Of a stretch of 64,000 nt of DNA, positions 1-64,000 are shown piece after piece (position 1 is the stretch's first letter; every line of letters begins with the position of its first letter). Origin of the DNA: Synechococcus sp. MIT S9220 (GTDB lineage Bacteria > Cyanobacteriota > Cyanobacteriia > PCC-6307 > Cyanobiaceae); NCBI RefSeq assembly GCF_014304815.1, contig NZ_CP047958.1, positions 2,232,001 through 2,296,000 of the forward strand, given 5' to 3'. The translations under genes and the position numbers were made by a program. Under the pieces are notes generated by a model. That model was not told the origin of the DNA. It saw only the letters and a list, made by a program, of their open reading frames with translations, and did not search any database.

Positions 1-434
1 TTCAGCAATCTCCGCACCTGATCGAGTGCCTTACTCGGTTGGTCAAGATGTTGAAAAAGAAGCCTTGCGTAGATGAAATCAAAACTGGCCTCTGGCAGTG
101 GAGGTTGATAGACATCACCCCGCACGAAGTGGATGGTGTTCAGGCCGACGGCAACTGCTTCAGACTTCGCCTGCTCCAGCAGTGCCTCATTGAGATCCAT
201 CGCGGTGACACGACTGGATGGATGACTCTCAGCGATCAAACGCGTGATCACGCCAGGACCACAGGCAAGATCAAGTACATCAAGACCGTCTTTCAGACCC
301 ATGCGCCGAAGCAGCTGAAGTTCAAGCTCAGCAGATCGTCGAGCCTGCAACTGCAGGCGCTCCAGCTCTCCACTCTCTTCTCCCAGAGCAGCGAAGTCAT
401 AGGAGCCTGCGGAGGAATCGGACTGCATAGCCAT
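1..434 (-). CDS. SAM-dependent methyltransferase, class I (3' end cut by window)
   Basis: This reading frame enters from its ATG at 434 and runs off the window edge, so only about 144 N-terminal residues are visible. They hold the class I methyltransferase nucleotide-binding motif (VLDLACGPGVITRL, about residues 53-66), an acidic residue at the end of the second strand (TAMDLNEALL) and the later GDVYQPPLP and FDFIYARLLFQHL segments typical of motif II/III. The family transfers a methyl group from S-adenosylmethionine; the substrate cannot be told from this part. A second ATG lies two codons in. The gene starts 8 bases after the stop of the acetyltransferase/cNMP gene, so the two are probably co-transcribed. 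The opposite-strand reading frame here is a shadow. Confidence 0.8.
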   Translation of the reverse strand, partial: MAMQSDSSAGSYDFAALGEESGELERLQLQARRSAELELQLLRRMGLKDGLDVLDLACGPGVITRLIAESHPSSRVTAMDLNEALLEQAKSEAVAVGLNTIHFVRGDVYQPPLPEASFDFIYARLLFQHLDQPSKALDQVRRLL

Positions 435-442
435 GTATGAAC

Positions 443-1645
443 TCAAGGGGATTGACTGAGCTGCCACAAACGATCTGTGGTTGTCGACAGACGCTCTGAA
501 AGCACCATCGACAAATTACGCAGCATCAGCGCTGCCGCCTCGGGATGGGATCGGATGGCACGACGAAGAAAGTTCTGAGTCAGCACCAGGACGCGCAGGG
601 AAGTGACTGCCACGACATCGGCACTGCGGCGCTGACGGCCGAGAAAGCCCATCTCTCCGAAAACCGAACCGGTCCGAAGCAGGGCAAGTGAAAGGCGCTC
701 ACCGTTGTCCTTCTGACGCCAAACCTCAGCGACCCCCTCCAGAACAACGAATAAATCCTGCTGGGGATCTCCCTGCCTCACCAAACGATCACCTGCCTGG
801 CATGACAAAACAGTGCCTGTTTTCAGCAGTGCTCTCACCTGATCGTCCTGCATCCCCTGGAAAAGAGGAATCCCATTGTTCTGATCGCAGAGAGCGGCAC
901 CCACCTCATCCCAAAATTGATCCGGCTCCACCAACCGGTGATTCAACCCCTGATACGTCGCGCACAGCCTGGAGAAGAAGGCTCCATCACCCCAGCGATC
1001 CTCAGCGACTCGAGCATGGGGATGACGCATCAGAGGAGAGCGACTGATCTTCAGATGTGAGCCATCGTTGAGAGCCAGCAACATCGGCACCTGATAGCCA
1101 ATCCCTGGCCAGTCAACCCCGGAGCAGAAACGCCGGTATCCCAGTTGCTCATAGAACTCCACCAAGCCTGGATTGGCGTGGCAGAGATCCAGACGGATTC
1201 CAGCCTGGATGGCATCTCCGTAACAGCGGTTGAACAGCAGTCCAAGCGCCGTGCCACCTCGGCACGCCGCCTGAACCATCAATCTCGAGGTGTAGGACAT
1301 CGACTTCCAAGAGACATGCTCTAACAAGGGCATCAAAGCCCTTGCCATCACTCGGAGCTGACTGTCGGGGTCATCGAGATCACCAAGCAGATTCAGGCGC
1401 AGCGTGCCGACCAATTTGCCCTCAGGATCACGAAGGCCATACAACCGAGCCGCTATGTCGAGGGAGTCACGAATCCAGCGACGACGATGATCCGCATCTG
1501 GAGGAGACTTTCCCATCTCCTCCACATAAATTTCATATCGCAAGGAAAAGATCTCTTCCCGCTCCTCCTGAGACTGCGCCAGCACGACATGAACCTTGCC
1601 AAGGTCCGTCATTGCACTGAGGTCTTCACTGACCGGTTCGTGCAA
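443..1645 (-). CDS. GNAT-like acyltransferase fused to a C-terminal cyclic-nucleotide-binding domain
   Basis: The protein has 400 residues. The first half (about 20-200) resembles the GNAT/FeeM/autoinducer-synthase fold: an arginine-rich FSLRYEIYVEEMGK segment, a strand with GTLRLNLLGD, and a later SRLMVQAACRGG region. The second half (about 265-390) is a cNMP-binding domain with a phosphate-binding cassette FGEMGFLGRQRRSADV in which Glu331 and Arg340, the ribose and phosphate contacts of cAMP receptors, are both present. By inference an acyl transfer reaction is under cAMP or cGMP control. Mycobacterial cAMP-dependent acetyltransferases have the same two domains in the opposite order. The start may instead be the ATG at 1612, which avoids a 20-base overlap with the stop of the preceding (p)ppGpp gene. 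The acceptor substrate is unknown. Confidence 0.75.
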   Translation of the reverse strand: MHEPVSEDLSAMTDLGKVHVVLAQSQEEREEIFSLRYEIYVEEMGKSPPDADHRRRWIRDSLDIAARLYGLRDPEGKLVGTLRLNLLGDLDDPDSQLRVMARALMPLLEHVSWKSMSYTSRLMVQAACRGGTALGLLFNRCYGDAIQAGIRLDLCHANPGLVEFYEQLGYRRFCSGVDWPGIGYQVPMLLALNDGSHLKISRSPLMRHPHARVAEDRWGDGAFFSRLCATYQGLNHRLVEPDQFWDEVGAALCDQNNGIPLFQGMQDDQVRALLKTGTVLSCQAGDRLVRQGDPQQDLFVVLEGVAEVWRQKDNGERLSLALLRTGSVFGEMGFLGRQRRSADVVAVTSLRVLVLTQNFLRRAIRSHPEAAALMLRNLSMVLSERLSTTTDRLWQLSQSP

Positions 1646-3956
1646 TGTCGATCACATCCGCCATAGAACGGATCTGATGCATAGTGCGCTGCAACTGATC
1701 AGCGCTGGCCAGCTCCAGCCGCAGATCTATACACGCCGGTCTTCCATGAGTGGTCTTGACACGGGCATCACTGACGTTGATGCATCCATCGGAGAGTCGC
1801 ATCAGGATGTCCTTGAGGATGCCTACACGATCGATCACCTCAATGCGCAACTGGGCCGGAAACCGCTGACTTTTGCTCGCCAAAGCAGGATTCCAGCGCA
1901 CAGGTAGTCGCCGTTCACTCGGAATCGCCTGCACGTTGGAGCAATCCTGACGATGCACAGTGATCCCGTGGTTGCCGAGGGCAACCGTGCCCAGAATCGG
2001 CTCTCCAGGAAGGGGACTGCAACAACCACCCAGACGGTAGTCGAGCCCTTCCACACCGAGGATCGGATCCTGTTGCTCATGAGTCGAGCGGGGAGTGGTG
2101 GTTTCGGCCTGCTGCACCAGCTGGCGGGCCACATCCTCATTGCTGAGCGGAGGCTCCGCGATCGTGGCCTGCAAGCGGATCTCCTCTCGCAGCCGATTGA
2201 GCACCTGATGCAGGGTGACGGCTCCGAAACCGAGGGCTGCAAGCAAGTCTTCAGTACTGAGGAGGTTGCATCGCTCTGCCACTCGCGTCATCGCATCACT
2301 GCTGAGCAGGGAGTCGAATCCGCTGCGACCAAGCTCACGCTCGAGCAGATCCTTGCCGCGCTCGATCGTTTCATCGCGATGGCTGCGCTTGTACCACTGA
2401 CGGATGCGATTACGCGCCGTGGGTGTCGCCACGAAGTTGAGCCAGTCGAGGCTGGGATGCGCCGTCTTGCTCGTGAGCACATTCACAAAATCACCGTTCT
2501 GAAGCGGCGTCGACAGTGGAGAGAGTCGATCGTTAATGCGCACGCCATGGCAGTGGTTACCCACTTCCGAGTGAATGCGATAAGCAAAATCCACGGCCGT
2601 CGATCCCTTGCGCAAACCCAGCACGTCGCCTTTAGGAGTGAAGACGAACACCTCTTCATCGAAGAGATCTTCCTTAATCGAAGCGAGGTAGTCGTTGTGG
2701 TCGTCAGCTCCCCCCTCCTGCTGCCAATCAACAAGCTGCCGCAACCAGTTGAAGCGTTCTGTGTCTCCACCAGCGGCTGGTGAACCGCCCTCCTTGTATT
2801 TCCAGTGCGCGGCGATGCCGAACTCCGCCACCCGGTGCATGTCCAATGTTCGGATCTGCACTTCGATCGGACGATGACGTCCGATCACAGCCGTATGCAA
2901 CGACTGATAGCCATTGGGCTTGGGCAAACCGATGTAGTCCTTGAAGCGCCCGGGAATGGGGCGGAAGGTGTCGTGAACAACCGCCAGAGCCCGATAACAA
3001 GCCTCAACACTGGGGGTGAGAATCCTCAGGGCCGCCACGTCGTAAATCTCGTGGAAGGCTTTTTGCTGCCGCTGCATCTTGGTCCAGATGCCGAAGAGGT
3101 GCTTGGGACGGCCACTCACCTCACAGTTCTCAAGCCCGACAGCTGCCAATCGATCACTGAGCAACTGAACGGTGACTCCTAAACGTTCCTCGCGCTCGCT
3201 GCGCTTGGTCGCAACTTCCTGCTGAATCTCCCTGAAGGCATCCGGCTCGAGCAACTTGAAGGACAGATCCTCCAGCTCCCATTTGAAGCGACCGATGCCA
3301 AGCCGATTGGCCAAAGGTGCATAAATCTCCCGCGTTTCACGGGCGATGCGCTGGCGCTTTTCCTCGCGCAACGCCCCAAGCGTGCGCATGTTGTGCAAGC
3401 GGTCTGCAAGCTTGACCAGCACAACTCGGATATCGCTGGCCATAGCCAGGAACATCTTGCGCAGGTTTTCAGCTTGAGCCTCAGTGCGATTGGTGAAGTG
3501 AAGACCTCCAAGCTTGGTGACTCCCTCCACCAGTTCCCGGACCTCCGGCCCGAAGTGACTCTCTAGCTGCTCAGGGGTAACGTCCGTGTCCTCCACCACA
3601 TCGTGGAGGAAGCCTGCAGCAATCACACTGGCGCTGGCACCGATATCCCTGAGCAGATCAGCCACCGCCACAGGATGAACGATGTAAGGGTCCCCACTGG
3701 CTCGGAACTGGCCCTCATGCAGCTGAAACGCAAAATCGAAGGCCGCTGCGAGCAAAGCCTCTGAATCGGTGGGACAGCTATGACCAATTCCTGGCGGCAC
3801 GTGATCGATGCACTCACGCAACCAGCCAGGCAGGTCAATGCCGTAATCGTCGGCTGAACGGATGGGCCGATCTCGCAGAGCCACCAGACCACAAGCCGGT
3901 GCAGCGGATCCGTTTCGGATCTGCACTTCAACCGTCTCGGAGGTGGCGTTGAGCAT
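1626..3956 (-). CDS. spoT: bifunctional (p)ppGpp synthetase/hydrolase, RelA/SpoT family
   Basis: Makes and degrades the stringent-response alarmone. In order the protein shows an HD hydrolase domain (FLHDVVEDTD and RLHNMRTLGAL), the synthetase domain (GRFKDYIGLPKPNGYQSLHT), a TGS domain (VFTPKGDVLGLRKGSTAVDFAYRIHSEVG, cited here only in part by its ends) and a C-terminal ACT domain (IEVIDRVGILKDILMRLS). The RFKD signature is the form found in bifunctional Rel enzymes. I place the start at the ATG at 3956, giving 776 residues, the normal length; the open frame extends about 130 codons further upstream but there it only mirrors the opposite-strand ABC transporter gene. The gene is divergent from that transporter, leaving only a few tens of bases for both promoters. 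Confidence 0.93.
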   Translation of the reverse strand: MLNATSETVEVQIRNGSAAPACGLVALRDRPIRSADDYGIDLPGWLRECIDHVPPGIGHSCPTDSEALLAAAFDFAFQLHEGQFRASGDPYIVHPVAVADLLRDIGASASVIAAGFLHDVVEDTDVTPEQLESHFGPEVRELVEGVTKLGGLHFTNRTEAQAENLRKMFLAMASDIRVVLVKLADRLHNMRTLGALREEKRQRIARETREIYAPLANRLGIGRFKWELEDLSFKLLEPDAFREIQQEVATKRSEREERLGVTVQLLSDRLAAVGLENCEVSGRPKHLFGIWTKMQRQQKAFHEIYDVAALRILTPSVEACYRALAVVHDTFRPIPGRFKDYIGLPKPNGYQSLHTAVIGRHRPIEVQIRTLDMHRVAEFGIAAHWKYKEGGSPAAGGDTERFNWLRQLVDWQQEGGADDHNDYLASIKEDLFDEEVFVFTPKGDVLGLRKGSTAVDFAYRIHSEVGNHCHGVRINDRLSPLSTPLQNGDFVNVLTSKTAHPSLDWLNFVATPTARNRIRQWYKRSHRDETIERGKDLLERELGRSGFDSLLSSDAMTRVAERCNLLSTEDLLAALGFGAVTLHQVLNRLREEIRLQATIAEPPLSNEDVARQLVQQAETTTPRSTHEQQDPILGVEGLDYRLGGCCSPLPGEPILGTVALGNHGITVHRQDCSNVQAIPSERRLPVRWNPALASKSQRFPAQLRIEVIDRVGILKDILMRLSDGCINVSDARVKTTHGRPACIDLRLELASADQLQRTMHQIRSMADVIDIARTGQ

Positions 3957-3989
3957 CCGACCCGACAGGTGAATCCATGGTATGTAGCC

Positions 3990-5618
3990 ATGAGCACCTG
4001 CGCTTCGATTGCCATGACAACCGCGCCAGGGACTGTCCTGGAGCTCGAACAATTTCGGCTCCGTTACCCAGGAAGCCAGGCGTGGACCCTCGATGGGCTT
4101 GACCTGCGTCTGCACCCCGGCGAACGCCTTGCCCTCGTCGGTCCCTCCGGCTGCGGAAAGAGCACGGTGGCCAGGGCAGCACTGCAATTGCTGCCTGGAG
4201 GCAGCAATTGCGAAGGAGAACTGAGCCTGAACGGTCACGATCCCCGCAACCTCAGCCTTGCTGATCTGAGGAGATTGCGCGGTGAGTCGGTGGGACTGGT
4301 GTTTCAGGATCCGATGACACGCCTGAATCCACTCATGACCGTGGGTGGCCACCTACTGGACACCCTGAGTGCGCATCGGCCAGGCATGAACCATGCAGAA
4401 CGTCTCCAGCGGGCCGAGGAGCTGCTGGAGCAAGTGGGCATCGGCGCCACTCGCTTCCGCGCTTACCCGCATGAGTTCAGCGGCGGCATGCGCCAGCGGC
4501 TGGCCATCGCCCTGGCCATCGCCCTGAGCCCACCCCTAGTGATTGCGGACGAACCCACCACAAGCCTGGATGTGGCCGTGGCAGGGCAGGTGATGGCTGC
4601 TCTGAGATCGGTGTGTGAGGAACTTGGTAGTGCTCTGTTGCTAATCACCCACGATCTGGCGATGGCCAATCGCTGGTGCGAACGCATGGCAGTGCTGGAC
4701 GGTGGTCGCGTCGTGGAAATCAACCGCAGCGATGTGGTCCTGACCTATCCCAGCTCCAGAGTGGGACAACGGCTGCTGACCGCTGCCCGCGCTCGAGAAG
4801 GGGGCAGCACCCCTGAAGCACCCGACACCGACACGGTGCTGGCCGTGCAGGAATTGCGCTGCTGGCACAACCTGGGTGGTCCACCCTGGAATCCAACCTG
4901 GCTAAAAGCAGTAGACGGCATCAGCTTCCAGTTGCGAGAAGGAGAAACCCTGGGAGTAGTGGGAGGTTCTGGCTGTGGCAAAAGCACCCTCTGCCGTGCC
5001 CTGATGGGACTCACACCGATTCGTGGCGGCAGGGTGCAGCTGCTTGGCAAGGATCTGCTGAGGCTGCGGGGACGTGAAGCCCGCCAGGCGCGGCGCACCA
5101 TTCAGATGGTGTTCCAGGACCCTCTGGCCTGCCTCAATCCAGCCATGTCGGTGGTGGATGCCATCGTCGATCCTCTGCGCATCCACAATCTGGCCTCACC
5201 AGCGGCAGCTCGAGAACAAGGCCGTCAGCTGATGGAACGCGTGGGGCTTGTACCCGCAGATCGTTATCAGAACCGCCTTCCCCGCCAGCTTTCCGGGGGC
5301 CAGCAGCAACGGGTGGCCATCGCCCGAGCCCTGGCCCTGAAACCCAAGGTGCTGATCTGCGATGAAAGCGTGAGCATGCTGGATGCCGAAATCCAGGCTG
5401 AGGTTCTGGCACTGCTTCGCCAGCTGCAGCAGGAGCTCGGGCTCGCCATGATTTTCATCACCCATGACCTTTCAGTGGCCAGTGGCTTCTGCCATCGACT
5501 GATCGTGCTCAATAAAGGACATGTCGTGGAAGAGGGACCTGGCGACCGACTGCTGCATCAACCGCAAGCTGAGATCACGCGAACACTCGTCGAAGCCTGT
5601 CCGCGCCTTCCCAACTGA
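3990..5618 (+). CDS. ABC transporter with two fused ATPase domains, oligopeptide/dipeptide type
   Basis: A single chain carries two complete nucleotide-binding domains of the DppD/DppF (OppD/OppF) class, like GsiA. The first has Walker A GPSGCGKST, signature SGGMRQR and Walker B LVIADEPTTSLD; the second has Walker A GGSGCGKST, signature SGGQQQR and Walker B VLICDESVSMLD. All ATP-hydrolysis motifs are intact in both halves. Such ATPases power import of peptides or related solutes through separate permease subunits, none of which is encoded nearby, so the partner genes must lie elsewhere. Possible starts are GTG 3969, ATG 3990 and ATG 4014; none has a clear ribosome-binding site, and I chose 3990. 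It is divergent from the (p)ppGpp gene. Confidence 0.88.
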   Translation: MSTCASIAMTTAPGTVLELEQFRLRYPGSQAWTLDGLDLRLHPGERLALVGPSGCGKSTVARAALQLLPGGSNCEGELSLNGHDPRNLSLADLRRLRGESVGLVFQDPMTRLNPLMTVGGHLLDTLSAHRPGMNHAERLQRAEELLEQVGIGATRFRAYPHEFSGGMRQRLAIALAIALSPPLVIADEPTTSLDVAVAGQVMAALRSVCEELGSALLLITHDLAMANRWCERMAVLDGGRVVEINRSDVVLTYPSSRVGQRLLTAARAREGGSTPEAPDTDTVLAVQELRCWHNLGGPPWNPTWLKAVDGISFQLREGETLGVVGGSGCGKSTLCRALMGLTPIRGGRVQLLGKDLLRLRGREARQARRTIQMVFQDPLACLNPAMSVVDAIVDPLRIHNLASPAAAREQGRQLMERVGLVPADRYQNRLPRQLSGGQQQRVAIARALALKPKVLICDESVSMLDAEIQAEVLALLRQLQQELGLAMIFITHDLSVASGFCHRLIVLNKGHVVEEGPGDRLLHQPQAEITRTLVEACPRLPN

Positions 5619-6038
5619 CAGTCGCCTGGCCACAGTGAAACCAACCGGATGATTACACCAGGCGTTCAATCAGGAGTTTTAGACATCAACCAAAACCCCT
5701 AATCAGTATTTGTAGAAAATAAAATCAAAGCCCAATTACTCGAACATGGTGCGTCGGCGCAAAGACCGATAAACCACACCACAGCCAACCAAAACTCATC
5801 CGAAAAACAAATCTGAAACAAGCAACAGCAACATAAACAACCGTATTTTGACTTGGACTCAAGAGCCTCAAATCCTTCATTTGAGGGATGGTAGGGAACA
5901 AGTATTGAAGGCTGCATGAGAGAGCGACGAATCGGGGAGAGGTCCAACAAAGTCAGATTCAGACACACTCTGAACGGCATGAGTTCTATCTGAATCACAT
6001 CCCGTCGCTGCACTGGATCTGTACCTCTCATTCATGCC
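5619..6038. other. 420-base intergenic region with no convincing gene
   Basis: AT-richer than its flanks. The open frames on both strands look like chance. A weak long-range pair (CGCCTGG about 5629 with CCAGGCG about 5658) could form a loose hairpin after the ABC gene. The only clear structure is the inverted repeat at 5866-5886. The region must hold the promoter of the CBM2-like gene that starts at 6039. Confidence 0.6.
5866..5886. repeat. inverted repeat upstream of the CBM2-like gene
   Basis: CCTCAAAT and ATTTGAGG are perfectly complementary 8-base arms around a 5-base CCTTC loop, about 150 bases before the next start codon. It has no following T-run, so it is more likely an operator or a leader hairpin than a terminator. 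Role unknown. Confidence 0.45.
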
Positions 6039-7646
6039 ATGACGCCATCTGAGTCACTGCAGGTCTCAATCGGTGGGGACATTTGGTGGGGCGGCTTCAC
6101 TGCCGACCTGGCCATTACCAATTCAAGTGATCAAGCGCTTGAAGACTGGACCATCAGCTTCACCAGTCGCCATCAACTCGACCCCAATGCCTGGGGAGTC
6201 GCTCTCGAAAGTGAGTCCTTGGATAACGGACTGATGCGCTACACGCTCACAGGCGCGGATTGGGGCAGTCGCATCCCAGCAGGAGCAACCATCAATGTTG
6301 GCTTCAACGGAACACAGGGCAGTGAGCTTGGGCGCGACGGCAGCCTGACCGAACAGATGCTGGTTTCAGAGGCTGGTTTGAACACCAGCACCAGCACCGA
6401 CTCCAATCCCGACGACGCCATGACCATGGCCGAGATATCGATGAACGCTGCCGGAATGGACGACCATGCCGGCCACGATCACTCCATAAATCAGCACGCT
6501 GCCTCAGCAGGGGGTTACACGGATATCAACAGCTGGGGAAATTTCCATGACTCCAATCACAATTCCGAGCACAACGAATTGGTCGGAGGGCGCACTGCTA
6601 TCACCACCGAAGCCTTGAAGGCTTACAACGGCCTGCGTGCGTTCGCAGGACTTGACGCTGTGGGTGTTGAAGCGGTTGGCGAATGGGCGTTTGCCAACGG
6701 CCTGACCAACAATTCACAAGCCTGGGGGAATGACACCAAAGGTGTCGGCCTTTGGTATGCCATGCAGGGAGCCAAGGTGGGCTGGATTGCAGATCAGGCC
6801 TATGACCCTCAGATCCTCGCCGACATCCAACGAACGGCACGACTGGGTTCCCAAGACGACGTCATGGGAATGGTGCATGAGTTTGGCCATGAGGGATTTG
6901 CCGACTACATCGAGCAATCCGAGCTCAGGAACAATTTCATTAACACCTTGAAAATGGAGCCCCATTACGGAGGCTGGATGCATGGTCGAACCCATGGATT
7001 TTTAGACATTGAAGGTGTAGCGATTGCCCACGACATCAATCACCTCACGGTTCTGGGATGGGATCAGGACCAACCGTTCATGAATGACACATTTGACTGG
7101 CCGCAATGGCCGGCACTAGATGTTTCCGATTCCACGGTGATCAACTACTACCAGGGAATTGTTTCGCTGGGTAATCCACTCGCTGAGAATCTGGAGGCGC
7201 TGTCAAGTCCTGGAGTCATCAATCCGGAGCCACAACCCGTTACTTTGCCAGGCCCCATTCTCCCCGATCCACAAACAGACGAAACTGATTTTTTAACAGG
7301 CGAGCCTGTCGATGTTGAAGTGAGTGGCGATCTCTGGTGGGGCGGATTCACTGCCTCTCTCACGGTGACGAATCAGAGCGAACAGCAACTTGACAACTGG
7401 TCGGTGAGCTTCAACAGCAACCACAGGTTTTATGGCGAATCCTGGGGCGTCGACGTAGCAACTGAACAACTTGATGGAGAGCTCTATCGCTACGAGCTCT
7501 CCGGCGCGGATTGGGGCTCATCGATCGGTGCTGGCCAATCCATGATGGTGGGATTCAATGCGCTCGCAGGCACGGATCTGGGCCGTAGCGGAGCGCTGAG
7601 CAAAGCCATGCTGTTGGCAGCAGGGAGCGAAATCACACCGCTTTAA
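6039..7646 (+). CDS. protein with CBM2-like domains at both ends and a central HEXXH motif domain
   Basis: A 535-residue protein. The N-terminal (about 5-110) and C-terminal (about 425-530) domains are clear copies of each other: both have GG/SGDxWWGGFTA, a DNW/DWxxSF strand, an RY(T/E)LxGADWGS segment and a VGFN strand, the pattern of family 2 carbohydrate-binding modules. Between them lie a His-rich linker (DDHAGHDHS) and a domain of about 250 residues with HEFGH at 280-284 followed by many further histidines (GWMHGRTHGF, AIAHDINHL). HEXXH is the zinc site of many metallopeptidases, but the rest of the domain is not one I recognise. There is no Sec signal peptide: the CBM begins almost at residue 1. 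It is followed by a strong hairpin terminator. Enzyme activity is only a hypothesis. Confidence 0.65.
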   Translation: MTPSESLQVSIGGDIWWGGFTADLAITNSSDQALEDWTISFTSRHQLDPNAWGVALESESLDNGLMRYTLTGADWGSRIPAGATINVGFNGTQGSELGRDGSLTEQMLVSEAGLNTSTSTDSNPDDAMTMAEISMNAAGMDDHAGHDHSINQHAASAGGYTDINSWGNFHDSNHNSEHNELVGGRTAITTEALKAYNGLRAFAGLDAVGVEAVGEWAFANGLTNNSQAWGNDTKGVGLWYAMQGAKVGWIADQAYDPQILADIQRTARLGSQDDVMGMVHEFGHEGFADYIEQSELRNNFINTLKMEPHYGGWMHGRTHGFLDIEGVAIAHDINHLTVLGWDQDQPFMNDTFDWPQWPALDVSDSTVINYYQGIVSLGNPLAENLEALSSPGVINPEPQPVTLPGPILPDPQTDETDFLTGEPVDVEVSGDLWWGGFTASLTVTNQSEQQLDNWSVSFNSNHRFYGESWGVDVATEQLDGELYRYELSGADWGSSIGAGQSMMVGFNALAGTDLGRSGALSKAMLLAAGSEITPL

Positions 7647-7711
7647 CAACATCTGCATCGACAACTTCTCAGCAGCAGCAAACGACCTCAGGCCAAAAGC
7701 CTCAACACATC

Positions 7712-7757
7712 AACCTGAATCATCCAAGCAATGCTTTACGGATGATTCAGGTTTTTC
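7712..7757. terminator. strong hairpin terminator between convergent genes
   Basis: Arms AACCTGAATCATCC (7712-7725) and GGATGATTCAGGTT (7740-7753) pair perfectly over 14 bases with a 14-base loop, followed by TTT on the plus strand. The AA at the outer end also makes it usable for the convergent pseudouridine synthase gene. Confidence 0.88.
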
Positions 7758-7787
7758 GCAGCTACTCGAAAGTCAAGACTGAAACGA

Positions 7788-8777
7788 TCAACGCCGCCTA
7801 AGCACCATCAGTAATTTCTCCATCACCGGCGGAAGTGGAGATTCAAACAGCATCCGCTCACGGCTAATCGGGTGGTCGAGGCCGAGTTGGAAGGCATGCA
7901 GAGCCTGGCCCGGCAATTCAATGGGCAATTTGCGGCAGCGGCTGTAGGTGGGATCGCCCACCACCGGGTGATTGATGTGCGCGCAATGCACCCGAATCTG
8001 ATGGGTGCGGCCAGTATCAAGCTTGAAACGCAGCAGCGAATAATCGCCGAGTCGCTCCTCCAGGTTCCAGTGCGTGCAGGCGTGCCGGCCATTGTCTCCA
8101 CTGACAACCGCATATTTCTTGCGGTCGACCGGATGACGACCGATCGCTCCCACAATCGTGCCGCTGTCTCCTGTGGGCACACCATGCACCACCGCCAGAT
8201 ACTCCCTTGAAGCGATGCGTTGCTGAATCTGGCTCTGGAGGCGAACCAGAGCCTCCTGGCTCTTGGCAATCACGATGCAACCGGTGGTGTCCTTGTCGAG
8301 ACGGTGCACGATTCCTGGACGCAGCTTGCCGCTGATGCCCGGCAGATCAGGGCAGTGATGCAGCAAACCATTCACGAGCGTGCCGTCTTTGTTGCCAGGC
8401 GCCGGATGCACGGTGAGACCAGCCGGTTTGTTGATCACGATCAAGTGCTCATCCTCAAACAGCACATCGAGATCCATCGGCTGCGGCTTCAGATATGGGA
8501 GCGGTTCAGGAGGCGGCATCCAAAGCTGCACCTCATCACCAGGCCGCAAGGGCGTCTTGGCCTTACCGGTCTTGCCGTTCACACGCACATAACCGGCATC
8601 AATGAATTTCTGAATGCGGGCACGGCTCTGCTCGGTGCGCTGACTCACCAGCCAACGGTCCAGCCGCATCGGCAGCGGCTTGGGATAGGTGAGCGACAGC
8701 AACTCCCCCTCGCCCTCACCGAACCCATCGGTGAACCTTTCTTCTGGCAGCGGAGGGCGACGCCAGGCAGGGCTCAT
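7788..8777 (-). CDS. rluD: RluA/RluD-family rRNA pseudouridine synthase
   Basis: Converts specific uridines in 23S rRNA to pseudouridine. An N-terminal S4 RNA-binding domain (MRLDRWLVSQRTEQSRARIQ, about 37-56) is followed by the catalytic domain with VINKPAGLTVHP and GIVHRLDKDTTG, the motif holding the catalytic aspartate. The length of 329 residues fits the RluD subgroup, though the exact target uridines cannot be read from sequence. Its start overlaps the stop of the upstream GTPase gene by 4 bases (ATGA), so UspA, RbgA and RluD form an operon with a ribosome-maturation theme. Confidence 0.9.
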   Translation of the reverse strand: MSPAWRRPPLPEERFTDGFGEGEGELLSLTYPKPLPMRLDRWLVSQRTEQSRARIQKFIDAGYVRVNGKTGKAKTPLRPGDEVQLWMPPPEPLPYLKPQPMDLDVLFEDEHLIVINKPAGLTVHPAPGNKDGTLVNGLLHHCPDLPGISGKLRPGIVHRLDKDTTGCIVIAKSQEALVRLQSQIQQRIASREYLAVVHGVPTGDSGTIVGAIGRHPVDRKKYAVVSGDNGRHACTHWNLEERLGDYSLLRFKLDTGRTHQIRVHCAHINHPVVGDPTYSRCRKLPIELPGQALHAFQLGLDHPISRERMLFESPLPPVMEKLLMVLRRR

Positions 8778-9640
8778 GCCGGCAACTCCAAAGCGATGCT
8801 GCCCAACGCCGACTTACGGAAATCGTCCAGCAAGCGCTGGGCCATGCGCGCCGTGTCGGAAGAGGTATGGCGCTGGGCCACGGCCTGAAGCCAAAGGGCC
8901 GGGTCTTCGGTTTCACCGGACAAAGGCGTGCCATAACGCCCTTGCAACACAGCAAGCGCCACACCGGAAGACGGCTGCTGCTGCAGACCCATCAACAACC
9001 GCAAAAACGCCTGAGCAACCAGTTCGCCGTCATAGGCAGCCTGGCCGATGTCATCACAGAGGGCCAGATGCAACGCGGCCTGCTGATCATCAAGCCTGGG
9101 CGGCAATACTCCCGGCGCATCCAGCAGGTCGATGTCCTGGCCAAGGCGCACCCAACGCAGGGTGCGGGTGACACCAGCCCGGCGGGCACTGGCCACCACC
9201 TTCTGCTTCACCAGCCTGTTGATCAGCGCTGACTTCCCCACATTGGGGAAACCCAAGGTGAGTGCCCGTACCGGCCTGGGGCGCATGCCCCTGTTCCGCC
9301 GCCGTTCGTTCAGCTGATCGCCGGCACGAATCGCCGCCTGCTGCACCTGCTTGACCCCAGTGCCTGCCTTGGCATCACACCAAACTGTGCGCTGGCCCTG
9401 GCCCTTGAACCATGCCTCCCAGGCGGTTCGTGCCTCAGCAGTGACCATGTCTCGACGGTTGATCACCAGCAGATGCTGCTTGCCCTTGATCCAACGGCTG
9501 AGGTGGGGATGACCTGTGGCCAGGGGGATACGTGCATCGCGCACCTCAATCACCAGATCAACCTTGTCGAGATTGCGACGGAGCTGCTGCTCTGCCTTGG
9601 CGATGTGGCCGGGATACCACTGAATCGGTGGTGAGCTCAC
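8774..9640 (-). CDS. ylqF: ribosome biogenesis GTPase, YlqF/RbgA family
   Basis: A circularly permuted GTPase that acts in late assembly of the 50S subunit. It opens with WYPGHIAKA, the family hallmark, then G4-like VINRRDMV (the usual NKxD is here NRRD), then the P-loop GFPNVGKSALINRL and a DAPGVLPP G3 motif. The order G4-G1-G3 confirms the permutation. The C-terminal RNA-binding tail is present and the length of 288 is normal. It overlaps UspA upstream and the pseudouridine synthase downstream by 4 bases each, which implies translational coupling. The NRRD variant at G4 is a small oddity and could alter guanine specificity. Confidence 0.9.
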   Translation of the reverse strand: MSSPPIQWYPGHIAKAEQQLRRNLDKVDLVIEVRDARIPLATGHPHLSRWIKGKQHLLVINRRDMVTAEARTAWEAWFKGQGQRTVWCDAKAGTGVKQVQQAAIRAGDQLNERRRNRGMRPRPVRALTLGFPNVGKSALINRLVKQKVVASARRAGVTRTLRWVRLGQDIDLLDAPGVLPPRLDDQQAALHLALCDDIGQAAYDGELVAQAFLRLLMGLQQQPSSGVALAVLQGRYGTPLSGETEDPALWLQAVAQRHTSSDTARMAQRLLDDFRKSALGSIALELPA

Positions 9641-10020
9641 GGCACCACCAACACAGGGCAGGAAGCCAGCTGGAGAACCTGTGCGGCCGTGCTGCCGCTG
9701 TCGGATTCCAAATTCACACCCCTGGTTCCCATCACGATCACATCCACATTCAACTCATCAACCACATCACAGATCACCGAGGCCGGCTTACCACTGCGCT
9801 CGACCTCCAGAAAGATGACACCGGCCTGTTCACAGCGTTTACGGGTCTGGCTGAGCACCCCTGCAACTGCTTCATGGTCATGCTTCTTCCCGGTCACAAG
9901 CGGCAGAACCGACAGCAGCACAAGACGACTGCCATCACGGCGCGCGAGCTCCAGGGCCTTGCCCTCAGGCTCCAGGGCCTCACGGCTCGGATCGATCGGC
10001 AACAGCACGGTCTCGAACAT
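9637..10020 (-). CDS. universal stress protein, UspA family
   Basis: A single-domain 127-residue Usp protein. It begins MFETVLLPIDPSREA, where the aspartate normally contacts ATP, and ends with GTRGVNLESDSGSTAAQVL followed by PVLVVP, matching the ATP-binding G-x2-G-x9-G(S/T) signature. Such proteins bind ATP and modulate stress survival by unclear means. It is the first gene of a 4-base-overlapping run with the RbgA-like GTPase and the pseudouridine synthase, which hints at a translation-stress context. Its promoter must lie in the 98 bases shared with the divergent pgk gene. Confidence 0.88.
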   Translation of the reverse strand: MFETVLLPIDPSREALEPEGKALELARRDGSRLVLLSVLPLVTGKKHDHEAVAGVLSQTRKRCEQAGVIFLEVERSGKPASVICDVVDELNVDVIVMGTRGVNLESDSGSTAAQVLQLASCPVLVVP

Positions 10021-10118
10021 TCAAACGACCTCCACCCCCCATTAAGCCAGTCCTAGCGCTGGGCCTGCAGAACTCGGGTTAATCTCTCCCCGTTTTCTTA
10101 CCGCACCACACAACCCTC

Positions 10119-11324
10119 ATGGCGAAGCGTTCCCTGGCCAGCCTCTCCGGCGCCGACCTCAGCGGAAAACGTGTTCTCGTGCGGGTCGATTTCAACGTAC
10201 CCCTGAACGATGCCGGTGCGATCACCGATGACACCCGCATCCGTGCCGCGCTGCCCACCGTTAAGGACCTGATCGACAAGGGCGCCAAGGTGATCCTCTC
10301 CGCCCACTTCGGACGGCCCAAGGGTCAGGTGAATGACGCCATGCGTCTCACACCCGTTGCTGCCCGTCTGAGCGAACTGCTCGGCAAGCCTGTCTCCAAG
10401 ACCGACAGCTGCATCGGACCTGACGCCGAAGCCAAGGTGAACGCCATGGCTGATGGCGACGTGGTTCTGCTGGAGAACGTGCGTTTCTTCGCGGAAGAAG
10501 AGAAGAACGAAGCTGGTTTCGCCGAAAAGCTGGCCGGACTGGCCGAGGTGTACGTGAACGACGCCTTCGGCGCCGCCCACCGTGCACACGCTTCCACTGA
10601 AGGCGTGACCAAGTTCCTCAAGCCCTCCGTGGCGGGCTTCCTGATGGAGAAGGAGCTTCAGTACTTGCAGGGTGCTGTTGACGATCCCAAGCGCCCTCTC
10701 GCCGCCATCGTGGGTGGCTCCAAGGTGAGCTCCAAAATCGGCGTGCTCGAAGCCCTGATCGACAAGTGCGACAAGGTGCTGATCGGCGGCGGCATGATCT
10801 TCACCTTCTACAAGGCTCGCGGTCTGTCAGTGGGCAAGAGCCTGGTGGAAGAAGACAAGCTGGAACTGGCCAAGGAGCTGGAAGCCAAAGCCAAGGCCAA
10901 GGGTGTGCAGCTGCTGCTGCCCACCGATGTTGTGCTGGCCGACAACTTCGCTCCCGACGCCAACAGTCAGATCGCTGACATCAACGCCATCCCGGATGGC
11001 TGGATGGGGCTGGACATCGGTCCTGACTCCATCAAGGTGTTCCAAGACGCACTCGCAGACTGCAAGACCGTGATCTGGAATGGCCCCATGGGCGTGTTCG
11101 AGTTCGACAAGTTCGCAGCCGGCACCAACGCCATCGCCACCACCCTGGCCGAGCTCAGCGGCAAAGGCTGCTGCACAATCATCGGCGGCGGTGATTCGGT
11201 TGCAGCAGTGGAGAAGGCGGGTCTGGCCGAGAAGATGTCGCACATCTCCACCGGCGGAGGAGCCAGCCTGGAACTGCTGGAAGGCAAGGTGCTGCCAGGC
11301 GTTTCTGCTCTCGACGCCGCCTGA
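10119..11324 (+). CDS. pgk: phosphoglycerate kinase
   Basis: Catalyses the reversible transfer of phosphate between 1,3-bisphosphoglycerate and ADP, serving both glycolysis and the Calvin cycle in a cyanobacterium. The N-terminal signature [13 protein letters not shown] is present, as are the substrate-binding SAHFGRPKG, the hinge region and the nucleotide loop [14 protein letters not shown], where [13 protein letters not shown] follows near the C-terminus. At 401 residues it has full family length and no defects. The start ATG at 10119 is the only one consistent with the family N-terminus. It is monocistronic, with a GC-rich hairpin after the stop. Enolase and an unusual phosphofructokinase are encoded elsewhere in the window. 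Confidence 0.98.
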
Positions 11325-11343
11325 TTCACAAGTGCCAGACCAA

Positions 11344-11368
11344 GGGAGGAGCCTCAGCCCCTCCTCCC
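11344..11368. terminator. GC-rich hairpin between convergent pgk and a hypothetical gene
   Basis: GGGAGGAG (11344-11351) pairs with CTCCTCCC (11361-11368) across a 9-base loop. No long T-run follows on either strand, so termination is probable but not certain. It overlaps the stop codon of the minus-strand gene. Confidence 0.55.
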
Positions 11369-11752
11369 TCTGCCTTGCCAGCGAAAATCGGGCAAAGGCG
11401 TAAGCCCCAAGCGGCGACGCTCGGCATTCACGACCTCACGCCCCTGCTTCATCAGACGCCGGCGTGCCTGCTTCTGTTGCTTCATGCACGTCTTGCCAGC
11501 CTCAGGAGTCTGAGCACGCTGGAGGCAGCTCTGGCCGGACTTGAGCAGCGCAAGCCGTTGGTCGTAGCTGCGAATTCCCCAGTTGCGGCGGACCTGGAAC
11601 AGTTGCTGCCTCTGACTTTGTGTGAGCTGTGATTCCGGCATCCGCCGGCCTGGAGCCGCTTCCGCGATTCCGCCGGACTGCTGCAAAGCAGCAGCTGTGA
11701 GGGCAGCGCAGGGAATCAGGAGTGCTTGTCGCCAGCGGTTGGTGAACGCCAT
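11354..11752 (-). CDS. small exported hypothetical protein
   Basis: From the ATG at 11752 the product is about 132 residues: MAFTNRWRQ, then a hydrophobic stretch LLIPCAALTAAAL and a small-residue site near AEAAPG, i.e. a likely Sec signal peptide. The mature part is strongly basic, rich in Arg and Gln, with two cysteines (SCLQ and TCMKQQK) and a predicted helical region QARRRLMKQGREVV. I do not recognise a family. Two in-frame upstream ATGs exist at 11776 and 11761, but the later start places the signal peptide correctly. It is convergent with pgk, sharing a hairpin, and divergent from the dehydrogenase downstream. Confidence 0.6.
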   Translation of the reverse strand: MAFTNRWRQALLIPCAALTAAALQQSGGIAEAAPGRRMPESQLTQSQRQQLFQVRRNWGIRSYDQRLALLKSGQSCLQRAQTPEAGKTCMKQQKQARRRLMKQGREVVNAERRRLGLTPLPDFRWQGRGRRG

Positions 11753-11827
11753 GAAGACCATCAACAGTGAACGCACTCAGGTTGCTGCGAGTGTCGGGCC
11801 AGGATCTGACTCAAATGGCCTGCAACC

Positions 11828-12745
11828 ATGACCGGATGTGATCTCACGCCCAAGAGCCGACTGGCCTTCATCGGCCTGGGAGCCCTGGGATTACCGATGG
11901 CGGTGAACCTTCAAGCCGCCGGTTATCCACTGCAGGTTCACACCCGCAGTCGGTTGGCGGAATCTGACCCCGATCTGACCGGAGCCTTGCCCGCAGCAAG
12001 CCCAGCAGCAGCAGTGAGTGGCTGTTCTGCACTGCTGCTCTGCGTCAGCGACGATGCTGCTGTGGATTCAGTGCTCTGGGGTGAACAGGGTGCAGGGCCC
12101 GCCCTGGAACAGGGCAGCCTCGTGATCGACTGCTCGACCATCAGCCCATCCACCGCCAAAGACATGGCTGAACGTCTCGCCAAACGAGACATTGCCTATA
12201 TCGATGCTCCCGTCACCGGCGGCACGGAAGGAGCAAAGGCCGGCACACTCACCGTGCTCTGTGGTGGAGAGACTGCTGCAGTGAACAAGGCGCGAGGGCT
12301 GCTGGAGGTGATCGGAAGCTCAATCCACCATTTCGGCGACGTGGGCAGCGGACAGCAGGTCAAAGCGATCAACCAAGTGCTGGTGGCTGGCAGTTACGCC
12401 GCAGTAGCAGAAGCCATCACCCTCGGACAGCACTTGCAGCTGCCGATGCAGCAAGTGGTGAATGCACTGCGGCAGGGAGCTGCCGGCTCCTGGGCACTGG
12501 AGCATCGCTCCCAGGGCATGCTCGACGACGACTACCCGCTCGGCTTCAAGCTGGCACTGCATCACAAGGATCTCGGCATTGCACTCGACGCAGCGCTTCA
12601 GAAGGGCCTGAAGCTGCCGATCACCGAGGCTGTGCATGATCAGGAGCAGGCACTCATGGACGCTGGACTCGGGAATGCAGATGTGTCAGCACTGCGCCGA
12701 AGTCTTCCTGCGAACCCCTACCGATCTCAGCAGCTCAAGGGTTGA
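11828..12745 (+). CDS. NAD(P)-dependent beta-hydroxyacid dehydrogenase (3-hydroxyisobutyrate / tartronate semialdehyde reductase type)
   Basis: The N-terminal Rossmann motif FIGLGALGLPMAVNL is followed by the family substrate-binding motif DAPVTGGTEGAKAGTL and by KAINQVLVAGSYAAVAEA, whose Lys is the catalytic residue of this superfamily. The length of 305 is typical of the HIBADH/GarR/glyoxylate reductase group. In a cyanobacterium a role in reducing tartronate semialdehyde, succinic semialdehyde or glyoxylate is plausible, but the substrate cannot be set from sequence. The ATG at 11828 starts 14 codons ahead of the Rossmann motif; a later start is not excluded. The 3' end overlaps the convergent exported-protein gene by 11 bases. 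Confidence 0.87.
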   Translation: MTGCDLTPKSRLAFIGLGALGLPMAVNLQAAGYPLQVHTRSRLAESDPDLTGALPAASPAAAVSGCSALLLCVSDDAAVDSVLWGEQGAGPALEQGSLVIDCSTISPSTAKDMAERLAKRDIAYIDAPVTGGTEGAKAGTLTVLCGGETAAVNKARGLLEVIGSSIHHFGDVGSGQQVKAINQVLVAGSYAAVAEAITLGQHLQLPMQQVVNALRQGAAGSWALEHRSQGMLDDDYPLGFKLALHHKDLGIALDAALQKGLKLPITEAVHDQEQALMDAGLGNADVSALRRSLPANPYRSQQLKG

Positions 12746-13484
12746 GCTTGCTCTTGTCGTCGACCACCTGTACGCGTTTGCTCACCGTGATCACCCCATC
12801 GGGATGCACCAGCAGGGCTGCCCAGGTCTGAATCCCAGGCTGAAAGGGAGCCTGAACCGACTTAAACAAGCCTCCACCACCGAGCGGTTCGAGCTGAACA
12901 TCAGGGCTCTCCTGCACAAGAACCTGCTGGGCAGTCACCGGGGTGAGACCTCCGGCCAGCATGGCCTTGCCCAGGGGTTGATCCACCACCACATCCACGT
13001 CGTAACGACTGCCGGTGAGCACCGTGTCGGGAATCAACAATGAGATCGGCAGGGGCTTTTTGGAACTGGTGAGTACCGACTGATCACTGAGCACCTCCTG
13101 AGCAGTGATCAGGCCTGCTTCTGTGGAGAAAGCCAGGCGCTGATTGGCTTTAAAGGAATAGCTGAGCCCATCCTGCTGGCGGGTGCCGCTCACAGCCAGC
13201 TGAACCGTAGGGCGACCATCATCCAGAGCCTGACCTGGCCTCACGGCCCAGCGAGTTTCAGGAAAACGCATGCTGAAGCGACGAAAGCGCTCGATCAGGG
13301 TCGATGCCTGATCCGGTGCCATCAAGGCGGACAGGGCCTGCACGCGATCGTCTGCATTGAGGGCCAGTTGCAAACGGGCACTCAGATCAACAGCATCGCC
13401 GCTGGCCGCCAGTGCCGGCATCGTGCTGATCACCGCGGCACTCGAAAGCACAGTCGCCAAAGAGGCTCGCAGGAGCGGAACCAT
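12735..13484 (-). CDS. conserved exported protein of unknown function
   Basis: A 249-residue protein with a classical signal peptide (MVPLLRASLATVLSSAAVIS, then ALAASGDA). The mature part begins with a helical segment LSARLQLALNADDRVQALSA and continues as a beta-rich region of short strands without cysteines or catalytic motifs. I take it to be one of the conserved cyanobacterial periplasmic proteins, but I cannot name a family. It is divergent from murG with only 54 bases between the start codons, so the two share a promoter region, which weakly links it to the cell envelope. Its C-terminus overlaps the dehydrogenase gene tail to tail. Confidence 0.7.
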   Translation of the reverse strand: MVPLLRASLATVLSSAAVISTMPALAASGDAVDLSARLQLALNADDRVQALSALMAPDQASTLIERFRRFSMRFPETRWAVRPGQALDDGRPTVQLAVSGTRQQDGLSYSFKANQRLAFSTEAGLITAQEVLSDQSVLTSSKKPLPISLLIPDTVLTGSRYDVDVVVDQPLGKAMLAGGLTPVTAQQVLVQESPDVQLEPLGGGGLFKSVQAPFQPGIQTWAALLVHPDGVITVSKRVQVVDDKSKLNP

Positions 13485-13538
13485 GAATCAGCCTCAGCAG
13501 TCGAACTAAGTTAGGCCGCGTTTTCGTAGTCCGCTCCC

Positions 13539-14615
13539 ATGCCCCGGCTTCTCATCGCCGCCAGTGGCACCGGTGGCCATCTGTTTCCTGCGCTGTCGGT
13601 AGCGGAAGCACTTCCAGCCGACTGGAGCGTGCGCTGGCTGGGGGTTCCCGATCGCCTGGAAACGACTTTGGTGCCTGAGCAGTACGGACTGGTCACCGTG
13701 AAAGCCGGAGGGCTTCAGGGCCGAGGCCTGCGCAAACTCATCCAGTTGTTGCGGCTTTTGGGGGCCAGCCGCGATGTGCGCCGGCTAATTCGCAGGGAAC
13801 AGATCGATGCGGTCTTCACCACAGGTGGTTACATCGCCGCACCGGCAATCCTGGGAGCCCGGTGGTGTGGTGTCCCCGTTGTGCTGCACGAATCCAATGC
13901 CATTCCAGGTCGGGTGACGAGACTTCTGGGGCGCTTCTGCACCCGCGTTGCCGTCGGTCTTGATGCAGCAGCAAGTCGCATCCCCGGATGTGCGGCCGTG
14001 GTCACGGGCACACCGGTGAGGGATGCGTTTCTGCAACCCCAGCCACTTCCACATTGGGTTCCGAAAGGTGAGGGGCCTTTGCTTGTGGTGATGGGCGGCA
14101 GCCAGGGAGCCCTTGGCCTCAACCGCATGGTGCGCGTTTTGCTGCCAGAGCTGCTCAGCAAGGGCTGCCGGGTGGTTCACCTCACAGGCAGCAACGACCC
14201 TGATGTGAACAGCATCGAGCACGCCGCCCTGGTGGAGCGGCCCTTCAGCGACGACATCCCCGGACTGTTGCAACATGCTGATCTAGCGATCAGCAGGGCA
14301 GGAGCCGGCAGCCTCAGCGAACTAGCCGTGAGCGGGACCCCCTCCGTGTTGGTGCCATTTCCCCAGGCAGCAGATCATCATCAGGACGCCAATGCGGCCT
14401 GTGCCGCAGCCCTGGGAGCCGCCGTGATCGTGCACCAGCATGACCCGAACCATCCCACCCTGCACGACACGCTCTGGCGTCTACTCGGCACCAAACTTGG
14501 CGGCAGTGAAGTCGCTAAAAACCCTCTGCCGGCGATGAAACAAGCCATGCGGAAGCTGGCGGTGCGCGATGCCGATCAGCAGCTGGCCACACTGCTGCAG
14601 GTGTTAGTTCCGTAG
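13539..14615 (+). CDS. murG: UDP-N-acetylglucosamine--N-acetylmuramyl-(pentapeptide) pyrophosphoryl-undecaprenol N-acetylglucosamine transferase
   Basis: Adds GlcNAc to lipid I to give lipid II on the inner face of the cytoplasmic membrane, the last cytoplasmic step of peptidoglycan synthesis. Seen here are the N-terminal glycine loop [18 protein letters not shown], the second loop [10 protein letters not shown], the C-domain [13 protein letters not shown] loop and the donor-binding [23 protein letters not shown], with the conserved Glu of the family. The length of 358 is standard. It has no other mur genes beside it. It is divergent from an exported protein gene and convergent with the CobD-like gene, with 9 bases between stops. 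Confidence 0.96.
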
Positions 14616-14624
14616 GGCAAAGCG

Positions 14625-15737
14625 TCAGTGCAGTTCCTGCTTCAGCGCTTTGAGGATGCGCAGGTTGCCGCGGCGATCCTGAAGACCAATGCGCAGCCAG
14701 TTCTCGCCCAAACCTTCAAACGAGCGGCAGTCGCGCAGGAGCACCCCACGACGCGCCACACGCTCTCGCAGATCCAGAAGAGAGGCTTCGCCACGAAGCA
14801 GCAGATAGTTGGCACTTGATGGCATGGGAGTCAAACCGGGCAGATGGGTCAACTGGCGATGAAACCAGTTCCCCTCCTGGGAAACCCAGGCCTGCACTCG
14901 CTGCAACCATCGATCCATTCCGAATGGATCAGCCATCACGGACCGACCGGCAGTCAGCGCCAGACCATTCACTGGCCAGGGATCACGCCACCGCTGCCAG
15001 CGTTTCAACCGTTCTGAAGAAGCCACGGCATAGCCCAGACGCAACCCAGCAATCGCGAACAGCTTGGTGAGACTGCGGATGACCACAAGATTGGGATGGC
15101 TCTCCACCAGAGGCAGCAGAGACTGGGCTTCTCCTGAGGGCACCAGAGGCAAAAAGGCTTCATCACAGATCACCAATGCGAAGTGCTTCAGCAGCGGCTC
15201 AAGCGACGCGCGACTCCAGAGCTGACCCGTGGGGTTGTGGGGATTGGTGATCCAGAGCACCTGACAAGGCTGAGCCGGCTCTGCAGGCAACGGCCATGGC
15301 TGGGGCCAGGTTCGCGGCCAGCTGAGGCTGAGAGGCAGGCTGCGCACAGCACCATCCCAGCAAGCGAGCGCTCGGCGATAGTCCGCAAATCCAGGTTCAG
15401 GCAGGCCACTGAGACCGCACCCGACCGCATCCCGTGCCGCCCAGGTGAACAGTTCCGCCGCACCATTACCGGGCAGCACGGTCTCGGGCTCAAGACCATG
15501 CCAACTGGCAATCACCTGGCGAAGTTCTTGCTGCTCGCGGTCGGGATAGTTGCGCAGAGCGCTGCCACTGATCCCTTGCTTCAGAGCACGCCGCAGAACC
15601 CTTGGAGGACGGAAGGGCACCAGCGAAGCACTGGCATCAAGGATCTGCGACGACTTCAAGCCGAGGCGGAGAGCTTCCTGAGAGAAATTGCCTCCATGCG
15701 GTGGAAGGCCGCTGCTCAAGATCAACGCAGGCAACAC
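14625..15737 (-). CDS. cobD: PLP-dependent aminotransferase, CobD/CobC-like (threonine-phosphate decarboxylase type)
   Basis: A fold-type I PLP enzyme of 370 residues. It starts with PPHGGN and DASASLVPFRPPRVL, close to the N-terminal pattern of L-threonine-O-3-phosphate decarboxylase, which supplies aminopropanol phosphate for the nucleotide loop of cobamides. The PLP site is visible as NPHNPTGQL, VICDEAF and SLTKLFAIAGLRLGY, where the Lys forms the Schiff base; the C-terminal LRIGLQD carries the carboxylate-binding Arg. Histidinol-phosphate aminotransferase is the main alternative because the two families are close. No other cobalamin genes lie nearby. Marine Synechococcus make pseudocobalamin, so the role is reasonable. 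Confidence 0.75.
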   Translation of the reverse strand: MLPALILSSGLPPHGGNFSQEALRLGLKSSQILDASASLVPFRPPRVLRRALKQGISGSALRNYPDREQQELRQVIASWHGLEPETVLPGNGAAELFTWAARDAVGCGLSGLPEPGFADYRRALACWDGAVRSLPLSLSWPRTWPQPWPLPAEPAQPCQVLWITNPHNPTGQLWSRASLEPLLKHFALVICDEAFLPLVPSGEAQSLLPLVESHPNLVVIRSLTKLFAIAGLRLGYAVASSERLKRWQRWRDPWPVNGLALTAGRSVMADPFGMDRWLQRVQAWVSQEGNWFHRQLTHLPGLTPMPSSANYLLLRGEASLLDLRERVARRGVLLRDCRSFEGLGENWLRIGLQDRRGNLRILKALKQELH

Positions 15738-15814
15738 ACAACATCATCCTGCCCAGTCGCTCTCGACGGAGGCGGCAGAGACCGATACAACCAGTCAGCT
15801 AAGAGCTGCAGCCG

Positions 15815-16651
15815 ATGAAAGACTCCCAATGCAGCCTTACAACAATCCGACAGCTCTCTGGAGTTGTAGTGCTAAGTGCTCTGCTGAGCATCACCAGCAC
15901 GCAGGTGAAGGCCAGTAATGCGCTAATTCAGCTGCTGCAGGAGCGACGCTGTAGCGGTTGCCGACTGACGGATGCCGATTTAGTGCACGCTGACCTTCGT
16001 GATGCTGACCTGAGCGACGCCAAACTGATGCGAGCGAATCTGGGTCAGGCACAGCTAGATGGTGCTGATCTCAGTGGTGCCAATCTCAGCTTCACCAGCC
16101 TGCGAGGGGCCTCACTGCGAGGGGCCAACCTGACGGGGACTCGGCTGTACGGAACGGATTTACGCGAAGCAGACCTCACGGGTGCACAACTGAGCCCAAA
16201 CGCCCTAGATGAAGCTCATTGGCATGGTGCTAGTGGCATTAGTGCTGGCATCCGGAGTCATGCTGCGCTGCACAACGCAGGAGTGGAAGCTTTCCAGGCC
16301 GGTAGATGGCCAGCGGCCGAGCGGTTGTTCAGTGAGGCGATCCGCAGCCAACCGAAAAACCCCTTGAGCTGGGTAGCTCGAGGCATCAGCCGTAGCGAGC
16401 AAGCAAAAGACGAACGTGCAGCGAGTGATTTCCGTTTTGCGGCAGCTCTATATGATGTGCAAGGCTCGAAAGAGTGGTCACAGCAACTCAATAAGGCCGC
16501 TGATTTAGTAAGCCAAAGACGCTTTCAAGATCGATCACCTAACGAAGGCAAAGGCATTGGCGGACAGCTTTTGGAGGGAGCAATCAGCAGCCTACAAATG
16601 CTCACACCCATTGCTCTAAAAGCATTAACTCCTTTAGGGCTAGGTTTCTAA
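15815..16651 (+). CDS. exported pentapeptide-repeat protein with TPR-like segment
   Basis: A 278-residue protein starting with a signal-like segment (SGVVVLSALLSITSTQVKAS). A CSGC pair precedes about a dozen A(D/N)LxX pentapeptides between residues 45 and 125 (ADLVHADLRDADLSD and so on), which fold as a right-handed quadrilateral beta helix. After that a TPR-like helical stretch follows (AGVEAFQAGRWPAAERLFSEAI, cited by its core). The tail has a hydrophobic C-terminal end. The family is very common in cyanobacteria and mostly of unknown role; periplasmic or lumenal placement is inferred. The 3' part becomes noticeably AT-rich, a trend that continues into the convergent secretin gene. Confidence 0.78.
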   Translation: MKDSQCSLTTIRQLSGVVVLSALLSITSTQVKASNALIQLLQERRCSGCRLTDADLVHADLRDADLSDAKLMRANLGQAQLDGADLSGANLSFTSLRGASLRGANLTGTRLYGTDLREADLTGAQLSPNALDEAHWHGASGISAGIRSHAALHNAGVEAFQAGRWPAAERLFSEAIRSQPKNPLSWVARGISRSEQAKDERAASDFRFAAALYDVQGSKEWSQQLNKAADLVSQRRFQDRSPNEGKGIGGQLLEGAISSLQMLTPIALKALTPLGLGF

Positions 16652-16662
16652 AGTATTAATGG

Positions 16663-18870
16663 CTAAGTTCCACTTAAAACTTGGCGGGCGGCAGGCAGAC
16701 TAGGTCGATACCCATAACCAAATTTACCGCCATTCGCATCATCAATAATGCGAGGGGTGACCATAATAACCAATTCTCTTTTCGATCTTGTCCCTCCACT
16801 ACTCCTGAAGAATTGACCAATGAAGGGCAAATCTCCTAATACCGGCCATTTTCTAACAGCCTGCTGGTCCTCATCAGAAATAACACCAGTCAAAATTAAA
16901 GTTTGACCATCTCGCACTCGCAGACTTCCCGTATCCAATCTCCTAACACTCAAAATACTGACGTTTCCACACCCTGCAATTGGTTCCGTGTCTGTTACCG
17001 CTGCAATTGAGGGAGATAGGGCGAAGGAAACGAAACCATTGTCGTCAATTTTAGAAACTCGAGCGCCAAACGTAAGGCCGGCAGTTCCGAATTCTGGCTG
17101 GCAGGTATTCGCCGCACCATTTTGACCTGCCTGAACATCAAAACTCTTAACCACTTGCGTGCCCACCGTCACGAAAGACTCATTAGCGCGGGGACGACCA
17201 ATTGAGGCCGTGGCGAAAGCCGAATCCTCACCTGACGCCGCAACTTCGGCACCTCCAGATATTTCTGATGGATTCTCACTCAAAATCAAGGTTGGCGCCG
17301 CCAATGTTTTAGTACTTGCAGACTGAATCATGGCCTTAAAAAGATTAAAATATTGATTCTCTGGATAAACGCTTCCCGGATTAATACGAGCAGGGCTTAT
17401 CGGAGACCGTTCAATCTCTGTTTGTCCAGCATCAAGAGTTACACGTTCGCTTTTCCCACTGGAAGCTCCGCCTGCAATAGTCTCAAAATTTTTATCATTG
17501 GGAGGGAGCAAAGCGCCAAAAGCACTAACCAACTCGCCCCTGTCACTTACAATAAAATTATTACCACTGCGGAAAGCAAAGCTATTCGACATCCCCGAAT
17601 CATTAGCAAGTGCTACATCCAATATGCGCACAGACAAGGCAACTTGCCGTTGACGAAGATCAATTTGTCTCAAATAATTCTCAGCCACCTGAACCAATAA
17701 CGAGTCGCCAACAAGAGTGACCGTTTGCAACCTTGAGTCAGTCGTCAACACCAAGCCACGAAGAGGCCCCGCCGACGCACCAAATGATTCCGTTGAAGTC
17801 AGTTGAGAACTTTCCTGAGAAGCAGTATTACTAATATCAGCGTTACCTTCTGAAGCAGTCTGCCCAGACGTAATCATGACCGTATTAGTAAAATTAACAG
17901 TTGCTCCGAGATTGCCTAGATATTCCGCAGCACCCCTCGCACTGACCTGATTGAGTCGGATCACCTTGGATATCTGAGGCCCGAAAGTTTTTGAAGCAGC
18001 TGTTCTACCGACCAACAAAGTACGGCCATCAAGCTTGCCCTGAAGGCCCGAGGCCAGCAACACACCATTCAGAGCTCGCGCGTAGCTTTCACCCTGGAAA
18101 GCCATTGAAACGGAACCTCCCTGAGAATCGTCCTGAACACCTTGCGCACCAGCCGTTCCGCCAGCAGTGGGATCAGCGACGAACACGAAGCCATAGCCAC
18201 CCAATCTCGCCAACGCCATTAATGCATCTTTGGCTGGAGCATTGTTAAGTGTGAGGGTTACTGGTGGCCCACTCACATTCACAAAGCTGCGGTTCTGCAA
18301 GACCATCGTTCCCACAGCCATATCGCCGAGCGGTGGTGCCACAGCCCTTGGACGTAGGGGTGGGGCATACCGAGCCTGAGGAACGACTCCAGGCGTGTTC
18401 AAATCCAAGCGTCCGGTCTGCAACATCGGACCGGCAACAAGACCTGGAAACTGCAGGATCAAGTTGCGCCCATCCGCACTCACCACAGGCTCCTGCAAAG
18501 TCATCCCCGGTTGGGGAACCACCTCAAGCTCGTAGGCATCACCCGAACCCCTGATGGCCACCCGCTGCAAACCTGAAGCGGGATCAGACAACTGATGCCG
18601 ACCATTGCTCAACCCAGGGGTGCCCTTCGTCTGCAACCTGCCTTCCCAAACCAAGCCATTGAGCCGTTGCTGTAACACCGGCTGGGCACCTACCCCCTGA
18701 ACCACAACCTCCACACCAGCCTCTCCACGACGAATGCCCAGGGAGATCGCCCCCTGGGCCAGTGCCGCACGAGAACCTGATCGGACAGAGCCATCGAGCA
18801 GGCCCACCTCAATAACGCTGAGACCAGCGACGAGCAAGAGTGCTGTGAGTCGGGAAGAGGGGGACGGCAT
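16663..18870 (-). CDS. pilQ: type IV pilus secretin, PilQ/GspD family
   Basis: Forms the outer-membrane channel through which type IV pili, and DNA in competent cells, pass. From the ATG at 18870 the product has 735 residues: a signal peptide (LTALLLVAGLSVIEVGLL), an AMIN-like N-terminal region (about 40-150), an STN/N0 domain (VTLTLNNAPAKDALMALAR), an N1-type segment (IRLNQVSARGAAEYLGNLGA) and the secretin core (RQVALSVRILDVAL, and GQTLILTGVI with DLPFIGQFFR near the end). The longer frame to 18951 adds a non-homologous basic stretch. It is last in a pilM-N-O-Q series. The 3' two-thirds (16.66-18.0 kb) are about 40% GC while the 5' third is near 57%, an abrupt change inside one gene. Confidence 0.9.
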   Translation of the reverse strand: MPSPSSRLTALLLVAGLSVIEVGLLDGSVRSGSRAALAQGAISLGIRRGEAGVEVVVQGVGAQPVLQQRLNGLVWEGRLQTKGTPGLSNGRHQLSDPASGLQRVAIRGSGDAYELEVVPQPGMTLQEPVVSADGRNLILQFPGLVAGPMLQTGRLDLNTPGVVPQARYAPPLRPRAVAPPLGDMAVGTMVLQNRSFVNVSGPPVTLTLNNAPAKDALMALARLGGYGFVFVADPTAGGTAGAQGVQDDSQGGSVSMAFQGESYARALNGVLLASGLQGKLDGRTLLVGRTAASKTFGPQISKVIRLNQVSARGAAEYLGNLGATVNFTNTVMITSGQTASEGNADISNTASQESSQLTSTESFGASAGPLRGLVLTTDSRLQTVTLVGDSLLVQVAENYLRQIDLRQRQVALSVRILDVALANDSGMSNSFAFRSGNNFIVSDRGELVSAFGALLPPNDKNFETIAGGASSGKSERVTLDAGQTEIERSPISPARINPGSVYPENQYFNLFKAMIQSASTKTLAAPTLILSENPSEISGGAEVAASGEDSAFATASIGRPRANESFVTVGTQVVKSFDVQAGQNGAANTCQPEFGTAGLTFGARVSKIDDNGFVSFALSPSIAAVTDTEPIAGCGNVSILSVRRLDTGSLRVRDGQTLILTGVISDEDQQAVRKWPVLGDLPFIGQFFRSSGGTRSKRELVIMVTPRIIDDANGGKFGYGYRPSLPAARQVLSGT

Positions 18871-18972
18871 ACCCGGGCCTGAACCCCGTGAACTTGGGCG
18901 GATGGTATCGATCGGATTCGACCAAGGCCAGCCCTGTTGAAACGTCTGCAATGAATAGATCAGAAGTCCGCC

Positions 18973-19734
18973 TTACGAAGGTTGTTCTCCTTTTCCCTTC
19001 GTGTCAGAAGACCCCGTAGATCTCAAGGCACCGTCGCCAGCCTTCGATACTGAATCAAAAAATGTCAGCCTCAACTTCAATCGTGTGCGAGGCAGATCGA
19101 TCTTCACCGACTGACCTTCAACTTCTGCGGGAGCCTCGAGAGCAGTGAGCTCGAGATCACTCGGCTGCACAAGAAGCTCAAGCTGCTCCATGCCTCTCAA
19201 GAACTTCAGCAATCCCTGATAAGGCCCCTCCACCTGCAGCAAAACTGAGCTTTTCTCAAATCCAAGCTCCTTGAGTGGATCGTTGGTCTCTTTTGCACTA
19301 CCCGTGCCCTTGCTTTTCTGATCCCTGGTTCCGCTGCGATTCGAGGCTTCCAATGAACTCGCCGGGACCGGTTCATACAGAGTGATCACCACACCGCTTG
19401 CGGCGGCAATGCGGCTGAGCTGAGCCAGAAACGTCTGAATCTGGCCACGACCTGCCAACAGGCTCATCAGCTGAGCCTGTTGCTGCATCACTTCACCAAG
19501 CATTTTGTCGCTCTGTTTGAGCTGAGCCTCCAAAAGAGGAAGAGTGTCACGCTTGCTAGAAAGCTCTGCGATCCGCTGACGCTGTTGATCGAGCCGATCC
19601 AATCCCGGCCATCCCACTGCAGCGAACACCCCAGAAGACAACGCCAAACCAATCACAGCCGGAACGGCAACCAACACGCGCTCCCTGGTGATTCGTTGCC
19701 GCCAGGCTGGACGATCAGGACTGAGATTGGTCAC
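18973..19734 (-). CDS. pilO: type IV pilus inner-membrane assembly protein, PilO-like
   Basis: A 253-residue protein with one N-terminal membrane helix (VLVAVPAVIGLALSSGVFAAVG, trimmed) and a coiled coil (LDQQRQRIAELSSKRDTLPL), then a ferredoxin-like periplasmic domain (GVVITLYEPVPAS and GPYQGLLKFLRGMEQLELL). This is the layout of PilO, which with PilN and PilM aligns the pilus machine beneath the secretin. An insertion rich in Ser, Lys and Gly (SNRSGTRDQKSKGTGSAKE) interrupts the periplasmic domain. The start overlaps the PilN stop by 4 bases, so translation is coupled. No PilP gene follows; the secretin starts about 100 bases downstream. Confidence 0.82.
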   Translation of the reverse strand: MTNLSPDRPAWRQRITRERVLVAVPAVIGLALSSGVFAAVGWPGLDRLDQQRQRIAELSSKRDTLPLLEAQLKQSDKMLGEVMQQQAQLMSLLAGRGQIQTFLAQLSRIAAASGVVITLYEPVPASSLEASNRSGTRDQKSKGTGSAKETNDPLKELGFEKSSVLLQVEGPYQGLLKFLRGMEQLELLVQPSDLELTALEAPAEVEGQSVKIDLPRTRLKLRLTFFDSVSKAGDGALRSTGSSDTKGKGEQPS

Positions 19735-20429
19735 GGTGCAACCCCCTGCTGCTCCAGCAAGCGATAGCGCTGCGCTAGGCCAACCGCACCGAGCTGTTGA
19801 AGCTGCTGAAGGGAGGGTTTAGCCGTGGCATCGAGCGACCACTCAAGGCTGAAGCGCACCGAAGGCGCCTCGCCATCATCCCTGGTGACTTTCAAGACCT
19901 TGACACCATTCGTCTGGGAGATCGGCAAGCGCTCCAACGCGAGCTGGAGAGCGTTGACTCGTTCAAGCGGACCTGGTTGACCACCCAGCCCCACCTTTCC
20001 AGACACTTTGATCAAGTCGTTCTGCGCCGAAACATCCTCGAGCTGAACGCCCACTGGCGTTACAAGGCCCAACTGCACCAGCAGGGGTGAGCCCGCCGGC
20101 ACAGCCACCAACTGCTCAGCGATTTGCAAATTGTTCTCTCGAATCGTGGCCACTTTTCGCTTGGCAATACGCAGGCGGCCTTCCGTTGATTGCACTCGCT
20201 GCTCGAATGGCGACAGCATCTGCAACTGCTGTTGCTGCTGGCTCTCGATCCGTCCGATCACAACGATCGAACCAAGGGAAAGAAGCACCGCCATCCCACC
20301 GATCAAGGCCCCGCGCAACAGCAACGGGCGCATGGGTTGCAATGACCCGGCAGGCTCGGGCAAACCGAGCTCGAGCCTGCGTTCCCGCAGGAGATCAGGC
20401 AGTTGCTGTTCAACCGATCGATCAGGCAT
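19731..20429 (-). CDS. pilN: type IV pilus assembly protein, PilN-like
   Basis: A 232-residue bitopic protein: a cytoplasmic N-terminus (PDLLRERRLELGLPEP), a membrane helix at about 33-52 (LLLRGALIGGMAVLLSLGSI), a coiled coil (ESQQQQQLQMLSPFEQRVQS) and a periplasmic ferredoxin-like domain. PilN normally carries a short cytoplasmic peptide that binds PilM. The typical INLLPYR form is not obvious here; QQLPDLLRERR is in the equivalent place, which agrees with the divergent PilM. It overlaps the upstream PilM-like gene by 8 bases and the PilO gene by 4 bases. Confidence 0.8.
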   Translation of the reverse strand: MPDRSVEQQLPDLLRERRLELGLPEPAGSLQPMRPLLLRGALIGGMAVLLSLGSIVVIGRIESQQQQQLQMLSPFEQRVQSTEGRLRIAKRKVATIRENNLQIAEQLVAVPAGSPLLVQLGLVTPVGVQLEDVSAQNDLIKVSGKVGLGGQPGPLERVNALQLALERLPISQTNGVKVLKVTRDDGEAPSVRFSLEWSLDATAKPSLQQLQQLGAVGLAQRYRLLEQQGVAP

Positions 20430-21309
20430 CGTCCCTCCCCCGGGACGCCGTCAGAGCAAGCTCGAACAACGACATTTCGGCATCGGAATGCAAAGGTCCA
20501 TGCCGGGAATCATGCTCTGCGCCCCAATAGCCCTGCCACTCAGGTGCGGCGGTGATCCACCACCCCGGCATGCCGACTGGATCCCAGGCTTCAACGAGCT
20601 CCAGCACCTCATGCCTGAGCGCACGGTGCTCCGAGGACTGCAGGTTGAAATCAAACTCTGGACAACCCTTGCGTAACAACAACAACCGCCAGCGACCCGC
20701 CTGCTCCACCAACCAGACCAGTCGCTCATCAGTGCCAGCCTGGGAATCGCGAAGCCCTCGCCAGGCGGCCGACAACACCCATTCAGCACGCCGCAATAGA
20801 AGATCCGCCTCCTCCAGGGTGCTCACCCAGGCCTGCAGTAGCAGTCGATCCGTCCCCACAACCAGGGCCGAATCGGCTCGCGGCTGAGGGAGCAGATCCA
20901 GGTAACTGTCTTGTACAGCCAGAGACCAGCCCAGCTGAGGCTGAAGCTGCCGCAGCTCAGCGCCGCAGCTCAGCGCAGCCGATGCTGCCCCCTCAAGCAG
21001 ACGCCACTGACAACTTGTGAGAGGCAACAGCAGCTCAACCTCAACCTGAGGATGACTCAGTCCCTGTTCCAGCAGCAGATCAGCAATGGTCTCCCCCAGC
21101 GCCTCACGGTTCAGAGGCTGGCCGAAGCGGCATAAATCAGGCGGAAGAACAAGATTCGACAAGGCCCAGTCATCCTGCGACCAGCAGGCCAGATTGAGCG
21201 CTTCATCCTCCGGTGCAAGCAGCACTCGGCGTGGATCGAGCAGACCCTGCACCTGCATCACCCAGCTGTCCAAAGCAGGGAAACGATCACGCAGTTCTGC
21301 AAGCACCAC
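20422..21309 (-). CDS. divergent PilM-like pilus assembly protein
   Basis: The position directly upstream of PilN and PilO, overlapping PilN by 8 bases, argues for the actin-like cytoplasmic ATPase-fold protein PilM. At 295 residues the length is slightly short. The sequence is weakly conserved: segments such as ALVVGTDRLLLQAWVS and the preceding LGWSLAVQDSYLDLLPQP fit the subdomain layout of PilM, but the phosphate loops of the actin fold are not clear, so ATP binding may be lost. It is rich in Leu and Trp. The call depends mainly on gene order; an unrelated cytoplasmic adaptor is the alternative. Confidence 0.6.
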   Translation of the reverse strand: MVLAELRDRFPALDSWVMQVQGLLDPRRVLLAPEDEALNLACWSQDDWALSNLVLPPDLCRFGQPLNREALGETIADLLLEQGLSHPQVEVELLLPLTSCQWRLLEGAASAALSCGAELRQLQPQLGWSLAVQDSYLDLLPQPRADSALVVGTDRLLLQAWVSTLEEADLLLRRAEWVLSAAWRGLRDSQAGTDERLVWLVEQAGRWRLLLLRKGCPEFDFNLQSSEHRALRHEVLELVEAWDPVGMPGWWITAAPEWQGYWGAEHDSRHGPLHSDAEMSLFELALTASRGRDDA

Positions 21310-21359
21310 GATGCAACTCCAAGCCAGTGGGTGCTGCGACCCTGCCCGAAGGGTATCGG

Positions 21360-22538
21360 CTAGTGCCAGGGGGCGCCGCTACCCACCGCTTCACTGATGT
21401 GACGGATGCCGTGACGATCCAGCTGCTCGATCAGCCCCTCCAGCACTCGAGGCACCAGGTCCGGACCTTCAAAAATCCAACCGGTGTACAGCTGAACCAA
21501 AGACGCTCCGGCAGCGATCCGCTCCCAGGCGGCCTCGGGCGTGCTGATCCCACCGACCCCCACCAGCGGCAGTGCTGGACCAGCAGTTGCACGCAACCGA
21601 CGCAGCACCTCCAAAGCCCGCTGGCGCAACGGATCACCGCTGAGACCCCCAGCTTCCTGGGCAAGGCTGCGGCCGGTTTGGCTCAGCACCCGCTGACCCA
21701 AACCAAGCCGATCGAGACTCGTGTTGACGGCAATCACACCGGCGAGCCCCTCCTCATAGGCCAGGCGGGCGATGCCATCGATGGCGTCATCTTCGAGATC
21801 CGGTGCGATCTTCACCAGCAGTGGCGGACAGCCCGGCAGCCTGCGCAAGCGTTCCACCAGTCGTCGCAACTGAGTGGCATCCTGAAGGTCACGAAGACCA
21901 GGGGTATTCGGCGAACTGACATTGATCACTGCATAGTCGGCCAGTGGCGCCAACATTTCCAGCGACGAGGCGTAGTCATCAGCCGCCAGCTCCAGCGGCG
22001 TCATCTTCGATTTACCGAGATTGATCCCGAGCACGGCAGGTCGCTGACCGCGCGGCGGGAGAGCCTGTCGCTCGAGGGTGCGACGCAGTTCCTCTGCACC
22101 TTTGTTGTTGAAACCCATGCGGTTCAATGCCGCGCGCTCCTGGGCCAAACGAAACAGCCGCGGCCTCGGATTTCCTGGCTGGCCATGCCAGGTGACGGTG
22201 CCGACTTCGGCAAACCCAAAGCCAAAACGATCCCAGACCCCAGCGGCAACCCCGTTCTTATCAAAACCAGCCGCCAGCCCCACGGGGTTGCTGAAACGGC
22301 ATCCAAATAACACCTGCTCCAAGCGCAGGTCACGGCGTGTCAGTTCAGCTGCCACACCATCAAGGACACCGGACAACCCCGGCCACTCGCGGCGAAGACT
22401 GCACTGACCCAACGCCTGAAGGGCAGCACGGCTGAGCTGTTCAGCATCCACGCCTTCGTCTTTGGCCAGCACAGGTCCCAACCAGCGCCGATAGAAACCT
22501 GCGGTGGACATCACCCCGGACGATGACGGCTGGGTCAT
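21360..22538 (-). CDS. pyrD: dihydroorotate dehydrogenase (quinone), class 2
   Basis: Oxidises dihydroorotate to orotate in pyrimidine synthesis, passing electrons to quinone at the membrane. The N-terminal helical quinone-entry segment ([19 protein letters not shown]) marks class 2. FMN-domain motifs follow: [40 protein letters not shown] with the Ser catalytic base of class 2, VKIAPDL and the phosphate-binding LVGVGGIS. I set the start at 22538: the minus strand shows GAGGAA seven bases before this ATG, and it lies 14 bases after the rnhA stop; the frame open to 22619 would overlap rnhA. It is probably an operon with rnhA. Confidence 0.95.
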
Positions 22539-22552
22539 CTGGGTTCCTCGAT

Positions 22553-23320
22553 CTATCTCGATCCTGCCTCGGCGCGGCGCAGCCGCCAGCAATCGCCCTC
22601 GGCCGGTTCGACCAGCCAATCACGCCAGCTCCAAGTCTGTTGTCGTTCAGCCAGGCGCGTCAGCGGTTGCTCCACCAGCTGGGCCAGTTCCACCAGGGAC
22701 AGGGCATATCCGCCAGCAGCCAAACGATCGGCCAGTTCCAGCCTGGTGAGCAGCTGTTGCAGGGATTCAGGTGCCAAGTCATCTCCCTGCGTTTGTGGCC
22801 CATCCGCTGTTCTGTCGAGTTTGGAGGGGGCAGCTTGAGACGCTCGACCAAGCCTTGGCGATGTCCCCTTGGAGAAAGCCACAGCGATCTGATCGACCCG
22901 ATCGTTATCCGGGTCACCGCTGTGACCTTTCACGTAGGTCAGCGGCACATCGGAGAGGCGGGCAGCGTCGAGGGACTGCCAGAGGTCCTGATTGAGCACG
23001 GGTTTGCCCGCTGCGGTTTTCCAGCCCTTGCGTTTCCAACCCGCCATCCAAGAGCCCAGGCCATCGATCAGGTACTTGCTATCGGTCCGCAGGGTGAGAT
23101 CGGGATGACGAGGCAGCTCCGCCAGCCTCTCCAACATGGCCAGCGCTGCCTGCAGCTCCATGCGGTTGTTGGTGGTGGCCGGGTCGGCACCCCCGAACTC
23201 CTCCACACTGCCGTCCTCAAAGCGGATCAAGGCCCCCCAGCCTCCAGGGCCAGGATTACCGCTGCAGGCTCCGTCAGTGGCAGCGGCCACAACGCGACCT
23301 CTCTGATCAGCCTCAGCCAT
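22553..23320 (-). CDS. rnhA: ribonuclease H I with a C-terminal extension
   Basis: Cleaves the RNA strand of RNA-DNA hybrids. The N-terminal 150 residues are a full type I RNase [20 protein letters not shown] with the first catalytic Asp, [10 protein letters not shown] with the Glu, [12 protein letters not shown] with the second Asp and [12 protein letters not shown] with the last Asp. The 105-residue tail (about 150-255) is not part of standard RNase H; it is leucine- and glutamine-rich ([20 protein letters not shown]) and ends in [20 protein letters not shown]. The tail is unexplained. It is transcribed ahead of pyrD and divergent from the DUF3747-like gene. Confidence 0.93.
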
Positions 23321-23380
23321 TGGTCACCCCACGCCTTCTTCGGTACAACACGGTTCTTGAACACCCAGGAGGACTGGGCC

Positions 23381-24061
23381 ATGGGCCGAACCTACTTCCG
23401 CAAAGCAGCGCTGAGTGCTGCTGCCGTGGGACTGGCGGCGATGGCCGGGAGCCTGCCTGGATGGGCCCGGGCCCTGTTCGACAGCAGTCCACTGCAAGAA
23501 GAACGTTTCGCAATCCTGGCCCAGGCCGTGGGACGAGATCGCTGGAAGCTTCTGGTGCTGGAACAGATCAAAGCCAGGCCGCTCTGCTGGGAGGAACGTC
23601 AGGACGGACTGATGAACCCTTCTCTGAACAACTTCGATTTCACGGGAATCTGCAGTCGCTACCTGGACAGCAACGGCTACTCGCTGCGCACGTCCGGCAA
23701 CGATGTCGACAAGCGCTATCGCCTGCGCCTGAAACAGAGCAGAAACGGTCTGGCATTGCAGGCGATGGACTCTGTGCGCGGTAGCGGCATCACAGTGGCT
23801 AGAGCCAACAAAGTACGCAGGGATAAAAACGCCTTTGTGAAAATGACGCTGGAGCCAGGCTGGTCGCTCGAACGCCGCAGCTACAAGGGGCGCACACTGA
23901 GCCACGTGTATTTCGCCAATCCGAAGCCGATGAACACGCTGATGGCCGTCAGCAAAGCGAGAACGTTTGATCGAAGCCTGACCTTCACCGCCGGCCTGCC
24001 CAAGCCGCCTTCACAGCCAAGTGGACCGGTCCGTCTGACAGTGATTCCCTTCCGACCCTGA
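23381..24061 (+). CDS. DUF3747-like exported cyanobacterial protein
   Basis: A 226-residue protein whose ATG at 23381 is preceded by AGGAGG eight bases away, a strong ribosome-binding site. The N-terminus has a twin Arg/Lys start and hydrophobic core (RKAALSAAAVGLAAMAGSLPGWARA), a signal peptide. The mature protein begins with ALFDSSPLQEERFAILAQAVG and contains GRDRWKLLVLEQI, one cysteine in PLCWEE and another in GICSRYLDSNGYS. This matches my recollection of the DUF3747 family of cyanobacterial exported proteins, function unknown. The frame open further upstream on this strand is only a shadow of rnhA. The candidate small RNA follows. Confidence 0.8.
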   Translation: MGRTYFRKAALSAAAVGLAAMAGSLPGWARALFDSSPLQEERFAILAQAVGRDRWKLLVLEQIKARPLCWEERQDGLMNPSLNNFDFTGICSRYLDSNGYSLRTSGNDVDKRYRLRLKQSRNGLALQAMDSVRGSGITVARANKVRRDKNAFVKMTLEPGWSLERRSYKGRTLSHVYFANPKPMNTLMAVSKARTFDRSLTFTAGLPKPPSQPSGPVRLTVIPFRP

Positions 24062-24140
24062 GCCGCGGCCTCACGGAAGGACAGTTGACAGAGCGCCCCA
24101 GCACAACGCGCAATGTCCTAAGCAATTTTTTACGTTGTCG

Positions 24141-24242
24141 AAGTGTGAGGAGTGGAAAAACGCTTCTTCCGGGTCGAAACAAGGACAGACTCCGGTCATG
24201 CGTTTCACTTCTGAGCTCTGCTTAAGGCAGAGCTTTTTTTTT
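24141..24242 (+). ncRNA. candidate small RNA, Yfr2-like, with its own terminator
   Basis: Between 24061 and the ribosomal operon there is no gene, yet the plus strand ends in a perfect intrinsic terminator: AGCTCTGC and GCAGAGCT (24214-24234) plus nine T. Upstream, CCGGGTC (24169-24175) and GAC-T-CCGG (24088 offset, i.e. 24188-24195) form a hairpin with the loop GAAACAAGGACA. At 24143-24153 the RNA would read GUGUGAGGAGU, the exact complement of the ACUCCUCACAC element conserved in the cyanobacterial small RNA Yfr1. A TACGTT at 24131 fits a -10 box seven bases before. From memory, Yfr2-family RNAs have an AAACAAGGA loop and a predicted Yfr1 interaction; I could not check this. Confidence 0.55.
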
Positions 24243-24280
24243 GCACAGCCAAACCCGATTCGCTGCAGTCATCCAGACAA

Positions 24281-24304
24281 GAAAAAACCGACCCGAAGGT
24301 CGGT
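24281..24304 (-). terminator. intrinsic terminator of the ribosomal protein operon
   Basis: On the minus strand ACCGACC-TTCG-GGTCGGT followed by TTTTTTC forms a 7-base-pair stem with a UUCG tetraloop and a U-tract, 50 bases after the rplL stop. Confidence 0.95.
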
Positions 24305-24354
24305 ATCGATTGAAGGGAAAGGATCGGCAAGCGCAGGCCGCCGATCCAACAAAA

Positions 24355-24747
24355 TCACTTGAGAGTGACCTTGCCGCCCACCTCTTCAATGGCTTTCTTG
24401 AGGGCTTCGGCGTCATCCTTGGAGACACCTTCTTTGATGGTCTTCGGAGCAGCCTCGACCATGGCCTTGGCATCGCCCAGGCCAAGGCCTGTGGCTTCGC
24501 GCACAGCCTTGAGGACCTTGATCTTGGCGGAAGCATCGAAGCTTTCCAGCACAACATCAAATTCGGTCTTTTCTTCAGCGGCCTCGCCACCACCACCAGC
24601 GGCAGCGCCGGGGGCAGCCATCACCACACCCGCGGATGCGGCTGCGGAGACGCCGAAGGCCTCTTCGATCTGCTTAACAAGCTCGGAAGCTTCAAGCAGC
24701 GAAAGGGACTTCAACGATTCGAGGATTTCGTCGGTTTTTGCAGACAT
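24355..24747 (-). CDS. rplL: 50S ribosomal protein L7/L12
   Basis: The stalk protein that recruits translation factors. The N-terminal dimerisation domain ([21 protein letters not shown], shortened), the Ala/Gly-rich hinge ([18 protein letters not shown]) and the compact C-terminal domain ([40 protein letters not shown], ending KVTLK) are all present. The length of 130 is normal for cyanobacteria. It is the last gene of the block, 47 bases after rplJ, and is closed by a strong terminator. Confidence 0.98.
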
Positions 24748-24794
24748 GGTTGGGATTCAGCAACAGATCAAAAAAACAGTCGGGTCGAAGACGT

Positions 24795-25322
24795 TCAGCT
24801 TTCGCCGGAATCGGCGTGCTGCTTGAGCGCCCGAGCAAGACCGGAGGGAACCTCGTTGATGCCCACAGCCACCTTGGTGGCAACGGCATTGATGGAACCA
24901 GCGATCTGAGCCATGAGCACTTCCTTGGTGGGAAGGTCACCGATGGCCTTGATCTCGTCCTGAGACAGGAGCTTGCCTTCGAAAAGGCCGCCCTTGGTTT
25001 CGGACTTCTTGGTGTCCTTCTGAAAAGACTGAAGGGCCTTGACTGCACCGCCGACATCGCCCTTAACCAGGACGAAAGCGTTGGTACCGCTCAGAAGGGG
25101 ATCGAGGTTGGACCAGGCACTATCACCATCAATGGCGAGACGCATCAAGGTGTTTTTGGTCACCTTGCAAACGCCGTTGCTGGCCCGAAGACGAGTCCTC
25201 AGATCAGACATTTCCTTGATGGAGAGACCCTGGTAATCCAGGACCAATGCCATTTCGGCCTCACCGAGGAGCTGCTTGAGCTCTTCGACGATCTGTTGCT
25301 TGCTCTCCAGAGTGCGGCCCAT
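24795..25322 (-). CDS. rplJ: 50S ribosomal protein L10
   Basis: The stalk base that anchors L7/L12 dimers and usually represses its own operon by binding the leader RNA. The true N-terminus is [19 protein letters not shown] at 25322, giving 175 residues; the frame open to 25412 adds residues not found in the family. Characteristic segments are [29 protein letters not shown] and [15 protein letters not shown]. The 3' helix that binds L12 is present. It is preceded by a 282-base leader. Confidence 0.97.
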
Positions 25323-25604
25323 AGGATTTGGATCGGATCGGGGGAACAAGCTGGACACACGGCCGTTCAGTGCTCCCGAAGGAGACGAGGCCGCGTATCG
25401 ATCCAATCCCATGAGGGAGCAAAATCGTCGCGTCTGCCTCGGCAGGACTTAATGCATCTGGAACGGTTCGTAAAAACCGCTTGAAGCAACCTGCTGTCTT
25501 TGGCCGGGCGCGTGCCCGTTGTCTGGCTTTCGCCAGTAGTCAAACCTACAACAAAGCCCCCACCGGAGTGGAGGCTGGCTGGCGTCAGGCTGGGATGAGC
25601 TGGA
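25323..25604 (-). promoter_or_regulatory. rplJ leader region (probable L10-binding autoregulatory RNA)
   Basis: A 282-base gap separates rplA from rplJ inside an otherwise tight ribosomal cluster, as in many bacteria where the L10 leader sits here. The minus strand begins with a terminator hairpin after rplA (25555-25576), then has several stem-forming runs (for example CUACUGGCGAAAGCCAG near 25520-25536 and GGGCACGCGCCC near 25505). I could not identify the L10 kink-turn with certainty, so the regulatory role is inferred from position and structure. Confidence 0.55.
25547..25576 (-). terminator. intrinsic terminator or attenuator between rplA and rplJ
   Basis: On the minus strand AGCCTCCAC-TCCG-GTGGGGGCT makes a 9-base-pair stem (one G-U) with a UUCG-like loop, followed by TTGTTGT. 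The pairing works only on this strand (the other would have a C-A mismatch). It lies 28 bases after rplA and can end the rplK-rplA message or attenuate reading into rplJL. Confidence 0.8.
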
Positions 25605-26312
25605 TCAACCCTCTTTGTTGATGTCCTGAAGGGCTGAGATATCCACTTCCACTGAAGGACCCATCGTGGAGGTCACATACAGGCTCTTCCAATAACGACC
25701 CTTGGCACCGCTGGGCTTATTGCGATCAATGGTCTCCTGAAGCATTTTCAGGTTGTCGAGCAGGTTGTCAGCATCAAAGCTGGCCTTACCGAAACGCACG
25801 TGCACAATGCCGGTGCGGTCAGCACGGAATTCGAGCTTGCCAGCCTTGAACTCCTTGATGGCGGCCGCCAAATCGGTCGTGACGGTACCGGCTTTGGGGT
25901 TGGGCATCAGACCACGGGGGCCGAGCACACGACCCAGTTTGGCCACTTTGGGCATCATGTCTGGGGTAGCGATCAGCAGGTCGAAGTTCATCTCCCCCTT
26001 GCTGATGGTGTTGACCAGATCCTCATCGCCTGCGAGCTCGGCGCCGGCTGCTTTGGCGGCTGCAACCTTCTCACCACTGGTGACCACCGCAATGCGCACG
26101 GTCTGACCGGTGCCGTGAGGCAGTGCCACGGTGGTGCGCAGCTGCTGATCGGTGTATTTGGGATCGATCCCGAGACGCACATGCGCCTCCATGGTCTCGT
26201 CGAACTTGGCGTTGGCGTTGTCCTTGACCAGCTGAATGGCTTCAAGCGGCTCGTAAGCACGCTCTTCAACCTTGGTAACGAGGCTGGCCAGGCGTTTGGA
26301 AAGTTTTGGCAT
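25605..26312 (-). CDS. rplA: 50S ribosomal protein L1
   Basis: Forms the mobile L1 stalk near the E site. The 235-residue product shows family features throughout: [10 protein letters not shown] at the start, [57 protein letters not shown] (signature; cited as its core) and [13 protein letters not shown] near the end. It follows rplK by 77 bases. No anomalies. Confidence 0.98.
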
Positions 26313-26389
26313 GGCTTAGATGGGGTTCAGACGACCGCAAGGTCTCCCCCTGAAGAAATTGGAAGTGAGCAATGACTGGCGCTGGAGCG

Positions 26390-26815
26390 TCAGTCGCTGA
26401 TGGCGACGCCCATGTTGCGGGCAGTGCCTTCGATGATGCGCATGGCCGACTCAACGCTGGTGCAGTTGAGGTCGGGCAGCTTGGTCTTGGCGATTTCCTC
26501 AAGCTGGGATCGCTTGATGGAGCCAACGCTTCCCTTGGCGGACTCTCCGGAACCTTTAGCGATTCCAGCAGCCTTGGTGATCAACACGGACGCTGGGGGC
26601 GTCTTGGTGATGAAGGTGAAACTGCGGTCTTCAAAGACCGAGATTTCCACCGGAATCACGAACCCGGCTTTGTCCTGGGTGCGGGCGTTGTACTCCTTGC
26701 AGAACGCCATGATATTGACCCCGTGCTGACCGAGGGCAGGACCCACGGGCGGTGCAGGGTTGGCTTTGCCGGCCTGAAGGGCCAGCTTGATCACAGCTAC
26801 GACTTTCTTGGCCAT
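26390..26815 (-). CDS. rplK: 50S ribosomal protein L11
   Basis: Part of the GTPase-associated centre; its N-terminal domain moves during factor binding. The start [20 protein letters not shown], the [15 protein letters not shown] motif with the conserved proline pair, and the C-terminal RNA-binding domain ([19 protein letters not shown]) are all visible. The length of 141 is exact for the family. A 110-base spacer to nusG contains two GC-rich hairpins on the minus strand (GGCCG...CGGCC near 26890-26914 and GGGGTG-gttctt-CACCCC near 26873-26890) without U-tracts, possibly leader structure. Confidence 0.98.
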
Positions 26816-26925
26816 CGGCGGACGGAGTTGAACATCTGCGGATCACCTGGCCCTCGGGGCAGGTGCGGCGGGGTGAAGAACCACCCCTCAGGCCGCCCTC
26901 CGCAGGGAGACGGCCGCCGCCAATA

Positions 26926-27594
26926 TCAGTTCTGCTTGCTCACCTGGGAAAACTCAAGTTCGACCGGTGTCTCACGGCCAAAGATGGAGAGGAGTGCCTT
27001 GAGCTTGCTGCGCTCACCCGACACCTCAATGACCTCACCCTGGAAATCCTTAAACGGACCGGCAGTGACCAAAATCTGATCACCCTCAATGAGATCGACT
27101 TTGACAACCGTCTTCTTCTCGGCAGCACGCTTGAAGATGCGGTCGACTTCCTGACGACTTAAGGGGCGTGGCTTGATGTGACCACGTGCTTTACCGGTCG
27201 CACGACGATCTTCCGCCCCGACAAAGTTGATGACGTTTGGGGTGCTGCGCACGGCCATCATCGTGTCTTCATCCAGCACCATGCGCACAAGCACATAACC
27301 GGGGAACACTTTCTCCTCAGTGGACTGGCGGCTGCCGTCTTTTTTGATTTTGACCGCAGGCGTTTCGGGAATTTCGATCTCAAGAATGCGATTACTCACA
27401 CCGAGCGTCACAGCCCGCTGCTCGAGCGTGGCCTTCACCTTTTTCTCGCAACTTGATGCCACCTGAACCGCATACCAGCGGGCAACGCCCGTGCGGATTG
27501 TGGGGGTTTCAAGGGTGCCCTCTTCTCCGTCATTCGGCGCAGGAAGATCAAGCACCTCACTGGAGTCCGACTGGCTTTGATCGAGATCAGACAC
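26926..27594 (-). CDS. nusG: transcription termination/antitermination factor NusG
   Basis: Binds RNA polymerase and couples it to ribosomes or Rho. After an acidic N-terminal extension of about 35 residues (LPAPNDGEEGTLETPT), the NGN domain begins with RWYAVQVASSCEKKV and contains EEKVFPGYVLVRMVLDED; the KOW domain lies at the C-terminus (EGDQILVTAGPFKDFQGEV). The acidic extension is typical of cyanobacterial NusG. It lies directly after secE, as in most bacteria. Confidence 0.97.
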   Translation of the reverse strand: MSDLDQSQSDSSEVLDLPAPNDGEEGTLETPTIRTGVARWYAVQVASSCEKKVKATLEQRAVTLGVSNRILEIEIPETPAVKIKKDGSRQSTEEKVFPGYVLVRMVLDEDTMMAVRSTPNVINFVGAEDRRATGKARGHIKPRPLSRQEVDRIFKRAAEKKTVVKVDLIEGDQILVTAGPFKDFQGEVIEVSGERSKLKALLSIFGRETPVELEFSQVSKQN

Positions 27595-27655
27595 GAGGCA
27601 GGGCAGGAGCGAAGGATGAACTGGGAAAATGCACCGGATCAGACCGGATAAGGAC

Positions 27656-27904
27656 TCAACGGAACACTTGGGACGCAGCCCAGCCGTAGAAGCGACTCAG
27701 AGCGGCAATGGCCGCAGCGGAGAGGCTCACCATCAGGATCACGGCGATGGATTCGCTGAACAGCTGTTGTCGGCTGGGCCAGACCACAAGCTTCAACTCT
27801 TCAAAGGTGGCTTGCAGAAAACCGCCCTTTTTCTCAGGCTGTTCAGGGCCTGATGAGGGGGGCGTCGTCGCTGCTGTGGTGTCCTCGGAAGTGGGGCTGG
27901 TCAC
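27656..27904 (-). CDS. secE: preprotein translocase subunit SecE
   Basis: The small essential subunit of the SecYEG channel. From a GTG at 27904 the product has 82 residues: a polar N-terminus rich in Ser, Thr and Pro, the conserved amphipathic segment ATFEELKLVVWPSRQQLF and one membrane helix (AVILMVSLSAAAIAALSRFY). The frame open to 28165 would give an unsupported N-terminal extension overlapping clpB on the same strand. It is followed by nusG 61 bases later, the usual order. Confidence 0.93.
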   Translation of the reverse strand: MTSPTSEDTTAATTPPSSGPEQPEKKGGFLQATFEELKLVVWPSRQQLFSESIAVILMVSLSAAAIAALSRFYGWAASQVFR

Positions 27905-28001
27905 GGATGACGGATCAAAAAGTCGTCTGGGCCGGTGCTGACGCCGGCTTTTAAGGCACGTGACAGCAATTGAATATCGTACCGGACGCCTCAATAAGCG
28001 C

Positions 28002-30767
28002 TTATTCAGGTTCGAACAGGAAGGGGTCGTTCGGAGTCGCTCCAGCCTGCACACGAACCGCCTGAGCATCGCTGAAACGCTCCTCCAGCAACTCAGTCGC
28101 CAGGGGATTCTCCAGACGACGACGCAGCACCCTGCGCAAGGGCCTCGCTCCATACTCCGGCTCATAACCGAGGCTCACGATCGCTTCAATCACACCTTCC
28201 TCAACGCGCAGCTCCAGCCCCTGCTCTCTCAGCAGCGTGGCCAGATCAGCCAACTGCAGGCGCACAATCTTGTTGAGATCGTCGAGTCCAAGAGGCTGAA
28301 ACCGGATCACTTCATCGATGCGGTTCAGGAATTCAGGCCGAAAATGTCGCCCCAGAGCTTCATCTACAGCCCCATCTAGAGCGGATGGATCACTTGGTGC
28401 TCCCGCTTCCCTGTCCTGGCGGGCTGATTCAAGAATGGCCCGGCTGGCCAGATTGCTGGTCATCACGACCACGGTGTGGCGAAAATCGACCGTGCGCCCC
28501 TGCGAATCGCTGAGACGTCCGTCATCCAGCACCTGCAACAGCACATTGAACACATCAGGGTGAGCCTTCTCCACCTCATCGAGAAGCAACAGGGCGTAAG
28601 GACGACGACGCACCGCTTCGGTCAGCTGCCCTCCTTCCTCGTAACCGACATAACCGGGGGGGGCACCGAGCAAGCGCGCGACGGCATTGCGCTCCATGAA
28701 CTCGCTCATGTCGAGGCGAACCATGGACTCCTCCTCATCGAACAGTTGGCCAGCGAGAGCCTTAGCCAGTTCGGTCTTGCCCACACCTGTCGGCCCCAGA
28801 AACAGAAATGAACCCACAGGGCGTCGAGGATCCTTCATGCCGGCTCTGGCCCTGCGAATCGCCGCGGCCACAGCCCCCACCGCATCGAACTGGCCGATGA
28901 CACGCTCCCCCAGGCGCTGATCAAGCTCCAGCAGCTTCTGACGTTCGCCTGCCAGCAGGCGCTGAATGGGAATCCCTGTCCAACGCGCCACCACATCGGC
29001 AATGTCCTCGGCTTCCACCTGCTCCCGCAACAATGCCGTGCCGTCTTGCTGCGCCTTCTTGAGCGACTCCTCCAGGTCACAGCGACGCTGCTGAAGACGA
29101 TGCAGCTGGTCGTACTGAAGCCGCGCAGCTTCTTCAAGATCGCCCTGGCGCTCTGCTTCAGCAACGGCATGGCGTAGATCCTCATCTTCCTGCAGCAGCT
29201 GGCGCAGTTCCTGCAGCTGTTCCCGCTCTGCCTGCCAGCGCTCACGCAGCTGAGTGAGTTGAGACGAAGCCTCAAGTCGCTGGCGCTGAAGCTGCACACG
29301 CTCCGATTCAGGAGCCTGCTCTGCCGCGAGAACAGCCAGTTCAACGCGACGCAGATCCATCTCGGCGTCCTCCACCACCTGGGGCTTAGACGTCACATCC
29401 ATCTTGAGTTGTGCCGCCGCTTCGTCGATCAGATCGATGGCCTTGTCTGGCAGGCAACGATCACTGATGTATCGATCGGCAAGGCGTGCAGCAGCTGTCA
29501 CTGCGGCGTCGGTGATCGTCACGCCGTGATGCAGCTCGTAGCGCTCCTTCACGCCCCGCAGAATCTCGACGCTGTGGTCGATCGAAGGCTCGGAGATCTG
29601 CACCTGCTGAAAGCGACGGTTCAGAGCTGGATCCTTTTCCACTGTGCGGCGGTAATCCTCTGGCGTGGTTGCAGCAATACAACGCAGATCGCCTCTGGCC
29701 AGAGCAGGCTTGAGCAGGCTGCCAGCGTCGGCACTGGAGCGGTCGCTGTTGACCACGGTGTGCAATTCATCGATGAACAGCACCACTCCAGCCTCTGGAT
29801 CACTCACCTCCTGCAGAACCTCTCGCAGGCGCTCCTCGAACTGCCCGCGAAATTTGGCGCCAGCGATCAGAGCACCCACATCCAAGGCAACAAGCCGCAA
29901 TCCCTGAAGCGATTCCGGGACTTCGCCGGCAACGATGCGTTGGGCCAGCAGCTCGGCGATGGCCGTCTTGCCCACACCGGGCGCTCCGATCAGAACCGGA
30001 TTGTTCTTACCCCGACGCGAGAGCACCTTGATCAAGCTGCGGATCTCGCTATCACGACCGACCACAGGATCCAGGAGGCCCTGCGCCGCAGCGGCAGTGA
30101 GGTCACGGGCATAACGATCCAGCGCCATGGGCCCTGGCTCATTGGCCAGGTCAAGCGCCGAATCTTCAAGGGGGTCCGACGGCCCCTGCCCGATCTGAAC
30201 AGGCTCAGGCAACGACTGAACAGGTGGAACAACAGGCGTTGGCGCTGCTGAACGCATGACAGGAGCAGGAGGATTGAGCGGTGGAGAGGCAGCGGATGGG
30301 GTGGGTCTGCGCAGCTCGGCCTCCAGGCGATCGGCCGGCAAGCCGAAACGAGACAGCAGATCAGCGCCGATCCGTGGATCACGGCCGATGGCAATAAAGA
30401 CATGCGACACATCGATCAGCCTTGACCCCCAGAGCCCACGCACGCTGTCGGCCACCTCGAGCAAGGTCTCAAGATCTTCACCGACAAACAGCTCATCTCC
30501 TCGCGCCATGGGCTGGTCTTCCAAAAAGCCCTCGAGCTGATCGAGCAACTGGTCTTGAGGCAATGACAATGAGGCCACGATCGCCTCAAAGCGTGGATCA
30601 CTGAAAAGAGCCTGCAGCAAATGCTCCACATCCAGATCACCGTGACGCCAGCGACGGGCTGAATCCTGGGCAGAGAGCAACAGCTCCCAGGCGTCATCGC
30701 TGAAACGGTCTGGCTCCACCGTGAGACTGGCTGGAGGTTGAGGGGTCACGCCGAAATCGGATGTCAT
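28002..30767 (-). CDS. clpB2: ClpB-type disaggregase chaperone (ClpB2-like)
   Basis: An AAA+ Hsp100 unfoldase that rescues aggregated proteins with DnaK. From the ATG at 30767 it has 921 residues: an N domain ([17 protein letters not shown]), a Pro-rich linker, AAA-1 with Walker [10 protein letters not shown] and Walker [11 protein letters not shown], the long coiled-coil middle domain (about 465-590, rich in Glu, Gln, Arg, Leu) that separates ClpB from ClpC, and AAA-2 with Walker [10 protein letters not shown]. The divergent N domain and Pro-rich linker suggest the second cyanobacterial paralogue, ClpB2, rather than heat-inducible ClpB1. It lies upstream of secE; a 14-base palindrome AATAAGCGCTTATT overlaps its stop. 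Confidence 0.9.
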
Positions 30768-30782
30768 CGCGGGCGACTCCAC

Positions 30783-31184
30783 TCAAGCGGCCGTCGATCG
30801 GGACGCAAGCTCAATCAGCTCCACCTTGTATCCATCGGGATCCTCCAGAAAAGCGATCACAGTGCTGCCGTGCTTCATCGGGCCCGGTGCGCGCACGAGC
30901 CTTCCACCTCGCTCAGCGATCCCCGAACAGGTGGCATGGATGTCCTGCACCCCGAGTGCGATGTGGCCATACCCATCACCCAGGTCGTAATGCTCGGTGT
31001 CCCAGTTATGCGTGAGCTCCAGCACGGTGTGATCCTTTTCGTCGCCGTAGCCCAGAAAGGCCAGTGTGAAACGACCGGAGGCATAGTCCTTGCGGCGAAG
31101 CAACTGCATGCCCAGGACATCGGTATAAAAAGAAAGCGATCGCTCCAGATCGCCAACCCGAAGCATGGTGTGCAGCATGCGCAT
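30783..31184 (-). CDS. gloA: lactoylglutathione lyase (glyoxalase I)
   Basis: Isomerises the hemithioacetal of methylglyoxal and glutathione to S-lactoylglutathione. From the ATG at 31184 (133 residues) it lines up closely with the E. coli enzyme, including metal ligands His5 (MRMLHTMLRVGDL), Glu in TVLELTHNW, His in YGHIALGV and Glu in YKVELIEL. An in-frame ATG 4 codons earlier exists. The clpB start follows 16 bases on. The window also holds a methylglyoxal synthase fusion at 57 kb, so maker and first detoxifying enzyme are both present, though 26 kb apart. Confidence 0.95.
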   Translation of the reverse strand: MRMLHTMLRVGDLERSLSFYTDVLGMQLLRRKDYASGRFTLAFLGYGDEKDHTVLELTHNWDTEHYDLGDGYGHIALGVQDIHATCSGIAERGGRLVRAPGPMKHGSTVIAFLEDPDGYKVELIELASRSTAA

Positions 31185-31302
31185 GATCGGGGTCAATCGC
31201 TGTCACCAGCATGGTGCATCCCCAAGATCAGCGGTAGAGAAGCAGCAGGGGTCGCGGCCTGTTGGCAGGGATGAGGAATCAGCGTTGCAGGGGGACCCAT
31301 AG

Positions 31303-32622
<1,320 letters not shown>

Positions 32623-32652
32623 TTCAACCATCAGAGCTCAGAACTCAGAACA

Positions 32653-32693
32653 GGTCATTCACCGGAGGATCAACCTCAGTGAATGGCCTTTTT
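32653..32693 (+). terminator. intrinsic terminator of eno
   Basis: GGTCATTCAC (32653-32662) pairs with GTGAATGGCC (32679-32688) including one G-U; inside the loop GAGG and CCTC can pair as well. Five T follow. It lies 31 bases after the enolase stop. Confidence 0.9.
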
Positions 32694-32905
32694 GATGACC
32701 TTGAGATCAACTGCTCTGACCAACATCAGCCCCAAAAAAGCGAAGGCTTCACCAAAACAATCAAAACATTGATTGCAGAGACTTCAGCAAGAGCGAATGG
32801 GAACATTAGGGAATATTTCAACCAAAATTGTTAAAACACAATCGTGTTGAAGTTTTGACGCCAGAGCAACAACAACTCGGCCAGTGAAGTGATTAAGAAA
32901 GCGAT

Positions 32906-34588
32906 TCAGCCTTTTGAAGACGACAAGGATTCCATGCGGGCATCCTTGCGAAGTTTCACCTGAAGCTTGAGCCAGCCCATCCCGACCGGGACCGCCGCAC
33001 CCAGTGGCAGCAGAGCCCAGAGCGGACGAACGCTGGCACCGATGACAGCCGCCGCCAGAGCCAGGCCTCCGAGCAGCACCGACTGACCAATGGATTGCTG
33101 AGCGGTGACCATGCGGCGGAACTGACGATCCGATTCACCCATGCGGATCTGGAGCTGCAGATCTCCCTGTTCGAGTCGCTCGAGACTTTCATCCAAGCGA
33201 CGGGGAATCCCCACGGCCCGAGAACTCAGGGCGCCCACCTGACGGCCAAGTTCATTGAAGAGATCATTGGAACCGGATCCACTGGAAGTCATGAGAGGCA
33301 GCAGATAAGGCTTGGCAATCCCCACCAGGCTAAAGCCGGGATCGAGGCTGCGTCCCACTCCCTCAAAAGTCGACAGCGCTCGCATCACAAAGATCAGCTC
33401 CACCGGCAAACGAAACGGTTGGCCATAAACCAGCTCGTAGAGATCACCCGACAATTTGTCGATCACCGAAGCGCTGAAGGGAGGCGTGAGTGCATCTCGC
33501 AGCATCAGACGAACCAAACGCCGCACAGGCCCGAGATCCACATCTGTGGCGATCACACCAGCCACCTGCATCTCCTCCACCAGAGCCGATGCATCGCGAG
33601 ACGCCGCTGCCCGAACCATGGAACCCAGCCGTCGTCTCAACCGCTCGGACAGCTGCCCCATCATTCCGAAGTCGTAGTAGATCAGAGCACCATCGCTGGC
33701 AACCGCCAGATTTCCGGGATGGGGATCGGCGTGGAAAAAGCCGAAACGCACCAACTGCTGCAGGTAGCTGGCGGCACCGATCTCAGCGACCTCACCCGGA
33801 TCAATGCCAGCCGCCAGGAGTTCAGGACGATTATTGATCTTGATGCCCGGCAAGTAATCGAGACAAAGCACCTGACGGGTACTCAGCTCCCAAATCACAC
33901 CGGGAACACGAATGCGGGGGTCATCCAGAAACTGCTGACGAAAGCGGGCAGCGTGCTGTGCTTCCAGACGAAAATCCAGCTCACGCAACAGCACACGCCG
34001 GCATTCCTGAGCGATGGCCACCCAGTCACGACCTCGGCCCCACTGAGGATGACGCTGCAGCACAGATGCCACCTGTTGCATCACCTCCAGGTCAAGCCGG
34101 AAGAGCGACTCCAAACCGGGTCGTTGAATCTTGAGCACCACCTGACGACCACTGCGCAGGCTGGCTCGATGCACCTGGGCCAACGATGCAGCTGCAAGGG
34201 GGTTCTCATCGAGATCAATGATCTCCGCGCAGCGCGCACCCAGCTCTGCTTCCAACAGAGCCTGGGCTTGATCAAACGGAAAAGCCGGAACCTTGTCCTG
34301 CAGATCAGCCAGTTCAGCGACCCAGCCCGCCGGCAGCACATCAGGACGCGCCGAAAGCAATTGACCGAGCTTGATGAACGCCGAACCGAGATGGAGCAAT
34401 TCCCTGGTCAGCCAGCGGGCGCGCTGCTGCTGACGGGTCTGACGACGCTCCGGAGAAACCCCGCCTGGGTACGTCCAGCCACAGCTGTCCCACCAGAGCA
34501 GGCACAGCAGCACCAACACCGTGCGCCAAATGCGCAGCGCTCTCAGCCCCCTGCGCCAAGGGAGAGGGCGCGCCCACCAACGACTCAA
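32906..34588 (-). CDS. UbiB/ABC1 family atypical kinase (AarF-like)
   Basis: An atypical protein-kinase-like ATPase of the UbiB/ABC1/ADCK family, linked in bacteria and plastids to quinone and tocopherol metabolism. Family motifs: the KxGQ motif in FIKLGQLLSARPDVLP, the Ala-rich loop AAASLAQVHRASL in place of a kinase P-loop, VVLKIQRPG with the Lys, the catalytic HADPHPGNL and the metal-binding YYDFGMMG. Two hydrophobic segments near the C-terminus (LLGGLALAAAVIGAS and LWALLPLGAAVPVGMG) are probable membrane helices. The start overlaps the stop of the small coiled-coil gene by 4 bases, so the two are coupled. Confidence 0.92.
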   Translation of the reverse strand: MSRWWARPLPWRRGLRALRIWRTVLVLLCLLWWDSCGWTYPGGVSPERRQTRQQQRARWLTRELLHLGSAFIKLGQLLSARPDVLPAGWVAELADLQDKVPAFPFDQAQALLEAELGARCAEIIDLDENPLAAASLAQVHRASLRSGRQVVLKIQRPGLESLFRLDLEVMQQVASVLQRHPQWGRGRDWVAIAQECRRVLLRELDFRLEAQHAARFRQQFLDDPRIRVPGVIWELSTRQVLCLDYLPGIKINNRPELLAAGIDPGEVAEIGAASYLQQLVRFGFFHADPHPGNLAVASDGALIYYDFGMMGQLSERLRRRLGSMVRAAASRDASALVEEMQVAGVIATDVDLGPVRRLVRLMLRDALTPPFSASVIDKLSGDLYELVYGQPFRLPVELIFVMRALSTFEGVGRSLDPGFSLVGIAKPYLLPLMTSSGSGSNDLFNELGRQVGALSSRAVGIPRRLDESLERLEQGDLQLQIRMGESDRQFRRMVTAQQSIGQSVLLGGLALAAAVIGASVRPLWALLPLGAAVPVGMGWLKLQVKLRKDARMESLSSSKG

Positions 34589-34896
34589 GACCGTTCCTCC
34601 AAGCGCGTGCTCAAGTCAGCAACCTGAGCACGCAGCCGATCGATGCGCTGCTGCAGCGACTCATGCTCTGTACCCGAGCGATCAGCTTCGGATGCTGAGC
34701 GGGGCTGTTGCTCGTGTTGCAAACGTTCGGCTTCTGCCTTGACCTCTTCCTGAAACAGATCCCATTCCTGCCGAAAGCGCTCAGGCGCATCTTGAACAGC
34801 AACAGCAACACCAGCAGCTGCATCGGCCACACCTTCACCCACCCGGGCGATTAGACGATTCATGGCCGCTCTCAACAGGGCGTCCGGGGGAGTCAT
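34585..34896 (-). CDS. small coiled-coil hypothetical protein coupled to the UbiB-like kinase
   Basis: A 103-residue acidic protein with an Ala/Val-rich helix (GVADAAAGVAVAVQDAPE), a helix rich in Glu (QEWDLFQEEVKAEAERLQHE) and a C-terminal coiled coil with heptads (SLQQRIDRLRAQVADLSTRL). No catalytic motif is seen and I do not recognise the family. Its stop overlaps the start of the UbiB-like gene (ATGA), suggesting a partner or regulator of that kinase. Codon use matches the surroundings. Confidence 0.65.
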   Translation of the reverse strand: MTPPDALLRAAMNRLIARVGEGVADAAAGVAVAVQDAPERFRQEWDLFQEEVKAEAERLQHEQQPRSASEADRSGTEHESLQQRIDRLRAQVADLSTRLEERS

Positions 34897-34953
34897 GGCC
34901 TGACTAGCGATGAAGAAACTGTGGCAGATACGCTGACAGGGTTGTGACCAACC

Positions 34954-35619
34954 TCAGGGCGCCAGTGGAGTCGACGGTGCAGTCGACGGTGGTGCGCTGA
35001 AGATGAGCGAGTCATCGATGGCTGGTTGAGTGGGAGTAACCGCAGGCTCAGGAGTGGCAACAGCGGCAGATTCCGGTTCCGGCGCAACTTGAACAGAAGG
35101 CTCGACGACAGGGTCAGTGGCAGACGCCGGCTCAGGCGCAACCGCCTCATCGTTGGGAGTCAAGACCGCAGCGGGCTGAGCCCCATCGGTACTCTCCTGC
35201 TGGTCAACATCCAGAGCAGGTGAAGCCACTGGTGCAGCAGTGGACACTGGCTCCTCTTGATCCGTCCCAGGCGGAGGCACATCAGCCTGCTGCGCTTGCT
35301 CAAGCGGCTTCACTTGCGTGGCGATGGCGTCGGCCTGCTCGTTGGCCTTGCGCTGCTCGGCATCCAGAGCTTCCTTCGCAGCAACGTCCCCCATCAACGG
35401 TTGATCAGCGCCATACCTTCGTCTCAATCCATCCAAGGTCTCTCCAGGAAAGCTGTTCTGGCGGAACGTGGCCTGCTGAGGCTTTTCCCAGGTCTGCCGC
35501 ATCAACACCACCCGCTGGGTGATGCCGTAACCGAGAGCAAAACAAGCGCCCGCCACAAGAGGACCCACCCAGTAACGAGGGCGCCGAGGCCGCTGCTGAT
35601 CAGAGGTGGTCGTAGTCAT
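34954..35619 (-). CDS. single-pass membrane hypothetical protein with Pro/Ala-rich tail
   Basis: From the ATG at 35619 (221 residues): a basic cytoplasmic start (SDQQRPRRPRYWVG), one membrane helix (PLVAGACFALGYGITQRVVL) and a periplasmic or stromal region. The middle has a conserved-looking segment (NSFPGETLDGLRRRYGADQP); the remainder is low-complexity, rich in Pro, Ala, Val and Glu (PVASPALDVDQQE, VAPEPASATDPVVEP). The longer frame to 35664 adds a stretch without support. Function unknown; it may be a spacer or peptidoglycan-crossing domain. It lies between argJ and the coiled-coil gene on the same strand. Confidence 0.6.
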   Translation of the reverse strand: MTTTTSDQQRPRRPRYWVGPLVAGACFALGYGITQRVVLMRQTWEKPQQATFRQNSFPGETLDGLRRRYGADQPLMGDVAAKEALDAEQRKANEQADAIATQVKPLEQAQQADVPPPGTDQEEPVSTAAPVASPALDVDQQESTDGAQPAAVLTPNDEAVAPEPASATDPVVEPSVQVAPEPESAAVATPEPAVTPTQPAIDDSLIFSAPPSTAPSTPLAP

Positions 35620-35707
35620 CGCTCGGGCAGGTACGAACAACACCGAACAGTCGGCGCAGCCCATCTTCGCCTCTGATCACCGGTGCTGCATCACCTCCCT
35701 CAATTGA

Positions 35708-36943
35708 TCAAGTTGTGTAATCAGCGTTGATGCGCACGTATTGATCGGACAGATCACACCCCCAGGCACGACCTTGGCCAGGTCCGGAGCCGATCAGCAG
35801 ACGAATCAGCACAGCGTCGTCTTCGAGGTAGCGGCCGGAAGCCCGCTCTCGCAGGTAGGTCGACGCCGCAGCCCGATCAAAGCCGAGCGGCTGACCGTTT
35901 TTCATTAATTGATGCTCTCCGATCCAGAGAGAAACCGCCTGCGCATCAAAGGCCACTCCCGAGCGCCCAGCCGCCGCCACGATTCGGCCCCAGTTGGGAT
36001 CACGGCCATGCACAGCCGTTTTCACCAGCGATGATCCACACACGGTGCGGGCCATCTGCAAAGCGTCTGCTTCGGATGCAGCTCCCTCCACAAGCACCTC
36101 GATCAGGCAGGTCGCACCCTCTCCATCACGAGCGATCGCACGCGCAAGGTGTTGAGCGACCAGAGTCACTCCCTGTTCAAGTCGATCCAGCTGATCGGCC
36201 GGCAGAGGTTCACCGGCGGCGAAGGCCAGAAACGTGTCGTTGGTGCTGGTGTCGCCATCCACGGTGATGGCATTGAACGATCGCTGCACGGCGCGGCGAA
36301 CCATGGCCTGCCAAGCCTCTGATGGCACTCCGGCATCACAGGTGAGATAGCCGAGCATCGTGGCCATCTGGGGGTGAATCATTCCCGAACCTTTGGCCAT
36401 TCCGCCAATGCGCACGGTGCGGCCCTCAATCTCGGCCTCAACGGCGATCTGCTTCTCCACCAGATCCGTGGTGAGGATCGCGTTCGCAGCCGCCGAACCG
36501 CCATCGACTGCAAGAGCCTCCACGAGCGGATCCAGACCTGCCAGCAACAGCTGCATCGGGATTGGAACGCCGATGACGCCCGTCGAGCAGATCAAAACCT
36601 GATCACTCGCCAGGCCCAGCCGATCTGCCAGAACCTGCGTGGCGCGCTGGCTGTCGATCAGACCACGGTCTCCGGTGCAGGCATTGGCCTGGCCGGAATT
36701 GATCAGCACAGCTCTGCAACATCCCTCGCTGGCTTGCAAGCGCTCAGCACAGAGGTCCACGCAGGCCGCCCGCACCATCGAGGTGGTGAACGTACCGGCA
36801 CAGACGGCACCCTGCGGCGCCAGCACCAGAGCCAGATCCGGCTTTCCGGAGTCCTTGAGACCAGCTGTCATGCCGGCAGCCTGAAAACCGCAGGGGGCAG
36901 TGACACCGCCTTCGATCGGCGTCCAGCTGGAAGATTGCGCCAT
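35708..36943 (-). CDS. argJ: bifunctional glutamate N-acetyltransferase / amino-acid acetyltransferase
   Basis: Moves acetyl from N-acetylornithine to glutamate in the cyclic arginine pathway. The self-cleaving HPQMATMLGYLTCDAG motif is present; the Thr of ATML becomes the N-terminal nucleophile of the beta chain. Other markers are GVTAPCGFQAAG near the start, NSGQANACTGDRG, VDGDTSTNDTFLAFA and GRDPNWGRIVAAAGRSG. From the ATG at 36943 the length is 411. Whether it also uses acetyl-CoA cannot be read from sequence. With speA further on, arginine and polyamine metabolism are both represented in the window. Confidence 0.95.
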   Translation of the reverse strand: MAQSSSWTPIEGGVTAPCGFQAAGMTAGLKDSGKPDLALVLAPQGAVCAGTFTTSMVRAACVDLCAERLQASEGCCRAVLINSGQANACTGDRGLIDSQRATQVLADRLGLASDQVLICSTGVIGVPIPMQLLLAGLDPLVEALAVDGGSAAANAILTTDLVEKQIAVEAEIEGRTVRIGGMAKGSGMIHPQMATMLGYLTCDAGVPSEAWQAMVRRAVQRSFNAITVDGDTSTNDTFLAFAAGEPLPADQLDRLEQGVTLVAQHLARAIARDGEGATCLIEVLVEGAASEADALQMARTVCGSSLVKTAVHGRDPNWGRIVAAAGRSGVAFDAQAVSLWIGEHQLMKNGQPLGFDRAAASTYLRERASGRYLEDDAVLIRLLIGSGPGQGRAWGCDLSDQYVRINADYTT

Positions 36944-37052
36944 CAAAGGCCTGAACAAACGATCCACATGGCCTATTCAAATTCAAAACGGCCACGCGCC
37001 GCTGTGAAAACGCGCGAGTTACAGACTGGAATCAGTCATCAAGCAATGGCAC

Positions 37053-37718
37053 TTGAGTGCAACATCCCGCTGGCACGGTGCACAGCACCGCATCGGTCTC
37101 ACCGGTGGCATCGCCAGCGGCAAAAGCAGCGTTGCGCGCTACTTGCAAGACCTTGGGATTGTGGTTCTGGATGCAGACCGCTACGCCCATGAAGCGCTGA
37201 AGGCTGGAAGTCAGGCCTCTGAAGCCGTGCTCAAGCGTTATGGACGACAGGTTGAAGCTGCACCGGATTGCGACATCGAGCGGAGCTCAGGTCAACGCAG
37301 CATCAATCGCCGCGAGCTGGGCAGGATCGTCTTCCACAACCCAGACGAACGACGATGGCTTGAGCAGACCATCCACCCCATGGTCCGTGCGCGCTTTGAG
37401 CTTGAACTTGACAGTCATCCAGAAACGTCAACCGTCGTGTTGATGATTCCGCTTCTGTTTGAGGCCGATCTCACAGAGATGGTCTCCGAAATCTGGGTGG
37501 TCCACTGCCTGCCGGCACAGCAGCTTGAGCGTCTGAAGCAGCGTGACCGTCTCAGCACGGCCGAGGCCGAAGCAAGAATCAACGCTCAATGGCCCATGAG
37601 CCGGAAATGCGAACAGGCCGACCTGCTGCTCGACAACTGTTCAGCGCCAATCCGCTGGGAACGAGAGATCCAGACGAGGCTTGCGCAGATCAACCCCAGT
37701 CAGCCCTTGATCCCCTGA
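37053..37718 (+). CDS. coaE: dephospho-CoA kinase
   Basis: Phosphorylates the 3' hydroxyl of dephospho-CoA, the final step of CoA synthesis. The P-loop GLTGGIASGKSSVARYL is near the N-terminus, followed by VVLDADRYAHEAL, the RRELGRIVFHNPDERRWLE segment and MIPLLFEADLTE, all typical. The start appears to be TTG at 37053, about 14 codons before the P-loop; no ATG lies between. At 221 residues it is of normal size. Divergent from argJ. Confidence 0.93.
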   Translation: MSATSRWHGAQHRIGLTGGIASGKSSVARYLQDLGIVVLDADRYAHEALKAGSQASEAVLKRYGRQVEAAPDCDIERSSGQRSINRRELGRIVFHNPDERRWLEQTIHPMVRARFELELDSHPETSTVVLMIPLLFEADLTEMVSEIWVVHCLPAQQLERLKQRDRLSTAEAEARINAQWPMSRKCEQADLLLDNCSAPIRWEREIQTRLAQINPSQPLIP

Positions 37719-37838
37719 GGCCTGAGCTCTGACAACAATCAGCGCACCCAACCACAGTCAGATCAGACGATTGAAACGAGCTCAGAGTCACACTCAGCGA
37801 ACGATGGCAGGATTCAATTGGTCAGATCGATCGAACCG

Positions 37839-38558
37839 ATGAGCTTCTTCCGCCAGATCGTCGTATTCAGCTCCTGCCTGACAATCTCACTGATTGGAAC
37901 GGCTCCGGTTTTTGCTGACTCCCAGAAAGCCACCATCGAGGAAATTCTGGACGGAGACGAACTGTTCATTGACGATCAAAAAGCCAAAGTCGAGCAAAAA
38001 GCCCAGCCGCCGCAAGTCATCAGCACAGGACTGAGCCGCGGCCAGATTGGCTTCAGCGGAGGTGCTGTTGGTCGAATCAACCGCCAATCGCTGGTCAAGC
38101 TCGGCAGCAGCTGTTTCCTGCTGAACAAAGGCCAGATTCTGATCTCAGGCCGTCAGGACGGTTGTACGTCCTCAAGCCGATTGAGCGTTCGCGGCACCAA
38201 TTACGTTCTCAAAGTCAGTGATGACGGAAGTACAGATCTGGCCGTACTGGAAGGCTCCGTTGAAGTGACGGACAACAGCGGTGAGCAGGAGGCCGTCACC
38301 GTTGAAGCAGGCCAACGCCTTCAACTCAGTCCTGCGGGTGTGGTGATCGGACTGCTGCAATTGGCTGCAGGGGACTACCAGAGAATCCTTGATGGCCCCC
38401 TGTTCATCGGCTACACGGCTCCATTACCGGGGTTGGCTGATCTCAGGCGTTATCTGAATCTGAATGTGCCTGGTTTACGCATCCCCAGCGTGCCGGGAAG
38501 CCAGATCCGAATCACACCCAGCCTGCCCAGCGTGCCGAGCCCAGTTCGTTTCTTCTGA
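37839..38558 (+). CDS. exported FecR-domain protein
   Basis: A 239-residue protein with a clear signal peptide (FFRQIVVFSSCLTISLIG, cleavage near VFADS). The mature part contains a FecR domain (about 60-150): GLSRGQIGFSGGAVGRIN, a cysteine pair in SSCFLL and DGCTSS, LSVRGTNYVLKVS and LAVLEGSVEV. The two cysteines are 17 residues apart and occur in the same places in the larger FecR protein at 52992, so a disulphide is likely. FecR domains sense or transmit signals in the periplasm. It ends 35 bases before the CHASE2-cyclase gene, in the same direction, so they are probably an operon. The tail is rich in Pro and Ser. The ATG at 37839 is preferred over an upstream TTG. Confidence 0.85.
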   Translation: MSFFRQIVVFSSCLTISLIGTAPVFADSQKATIEEILDGDELFIDDQKAKVEQKAQPPQVISTGLSRGQIGFSGGAVGRINRQSLVKLGSSCFLLNKGQILISGRQDGCTSSSRLSVRGTNYVLKVSDDGSTDLAVLEGSVEVTDNSGEQEAVTVEAGQRLQLSPAGVVIGLLQLAAGDYQRILDGPLFIGYTAPLPGLADLRRYLNLNVPGLRIPSVPGSQIRITPSLPSVPSPVRFF

Positions 38559-38593
38559 TGAACTGATCACCCCAACTCCATGCACGATGGCGG

Positions 38594-40465
38594 ATGAGAA
38601 CCACCGGCAAGGCCAGAACATGTATCGCGATCACGCTGTTCGGCCTGCTGTGTGGTGGCCTCAGCGGCTGGCCACCGGCTCTATGGCGGAGCTGGTCCAA
38701 AGACATCAGTGATCAGATCACACTCTGGGCGGGGCCCAGCAAACCGCCGGCAGAGGTGGTGGTCATCGCTGTTGATGATGCATCTCTGCAACAGGCACGC
38801 TGGGTACTGGAGGATGCGAACCCAGCGCCCTGGAGTGAAGGTCTCGAACGCTGGCCTTGGCCAAGAGCGGTCTACGGGAAGCTGATTGAACGCGTCATCG
38901 CAGCTGGCAGTCGTGGTGTGGCGATCAATGTGCTGTTTGCCGGCCAAAGCATGTATGGCCCGGAGGATGATGCCCGCCTCGCACAAACACTGAAGCGCCA
39001 CAGTTCATCAGTGGCTCTGGCCGCCGAAATGATGGAACCGGTTGATCGCCAGGGGGCGGGCGGTCTCTCCCTCGAGCCCCCCGCATCAACCCTGCTGGAT
39101 GCTCTGGGCGGCTTGCCCTATCTGGGCCTCACCAACATGCTCAACGCCGAAGACGGCAGTATCGGTCCACATCCAGAAGCCTATGGGCAACGGGTGCTGC
39201 GGCCCTACAACTTCGAATTGCAGCAATCCCTCCCCTCCGCCCTGCTGAAGATCGCCGGGCTCGAGCCACCGCACGATCAGGCTGATCGTTCGCTGCGGTT
39301 GTATGGACCTGAGGGAACCATCACCCGACTGTCAGCCTGGGAAGTGCTGGACCCGCAGCGTTGGCGCAATCACCCCTTGCGAGACAGGCTCCGAGACAGT
39401 CTGGTGCTGATCGGTCCAACTCTGGAAGACAACCAGAGCAGCCAGTCCACACCGTTTGGGACCCTGTCGGGGGTTGAACTCCTGGCCACAGCAACCGCCA
39501 ATGACCTCGACGGCAGCGGTCTGCGTCAATGGCCTCAGCATCCCTGGCAGAAAGCTCTGTTCAGCGCTGCCTGCAGCTGGCTGATTGCCTATCTGGCCAC
39601 GCGGCGCCTCACTCTGCGCTGGCGGCTGATCAGTTGCTCACTCGGCCTGAGCAGCCTCCTTCTAATCAGCATCATCACGCTTGTGCAACGCCAGACCGTG
39701 CTGCCTTTGCTGGCACCAAGCGCCGGGATCGTTGGCCTGGCTTCCACACTTGCCGTCAGCAGTTTCTGGCGGGAGGAGCAGGAACGTCGACGGCTCCGCC
39801 AGACCTTTGAGCGGTATGTGTCCCCAAGCGTGGTCCAGGAAATCCTCAAAGACCGCGACAGCGCTGAAGGCATTCTCAGAGGCAAGACTCTCAACGTGAC
39901 AGTCCTGTTCAGTGACCTTGAGGGATTCACAGCCCTGACCCGGGAACGATCACAACAAGGGCGCAGCGAAGAGCTCATCCATCAGCTGAATCGCTACCTG
40001 GGCCGAATGGTGGAGGTGGTCAACGAGCATGGGGGCACGGTCGACAAGTTCATCGGCGATTGCGTCATGGCCGTTTTTGGATCACCGGTCAGTCGAGGGA
40101 CTGAGCTGGAAGCCAGGCAGGCGGTTCGTTGTGCAGCAGCCATGCGTCAGGCCCTGGAAGAACTGAATCAGAATTGGACAGAGAGAGGCCTTGATCCGCT
40201 CAGCTGTGGCATCGGCCTGGCCAGCGGGGAAGCGGTGGTTGGCCAGATCGGCAGTCCACAACGGATGGATTTCACCGTGATCGGCGACACGGTCAATCTG
40301 TCCAGCCGCCTGGAATCACTGACGAGAAAGCTCGGCACGCCCATCCTGATGGATGAACAAACCGCACTCCTTGCTGGGGCAGAGATCGCCACGGACAATC
40401 TCGGTGAGCAGGCGATCAAAGGAATGAATCGCTGCCAGGTCTATCGACCCAGGCTCATCCCTTGA
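38594..40465 (+). CDS. CHASE2-domain adenylyl cyclase, class III
   Basis: A 623-residue membrane sensor enzyme. It has an N-terminal helix (CIAITLFGLLCGGLSGW), an extracytoplasmic CHASE2 domain (about 50-300; EVVVIAVDDASLQQ, WPWPRAVYGKLIERV), three membrane helices (about 315-395) and a C-terminal class III cyclase domain. Catalytic elements are complete: both metal aspartates (LFSDLEGFTAL and KFIGDCVMAVFG), the adenine-selecting Lys in VDKFIGD with Asp in MDFTVIGD, and the Asn/Arg pair in TVNLSSRLE. The product is therefore most likely cAMP. It follows a FecR gene, an arrangement repeated at 51-55 kb. The 3' end overlaps gatB tail to tail by 11 bases. Confidence 0.92.
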   Translation: MRTTGKARTCIAITLFGLLCGGLSGWPPALWRSWSKDISDQITLWAGPSKPPAEVVVIAVDDASLQQARWVLEDANPAPWSEGLERWPWPRAVYGKLIERVIAAGSRGVAINVLFAGQSMYGPEDDARLAQTLKRHSSSVALAAEMMEPVDRQGAGGLSLEPPASTLLDALGGLPYLGLTNMLNAEDGSIGPHPEAYGQRVLRPYNFELQQSLPSALLKIAGLEPPHDQADRSLRLYGPEGTITRLSAWEVLDPQRWRNHPLRDRLRDSLVLIGPTLEDNQSSQSTPFGTLSGVELLATATANDLDGSGLRQWPQHPWQKALFSAACSWLIAYLATRRLTLRWRLISCSLGLSSLLLISIITLVQRQTVLPLLAPSAGIVGLASTLAVSSFWREEQERRRLRQTFERYVSPSVVQEILKDRDSAEGILRGKTLNVTVLFSDLEGFTALTRERSQQGRSEELIHQLNRYLGRMVEVVNEHGGTVDKFIGDCVMAVFGSPVSRGTELEARQAVRCAAAMRQALEELNQNWTERGLDPLSCGIGLASGEAVVGQIGSPQRMDFTVIGDTVNLSSRLESLTRKLGTPILMDEQTALLAGAEIATDNLGEQAIKGMNRCQVYRPRLIP

Positions 40466-41939
40466 GTTTTTGGCTGAGAATCTGGTTGGCAAGCTTGGGA
40501 TCTGCCTTGCCACCGGTCTTTTTCATCAGCTGGCCCACAAAGAAGCCCTGAAGCTTGGTCTTGCCGCCACGGAACGCCTCAACCTCCCCGGGATGAGCCG
40601 CGAGCAGCTCTTCAACGATGGCGGTAATCGCTCCAGGATCGCTGATCATTCCCAGCCCACGCTCATCCACGATCGCCTTGGGTGAACCGCCCTTTTCGAG
40701 CAGTTCAGGGAGGATTTCCTTGGCAATCTTGCCGCTGATCTTGCCGCCGTCGATCAGCTTCACCATCTCCGCCAGCTGATCAGGACGGAAAGGGAGTTCG
40801 GCGTAACTCAGCCGGTTGCTGTTCACATAAGCAGCGATGTCGCCTGTGATCCAGTTGGCTGAGAGCTTGGCGTCAGCACCGTCACTCACCACGGCCTCGA
40901 AGTAATCGGCCATCGGACGCTCATCGGTGAGCACGCGAGCGTCGTACTGAGACAGACCCAGATCATCGGCATAGCGATGCCGCTTGGCGGCTGGCAACTC
41001 AGGCAGTTCCGCCCTCCACGCCTCACGCTGTTCAACGCTCACTTCAATGGGCCCAAGATCAGGGTCGGGGAAATAGCGGTAATCGCTGGCCCCTTCCTTG
41101 CTGCGCATGCTCTTGGTGAGCTGCTTGCCCTCATCCCAGAGACGGGTCTCCTGAACAATCGGCTCGCCGCTTTCATAGGCCTTGATCTGGCGCTGGATCT
41201 CGTATTCGCAGGCCTTCTGAATCGCGGAGAAGGAGTTCATGTTCTTGATCTCCACCTTGGTGCCGAAGGGGGCATCGGGTCCGCGGCGCACGGAGATGTT
41301 CACGTCGCAGCGCAGCGATCCCTCCTGCATGTTGCCGTCGCTGACACCGATGTAACGCACAATCCGACGTATCTCCGACGCGTATTCAGCAGCTTCACGA
41401 CCCGTGCGCAGATCAGGCTTACTGACGATTTCTGCGAGCGCCACTCCAGCACGGTTGTAATCCACCAACGAATGGGTGGATCCCGCGAGACGATCACTGC
41501 CGGCGTGCACGAGCTTGCCCGCATCTTCCTCCATATGAAGGCGCTCAATGCCGATCTTTTTGAGATAGGTGTCCTTGCCCTTTTCAGCCACCTCCACCTC
41601 GATCCAACCCTCTTCCGCGATCGGCTCGTCGTATTGAGTGATTTGGTAGTTCTTCGGGAGATCCGGATAGAAATACTGCTTGCGATCGAACTTGCAGTGC
41701 TCCGCAACGTTCAGATTCAGGCCCATCGAAGCCTTGACCGCATACTCGAGCACCTTCTGGTTCAACACCGGCAGCGTTCCCGGCAGACCACACACCACCG
41801 GATCAATGTGGGTGTTGGGATCATCCCCAAAGGTGGTGGAAGCTGCCGTGAAAATCTTGCTGTCGGTGCCCAGCTGCACATGGGTTTCCAGGCCGATCAC
41901 AGCTTCCCAGGCCTGTTCAGTCGCTGCAGGTGCCGACAT
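40455..41939 (-). CDS. gatB: aspartyl/glutamyl-tRNA amidotransferase subunit B
   Basis: Part of the GatCAB complex that amidates Glu-tRNA(Gln) and Asp-tRNA(Asn). The N-terminal kinase-like domain shows WEAVIGLETHVQL, FYPDLPKNYQITQYD and the Mg-binding HMEEDAGKLVH; ENRMNS-like KNMNSF and the middle cradle follow, and the C-terminal YqeY tail domain ends ANQILSQKLKG. From the ATG at 41939 it has 494 residues; the open frame to 41987 adds a non-conserved lead. gatA and gatC are not in the window. Divergent from thiO with 54 bases between starts. Confidence 0.95.
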   Translation of the reverse strand: MSAPAATEQAWEAVIGLETHVQLGTDSKIFTAASTTFGDDPNTHIDPVVCGLPGTLPVLNQKVLEYAVKASMGLNLNVAEHCKFDRKQYFYPDLPKNYQITQYDEPIAEEGWIEVEVAEKGKDTYLKKIGIERLHMEEDAGKLVHAGSDRLAGSTHSLVDYNRAGVALAEIVSKPDLRTGREAAEYASEIRRIVRYIGVSDGNMQEGSLRCDVNISVRRGPDAPFGTKVEIKNMNSFSAIQKACEYEIQRQIKAYESGEPIVQETRLWDEGKQLTKSMRSKEGASDYRYFPDPDLGPIEVSVEQREAWRAELPELPAAKRHRYADDLGLSQYDARVLTDERPMADYFEAVVSDGADAKLSANWITGDIAAYVNSNRLSYAELPFRPDQLAEMVKLIDGGKISGKIAKEILPELLEKGGSPKAIVDERGLGMISDPGAITAIVEELLAAHPGEVEAFRGGKTKLQGFFVGQLMKKTGGKADPKLANQILSQKLKG

Positions 41940-41993
41940 CCGTTGAGAGGATCGATAAGGGTTTGATCCTATGGAAAGGCTAGACATTCGGTC

Positions 41994-43115
41994 ATGACCG
42001 CCTCAGACAGCTCAGCCCCTCAACCGGTGCTCATCCTTGGTGGAGGGCTGATGGGACTGGCCGTCGCCCATCAACTGGCACGCCGTGGAATCCCAGTGAC
42101 GGTGCTGAGCAGACGCCGCAGCGAAGCAGCTGGTTTCGTTGCTGCCGGGATGTTGGCGCCCCACGCCGAAGGCCTCAAAGGAGCGCTACTGCACCTGGGA
42201 CAACTCAGTCTGAGCCGCATACCCAGCTGGGTCGCCCAGATCGAGGCCGACAGTGGTCTTCCCTGCGGGCTTCGTTCCACGGGCATCGTGGTGCCCTTCC
42301 ACAGCGCCAACGAACGGGACGCTTACCCCACAGCTGCATTCGGCGAGCACCTGGATCATGAACAGCTGGCGCAGGAACTACCAGGCATCAACTCGGCCTG
42401 GAAGGCTGGACTGTTATTCGCCCAGGACGGTCAGATCGATAACAGACGTCAGCTCATGCGAGCTCTGGAGAGCGCCTGCGTGGATCGCGGTGTGCAGTTC
42501 CAGGAGGGAGTGGAGGTGTTGGAACTGTTCACGGCCAATGACCAGCTGAGCGGAGTGCGCACAAGGGATTCGGAGGGAAAGGAAGCAACACTGACCTGCG
42601 AACGCGCCGTGCTCTGCAGCGGCGCCTGGAGCGGGCAGCTGTTGCCTCAGCTGCCGGTGTTCCCAGTGAAAGGTCAGATGCTGTCGCTGCAGAGTCCGCG
42701 CGGTGCCCTCCGGCGCGTGATCTTCGGCCCAGGGATTTATCTCGTGCCCCGCGAAGATGGGCTGGTGGTGGTCGGAGCCACCAGCGAACGCAATGCCAGC
42801 TTCAGCGAAGGGCTCACTCCACAAGGTCAAACCACCCTCAAACAAGGAATTGCCGCTCTCCTACCCGAAGCCGAGAGCTGGCCTCCCATGGAGCGTTGGT
42901 GGGGGTTCCGTCCCTGCACACCTGATGAAAGCCCACTGTTGGGCACGAGTCCGATTCCAGGGCTTCTGCTGGCCTGCGGCCATCATCGCAACGGCGTTCT
43001 CATGGCTGGTGCAACCTCTGAACTGATTGCCGATCTCGTCTGCACCGCGGAGCCGAGGCGGGATCTTGCGGCACTGCTACCCAGCTTTCGCTGGAATCGC
43101 TTTCAAGCCAGCTGA
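41994..43115 (+). CDS. thiO: FAD-dependent glycine oxidase / D-amino-acid oxidase family, ThiO-like
   Basis: A flavoprotein of 373 residues. The N-terminal dinucleotide motif LILGGGLMGLAVAHQL, the AAGMLAPHAEG segment, VKGQMLSL and the C-terminal FAD loop ACGHHRNGVLMAGATSELIADL define the glycine oxidase/DAO family. In thiamine synthesis ThiO turns glycine into dehydroglycine for the thiazole ring; the usual cyanobacterial form is fused to ThiG, but here it stands alone. A degraded second copy of the last part follows immediately. Confidence 0.85.
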   Translation: MTASDSSAPQPVLILGGGLMGLAVAHQLARRGIPVTVLSRRRSEAAGFVAAGMLAPHAEGLKGALLHLGQLSLSRIPSWVAQIEADSGLPCGLRSTGIVVPFHSANERDAYPTAAFGEHLDHEQLAQELPGINSAWKAGLLFAQDGQIDNRRQLMRALESACVDRGVQFQEGVEVLELFTANDQLSGVRTRDSEGKEATLTCERAVLCSGAWSGQLLPQLPVFPVKGQMLSLQSPRGALRRVIFGPGIYLVPREDGLVVVGATSERNASFSEGLTPQGQTTLKQGIAALLPEAESWPPMERWWGFRPCTPDESPLLGTSPIPGLLLACGHHRNGVLMAGATSELIADLVCTAEPRRDLAALLPSFRWNRFQAS

Positions 43116-43121
43116 CGGGTC

Positions 43122-43235
43122 GACATTGAAAACAGATTGACGCTGGGCTCTCCCTGGCTGGCCGGCGTGCACCATCGCAAAGGAGTGTTGATGGGCGCCA
43201 TCAGTACAGACCTGATCAGACGAGGCAATCCTTGA
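43122..43235 (+). pseudogene. remnant of the 3' end of a thiO-like gene
   Basis: Seven bases after the thiO stop, the plus strand reads SPWLAGVHHRKGVLMGAIST and then DLIRRGNP before a TGA at 43233. This matches the final FAD-binding segment of the intact gene (ACGHHRNGVLMAGATSELIADL) residue for residue at HHR-GVLM and at the following hydrophobic positions. The upstream part is missing and there is no start codon. It is either a decayed partial tandem copy or the tail of a lost neighbouring paralogue. Confidence 0.75.
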
Positions 43236-43312
43236 AAAAACTCAATCCAGCATGGACCGAGAGCTGCTGAAAACCATGATTTGCAGGCACTTACAGACCC
43301 AGGCATTCAAAC

Positions 43313-43328
43313 CGTGATCTAGATCACA
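43313..43328. promoter_or_regulatory. near-consensus CRP (cAMP receptor) operator
   Basis: The sequence CGTGATCTAGATCACA contains GTGA-N6-TCAC with a perfectly symmetrical centre, differing from the ideal TGTGATCTAGATCACA by one base. It lies 113 bases before the ATG (74 before a GTG) of the large repeat protein. NtcA would need GTA-N8-TAC, which is absent. A Crp-type gene and two cyclases are in the same window. No other match to this pattern was noticed in the intergenic regions. Confidence 0.75.
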
Positions 43329-43348
43329 AGATTGCTTGAGCAAACCGT

Positions 43349-43364
43349 GAATCAGGCCTGATTC
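43349..43364. repeat. perfect 16-base palindrome in the repeat-protein promoter
   Basis: GAATCAGGCCTGATTC is fully self-complementary and sits 20 bases after the CRP-like site and 77-92 bases before the ATG at 43441. There is no T-run, so a protein-binding site is more likely than a terminator. The binding protein is unknown. Confidence 0.5.
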
Positions 43365-43440
43365 GCATCACAGGATCCGGAGAACTTTGCGCTGAAGGTG
43401 AGTGAGTTCGAGAGCAAATGCTCCACTCAAATTATTAGCC

Positions 43441-45792
43441 ATGAACTTCACTGCTCGGGCCTTCCAACGCAACCGCGGCCCCCAGCCTTCTGTTTCCGTC
43501 ACCACTGTGGATGGACTGACGATGAACACTGGAAATAATAATGATCGCATTGATATTCGTGCTGGTGCCTTCAACCGAGGGGGTTACGCCGAAGCCACCG
43601 GACTCAACAATTCCTCCATTGCAACCGCAGCAGGCAATGACTCCGTTCGCATTCATGCCCACGCCCGTGGCATGAGCACCAATGCCTGGGCCATTCGCAA
43701 CAGCTCACTGGATGTGGGTACAGGCCACGACAACATTGATCTCCGTGCAGTGACCCGTGCAGGCGCCTTTGATCCTGCCTACGGCATGGACAACAGCTCC
43801 ATTGTCACTGGCCTGGGTAAAGACAAGCTGCGCATCAATGCCATCGCTCGCGGGAACACCACAGGCACCATCGCCGCCTATGGCGCTCTGAACTCTCAGA
43901 TCAACACCGGCGCCGATGACGACAAGGTCCACATCAAAGCTTCCGCCACCAATCGCAGTGGTTACGCCGAAGCGACCGGACTCGACCATTCAGTGCTTGA
44001 AACCGAAAGCGGTAATGACTGCGTGCGCATTCACGCCAACGCCCGTGGCATGAGCACCAATGCCTGGGCCATGCGTCACAGCACACTGGATGTGGGTACA
44101 GGCCACGACAACATTGACCTGCGTGCTGTCACCCGTGCTGGTGCCTTTGATCCTGCCTATGGCATGGACAACAGCTCCATCATTACCGGCCTGGGCAAAG
44201 ACAAGCTGCGCATCAATGCCATCGCTCGCGGCAACACCACAAGCACTATCGCCGCCTATGGCGCTCTCAACTCTCAGATCAACACCGGCGCCGATGACGA
44301 CAAGGTCCGCATCAGAGCTGCTGCAAGCAACCGCAACGGTTATGCCGAAGCGACCGGACTCGACCATTCAGTGCTTGAAACCGAAGCTGGTCATGACCAC
44401 GTGCGCATTGATGCCCGTGCCTGCGGCAGCAGCACCAATGCCTGGGCCATGCGCAACAGCACACTCGATGTGGGTGCAGGCCATGACACGGTTGATCTCC
44501 GTGCTGTCACCCGGGCAAGCGCCTTTGATCCCGCCTACGGCATGGACAACAGCTCCATCATCAGTGGCTTAGGCAAAGACAATCTGCGCATCAATGCCGT
44601 TGCTCGCGGCAGCACAACAGACACCATGGCCGCCTATGGCGCTCTCAACTCTCAGATCAACACCGGAGCTGATGACGACAAGATCGAAATCAGAGCCTCC
44701 GTCAGGAATCGCCAGGGCTACGCCGAAGCCATCGGTCTCGACCATTCAGTTCTTGAAACCGAGGACGGTGATGATCTCGTTCGTCTTGATGCGCAGGCCC
44801 GCGGCAGCAGCAGCAACGCCTGGGCCATGCGCAACAGCACACTGGACGTGGGTCCTGGAGACGACAAGGTCGAGATCAGGGGCAATGCACTGAACAGCAC
44901 TGTGCGCACTGGTGAAGGCTTCGACAGCGTCAAAGTCACTGGCCTCGAGACCAAACAACTGCTGGTAGACACCGGTGCTGACGCTGATGTCTTGACCGTC
45001 GATGGCGGCACTGGAATCACTTACATCTCCGGTACTGGCTCCGACCAGCTGCGATTAACACGCAACTACTTCACGAGCCTGCTCCAAGCGAAAGACTCTC
45101 AGGAGCAGATGAGTCAGTTCGAGGATTCAATCATTCAGGACCTCACCCCTGCGGAGGCCGCGAAAGCGCAAACCAATCAGATGATCTCAACGTCTGTCGA
45201 GGAATCATCAAACACTGAACACAATGAACAGGCCACCAGCTTTGCCTCACCTGATTCACAAAAAGCTGGGGACAAACTCCGCGATCCACTGCTATTCGTC
45301 GATTTCGTGACCGGCGAAAATGGCGACACCGTCAACTGCGACGACATCCTGATCGGCCACGGGATTGGTCTCAATCGCCAGTCAATTTTTCAAGATGGTT
45401 ATTTAAGCTTTGCACAGGAAGGCAGCGACAGCCTCCTGTACTTTGATTCCGATGGTTCCGACCAACAGGAGAACGATAAAGTTGCCTTGGTGATTTTCAA
45501 GGACGTCCAGGCAGGCAACTTCAGTCAGCACAATCTGAACTCCAGAATCATCAATCAAAATGATTTCTTACTGAGCCAAGAGAATCATCAAAACATTGAT
45601 CTAACAATCGATTCAGAGGACGTAACACCTGGACAACAACTGGAATCTGCAGGCAGCTCAACGATGCTGAATGCCAGCCTCCAACCAGCCAATGAAAGCC
45701 CAAGTCTGTTCGGAACAAACCCAACGATTCATGGAACGGACACGAACCAACTCATGAACAACGATGTTCAAGCTTCGCTTGGAATGGTCTGA
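43441..45792 (+). CDS. large repeat protein with RTX-like motifs and a type I secretion-like C-terminal region
   Basis: A protein of about 783 residues, or 796 from a GTG at 43402. Residues 29-480 are 3.6 copies of a 126-residue unit, each made of four related segments of about 31 residues that start with G-x-(G/D)-x-D (TGADDDKV, SGNDCVRI, GTGHDNIDL, GLGKDKLRI) and contain an aromatic-Ala/Gly turn (GYAEATGL, NAWAMRHS, PAYGMDNS, AAYGALNS). This suggests a calcium-binding beta-solenoid. The C-terminal region has LLFVDFVTGENGD, DGYLSFAQEGSDSLLYFDSD and VALVIFKDV, resembling the C-terminal target of type I secreted proteins of the VCA0849 group, and no N-terminal signal peptide is present. A secreted or surface role is inferred. 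The CRP-like site lies upstream and a terminator follows. Confidence 0.8.
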   Translation: MNFTARAFQRNRGPQPSVSVTTVDGLTMNTGNNNDRIDIRAGAFNRGGYAEATGLNNSSIATAAGNDSVRIHAHARGMSTNAWAIRNSSLDVGTGHDNIDLRAVTRAGAFDPAYGMDNSSIVTGLGKDKLRINAIARGNTTGTIAAYGALNSQINTGADDDKVHIKASATNRSGYAEATGLDHSVLETESGNDCVRIHANARGMSTNAWAMRHSTLDVGTGHDNIDLRAVTRAGAFDPAYGMDNSSIITGLGKDKLRINAIARGNTTSTIAAYGALNSQINTGADDDKVRIRAAASNRNGYAEATGLDHSVLETEAGHDHVRIDARACGSSTNAWAMRNSTLDVGAGHDTVDLRAVTRASAFDPAYGMDNSSIISGLGKDNLRINAVARGSTTDTMAAYGALNSQINTGADDDKIEIRASVRNRQGYAEAIGLDHSVLETEDGDDLVRLDAQARGSSSNAWAMRNSTLDVGPGDDKVEIRGNALNSTVRTGEGFDSVKVTGLETKQLLVDTGADADVLTVDGGTGITYISGTGSDQLRLTRNYFTSLLQAKDSQEQMSQFEDSIIQDLTPAEAAKAQTNQMISTSVEESSNTEHNEQATSFASPDSQKAGDKLRDPLLFVDFVTGENGDTVNCDDILIGHGIGLNRQSIFQDGYLSFAQEGSDSLLYFDSDGSDQQENDKVALVIFKDVQAGNFSQHNLNSRIINQNDFLLSQENHQNIDLTIDSEDVTPGQQLESAGSSTMLNASLQPANESPSLFGTNPTIHGTDTNQLMNNDVQASLGMV
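43525..44890 (+). repeat. 378-base direct repeats inside the repeat-protein gene
   Basis: Units begin at 43525, 43903, 44281 and 44659, exactly 378 bases apart, the last being cut short near 44890. For example AACACCGGCGCCGATGACGA occurs at 43903 and again at 44281. Identity is higher between the second and third units than with the first, so copies arose by internal duplication and may still recombine. Confidence 0.9.
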
Positions 45793-45822
45793 TAACGATC
45801 CCTGGCTCCTTTCAGAAATCGA

Positions 45823-45849
45823 CCGCTCTGCAAATGCAGAGCGGTTTTC
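45823..45849 (+). terminator. intrinsic terminator of the repeat-protein gene
   Basis: CCGCTCTGC-AAAT-GCAGAGCGG forms a perfect 9-base-pair stem followed by TTTTC, 31 bases after the stop codon. Confidence 0.95.
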
Positions 45850-45985
45850 GTCTGCAGGTTCAACGATCTTCTGCAGCAAGCGGGCAAACGACTGTCAGTG
45901 CCGTAAATCCCAAAGAGAACAGAGTTCAACCAAGCCCCAGAACATCGTTCCAGGACTTGAAGTCAATCACTCGATCACCAAGCCA

Positions 45986-46444
45986 TCAGGCCTCAACACG
46001 CCAGGCCTGATCGGACGGGGACCAGTCATTGAGCTCAGAAGCCTGGAACCAGAGACCGATCTCAAACTGAGCGGTTTCAGGGGCATCAGAGCCGTGAATC
46101 ACATTGCGGCCGATATTGACAGCCAGGTCACCACGGATGGTGCCGGGCTCAGCCTCGAGGGGCTTGGTGGCACCGATGAGCTTGCGAGCACTGGCGATCA
46201 CACCATCACCTTCCCAGACCATGGCCACCACAGGACCAGACGTGATGAAATCGACCAGGCCAGCAAAGAAAGGACGCTCCTTGTGAACGCCGTAGTGCTG
46301 TTCAGCCAGATCGCGGCTGGGAGTGATCTGCTTCAGGGCAACCAGCTTGAAACCCTTGCTCTCGAAGCGGCCGAGGATTTCACCCACCAGCCCGCGTTGG
46401 ACACCATCGGGCTTGATGGCGATGAACGTGCGTTCGGTGGTCAT
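45986..46444 (-). CDS. ndk: nucleoside diphosphate kinase
   Basis: Equilibrates nucleoside di- and triphosphates through a phosphohistidine. It has [20 protein letters not shown] at the start, the Kpn-loop area and [20 protein letters not shown] with the active-site His. The length of 152 is standard. It is divergent from speA (138 bases between starts) and convergent with the repeat-protein gene. Confidence 0.97.
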
Positions 46445-46582
46445 GAAAAGTCAGAATCAAGAAGCTTGCCATCTTCTGTGCTCAGCTACCCCCTTGGCAA
46501 GCAAGACAGGCACTTGCAGGTTTCTGCTGCTCTGAAGCAAGCTCCTTAGATTTGGCCCATTCATCACTGGGCTTTCTCACGC

Positions 46583-48562
46583 ATGGTGCTCGCCGACGCC
46601 AACCAACCAGGACGTGAGCAGAGCGACGAACAATCAGCGCCAACCACTGCCTGGAATATTCAGGACAGCTCCGAGCTCTATGGACTCGAACGTTGGGGGG
46701 ATCCTTACTTCTCCATCAATCTGCGCGGCCATGTAAGCGTGCAACCACGAGGAGAGCGTGGCGGAAGCCTGGACCTGGTGGAGCTGGTGAAAGGCCTGCA
46801 GGGCAGGAACCTCAACCTGCCGCTGCTGATCAGATTTGATGACATCCTCGAAGACCGGCTCGAGAGCCTCCATGCCGCCTTCGAGCGAGCAATCACCCGA
46901 TACGACTACAACGGCCGCTACCAGGGAGTCTTCCCTGTGAAATGCAACCAGCAATGCCACGTTGTGGAGGAGCTGGTGAGCTGCGGCAAGCGCTGGCACT
47001 TCGGACTGGAAGCCGGCAGCAAGGCAGAACTGCTCATTGCCCTGTCGCTCATTGACGATCCCGAAGCGTTGCTGATCTGCAATGGCTACAAAGATCAGCG
47101 ATATATCGAAACGGCGATCCTGGCCAGGCGCCTGGGCAGACGGCCCGTTGTCGTCATCGAACAAGCCGATGAAGTGCAACGGATCATTGATGCCAGCAGG
47201 GAACTCGGTGCTGCACCTCTGATCGGGATCCGCGCTCGGCTGTCGAGCCGAAGCACCGGCCGCTGGGGCAATTCGGTCGGTGACAAAGCCAAATTTGGGC
47301 TGCCGGTCCCCGAGATCCTCGCGACGGTCGAAGCCCTACGCGAGGCAGGTCTTCTCGACGAGCTGCGCTTACTCCACTTCCATGTCGGCAGCCAGATCAA
47401 TGACATCGGTGTGGTGAAGGACGCCCTGCAGGAGGCGTCCCGCATCTATGTGGAGCTTCACAAACTCGGAGCTCCGATGGGTTATCTGGATGTGGGAGGA
47501 GGACTGGGCATTGATTACGACGGCAGTCGCACAGCCACGGCCGCCTCGACGAACTACTCGCTTCAGAACTACGCCAACGATGTGGTCGCCACGGTCAAGG
47601 AAGGATGTGAACCCCACGACGTGGCCGTTCCGACTCTGGTGAGCGAAAGCGGGCGGGCCATCGCCAGCCATTTCTCTGTGCTGGTGTTCGACGTTCTCGG
47701 CACCGGCGGACTGCCCCACTCCACACCTTCACGCTCCGAAGAAGAATCTCTAATCGTGCGCAACCTTCACGACACTCTGGAGGGGATCAAGACGCTTCCT
47801 GATGACGGAAGCGCAGATATCTCACGACTGCAGGAAGCCTGGAACGATGCTCTCAAATTCAAGGACGATGCATTAGCTGCATTCAGGCTTGGCTATCTGA
47901 GCCTCACCGAACGCAGTCAGGCGGAACAACTCACCTGGGCCTCTGCACGGGCTCTGGTGGAAAGGCTCCCTGAGAACGCCGTACTCCCCGAAGAACTTCA
48001 AGCCTTACCGGCTGTTCTTGCACTCACCTATTACGCGAACCTATCGATCTTCCGCTCTGCGCCCGACACCTGGGCCATTGAGCAGCTCTTCCCTCTGATG
48101 CCAATCCACCGGCTGGCAGAGAAACCGACTGAGCTCGGCCACTTCGCTGATCTGACCTGCGATTCAGATGGTCGCCTGAACCGCTTCATTGCTGATGGAC
48201 GCAGCAAGCAACTTCTGGAGCTGCATTCCCTGCATTCAGATGAGCCGTATCTGATCGGGATGTTTCTTGGAGGGGCCTATCAAGAAGTGATGGGCAACCT
48301 GCACAACTTGTTCGGCACCACCGACGCAGTGCACATTCGTCTGGCACCCGGAGGCGACTACCAGGTGGATCACGTCGTGCGTGGCGACACCAACGCCGAG
48401 GTGCTGATGGCGATGGAACACAACCCGGAATCTCTGCTGGAACGTTTGCGTGTCGCCAGTGAGCGCTCCATCCGAGCGAACCAGCTCAAGATCGCCGAAG
48501 CGCGACGACTCATGGACCATCTTGAGATCAGTCTGCGCCAGAGCACCTACCTGCAGAACTGA
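46583..48562 (+). CDS. speA: biosynthetic arginine decarboxylase
   Basis: Decarboxylates arginine to agmatine, the first step of polyamine synthesis from arginine. A PLP enzyme of the alanine racemase/ODC fold with 659 residues, the usual length. Seen are YGLERWGDPYFSIN at the N-terminus, the PLP-lysine motif YQGVFPVKCNQQCHVVEEL, the phosphate-binding LHFHVGSQINDI and GGGLGIDYDGS, and YYANLSIFRSAPDTWAI. The MscS-cNMP gene starts 6 bases after its stop, so they may be co-transcribed. Confidence 0.96.
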   Translation: MVLADANQPGREQSDEQSAPTTAWNIQDSSELYGLERWGDPYFSINLRGHVSVQPRGERGGSLDLVELVKGLQGRNLNLPLLIRFDDILEDRLESLHAAFERAITRYDYNGRYQGVFPVKCNQQCHVVEELVSCGKRWHFGLEAGSKAELLIALSLIDDPEALLICNGYKDQRYIETAILARRLGRRPVVVIEQADEVQRIIDASRELGAAPLIGIRARLSSRSTGRWGNSVGDKAKFGLPVPEILATVEALREAGLLDELRLLHFHVGSQINDIGVVKDALQEASRIYVELHKLGAPMGYLDVGGGLGIDYDGSRTATAASTNYSLQNYANDVVATVKEGCEPHDVAVPTLVSESGRAIASHFSVLVFDVLGTGGLPHSTPSRSEEESLIVRNLHDTLEGIKTLPDDGSADISRLQEAWNDALKFKDDALAAFRLGYLSLTERSQAEQLTWASARALVERLPENAVLPEELQALPAVLALTYYANLSIFRSAPDTWAIEQLFPLMPIHRLAEKPTELGHFADLTCDSDGRLNRFIADGRSKQLLELHSLHSDEPYLIGMFLGGAYQEVMGNLHNLFGTTDAVHIRLAPGGDYQVDHVVRGDTNAEVLMAMEHNPESLLERLRVASERSIRANQLKIAEARRLMDHLEISLRQSTYLQN

Positions 48563-48567
48563 GCGCC

Positions 48568-50046
48568 ATGACTCTGACTCTGAGCCTTCTGGTCATCGTG
48601 GCACTTCTGACGGTCCATCGGGTTTGCAAACGCCAGAAGCTCAGCCCGCCGCCTTTGCGAATGCCTTTGATTGCAGCGATCGGCATCCCCTTGTTGAGCA
48701 AGCTGGCTGAAATCGTCAGCTACGGCGGTCTGCCGGTTTTGCAGAATTCACTGGCAGCAGCCATCACGCTGCTCTGGGCTCTGAGCCTGATTCGCATCCT
48801 GAACTGGGGCATCCTGCAGATTCCCGCTGAGCTGGGCTGGTGGAAACCCACCGCCAAGATCCTGCGAGACCTGCTCACCCTTGCAGTGATCACTGTCGTA
48901 ACGATGGTGGTGATTCACCGAGATTTCCGCGTCAATCTTGTTGGCTTGGCAGCCACCTCGGCCGTCGTCACCGCCGTCATCGGTCTTGCCGCTCAAGAGA
49001 CCCTGAAAAATTTGTTTGCAGGGATCTCGCTACAGGTTGACTCGCCCTTTGAAGAAGGTGACTGGATTGATCTGGATTCAGCAACCGGCGTCGTGACATC
49101 GCTGCGTTTAATGACTACCCGAGTGCGCGGACTGGATGGCTCAATCACCGTGGTACCGAACAGCCGCATTGCCGTGGAAGGGCTGCGCCGGTTCAAACCT
49201 GAAGAACCTGTGGGACAGATGATCGATGTGGGATTGGACTACAGCCTGCCTCCAAGACAGGCGATCCAGCTGCTGCAACAAACTCTTCAACACAACCGCA
49301 AGGTGCTCCATCAACCCACTCCCAAAGTTTGGGTATCGTCCTTTGAAGACAGCTCAATCACCTACCGCTTGCTGACCTGGCAAAGATCACCACTGGAATT
49401 GCGCCAACTGAAAAGCACAGTGCTTGAACAGATTTGGTATGCCCTGCATCGCATTGACCAGTCAATTCCCTATCCAATCCGAGACGTTCGCACCAAACCA
49501 AGCCAAGCCAAGTTGCCATCAAGCGACATTACGTTGGAGCAAAAACAAAGCCTGCTGGCCTCAACAGAAATCTTCGGTCATCTCAATGAGCAGCAGCTTG
49601 CCATGCTGGCGGACCAGGCAAGCTGCGAGACCTTTGCACCCGGCGAATCGGTCGTTAGGCAAGGAGAGCGCGGTGACAGTCTTTATCTCGTGGTTCGAGG
49701 CACACTGGAGGTGTTTCAAGCAAGCGCCAACAGCTCCACCAGCCATCCAAGTCGATACGTCTCAGATCTTGAGGTCAGTGACACCTTTGGTGAAATGGCA
49801 CTCTGCACCGGTAAAGCACGTTCAGCGAGTGTGATCTGCAAGAGCGAATGCATCTTGATCGAGATCGAACGCAAACACCTTCTGCCACTGCTCGAAGAAC
49901 AGCCTGAAATTCTCGAAACCATGGGATCGATCATGGCCGCACGCCGACAGCAGCTCAAAGCGAACCAGCAGCAACGTGCTGAGTCCCGGCGCCTCGCGTT
50001 GATCGCACGCATGCAAAAGCTTTTTAACCTCCGGAGAGGGGACTAA
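48568..50046 (+). CDS. MscS-type mechanosensitive channel with C-terminal cNMP-binding domain
   Basis: A 492-residue protein. The N-terminus has three or four membrane helices (LSLLVIVALLTVHRV, AAITLLWALSLIRIL, LLTLAVITVVTMVVI and VGLAATSAVVTAVIGLAAQ), the last being the pore-lining helix, followed by the MscS beta domain with SPFEEGDWIDL and VVPNSRIAVEG. A cNMP-binding domain occupies about 335-460; its phosphate cassette FGEMALCTGKARSASV keeps Glu409 and Arg418, so cAMP or cGMP binding is likely. Cyclic-nucleotide-gated MscS relatives are known from other bacteria, including cyanobacteria. It lies between speA and the convergent crp gene. Confidence 0.9.
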   Translation: MTLTLSLLVIVALLTVHRVCKRQKLSPPPLRMPLIAAIGIPLLSKLAEIVSYGGLPVLQNSLAAAITLLWALSLIRILNWGILQIPAELGWWKPTAKILRDLLTLAVITVVTMVVIHRDFRVNLVGLAATSAVVTAVIGLAAQETLKNLFAGISLQVDSPFEEGDWIDLDSATGVVTSLRLMTTRVRGLDGSITVVPNSRIAVEGLRRFKPEEPVGQMIDVGLDYSLPPRQAIQLLQQTLQHNRKVLHQPTPKVWVSSFEDSSITYRLLTWQRSPLELRQLKSTVLEQIWYALHRIDQSIPYPIRDVRTKPSQAKLPSSDITLEQKQSLLASTEIFGHLNEQQLAMLADQASCETFAPGESVVRQGERGDSLYLVVRGTLEVFQASANSSTSHPSRYVSDLEVSDTFGEMALCTGKARSASVICKSECILIEIERKHLLPLLEEQPEILETMGSIMAARRQQLKANQQQRAESRRLALIARMQKLFNLRRGD

Positions 50047-50066
50047 TCACTCAGACCAAAGAGGCA

Positions 50067-50753
50067 TCAGGAAATCAGACCACGCTTGAGAAGCGGCTTG
50101 AGATCAGCCAGACGCAAGCGGCCGTTCTGCTCAGTGATCGTTCCGCGAGAACGCAGCTTGCTCAGGGTGCGTGAAGCCGTCTCCCTGGCCAGACCGGCCA
50201 GAAGCGCAATCTCCCTCTGTGCCAATGGAGGGAGTTCCGCCTGCAGGTCCTGACCTACTGAGCTTTTGCGCGCCAGGTATGCCAACCCATCGAGCAGTCG
50301 AGTGGTGGCATCGGCGCTCTGCAGAGCAAAACGCTGGTTGAGATCACGCAGTCGGCCAGCCTCCAAACGTGCCAGCGCCAACGCGAATGGTGCGAGCTGA
50401 CCCAGCAGCGAGGCAAAGGGAGCCGATCGCATCTTGATCAGATGCAGAGGCGTCAGAGCAACCACATCGGCGGAGCGTGAAGCACCATCCAGTACGGCCA
50501 TCTCGCCAAAAACGTCTCCTTGCCCCAGCAGCGACATGATCACCTCATCCCCGTCAGCTGTATAGGTGCGCACCTTGGCCAAGCCATCACGGATCACAAA
50601 CAGTGATTCGCCCCAATCCTGTTCCATCAAGATCACCTGATCAGGCTGATGAGTGGTCTCGCGATAACGATCAAGCAATAGCGTCAGCTGTTCGACCGGC
50701 AGGCAAGCGAACAGGGGCATGGATCCAAGGTCCTCAGGCGTGAGCGCAGACAT
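50067..50753 (-). CDS. Crp/Fnr-family transcription regulator, probable cAMP receptor
   Basis: From the ATG at 50753 the product has 228 residues: a cNMP-binding domain (about 10-130), a long dimerisation helix and a C-terminal winged helix (about 150-228) with the Crp helix-turn-helix LPPLAQREIALLAGLARETA and SRTLSKLRSRGTI. The phosphate cassette FGEMAVLDGASRSADV keeps Glu84 and Arg93, and no Fnr-type cysteine cluster is present, so cAMP is the probable ligand. NtcA is excluded because its cassette differs. The frame open to 50786 is less likely. It is a good candidate to bind the operator at 43313. Divergent from the cyclase at 51058, with a gene remnant between. Confidence 0.88.
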   Translation of the reverse strand: MSALTPEDLGSMPLFACLPVEQLTLLLDRYRETTHQPDQVILMEQDWGESLFVIRDGLAKVRTYTADGDEVIMSLLGQGDVFGEMAVLDGASRSADVVALTPLHLIKMRSAPFASLLGQLAPFALALARLEAGRLRDLNQRFALQSADATTRLLDGLAYLARKSSVGQDLQAELPPLAQREIALLAGLARETASRTLSKLRSRGTITEQNGRLRLADLKPLLKRGLIS

Positions 50754-50861
50754 CGTTGATAAGGAATGCGACCGGAAGAAAGGCAAGCCACAAGATCACC
50801 ATGACGATGTTGACATCAAGCCGCAACCGATTCTGCCAACGCAGAACGTTCGGGTCTAAGG

Positions 50862-51061
50862 AGCTTCGAAGAGTTGGTGATGCAGCAGGACACACCGACT
50901 GAACGCGTGCTAGCCGTGCAGGGGGATGACCTTCAGCAAGCCCAACCTATGACAGCGATCTGGTGATGAAACTGCTGGCACTGATTTTGGAGGGTCTAAA
51001 GGCACTCTTCAGTACTGCTGAGCAGCCAAGGCCTCTTGCGCAGAAACTGAACCAGTCATGA
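50862..51061 (+). pseudogene. decayed cNMP-binding protein gene
   Basis: Translation gives EELVMQQDTPTERVLAVQ then GDDLQQAQP and, after a frame change near 50947, YDSDLVMKLLALILEGLKAL ending at TGA 51059. The intact gene at 56329 has VLIQQDTPAVRVLIVQ, KADDLLKAS and YDSDLVMELLAL in the same order, followed later by ILEALGAL. So most of the cNMP domain is lost by internal deletions and one frameshift. The remnant runs into the cyclase start codon. Confidence 0.8.
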
Positions 51062-52944
51062 GCAGACCATCTCTTCGGCAATGGCTGCATCGCAACAGCA
51101 CCGTCCTGATCCTCAGTGGTGTGGTCGCCGTGAGCGGTGGACTAAGCAGCGCCTGGCTGACCAGCGTGGAGTTGCGTTTTGCCGGCATGGTGCAGGAAAC
51201 CCGCGGACTCCGGCCAGTGCCAGATCGATTGATGATCGTGGCCATTGACGACTTCAGCCTGCAGCAGGCAGCGAATGTGGATCTCAGCGACGATCCGCTG
51301 CTGCAAAGCCTGAGCCAATGGCCCTGGCCTCGACAAATCCATGCCACGGTGCTGGATCGCCTGATCGAGGCAGGAGCGACTGTGGTGGGTTTCGACCTGC
51401 TCTTTGAATCGCCCAGCAGCCATGGAGAGACAGACGATGCGGCATTTGCCGAGGCCCTACAACGTCATCGTGAGCAGGTGGTTCTTGGCGTTCAGGTTCT
51501 CAGCACCCGGGGACCCGTTGCAGGGATGTCCCTTCTGGATGTCACGCCAGGCCTGCGGCCTGCTGACCAGCCGCTGCATCGAGGACTGCTCAATGGCGAA
51601 CCGGACAGTGATGGAGTGATCCGACGCCGTCCGGGGCAGGTCACTCAGTCGATGCGTGAACAGCTGAATGCTTCAATTCCAGATGGCCTGGCCATCGCGC
51701 TGCTCAGGAAACAGAAGGAGTCCGCCGATCTCAGCATCCACAGCCGCGACCTGCTGGATCCTTACGGTCCGCCAAGGACGATTCCAACCCTCTCCATCTG
51801 GGAACTGCTTGAACCGCAGGCCTATGCATCAATCAAGAAGTCCGGGCGGCTGCGCAATGCCCTGATTCTTGTGGGACCGACTGCAGCCGTGTTGCAAGAT
51901 CGCCATCCCGCCGTGTTCTCAGGAGCGGAGGGCATGCCGGGAGTTGAACTGCATGGGACGGAACTGGCCAACCGTCTTGAATCACGTTCACTGCGCTGGA
52001 TCCCTGCACCTCCTGGATGGAACCTGGTGATGGCAATGCTGGTGCTAGTCACCGGGGTGTGCGCGGCCCGGTTTGAACGACCACTACCTCGCCTGGGCTT
52101 GCTGCTGGTCGCCGCAGGGCTTTTGGTCGCAGGCAGTGCAGGTCTGATCGTCTGGGGCGGCCTTCTGCTGCCGGTTCTAGGGGTAGCGGGAAGCCTGGGA
52201 GTCACGGGGATCGTGACGAGTGCCGATGCAACCGTGCGACTGCAGTGGCAGCGCCGACGTCTGCGCCGCACGCTCGGTCGATATCTATCTCCTGCCGTGG
52301 CCGCAGTGATCTCTGAACAGCCTGAAGAAGCCGATCAACTTCTAGGCGGGCAGTTAACAGACGTGGTGATCTTAATGAGCGACATCCGTGGATTTACAGC
52401 CTTCACACAGGAGATGACAAAGCAAGGGAACGTCAAACAACTGGTCGATCGACTCAACACCTACTTCAGCGAAGTGGTGGATGCAGTGCATTCAGAAGAA
52501 GGCACGGTCGACAAATTCATCGGCGATGCCGTGCTCGCGGTATTTGGGGCACCACTTCAGAAAACAAGCAGCACCAATGTGCTGGCTGCGGTCAAAACGG
52601 CAATCGCTTTACAGCAACGACTCGCCATTCTCAATCGTGCCTGGATCGCCGAAGGGCAATCACCATGGGATCAGGTGGTGGTACTCAGTTACGGCTGGGT
52701 TGTGAGCGGCAACATCGGCTGCGCCAGCCGAATGGACTACACCGTGATCGGCGATGCCGTGAATACAGCCAGCCGCTTGGAGGCGATTGCCAAGCAATGC
52801 GGCCAAGCAATTGTGATGAGTGCTGCGGTGGCGGAACATCTAGACGGCGACTGGCCTCTACAGGACCTGGGGACATTTCCTATCCGTGGGCAAGACGATC
52901 AACGGGTGTTCGCACTCAAAACTGACACTAAAGAGCACACCTAG
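51058..52944 (+). CDS. second CHASE2-domain adenylyl cyclase, class III
   Basis: A 628-residue paralogue of the cyclase at 38594. It has an N-terminal helix (STVLILSGVVAVSGGLSSAW), a CHASE2 domain (LMIVAIDDFSLQQA, WPWPRQIHATVLDRLIEAG, GFDLLFESPS), three membrane helices (about 320-390) and a cyclase domain with the metal aspartates in LMSDIRGFTAFT and KFIGDAVLAVFG, the adenine-selecting Lys/Asp in VDKFIGD and MDYTVIGD, and AVNTASRLEA. All catalytic residues appear intact, so cAMP production is expected. The gene is followed 47 bases later by a FecR-domain gene; in the first pair the order is reversed. Its ATG overlaps the last codons of a decayed cNMP gene. Confidence 0.92.
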   Translation: MSRPSLRQWLHRNSTVLILSGVVAVSGGLSSAWLTSVELRFAGMVQETRGLRPVPDRLMIVAIDDFSLQQAANVDLSDDPLLQSLSQWPWPRQIHATVLDRLIEAGATVVGFDLLFESPSSHGETDDAAFAEALQRHREQVVLGVQVLSTRGPVAGMSLLDVTPGLRPADQPLHRGLLNGEPDSDGVIRRRPGQVTQSMREQLNASIPDGLAIALLRKQKESADLSIHSRDLLDPYGPPRTIPTLSIWELLEPQAYASIKKSGRLRNALILVGPTAAVLQDRHPAVFSGAEGMPGVELHGTELANRLESRSLRWIPAPPGWNLVMAMLVLVTGVCAARFERPLPRLGLLLVAAGLLVAGSAGLIVWGGLLLPVLGVAGSLGVTGIVTSADATVRLQWQRRRLRRTLGRYLSPAVAAVISEQPEEADQLLGGQLTDVVILMSDIRGFTAFTQEMTKQGNVKQLVDRLNTYFSEVVDAVHSEEGTVDKFIGDAVLAVFGAPLQKTSSTNVLAAVKTAIALQQRLAILNRAWIAEGQSPWDQVVVLSYGWVVSGNIGCASRMDYTVIGDAVNTASRLEAIAKQCGQAIVMSAAVAEHLDGDWPLQDLGTFPIRGQDDQRVFALKTDTKEHT

Positions 52945-52991
52945 TCAGAAACAAATCAGTAACAACAGTCTGTGTTCAAGCGTTCATCCAC

Positions 52992-54791
52992 GTGTTTAAA
53001 AAGCTGTTGACTATCGCTTGCGCAGCAGTTCTGATGCCTGCGGCAGCTGAGGCAGCTCCGTTCAACAGCGCCACGATCCGACGCATCATCGATGGCAGAG
53101 AAGTATTCATCGACCGGCGAGAAGCAACCGTTGATGACACCGCAGACCGTGGCCAGGAAGTCAGCACCGGCAGCAGCAGGGCTGAAGTGCTATTTGACCG
53201 ACGAGCGCTTGGCTTTCTGGGAAACAACAGTCTGATCCGCCTTGGAGAAGACTGCTTTCGCCTGGATCGCGGCCAGGTGCTGGTCAATGGACCCCAAAAC
53301 ACTTGTCTAGGAACAAAAGTGCTGGGAATCCGCGGCACCACCTATGTGCTGAGCGTGAAGGACAACGGCAGCTATGAGCTTGCAGTGCTGAGCGGCGAAG
53401 CCACCGTTGGTGATGCAGCCGAAAATCCAGTAAAGGACAGCTCTCCAGACATCCTCTCGATGTACCCCACGCTGAATCCGGTGATCGGCTTCGGATCTAG
53501 TGCTTGGGGTAGCAATGCATCAGGCGAGAGCCTTGGAGAAGCAGCAGGGCTCATCCTTGGTGACGCTTCCTTTTTTATGCCGCTCAGTCAGAGCTTGGGA
53601 AGCAATCTCCTGTACAGCTACACCACCGCCAGCAGCAATTTTGATGGCGCCTGGGGTGCAAGCACTGAATTGGGATACAAGTGGTTCAACCCTGATAACA
53701 GAAGCATCAGTTCAGTGTTGATGGGATACGACGGCTGGGATAGCGCTGGCTGTTTTCAGTCTCAAGTTGCACTAGGAGGTCTTTGGCAAAAGGGGCGCTG
53801 GCAGTTCGGGGTGAACGGCGGGATTCCTCTGGATCAATGCGTCAACAACCTCGGATATGCGATTGGTCAGATCGGCATCCCCATCGCCGACGTTGGAAAC
53901 CAATCCATCACCCTGTCACTCTCCCCTTATGTGCTCCATGGGATTGGCGAATCATTTGGAGGAGGACGGATTGGCGTGAATGTCCCAATCGGCAATCAGG
54001 TGATGCTTTCGACCTACGGCCAATACGACAATCTTCTTGACACCGTGATCGGCGGACAGATCAGTTACAGATTTGCCACCAAGGGAGGATTTGTAAACGA
54101 TCCAAACCTGCAGCGATCAACAGCCTCATCTCCGATGCCATGGCAAGCCAAGGAATTCAACACAAGCAGTCCTGTGCAAATTGCAATGGGGCATCGACGC
54201 GACAGCTCTCCATCTCAAGCTGATCCTGCAGAGAAGGTGCAAATTCCAGAAATAACCAACCTGATCGGCAATACAAACGCAGTAGTGCAACTCAAAGCTG
54301 GTGAAGAGGCAACCTTCAGCCCCGACGGTATGTTGCTGAGTCAGAAAATGATGAGCAAAGATCGCTTCTCACAATTGATCATCGAGACTATGAGTGGCCA
54401 GAACCTTCTGCCTGAAAGCCACGCAATCAATCTGGTTTACCAGCAGCTTTATGGAGTACCTAATAGCACACTGCTGTCGATTCTGGGATCGGACTGGCTA
54501 ATCGCAGCCAGAACACCCTATCCACGTCTTCGCGGAGCCAACAATCTTGTTGTTCCGAACAATAAGTTGCCCAAGGAAGAGAAAGAGGAAGAGACAGAGA
54601 CAGCGAAAACATATGTTTGCAGCACTTCTGGCAACTCCTTCCAGTATTTCCAGAGTGGAAATGTATCGGGAGTCAGCAATATCACTGACGCCACTAAGTT
54701 CCAAACTACAGAGTCAAACACCACTGGCTCCTGCAGTGGGAAACTTGCAGGATCCAATGGAATGGAAACAACATCGCCGGAGTTCATCTAA
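52992..54791 (+). CDS. exported FecR-domain protein fused to a beta-barrel-like region
   Basis: A 599-residue protein starting at GTG 52992 with a signal peptide (LLTIACAAVLMPAAAEAAP). The FecR domain (about 25-140) shows STGSSRAEVLFDRRALGFLG, the Cys pair in EDCFRL and QNTCLG, VLGIRGTTYVLSVK and LAVLSGEATV, clearly related to the protein at 37839. It is followed by about 220 residues of alternating strands (LGYKWFNPDNRSI, LGGLWQKGRWQFGVNGGIP, ISYRFATKGG) that look like an outer-membrane beta-barrel of the inverse-autotransporter kind, then a low-complexity C-terminus containing an acidic/basic run near residue 525. By inference it links the outer membrane or cell surface to the neighbouring cyclase. 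Confidence 0.8.
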   Translation: MFKKLLTIACAAVLMPAAAEAAPFNSATIRRIIDGREVFIDRREATVDDTADRGQEVSTGSSRAEVLFDRRALGFLGNNSLIRLGEDCFRLDRGQVLVNGPQNTCLGTKVLGIRGTTYVLSVKDNGSYELAVLSGEATVGDAAENPVKDSSPDILSMYPTLNPVIGFGSSAWGSNASGESLGEAAGLILGDASFFMPLSQSLGSNLLYSYTTASSNFDGAWGASTELGYKWFNPDNRSISSVLMGYDGWDSAGCFQSQVALGGLWQKGRWQFGVNGGIPLDQCVNNLGYAIGQIGIPIADVGNQSITLSLSPYVLHGIGESFGGGRIGVNVPIGNQVMLSTYGQYDNLLDTVIGGQISYRFATKGGFVNDPNLQRSTASSPMPWQAKEFNTSSPVQIAMGHRRDSSPSQADPAEKVQIPEITNLIGNTNAVVQLKAGEEATFSPDGMLLSQKMMSKDRFSQLIIETMSGQNLLPESHAINLVYQQLYGVPNSTLLSILGSDWLIAARTPYPRLRGANNLVVPNNKLPKEEKEEETETAKTYVCSTSGNSFQYFQSGNVSGVSNITDATKFQTTESNTTGSCSGKLAGSNGMETTSPEFI

Positions 54792-54839
54792 CCATTGCTA
54801 GAAGGGAAGAACAACATCGATAGTTAGTCTCAACAACTA

Positions 54840-55502
54840 ATGCAAATCAACCTCGGAGAACGATTGCAGAGCCTGAAGATGCTAGTCAGTCTGGCGGGCT
54901 TTCTGAAAAGCCCCGGCTCTCTGGACAGCGTCCTCGCTGTTGGCGCCAGCTTGAAAGACAGCCCGCTTGCCGAACAGATGACCCGCCATCTGTTGGACAA
55001 TCCTGACTTCGCACAACTGGTGAGCGACGGTTGGCGCCCGCAGCCGATTGACTTGTCGGCACTCCAGAAACTTCCTGCCGGAACGCTCGGTCGCTGTTAC
55101 TCCGATCAGCTGATTAGCCAGGGAATTACTCCCGACACGCTGATCGACCCTTCACCCATCAGCGATGAGCGTGGTTACATCACACATCGCCTCAGGGAGA
55201 CCCATGACATCACGCATGTGCTGACTGGATTTGGAATCGATGGCGTCAGTGAACTGGGCCTTCAGGGATTCAACCTCGCCCAAAATCGATCGCCTCTGGC
55301 GGTGATGCTGATCTTCGGAGGAATGCTCACGGCACTACAGAACAATGAACCTTTGGCTCCGATGCTTCGCGCACTAGCGAGAGGATTCCAGATGGGACTG
55401 GATGCCGAGCTTGTGATCTCCCGCAAACTGGAAGAAGGCTGGGGTCGTCCCCTCAACGAGTGGCGCAGTGAGCTGAAGCTTCCTGAACAAATCCCAGACT
55501 GA
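54840..55502 (+). CDS. Coq4-like protein
   Basis: A 220-residue soluble protein. The motif RETHDITHVLTGFGIDGVSE matches the metal-binding HDxxHxxxG-x-E signature of the Coq4 family, which takes part in ubiquinone head-group chemistry in eukaryotes and proteobacteria. Cyanobacteria make plastoquinone rather than ubiquinone, so the local role is uncertain; Coq4-like proteins occur in several cyanobacteria. The sequence starts MQINLGERLQSLKMLVSL and has a hydrophobic helix LAVMLIFGGMLTAL. It lies in line with the FecR and cNMP genes, 48 bases after the first, and may be co-transcribed. Confidence 0.8.
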   Translation: MQINLGERLQSLKMLVSLAGFLKSPGSLDSVLAVGASLKDSPLAEQMTRHLLDNPDFAQLVSDGWRPQPIDLSALQKLPAGTLGRCYSDQLISQGITPDTLIDPSPISDERGYITHRLRETHDITHVLTGFGIDGVSELGLQGFNLAQNRSPLAVMLIFGGMLTALQNNEPLAPMLRALARGFQMGLDAELVISRKLEEGWGRPLNEWRSELKLPEQIPD

Positions 55503-55566
55503 TCCTTCAAGCACACGGGCGCTATCGCACGAATAGAAGTATCACGGAGAGATCAACGGTGAAGCC

Positions 55567-56133
55567 ATGTGGGGAGACGAACCTCAGCTGCAGGCCTTTC
55601 GAGAACGACTGAAGCTCCTGCTAGTTGCCCACCAGCAGGAGCTCAATCCTGAGAAAGTTTTCGCTGACGAAGGAGACATTCTGTTTCATCAGGGCGAATC
55701 AGTGGAGACTTTGATGTTGCTGACTCAGGGGCGTGTCGCAGTTGATATTCATTACGGCGACGAGATCCACACACTGGCAGAAGTTGAGGCTGTGGAATTG
55801 CTTGGCGAAGTTGGTTTCTTCGCCAATGGCAAGCACTACGCCGACTTTCGCGTTGTGGAAGGACAGGCAGAACTTCTAACCATTCCAGGCCAGGCACTGC
55901 TTCAGGCCATGTTGTTTGACACTGATCTCGTCGTGGAGATGCTGTCACTGGTCAGTGAGCGCTGCCGTCGAGGCAATCAGGTCATCGCCATGCTGCTGAG
56001 CGGAATCGAAGCCGTGCATGACGATTCCCAAGAGAAAATTAAACAGGTCTCAACAGAGCTGGGGGGGATCCACTTCTGCATTGCCAAGGCCAGCAGACAG
56101 CTGCAGAGGCTGCAGCAGCGGCGCCGAATCTGA
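55567..56133 (+). CDS. stand-alone cNMP-binding-domain protein
   Basis: A 188-residue protein with one cNMP-binding domain (about 30-130) and a C-terminal helical tail. Domain strands are visible in KVFADEGDILFHQGESVETL and LLTQGRVAVDIHYGDE. In the phosphate cassette LLGEVGFFANGKHYADF the ribose-binding Glu81 is kept but the phosphate-binding Arg is replaced by His90, so ligand binding may be weak, altered or lost. The tail (LFDTDLVVEMLSLVSERCRR and onward) is homologous to that of the next gene. No DNA-binding domain is present. It probably acts as a regulator through protein contacts. Confidence 0.8.
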   Translation: MWGDEPQLQAFRERLKLLLVAHQQELNPEKVFADEGDILFHQGESVETLMLLTQGRVAVDIHYGDEIHTLAEVEAVELLGEVGFFANGKHYADFRVVEGQAELLTIPGQALLQAMLFDTDLVVEMLSLVSERCRRGNQVIAMLLSGIEAVHDDSQEKIKQVSTELGGIHFCIAKASRQLQRLQQRRRI

Positions 56134-56328
56134 CGACTCAACAAATCGCGTTGCTGCGCTGCGCCCAAGCAGCTCCCAGGCTCCATCCAGAGCGGCCAGC
56201 ACCAGCAGGATCAGAGACTCCTCAAAGGAGATAGCCATTGAGCAAAGTCAGAACGTGACGCTATGGAGGGTAGAGATGCCTGTTCTGGCCTGAGCAGTCA
56301 GCATGCATGCAGCGGCTCCCGGCCATGC

Positions 56329-56904
56329 ATGAAGAACGAGAACCAACAGCTCACCCAGATTCGTGATCGTCTGCGGATGTTGCTGAGCACCCATCTCTCC
56401 ACAATCAGCCATCAAACGCTCACAGCAGCTGTGGGTGAGGTGCTGATCCAACAGGACACACCAGCCGTAAGGGTGCTGATTGTGCAAACAGGAGAATTGA
56501 AAGTTGAACGCTGTGAACCAGGTGGCACGCCTCAAGTGATCGCCCGAATCGGACCGGATGAACTGGTCGGAGAAATGGCATTGATCGGTGATCAACACCA
56601 CAGCGCAAGCGTCACGGTGAGTCGCGGACCGGCCGAGATCCTTGTGGTTAAAGCGGATGATCTACTGAAGGCTTCCATCTACGACAGCGATTTGGTGATG
56701 GAACTGTTGGCTCTAAGCAGCAACCGCTGCCGCCAAACCAACCGCCATCTGACTTTGATCCTTGAAGCCCTGGGGGCTCTGGATCAAGAGCATTCCTCCG
56801 CACTGAATCGGTGCTGCAACGAACTGGAGTACAGCTCTGATCCAGCACTTTCCAACGCAGCCCGACGGTTGAGACGACTGGTGAAGGCACAGGAAACACC
56901 ATGA
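56329..56904 (+). CDS. second stand-alone cNMP-binding-domain protein
   Basis: A 191-residue paralogue of the preceding protein. The ATG at 56329 puts the domain start in register; the frame open to 56263 adds a Cys/Ser-rich lead that is not conserved. The cassette LVGEMALIGDQHHSASV keeps Glu82 but has His91 where Arg is usual, the same substitution as its neighbour. The helical tail YDSDLVMELLALSSNRCRQT and NAARRLRRLVKAQE has no helix-turn-helix. The decayed gene at 50862 was a third member of this group. The 195-base gap before it may hold its own promoter. Confidence 0.8.
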   Translation: MKNENQQLTQIRDRLRMLLSTHLSTISHQTLTAAVGEVLIQQDTPAVRVLIVQTGELKVERCEPGGTPQVIARIGPDELVGEMALIGDQHHSASVTVSRGPAEILVVKADDLLKASIYDSDLVMELLALSSNRCRQTNRHLTLILEALGALDQEHSSALNRCCNELEYSSDPALSNAARRLRRLVKAQETP

Positions 56905-57118
56905 GAGCGACCCCATCTCCGCTGAATTTGACACCGTGGTGAGAACTCCTTCTCAGTGGATTCGTCGCCGGAGCCATTCGACAGCTGCAACTACTGCACA
57001 TCAAAGATCCGAATGGTGATCAGCTTCCTGTAAAAAGAAACACAAGGCGAACGAATACAGCAACCACAGAGCCCATTGAGAGCAACTCCCTTAAGGTCAG
57101 ACAAAGAGCAGAACCCTT

Positions 57119-58012
57119 ATGGATCGCAACGTCCTGATCGACACCCTGCAAAATGAAGGAAATCTGAAGCATTCGTTCAGCGCCGAAGATATTGAACTGA
57201 TTGCTCAACACATGTCGATCAAAACATTCGACAAGGACACCATCTTGATGTCCAAAGGAGAGCCTGCCGACTACATGGCATTCCTTGTGAATGGCCGCGT
57301 ACAGATTCTTGAAGACGAGAGACAGATTGCACTCCTCACGAAAGGTGATTTTCTTGGAGAAAGCCTGTTCTCAGAGCAAGCAACACGCGTGGCAGATGTT
57401 CAAGCCATGGAGAAAACAACAGTGGGCCTATTCACAATCCACGATTTCCATGATTTTTTAAAGACCAATCAAAGGCTTGCACTTCAATTCAGGGAAATTT
57501 TCAAGGCCATTGAACGCGCCCGAGCCCAGCAGCACGTAGCAGAAACATATATTGATAAACGCAAATACTTGGCACTAATAGCCCATAACAACATGAAGGA
57601 AAGTCTGATGGAATTTTGCAGCATTCACACTGAGAAACTGGAGAAATTTCCCCTCATCGCGACTGGCACAACCGGCAGCATGCTGTACAAAAAAACTGGC
57701 ATGTGCCTGAGCCGCAAGGTAGCTTCAGGTCCTCTGGGTGGAGACCAAGCAGTGGGAACTCTGATTTCCACGCAAAACATTAGCGGCGTGATTTTTTTCA
57801 GAGATCCACTCTCTTCTCACCCCCATCACGCTGATATCGAAGCCCTAGGTCGTCTCTGTGATGTCTACCAGATCCCTTTTGCAACAAACCCTCAAAGCGG
57901 CGAAGCCATTCTCGACTACCTTCTCTCCGCCAAAGCGAATCGCGAGCTCCTTCCCAATCGTGTTTTGGAAGCCTACGTTCAAGGACAAAAGAAAGTCGTC
58001 GAAGCTAGTTAA
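57119..58012 (+). CDS. cNMP-binding domain fused to methylglyoxal synthase
   Basis: A 297-residue two-domain protein. Residues 20-135 form a cNMP-binding domain with cassette FLGESLFSEQATRVADV, keeping Glu81 and Arg90. A helical linker (about 128-147) leads to a methylglyoxal synthase domain (148-275): YLALIAHNNMKESLMEFC, ATGTTGSMLY, SGPLGGDQAVGTLIS, FFRDPLSSHPHHADIEAL and VYQIPFATN follow the E. coli enzyme closely. Catalytic Asp209 (Asp71 in E. coli), Asp229 (Asp91), His236 (His98), Asp239 (Asp101) and His156 (His19) are kept; Asp20 is replaced by Asn157 and Asp99 by His237. The enzyme converts dihydroxyacetone phosphate to methylglyoxal and phosphate, so cAMP control of this bypass is inferred. 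It is AT-richer than its neighbours. Confidence 0.9.
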   Translation: MDRNVLIDTLQNEGNLKHSFSAEDIELIAQHMSIKTFDKDTILMSKGEPADYMAFLVNGRVQILEDERQIALLTKGDFLGESLFSEQATRVADVQAMEKTTVGLFTIHDFHDFLKTNQRLALQFREIFKAIERARAQQHVAETYIDKRKYLALIAHNNMKESLMEFCSIHTEKLEKFPLIATGTTGSMLYKKTGMCLSRKVASGPLGGDQAVGTLISTQNISGVIFFRDPLSSHPHHADIEALGRLCDVYQIPFATNPQSGEAILDYLLSAKANRELLPNRVLEAYVQGQKKVVEAS

Positions 58013-58666
58013 AATCAACCAATTCAATCAACCCGATAATGTGAACACCGAAGAGAAACCAAACCAAAAAACTTAATTGAGACCGGACAAATCTGAACTA
58101 AATTTAACCCTAAATCTTCAACAACCACATCGTCGAGGATTGGGGCTCAAAAATCACCACTCCTTAAAATGGGTGGGTTCAGGATTGCTCCAATCACGGT
58201 ATATTTCAACCGATCGCTCAACCCCTTCAAGAATTCAACACTGGAAGAACCAAGGCGCAGTTGCAAATCCCTTCCGGTCCTGAACTTGACGACCGATTTC
58301 AAGCATCACCTGCATGCGTCCTGGCTTTGTGGAGCGCGGCAACGCATCGGTGCTCACCCACTCTCGAATGTGCATCAACCTCGTTCTTAGCGGGCAATCA
58401 GACCAAGGCAGAGCCATTGGGCACCTCCGCGATGCGTGGCTGAGCGGCCTGTGAAGGCAAGCCGAAAAAGGCTGTTCCCATCGCCAAACACGTATCGACC
58501 TGCACACGAACCGATTGCATCAACCAATTCAACACGCCTTGATCCAACCCTGACAAAGAAGGACTGACATCACCACTAATACATCAAATGGCGAAAAACG
58601 ATCCGTCAGGCATTGCTGAGTCGAGAAGCAATTGCCAGATTAGAAGCAACCAGCATTTGAAAACTC
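58013..58666. other. 654-base region between the methylglyoxal synthase and phosphofructokinase genes
   Basis: No well-supported long gene. The first 130 bases are AT-rich. The minus strand between 58235 and 58560 has protein-like open frames, one with a good ribosome-binding site (58235-58417) and another reading LDQGVLNWLMQSVRVQVDTC that ends just inside it; they may be a small gene pair or decayed genes. No CRP-like site and no terminator were found. Confidence 0.5.
58235..58417 (-). CDS. possible small hypothetical protein
   Basis: A 60-residue frame from the ATG at 58417, which is preceded five bases away by GGAGGT, a strong ribosome-binding site. The product contains LRTRLMHIREWVSTDALPR and GRMQVMLEIGRQVQDR, with a balanced composition unlike a shadow frame, and no recognised domain. 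An upstream frame on the same strand ends overlapping its start. It could be a real small gene of marine Synechococcus or part of a decayed gene. Confidence 0.35.
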   Translation of the reverse strand: MALPWSDCPLRTRLMHIREWVSTDALPRSTKPGRMQVMLEIGRQVQDRKGFATAPWFFQC

Positions 58667-59980
58667 GTGGCATACGAAAATGTGCTTAATAACCCGACTA
58701 CATTCGATTTTCGAATCGAAGAGCTTGGTGAAAGTCAATACTCCAATCCCAGTCGCAATGCTGTATTCGTTGAGAATATGGAGCGCATTATCTTTTCTAG
58801 CCAACTCAAAAATCTAAAGCATCAACTGGAAACATGCCCGGAATTGCCCTCATTTGAAAAGGCAGGTGCACGTCGAAAAATTTTTCACGATCCAGAATCA
58901 ACCCAAGCCGCCATCATCACATGCGGGGGGCTCTGCCCAGGGCTGAATAATGTCATCAAAGGGTTAGTGAATGTTCTCGAGCAGGATTATGGAGTCAAAA
59001 ACATTCTTGGCATCCGATATGGATACAAAGGACTGACGCAGGCATCAACTCATCCACCAATCCAACTCAATTCTCTAATCGTCGATCAGATCCATAAACA
59101 GGGCGGAACCATACTTGGATCATCTAGAGGTAGTCAGGATCCAGAGGAGATAGTGGACATGCTCCAAGCAAGAGGAATCAACCTTCTCTTTTGCATTGGC
59201 GGCGATGGAACCTTAAAGGGTGCTCAGGCGATCGCGGAAGCCGCAATTCGTCGCAAGGCAAACATCAGCATTGTCGGCGTGCCTAAGACCATTGACAATG
59301 ATCTCGGCTTTGTCGAGAAAACCTTCGGCTTTGAAACCTCAGTACAAACAGCCTCTGAAATCATCACATCAGCCCAAAACGAAGCAGAAGGGGCTGAAAA
59401 CGGCATCGGCATCGTTAAGTTAATGGGTCGAGACTCTGGGTTCATCACTGCCACGGCATCTCTTGCAAACTCTGTGGTTGATTTCTGCCTAATCCCAGAA
59501 ACCTCTTTTCAATTCGGCGGGCCGGATGGGATCTGCACTGCTATTCAACGAAGGATTGAACAAAAAAACCATGCCGTTGTGGTCGTTGCAGAAGGAGCAG
59601 GACAGGAACTTTTTGCTAACAACGAGAAAAAAATGGATGCTTCCGGAAACATCCTCAAAGAGGACATCGGAGAGTTACTCAAAGAAGAGCTGACAGCTCA
59701 CTTCAAGCAACACAACATGACGATCAACATCAAGTATCTTGACCCGAGCTACCACATCCGAAGCGTTGCAGCCAATGCTTCGGATGCTGTTTTTTGCCAG
59801 CTACTTGCCGAATATGCCGTCCATGCAGGAATGAGCGGGAAAACGAATCTTGTCATTGGTTACTGGAACAATTTCTTCACCCACGTCCCTATTCATCTGG
59901 CCACAAAAGAAAGGCGAATGGTTGAACTTGATAGCGCTCTATGGCGCGGCGTGATGAGTGCAACCCATCAAGAGAAATAA
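58667..59980 (+). CDS. 6-phosphofructokinase, plant-like ATP/PPi-PFK group
   Basis: Phosphorylates fructose 6-phosphate to the 1,6-bisphosphate. The 437-residue protein has an N-terminal extension of about 75 residues, then ITCGGLCPGLNNVIKGL, GIRYGYKGL, GGTILGSSRGSQ, the phosphoryl-donor loop CIGGDGTLKGA (178-182, with Gly after Asp as in ATP-dependent enzymes; PPi enzymes have GGDD) and the catalytic PKTIDNDL (206-213, with Lys, seen in PPi and plant enzymes), VKLMGRDSGFI and a YLDPSYHIRS segment. The combination GGDG plus PKTIDND is that of plant-type ATP-PFKs. The start is GTG 58667 with no clear ribosome-binding site. It lies downstream of the cNMP-methylglyoxal synthase gene, in the same direction, and is AT-richer than its flanks. 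Confidence 0.9.
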   Translation: MAYENVLNNPTTFDFRIEELGESQYSNPSRNAVFVENMERIIFSSQLKNLKHQLETCPELPSFEKAGARRKIFHDPESTQAAIITCGGLCPGLNNVIKGLVNVLEQDYGVKNILGIRYGYKGLTQASTHPPIQLNSLIVDQIHKQGGTILGSSRGSQDPEEIVDMLQARGINLLFCIGGDGTLKGAQAIAEAAIRRKANISIVGVPKTIDNDLGFVEKTFGFETSVQTASEIITSAQNEAEGAENGIGIVKLMGRDSGFITATASLANSVVDFCLIPETSFQFGGPDGICTAIQRRIEQKNHAVVVVAEGAGQELFANNEKKMDASGNILKEDIGELLKEELTAHFKQHNMTINIKYLDPSYHIRSVAANASDAVFCQLLAEYAVHAGMSGKTNLVIGYWNNFFTHVPIHLATKERRMVELDSALWRGVMSATHQEK

Positions 59981-60035
59981 CCCCATCAAAATCACCAACT
60001 GGTCATGATGTTGAAAGACAGCTGGGAGAACTATT

Positions 60036-60064
60036 TGAGACTTGGCTGGCCTAAGCCAGCAATC

Positions 60065-60067
<3 letters not shown>
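60036..60067. terminator. hairpin between convergent pfk and alaS
   Basis: TGAGA...TCTCA outer arms and GCTGGC/GCCAGC inner arms form a stem with a small internal bulge. It has no T-run and overlaps the alaS stop codon, so it is at best a factor-assisted or bidirectional terminator. Confidence 0.45.
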
Positions 60068-62758
<2,691 letters not shown>

Positions 62759-62793
62759 GGCGGGTTCGGGCTTGAACAGCAGGTCCTCCAGCC

Positions 62794-63207
62794 ATGATCG
62801 CATTTGAGCTGCCACCGACGTTGGCCGATAGCACCGACGAGCAGAGTCGCGCAGCGTTGAGACTGCGCTCCCTGGGCTGGGCCCTGATCGCAGGTCTAGC
62901 GGCAGGGCTGCTCAGCCTGCCCTTCGGTGTGGATCAGGCGGTGCGATCCACCGGTTGTGGACTGTTCTACGGACTGCTGGCCTTCCATCTTTTTCGTGTG
63001 GATCCGGAGGACTCTCATCTGCAGGCTGGGCTCGTCGGAGCGGTCTGCGGGATCCGCAGTTTGGGAATGTGCCTGCCCTCCCCTTGGGCAGATGCTGATT
63101 CCCTGGCATCATTAGTGAAGGATCTCGTGATGGGGTGGCTGCCACTGATCGGCAGTTCGCTCCTGCTACACGGAACCCAACGCATGTTGTCTGCGTCGCG
63201 GCCATGA
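62794..63207 (+). CDS. small membrane hypothetical protein
   Basis: A 137-residue protein with a polar N-terminus, then hydrophobic stretches LGWALIAGLAAGLLSLPFG, GCGLFYGLLAFHLF, LVGAVCGIRSLGMCL and LVMGWLPLIGSSLLLHG, i.e. four likely membrane helices. No known motif was recognised. Its stop overlaps the start of the helicase gene by 4 bases (ATGA), indicating coupled translation. It is divergent from alaS with 35 bases between start codons. Confidence 0.6.
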   Translation: MIAFELPPTLADSTDEQSRAALRLRSLGWALIAGLAAGLLSLPFGVDQAVRSTGCGLFYGLLAFHLFRVDPEDSHLQAGLVGAVCGIRSLGMCLPSPWADADSLASLVKDLVMGWLPLIGSSLLLHGTQRMLSASRP

Positions 63208-64000
63208 GCCTGCTGCACGCCACCTGGCTTCCGGCCATTCGTACTCCCAGCAGCTCCGGTCGAGCTGCTCTGCTGGTGTGGGCTGACACCTGGCGTGTGG
63301 CCGAGCCGATGGGACCGGGCGCCACCCCCGCCATTCATCCCTTCACCCTCAGCCCTGAGGAACTTCGGTCCTTGCTCACGGAGCGTGACCTACTCCCAGA
63401 CGGAATCATTGACGCAACGGCCTGCCTGACCCTGCCCAGTCGCAGTGTTAAAGCGAAACGCAAGCGCTCAGCAGCCACAGAGACAGCCTCCGAGGACGAC
63501 CCACCGTGGTGCGGTCTGCCGCTGCAGGCCGGTGAACCGATTCCGAAGACCACCGAATGGTGGCCCTGGCAGGTGCAGGGCCTGGCCATCGAACCAATGG
63601 CTGCAACTGAGTGGCTGGCCAAGCTGCCGCTTTCCGGTCGTCATCCGGATCTAGCCGATGAACTGCGCTGGTGGAGCCACATGCAGCGCTGGGCCCTGAG
63701 CCTGGTGGCACGAGGCCGCTGGCTGCCCCAGGTGGAGCTGAGCAAGGGCGAGGGCTATCCCCACCGAGCCCGCTGGGTGCCACTGCTCAATCGGGAGGAA
63801 GACCGGCGCCGGCTGGAGGATCTGGCGGCAGGACTCCCCCTGGTTGCCACCTGTGCCCTGCCCTGGCGCGAACCAACCGGAAAACGCAGCAACCGCATGA
63901 CCCGGTTGCGACCGGAGGCGATGCGAGCCGCCAATCCCGTGGCCTGTTGTCGACCCCGCAGCGGCCGGCTGCGGGTAGCCACCCTGCTGGAAGACCTACT
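63204..64000 (+). CDS. N-terminal part of a SNF2-family helicase-like protein (cut by window)
   Basis: An open frame from ATG 63204 to the window end, 265 residues visible. It begins SLLHATWLPAIRTPSSSGR and contains WADTWRVAEP, LTLPSRSVKAKRKRS, WWPWQVQGLAIEP, ELRWWSHMQRWALSLVARG and WLPQVEL. This Trp-rich region matches my memory of the domain found ahead of the ATPase core in cyanobacterial SNF2-type helicases; the core itself would lie beyond the window. Role: probably DNA or chromatin-like remodelling in repair or transcription, not provable from this part. It overlaps the preceding membrane-protein gene by 4 bases. Confidence 0.7.
   Translation, partial: MSLLHATWLPAIRTPSSSGRAALLVWADTWRVAEPMGPGATPAIHPFTLSPEELRSLLTERDLLPDGIIDATACLTLPSRSVKAKRKRSAATETASEDDPPWCGLPLQAGEPIPKTTEWWPWQVQGLAIEPMAATEWLAKLPLSGRHPDLADELRWWSHMQRWALSLVARGRWLPQVELSKGEGYPHRARWVPLLNREEDRRRLEDLAAGLPLVATCALPWREPTGKRSNRMTRLRPEAMRAANPVACCRPRSGRLRVATLLEDL

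Follow-up and report, generated by a model that had tools for sequence, protein, structure and literature searches.

The window analysed here, a stretch of 64,000 nucleotides from Synechococcus sp. MIT S9220, contains an open reading frame that raises one question: is it a methylglyoxal synthase (MGS) switched by a cyclic nucleotide? The initial annotation had proposed that a complete cyclic-nucleotide-binding domain (CNBD) is joined in this frame to a nearly full MGS. It had suggested a profile search of the MGS half, a search for the same architecture across genomes and a structure prediction against MGS as checks, and all three came out in favour of the assignment (Table 1).

The frame was open without interruption over 297 codons. 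Residues 35–117 matched Pfam cNMP_binding (PF00027; E 1.2e-16; 60.9 bits, cut-off 27.5), and residues 165–256 matched Pfam MGS (PF02142; E 1.7e-11; 44.6 bits, cut-off 24.1), both above the cut-off. For methylglyoxal synthase, the NCBIfam equivalog PRK05234 matched residues 146–278 (146.1 bits, cut-off 84), and TIGR00160, also an equivalog, was narrowly missed (142.7 bits, cut-off 146.9). The top sequence match in the PDB was the Thermus MGS 2xw6 (E 4.5e-36, residues 149–270), and the CNBD matches there all lay inside residues 3–133.

An AlphaFold2 model, for which an alignment of 18 family members was the input, consisted of two domains (pLDDT 80.1, pTM 0.70). Residues 149–273 of the model matched the MGS 1wo8 (Z 20.4, rmsd 1.7, 122 aligned residues), and E. 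coli MGS 1B93 was also among the structures matched. Residues 2–139 matched the cAMP-binding region of HCN2, 3bpz (Z 17.6, rmsd 2.4, 133 aligned residues). Foldseek agreed with this two-domain assignment. The pLDDT fell below 50 at 140–145, which is the linker, and at 274–280, and was about 57–59 in the tail region. The frame encodes a CNBD joined to an MGS. The same architecture was present as an open frame in other single-contig genomes (G003, G006, G010, G012, G021, G551, G633 and G664), which ruled out a chance fusion or an assembly artefact.

Table 1. Features of the window that bear on the fusion gene (coordinates in the window).
Feature	Position	Strand	Basis
Second class III cyclase catalytic domain of this genome (G000:C1:2271890-2272444)	39890..40444	+	Profile match
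Glyoxalase I, TIGR00068 above cut-off	30807..31181	-	Profile match
MscS channel with C-terminal CNBD	48568..50046	+	Pfam
CRP/FNR-type regulator with CNBD	50067..50786	-	Pfam
CHASE2 + class III adenylate/guanylate cyclase	51058..52944	+	Pfam
Stand-alone CNBD protein	55567..56133	+	Pfam
Stand-alone CNBD protein	56263..56904	+	Pfam
CNBD-MGS fusion gene, 297 aa	57119..58012	+	Profiles, PDB matches, AlphaFold2 model
CNBD, residues 1-140, cassette Glu81 + Arg90	57119..57538	+	Pfam, fold, residues
MGS domain, residues 148-273	57560..57937	+	NCBIfam, PDB, fold, residues
C-terminal tail, residues 276-297, clade-specific Y-x3-Q motif	57944..58009	+	Alignment
Deletion scar: 3' end of convergent adenylate cyclase + remnant of partner gene	58013..58666		Alignment to relatives
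6-Phosphofructokinase, NCBIfam PRK06830, 608.5 bits, cut-off 400	58667..59980	+	Pfam, NCBIfam

The genome of this strain (G000, 2.42 Mb, one contig) gave three Pfam MGS matches above the cut-off, namely the fusion gene and two long frames of 1136 and 538 aa. We take the latter two to be CarB and PurH, so that the fusion would be the sole MGS proper of the genome.

The residues of E. coli MGS were transferred to the fusion by us from alignments. Catalysis and substrate contact are assigned to H19, D71, D91, H98, D101 and G66 in PMC1877815, and substrate and phosphate contact to K23, S65 and T45–G49 in PMC7843640. All of these were present in the window, among them H156, K160, T182/T184/T185, S203, D209, D229, H236 and D239 of the fusion. 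The initial annotation was right that the catalytic Asp and His remain (His156, Asp209, Asp229, His236 and Asp239).

After re-fetched copies were dropped, 32 distinct fused loci were available for comparison (L001–L008, L035–L054, L076, L077, L078 and L080, L001 being the window). H19 and D91 were found in all 32, and D71, H98 and D101 in 31 each; the five occurred together in 31. The tabulated threonines of the phosphate loop were intact in 30 loci, Thr184 being altered in L053 and L054. L053 kept the fusion architecture but lacked D71, H98 and D101, and its fusion is probably dead.

Two replacements had been pointed out in the initial annotation, and both were confirmed. Asn157 occupies the position of E. 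coli Asp20, which adjoins the catalytic His19 and was examined as an MGS feature, and His237 occupies position 99. Asn was found at the first position in 31 of the 32 fused loci. His was found at the second in 29, with Gln in L042 and L054 and Asp in L053. Elsewhere, position 20 was Asp in 27 of 28 MGS (11 of 12 kinase-linked, 13 of 13 single-domain and 3 of 3 from a second CNBD-MGS lineage). The kinase-linked MGS without it, L021, was degenerate. L026, a diverged kinase-linked MGS-like match, aligned too poorly and was left out of the residue table. Asp20 does not appear among the catalytic residues in the passages of PMC1877815 and PMC7843640 that list them, and we therefore treated its replacement as a clade difference that does not exclude the protein from MGS. 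By profile and active site, the protein is an MGS in which position 20 has changed at the level of the clade.

Comparison of the window with L002–L005 gave dN/dS values of 0.005–0.021 for the MGS and 0.060–0.137 for the CNBD; in two of these four comparisons the synonymous sites were close to saturated. L006, in which these sites were saturated, was left out of the range, and the comparison with L076 fell outside it (0.036 for the MGS, 0.237 for the CNBD). The CNBD was thus diverging faster than the MGS. Both halves of the fusion are under purifying selection, and the constraint on the MGS is strong.

The initial annotation had taken the two replacements as a sign that activity may be restrained. 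Decay of the MGS as their meaning was ruled out by their near-fixation in the fused clade and by the very low dN/dS. Asn157 and His237 are markers of the fused clade, and this signature is strongly constrained; they may still affect activity. Loss of Asp20, which is conserved elsewhere in MGS, could lower the activity of the clade.

The tail behind the MGS domain was compared as well. Alignment A1 has 18 rows, of which at least 90% carry Q290 of the Y-x3-Q motif of this tail. In Thermus and E. coli MGS, Asp20 would belong to the salt-bridge relay through which phosphate inhibits the enzyme, presumably by pairing with an Arg of the C-terminal tail. When the tails of the fused clade were inspected by eye, in an alignment that is uncertain there, the Arg was not fixed where it would be expected.

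The 32 loci came from picocyanobacteria, from Trichodesmium MAGs and from MAGs of several other phyla. The scan of genome_contigs yielded 21 fusion loci, with the titles Synechococcus, Trichodesmium, Verrucomicrobiota, Gemmatimonadetes, Latescibacterota, Myxococcota/Deltaproteobacteria, an unplaced proteobacterium, Crocinitomicaceae and Flavobacteriales. Among the genomes sampled, the fusion was present in 7 of 31 at genus level, in 11 of 201 at family level (two of them carrying the second CNBD-MGS lineage) and, at a stricter cut-off, in 10 of 386 at phylum level. In the Verrucomicrobiota samples, which did not draw all other known carriers of that phylum, it was found in the seed genome only, among 288 genomes (phylum) and 146 (order). 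An MGS-only match occurred in 12 other genomes of the 288. Frame breaks were seen in L038, L043 and L047, which are in draft assemblies, and the frame of L080 (genome G601) was shortened and lacked the N-terminal part of the CNBD.

Bacteroidota as a host by way of L039 was ruled out. The contig of this locus (PACT01000043.1, titled Crocinitomicaceae) has gene families and neighbours in common with the picocyanobacterial L060; it is probably misbinned, and we therefore counted it as picocyanobacterial. The Flavobacteriales locus, L054, was more distant, lay on a long branch and had lost the CNBD residue pair described below. Its ORF of 379 aa (5719–6858) has a long extra N-terminal stretch. The remaining hosts outside the cyanobacteria are known from MAG contigs, and their exact identity is therefore provisional. 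Spread by viruses or plasmids was also considered and set aside: the full fusion was not found in viral_contigs (one relative, with the MGS part only), in plasmids (66 records) or in phages (22 records), and none of the plasmid or phage records covered 80% of the query.

A tree of the MGS domain was built with 54 rows, in which all fused loci but L038, L043, L047 and L053 were represented (28 of 32). The 28 fused rows formed one clade (support 99/95), and ten kinase-linked rows formed a separate one (97/90). The second, diverged CNBD-MGS lineage (L016, L087 and L088) formed a third clade (98/87) with long branches. A long-branch warning applies to L016, L063, L087, L054 and L086. The grouping of the fused MGS domains in one clade would fit an architecture that arose once and spread sporadically. 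The members of the second lineage, L087 (G066), L088 (G614) and L016 (G032), kept Asp20 but were changed in other MGS motifs, for example the phosphate-binding loop.

The CNBD pocket was examined next to the enzyme. In agreement with the initial annotation, the phosphate-binding cassette encoded in the window has both Glu81 and Arg90. The pair was complete in 22 of the 32 fused loci, that is, in 13 of 14 outside the picocyanobacteria and in 9 of 18 inside. One or both residues were lost in the other ten (L005, L008, L035, L036, L038, L043, L054, L077, L078 and L080), nine of which are picocyanobacterial. This suggested that ligand binding is not conserved throughout the fused loci, and it argues against a universal control by cAMP. 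The canonical cassette motif and families without the Arg are described, together with a classification of CNBD families, in PMC2246266; the word methylglyoxal was not found in its main text.

The fusion gene sits in a cAMP-signalling island (Table 1), which also holds a Coq4-like protein (Pfam). The cyclase and CRP genes of this island, and the cyclase beside the fusion in relatives, supported the link with cAMP signalling that had been proposed from the sequence. The CHASE2 cyclase is the likely source of the cyclic nucleotide. Beside it, a 599-aa protein (52992–54791, plus strand) without a Pfam or NCBIfam match is encoded, and the same pair of neighbours was seen in L056, L058 and L060. 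Islands of adenylate cyclases near CNBD proteins have been described for marine Synechococcus (PMC7522525). Class III cyclases were detected in 13 of 14 fusion-bearing genomes, G012 being the exception, as compared with 4 of 8 fusion-free genomes, which were chosen among members of the genus with good assemblies.

In five relatives (L055, L056, L057, L059 and L081), a gene for a CHASE2-type cyclase adjoins the fusion in convergent orientation, and this gene and a partner gene stand between the fusion and 6-phosphofructokinase. In the window, the corresponding gap is 654 bp long. Its left end aligned with the 3' end of the relatives' cyclase gene, and the partner gene and the stretch before phosphofructokinase aligned from 58207 onward (79.7% identity over 462 bp to L055). 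The join lies near 58207–58219, the 5' part of the partner gene remains, and about 1.9 kb present in the relatives is missing. A deletion of about 1.9 kb has removed most of the cyclase gene and part of the partner gene. Elsewhere, the genome retains two class III cyclase genes.

Of 22 selected genomes, 6 gave a phosphofructokinase match; each of them belongs to the 14 that carry the fusion, and the two genes stand within 3 kb of each other. The family sample of 201 genomes gave 3 further matches, every time beside the fusion. In these samples, phosphofructokinase occurs only beside the fusion. It was missing from 8 of the 14 fusion-bearing genomes, and is therefore not a required partner. In G003, only a fragment of it stands beside the fusion. 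Outside the picocyanobacteria, L044 has a phosphofructokinase of 68% identity adjoining the fusion, the only one among 14 such loci, several of which are on short contigs. Apart from it, no recurring partner was found among the neighbours of these loci, in a view limited by the short contigs; 20 proteins from picocyanobacterial and other loci were scanned. An MscS-type channel was seen near the fusion in L049. L051 has, divergent from the fusion gene, a frame with two CNBDs and a class-V aminotransferase (2185–5004, minus strand), which is another CNBD-enzyme fusion. L060 (G006) has five tandem ORFs of 226 aa and one family, spaced by 870 bp (1424–5584, plus strand), about 2.7 kb from the fusion gene.

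Glyoxalase I disposes of methylglyoxal. It was matched in all 22 genomes, fusion-free relatives included, and above the cut-off in 21. This suggested that glyoxalase I is general and not linked to the fusion.

We interpret the fusion as a working MGS whose N-terminal CNBD gates it in response to a cyclic nucleotide, with cAMP as the most likely ligand, and give this reading a probability of roughly 0.6. Catalysis, ligand, coupling of the domains and the sign of the coupling would fit together as follows. Class III cyclases of the same island would make the ligand. Its binding to the phosphate-binding cassette would move the hinge helix (residues 118–139) and the short linker, and this movement would free the attached MGS from inhibition. 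The enzyme would convert dihydroxyacetone phosphate to methylglyoxal and phosphate, and so draw triose phosphate off glycolysis. In some strains the neighbouring phosphofructokinase may feed triose phosphate, and glyoxalase I would clear the product. Methylglyoxal is toxic. We preferred activation over inhibition, since an enzyme with a toxic product would be expected to stay inactive unless switched on.

A wider version of this proposal, which we hold only tentatively, is that allosteric control in this MGS lineage passed from phosphate to cAMP. The Asp20 contact would have become Asn, the tail would have been replaced by a new conserved one, and the CNBD would have taken over. With phosphofructokinase and a cyclase alongside, the cluster might then be, in ocean cyanobacteria, a cAMP-gated valve from glycolysis to methylglyoxal.

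The evidence from the pocket can also be read in another way: the MGS is active, but its CNBD has lost cyclic-nucleotide binding or has another small molecule or a partner as its ligand, and serves as a structural part or a differently tuned sensor. This would account for the loss of the Glu81/Arg90 pair in 10 of 32 loci while the catalytic MGS residues stay in 31, for the faster evolution of the CNBD and for the presence of the fusion in G012, which has no detectable cyclase. Other ligands are known to occupy some cassettes of non-canonical type (PMC2246266). On the other hand, the pair was kept in the window and in 21 other loci, including 13 of the 14 outside the picocyanobacteria, and 13 of the 14 fusion-bearing genomes tested have cyclases. 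On balance we consider a non-binding or retuned CNBD rather improbable, though a serious contender.

The sign of CNBD coupling differs from protein to protein, and the cyclic nucleotide might instead inhibit the enzyme, with the shunt on at low cAMP and off at high cAMP. A toxic activity that is on by default seems less likely, and we regard inhibition as an unlikely alternative to activation. The MGS half might even be a pseudo-enzyme, or a sensor of triose phosphate that signals to the CNBD or to a partner. All assigned base, substrate and phosphate contacts were intact in the window and the dN/dS was very low, which makes such a role very improbable, even though Asp20 is Asn in 31 of the 32 fused loci, L053 lacks D71, H98 and D101, and a separate CNBD-MGS lineage (L016, L087 and L088) has changed MGS motifs.

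The gated MGS that we favour was compared with known systems. It resembles MgsA (E. coli 1B93, Thermus 2XW6 and B. subtilis 6F2C) in fold (Z 18.4–18.9), in catalytic residues and in domain identity (41–48%). MgsA, on the other hand, has no CNBD and ends in another C-terminal tail than the fused clade. The single-domain MGS tabulated have Asp at position 20 and Asp or Gln at 99; the corresponding residues of the fused clade are Asn and, in most loci, His.

The statement in the initial annotation that known MGS are single-domain did not hold throughout. Sll0036 of Synechocystis is, like the fusion, a two-domain cyanobacterial MGS, with an NAD-kinase-like partner (PMC11897720). In the relatives examined here, the kinase-like partner is C-terminal to the MGS; MGS domains of this type form the separate kinase-linked clade (97/90), and Asp20 is present in 11 of 12 loci. 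In 12 of 23 cyanobacteria of the same class, an MGS match lay inside a frame of 425–691 aa, and the kinase-like partner was identified by eye in the translations.

Other enzymes fused to a CNBD were among the CNBD matches, namely the mycobacterial acetyltransferase Pat, the EAL enzyme Bd1971 and PycTIR. These are enzymes under regulation, and their outputs are protein acetylation, c-di-GMP breakdown and NAD loss. They differ from the fusion in the enzyme attached; the output of the fusion would be a branch of central carbon metabolism. The cAMP island Syn_GI122 of marine Synechococcus resembles the present island in that its adenylate cyclases lie close to CRP and to a mechanosensitive channel with a CNBD, but the passage of PMC7522525 on it names no MGS, and the word methylglyoxal was not found in the main text of that paper. 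In the open-licence PMC literature, no description of a CNBD-MGS fusion was found among the matches listed; one of these names the two as separate genes of Leptospira.

To our knowledge, direct control of a central-carbon enzyme by a second messenger is rare in bacteria, where cAMP acts mostly through transcription factors. If the proposed gating is true, the fusion would be a natural case of an enzyme that has swapped one allosteric input for another. It would give a concrete metabolic output to part of the poorly understood cAMP islands, and marine picocyanobacteria would gain a post-translational switch on a toxic, phosphate-releasing shunt of glycolysis.
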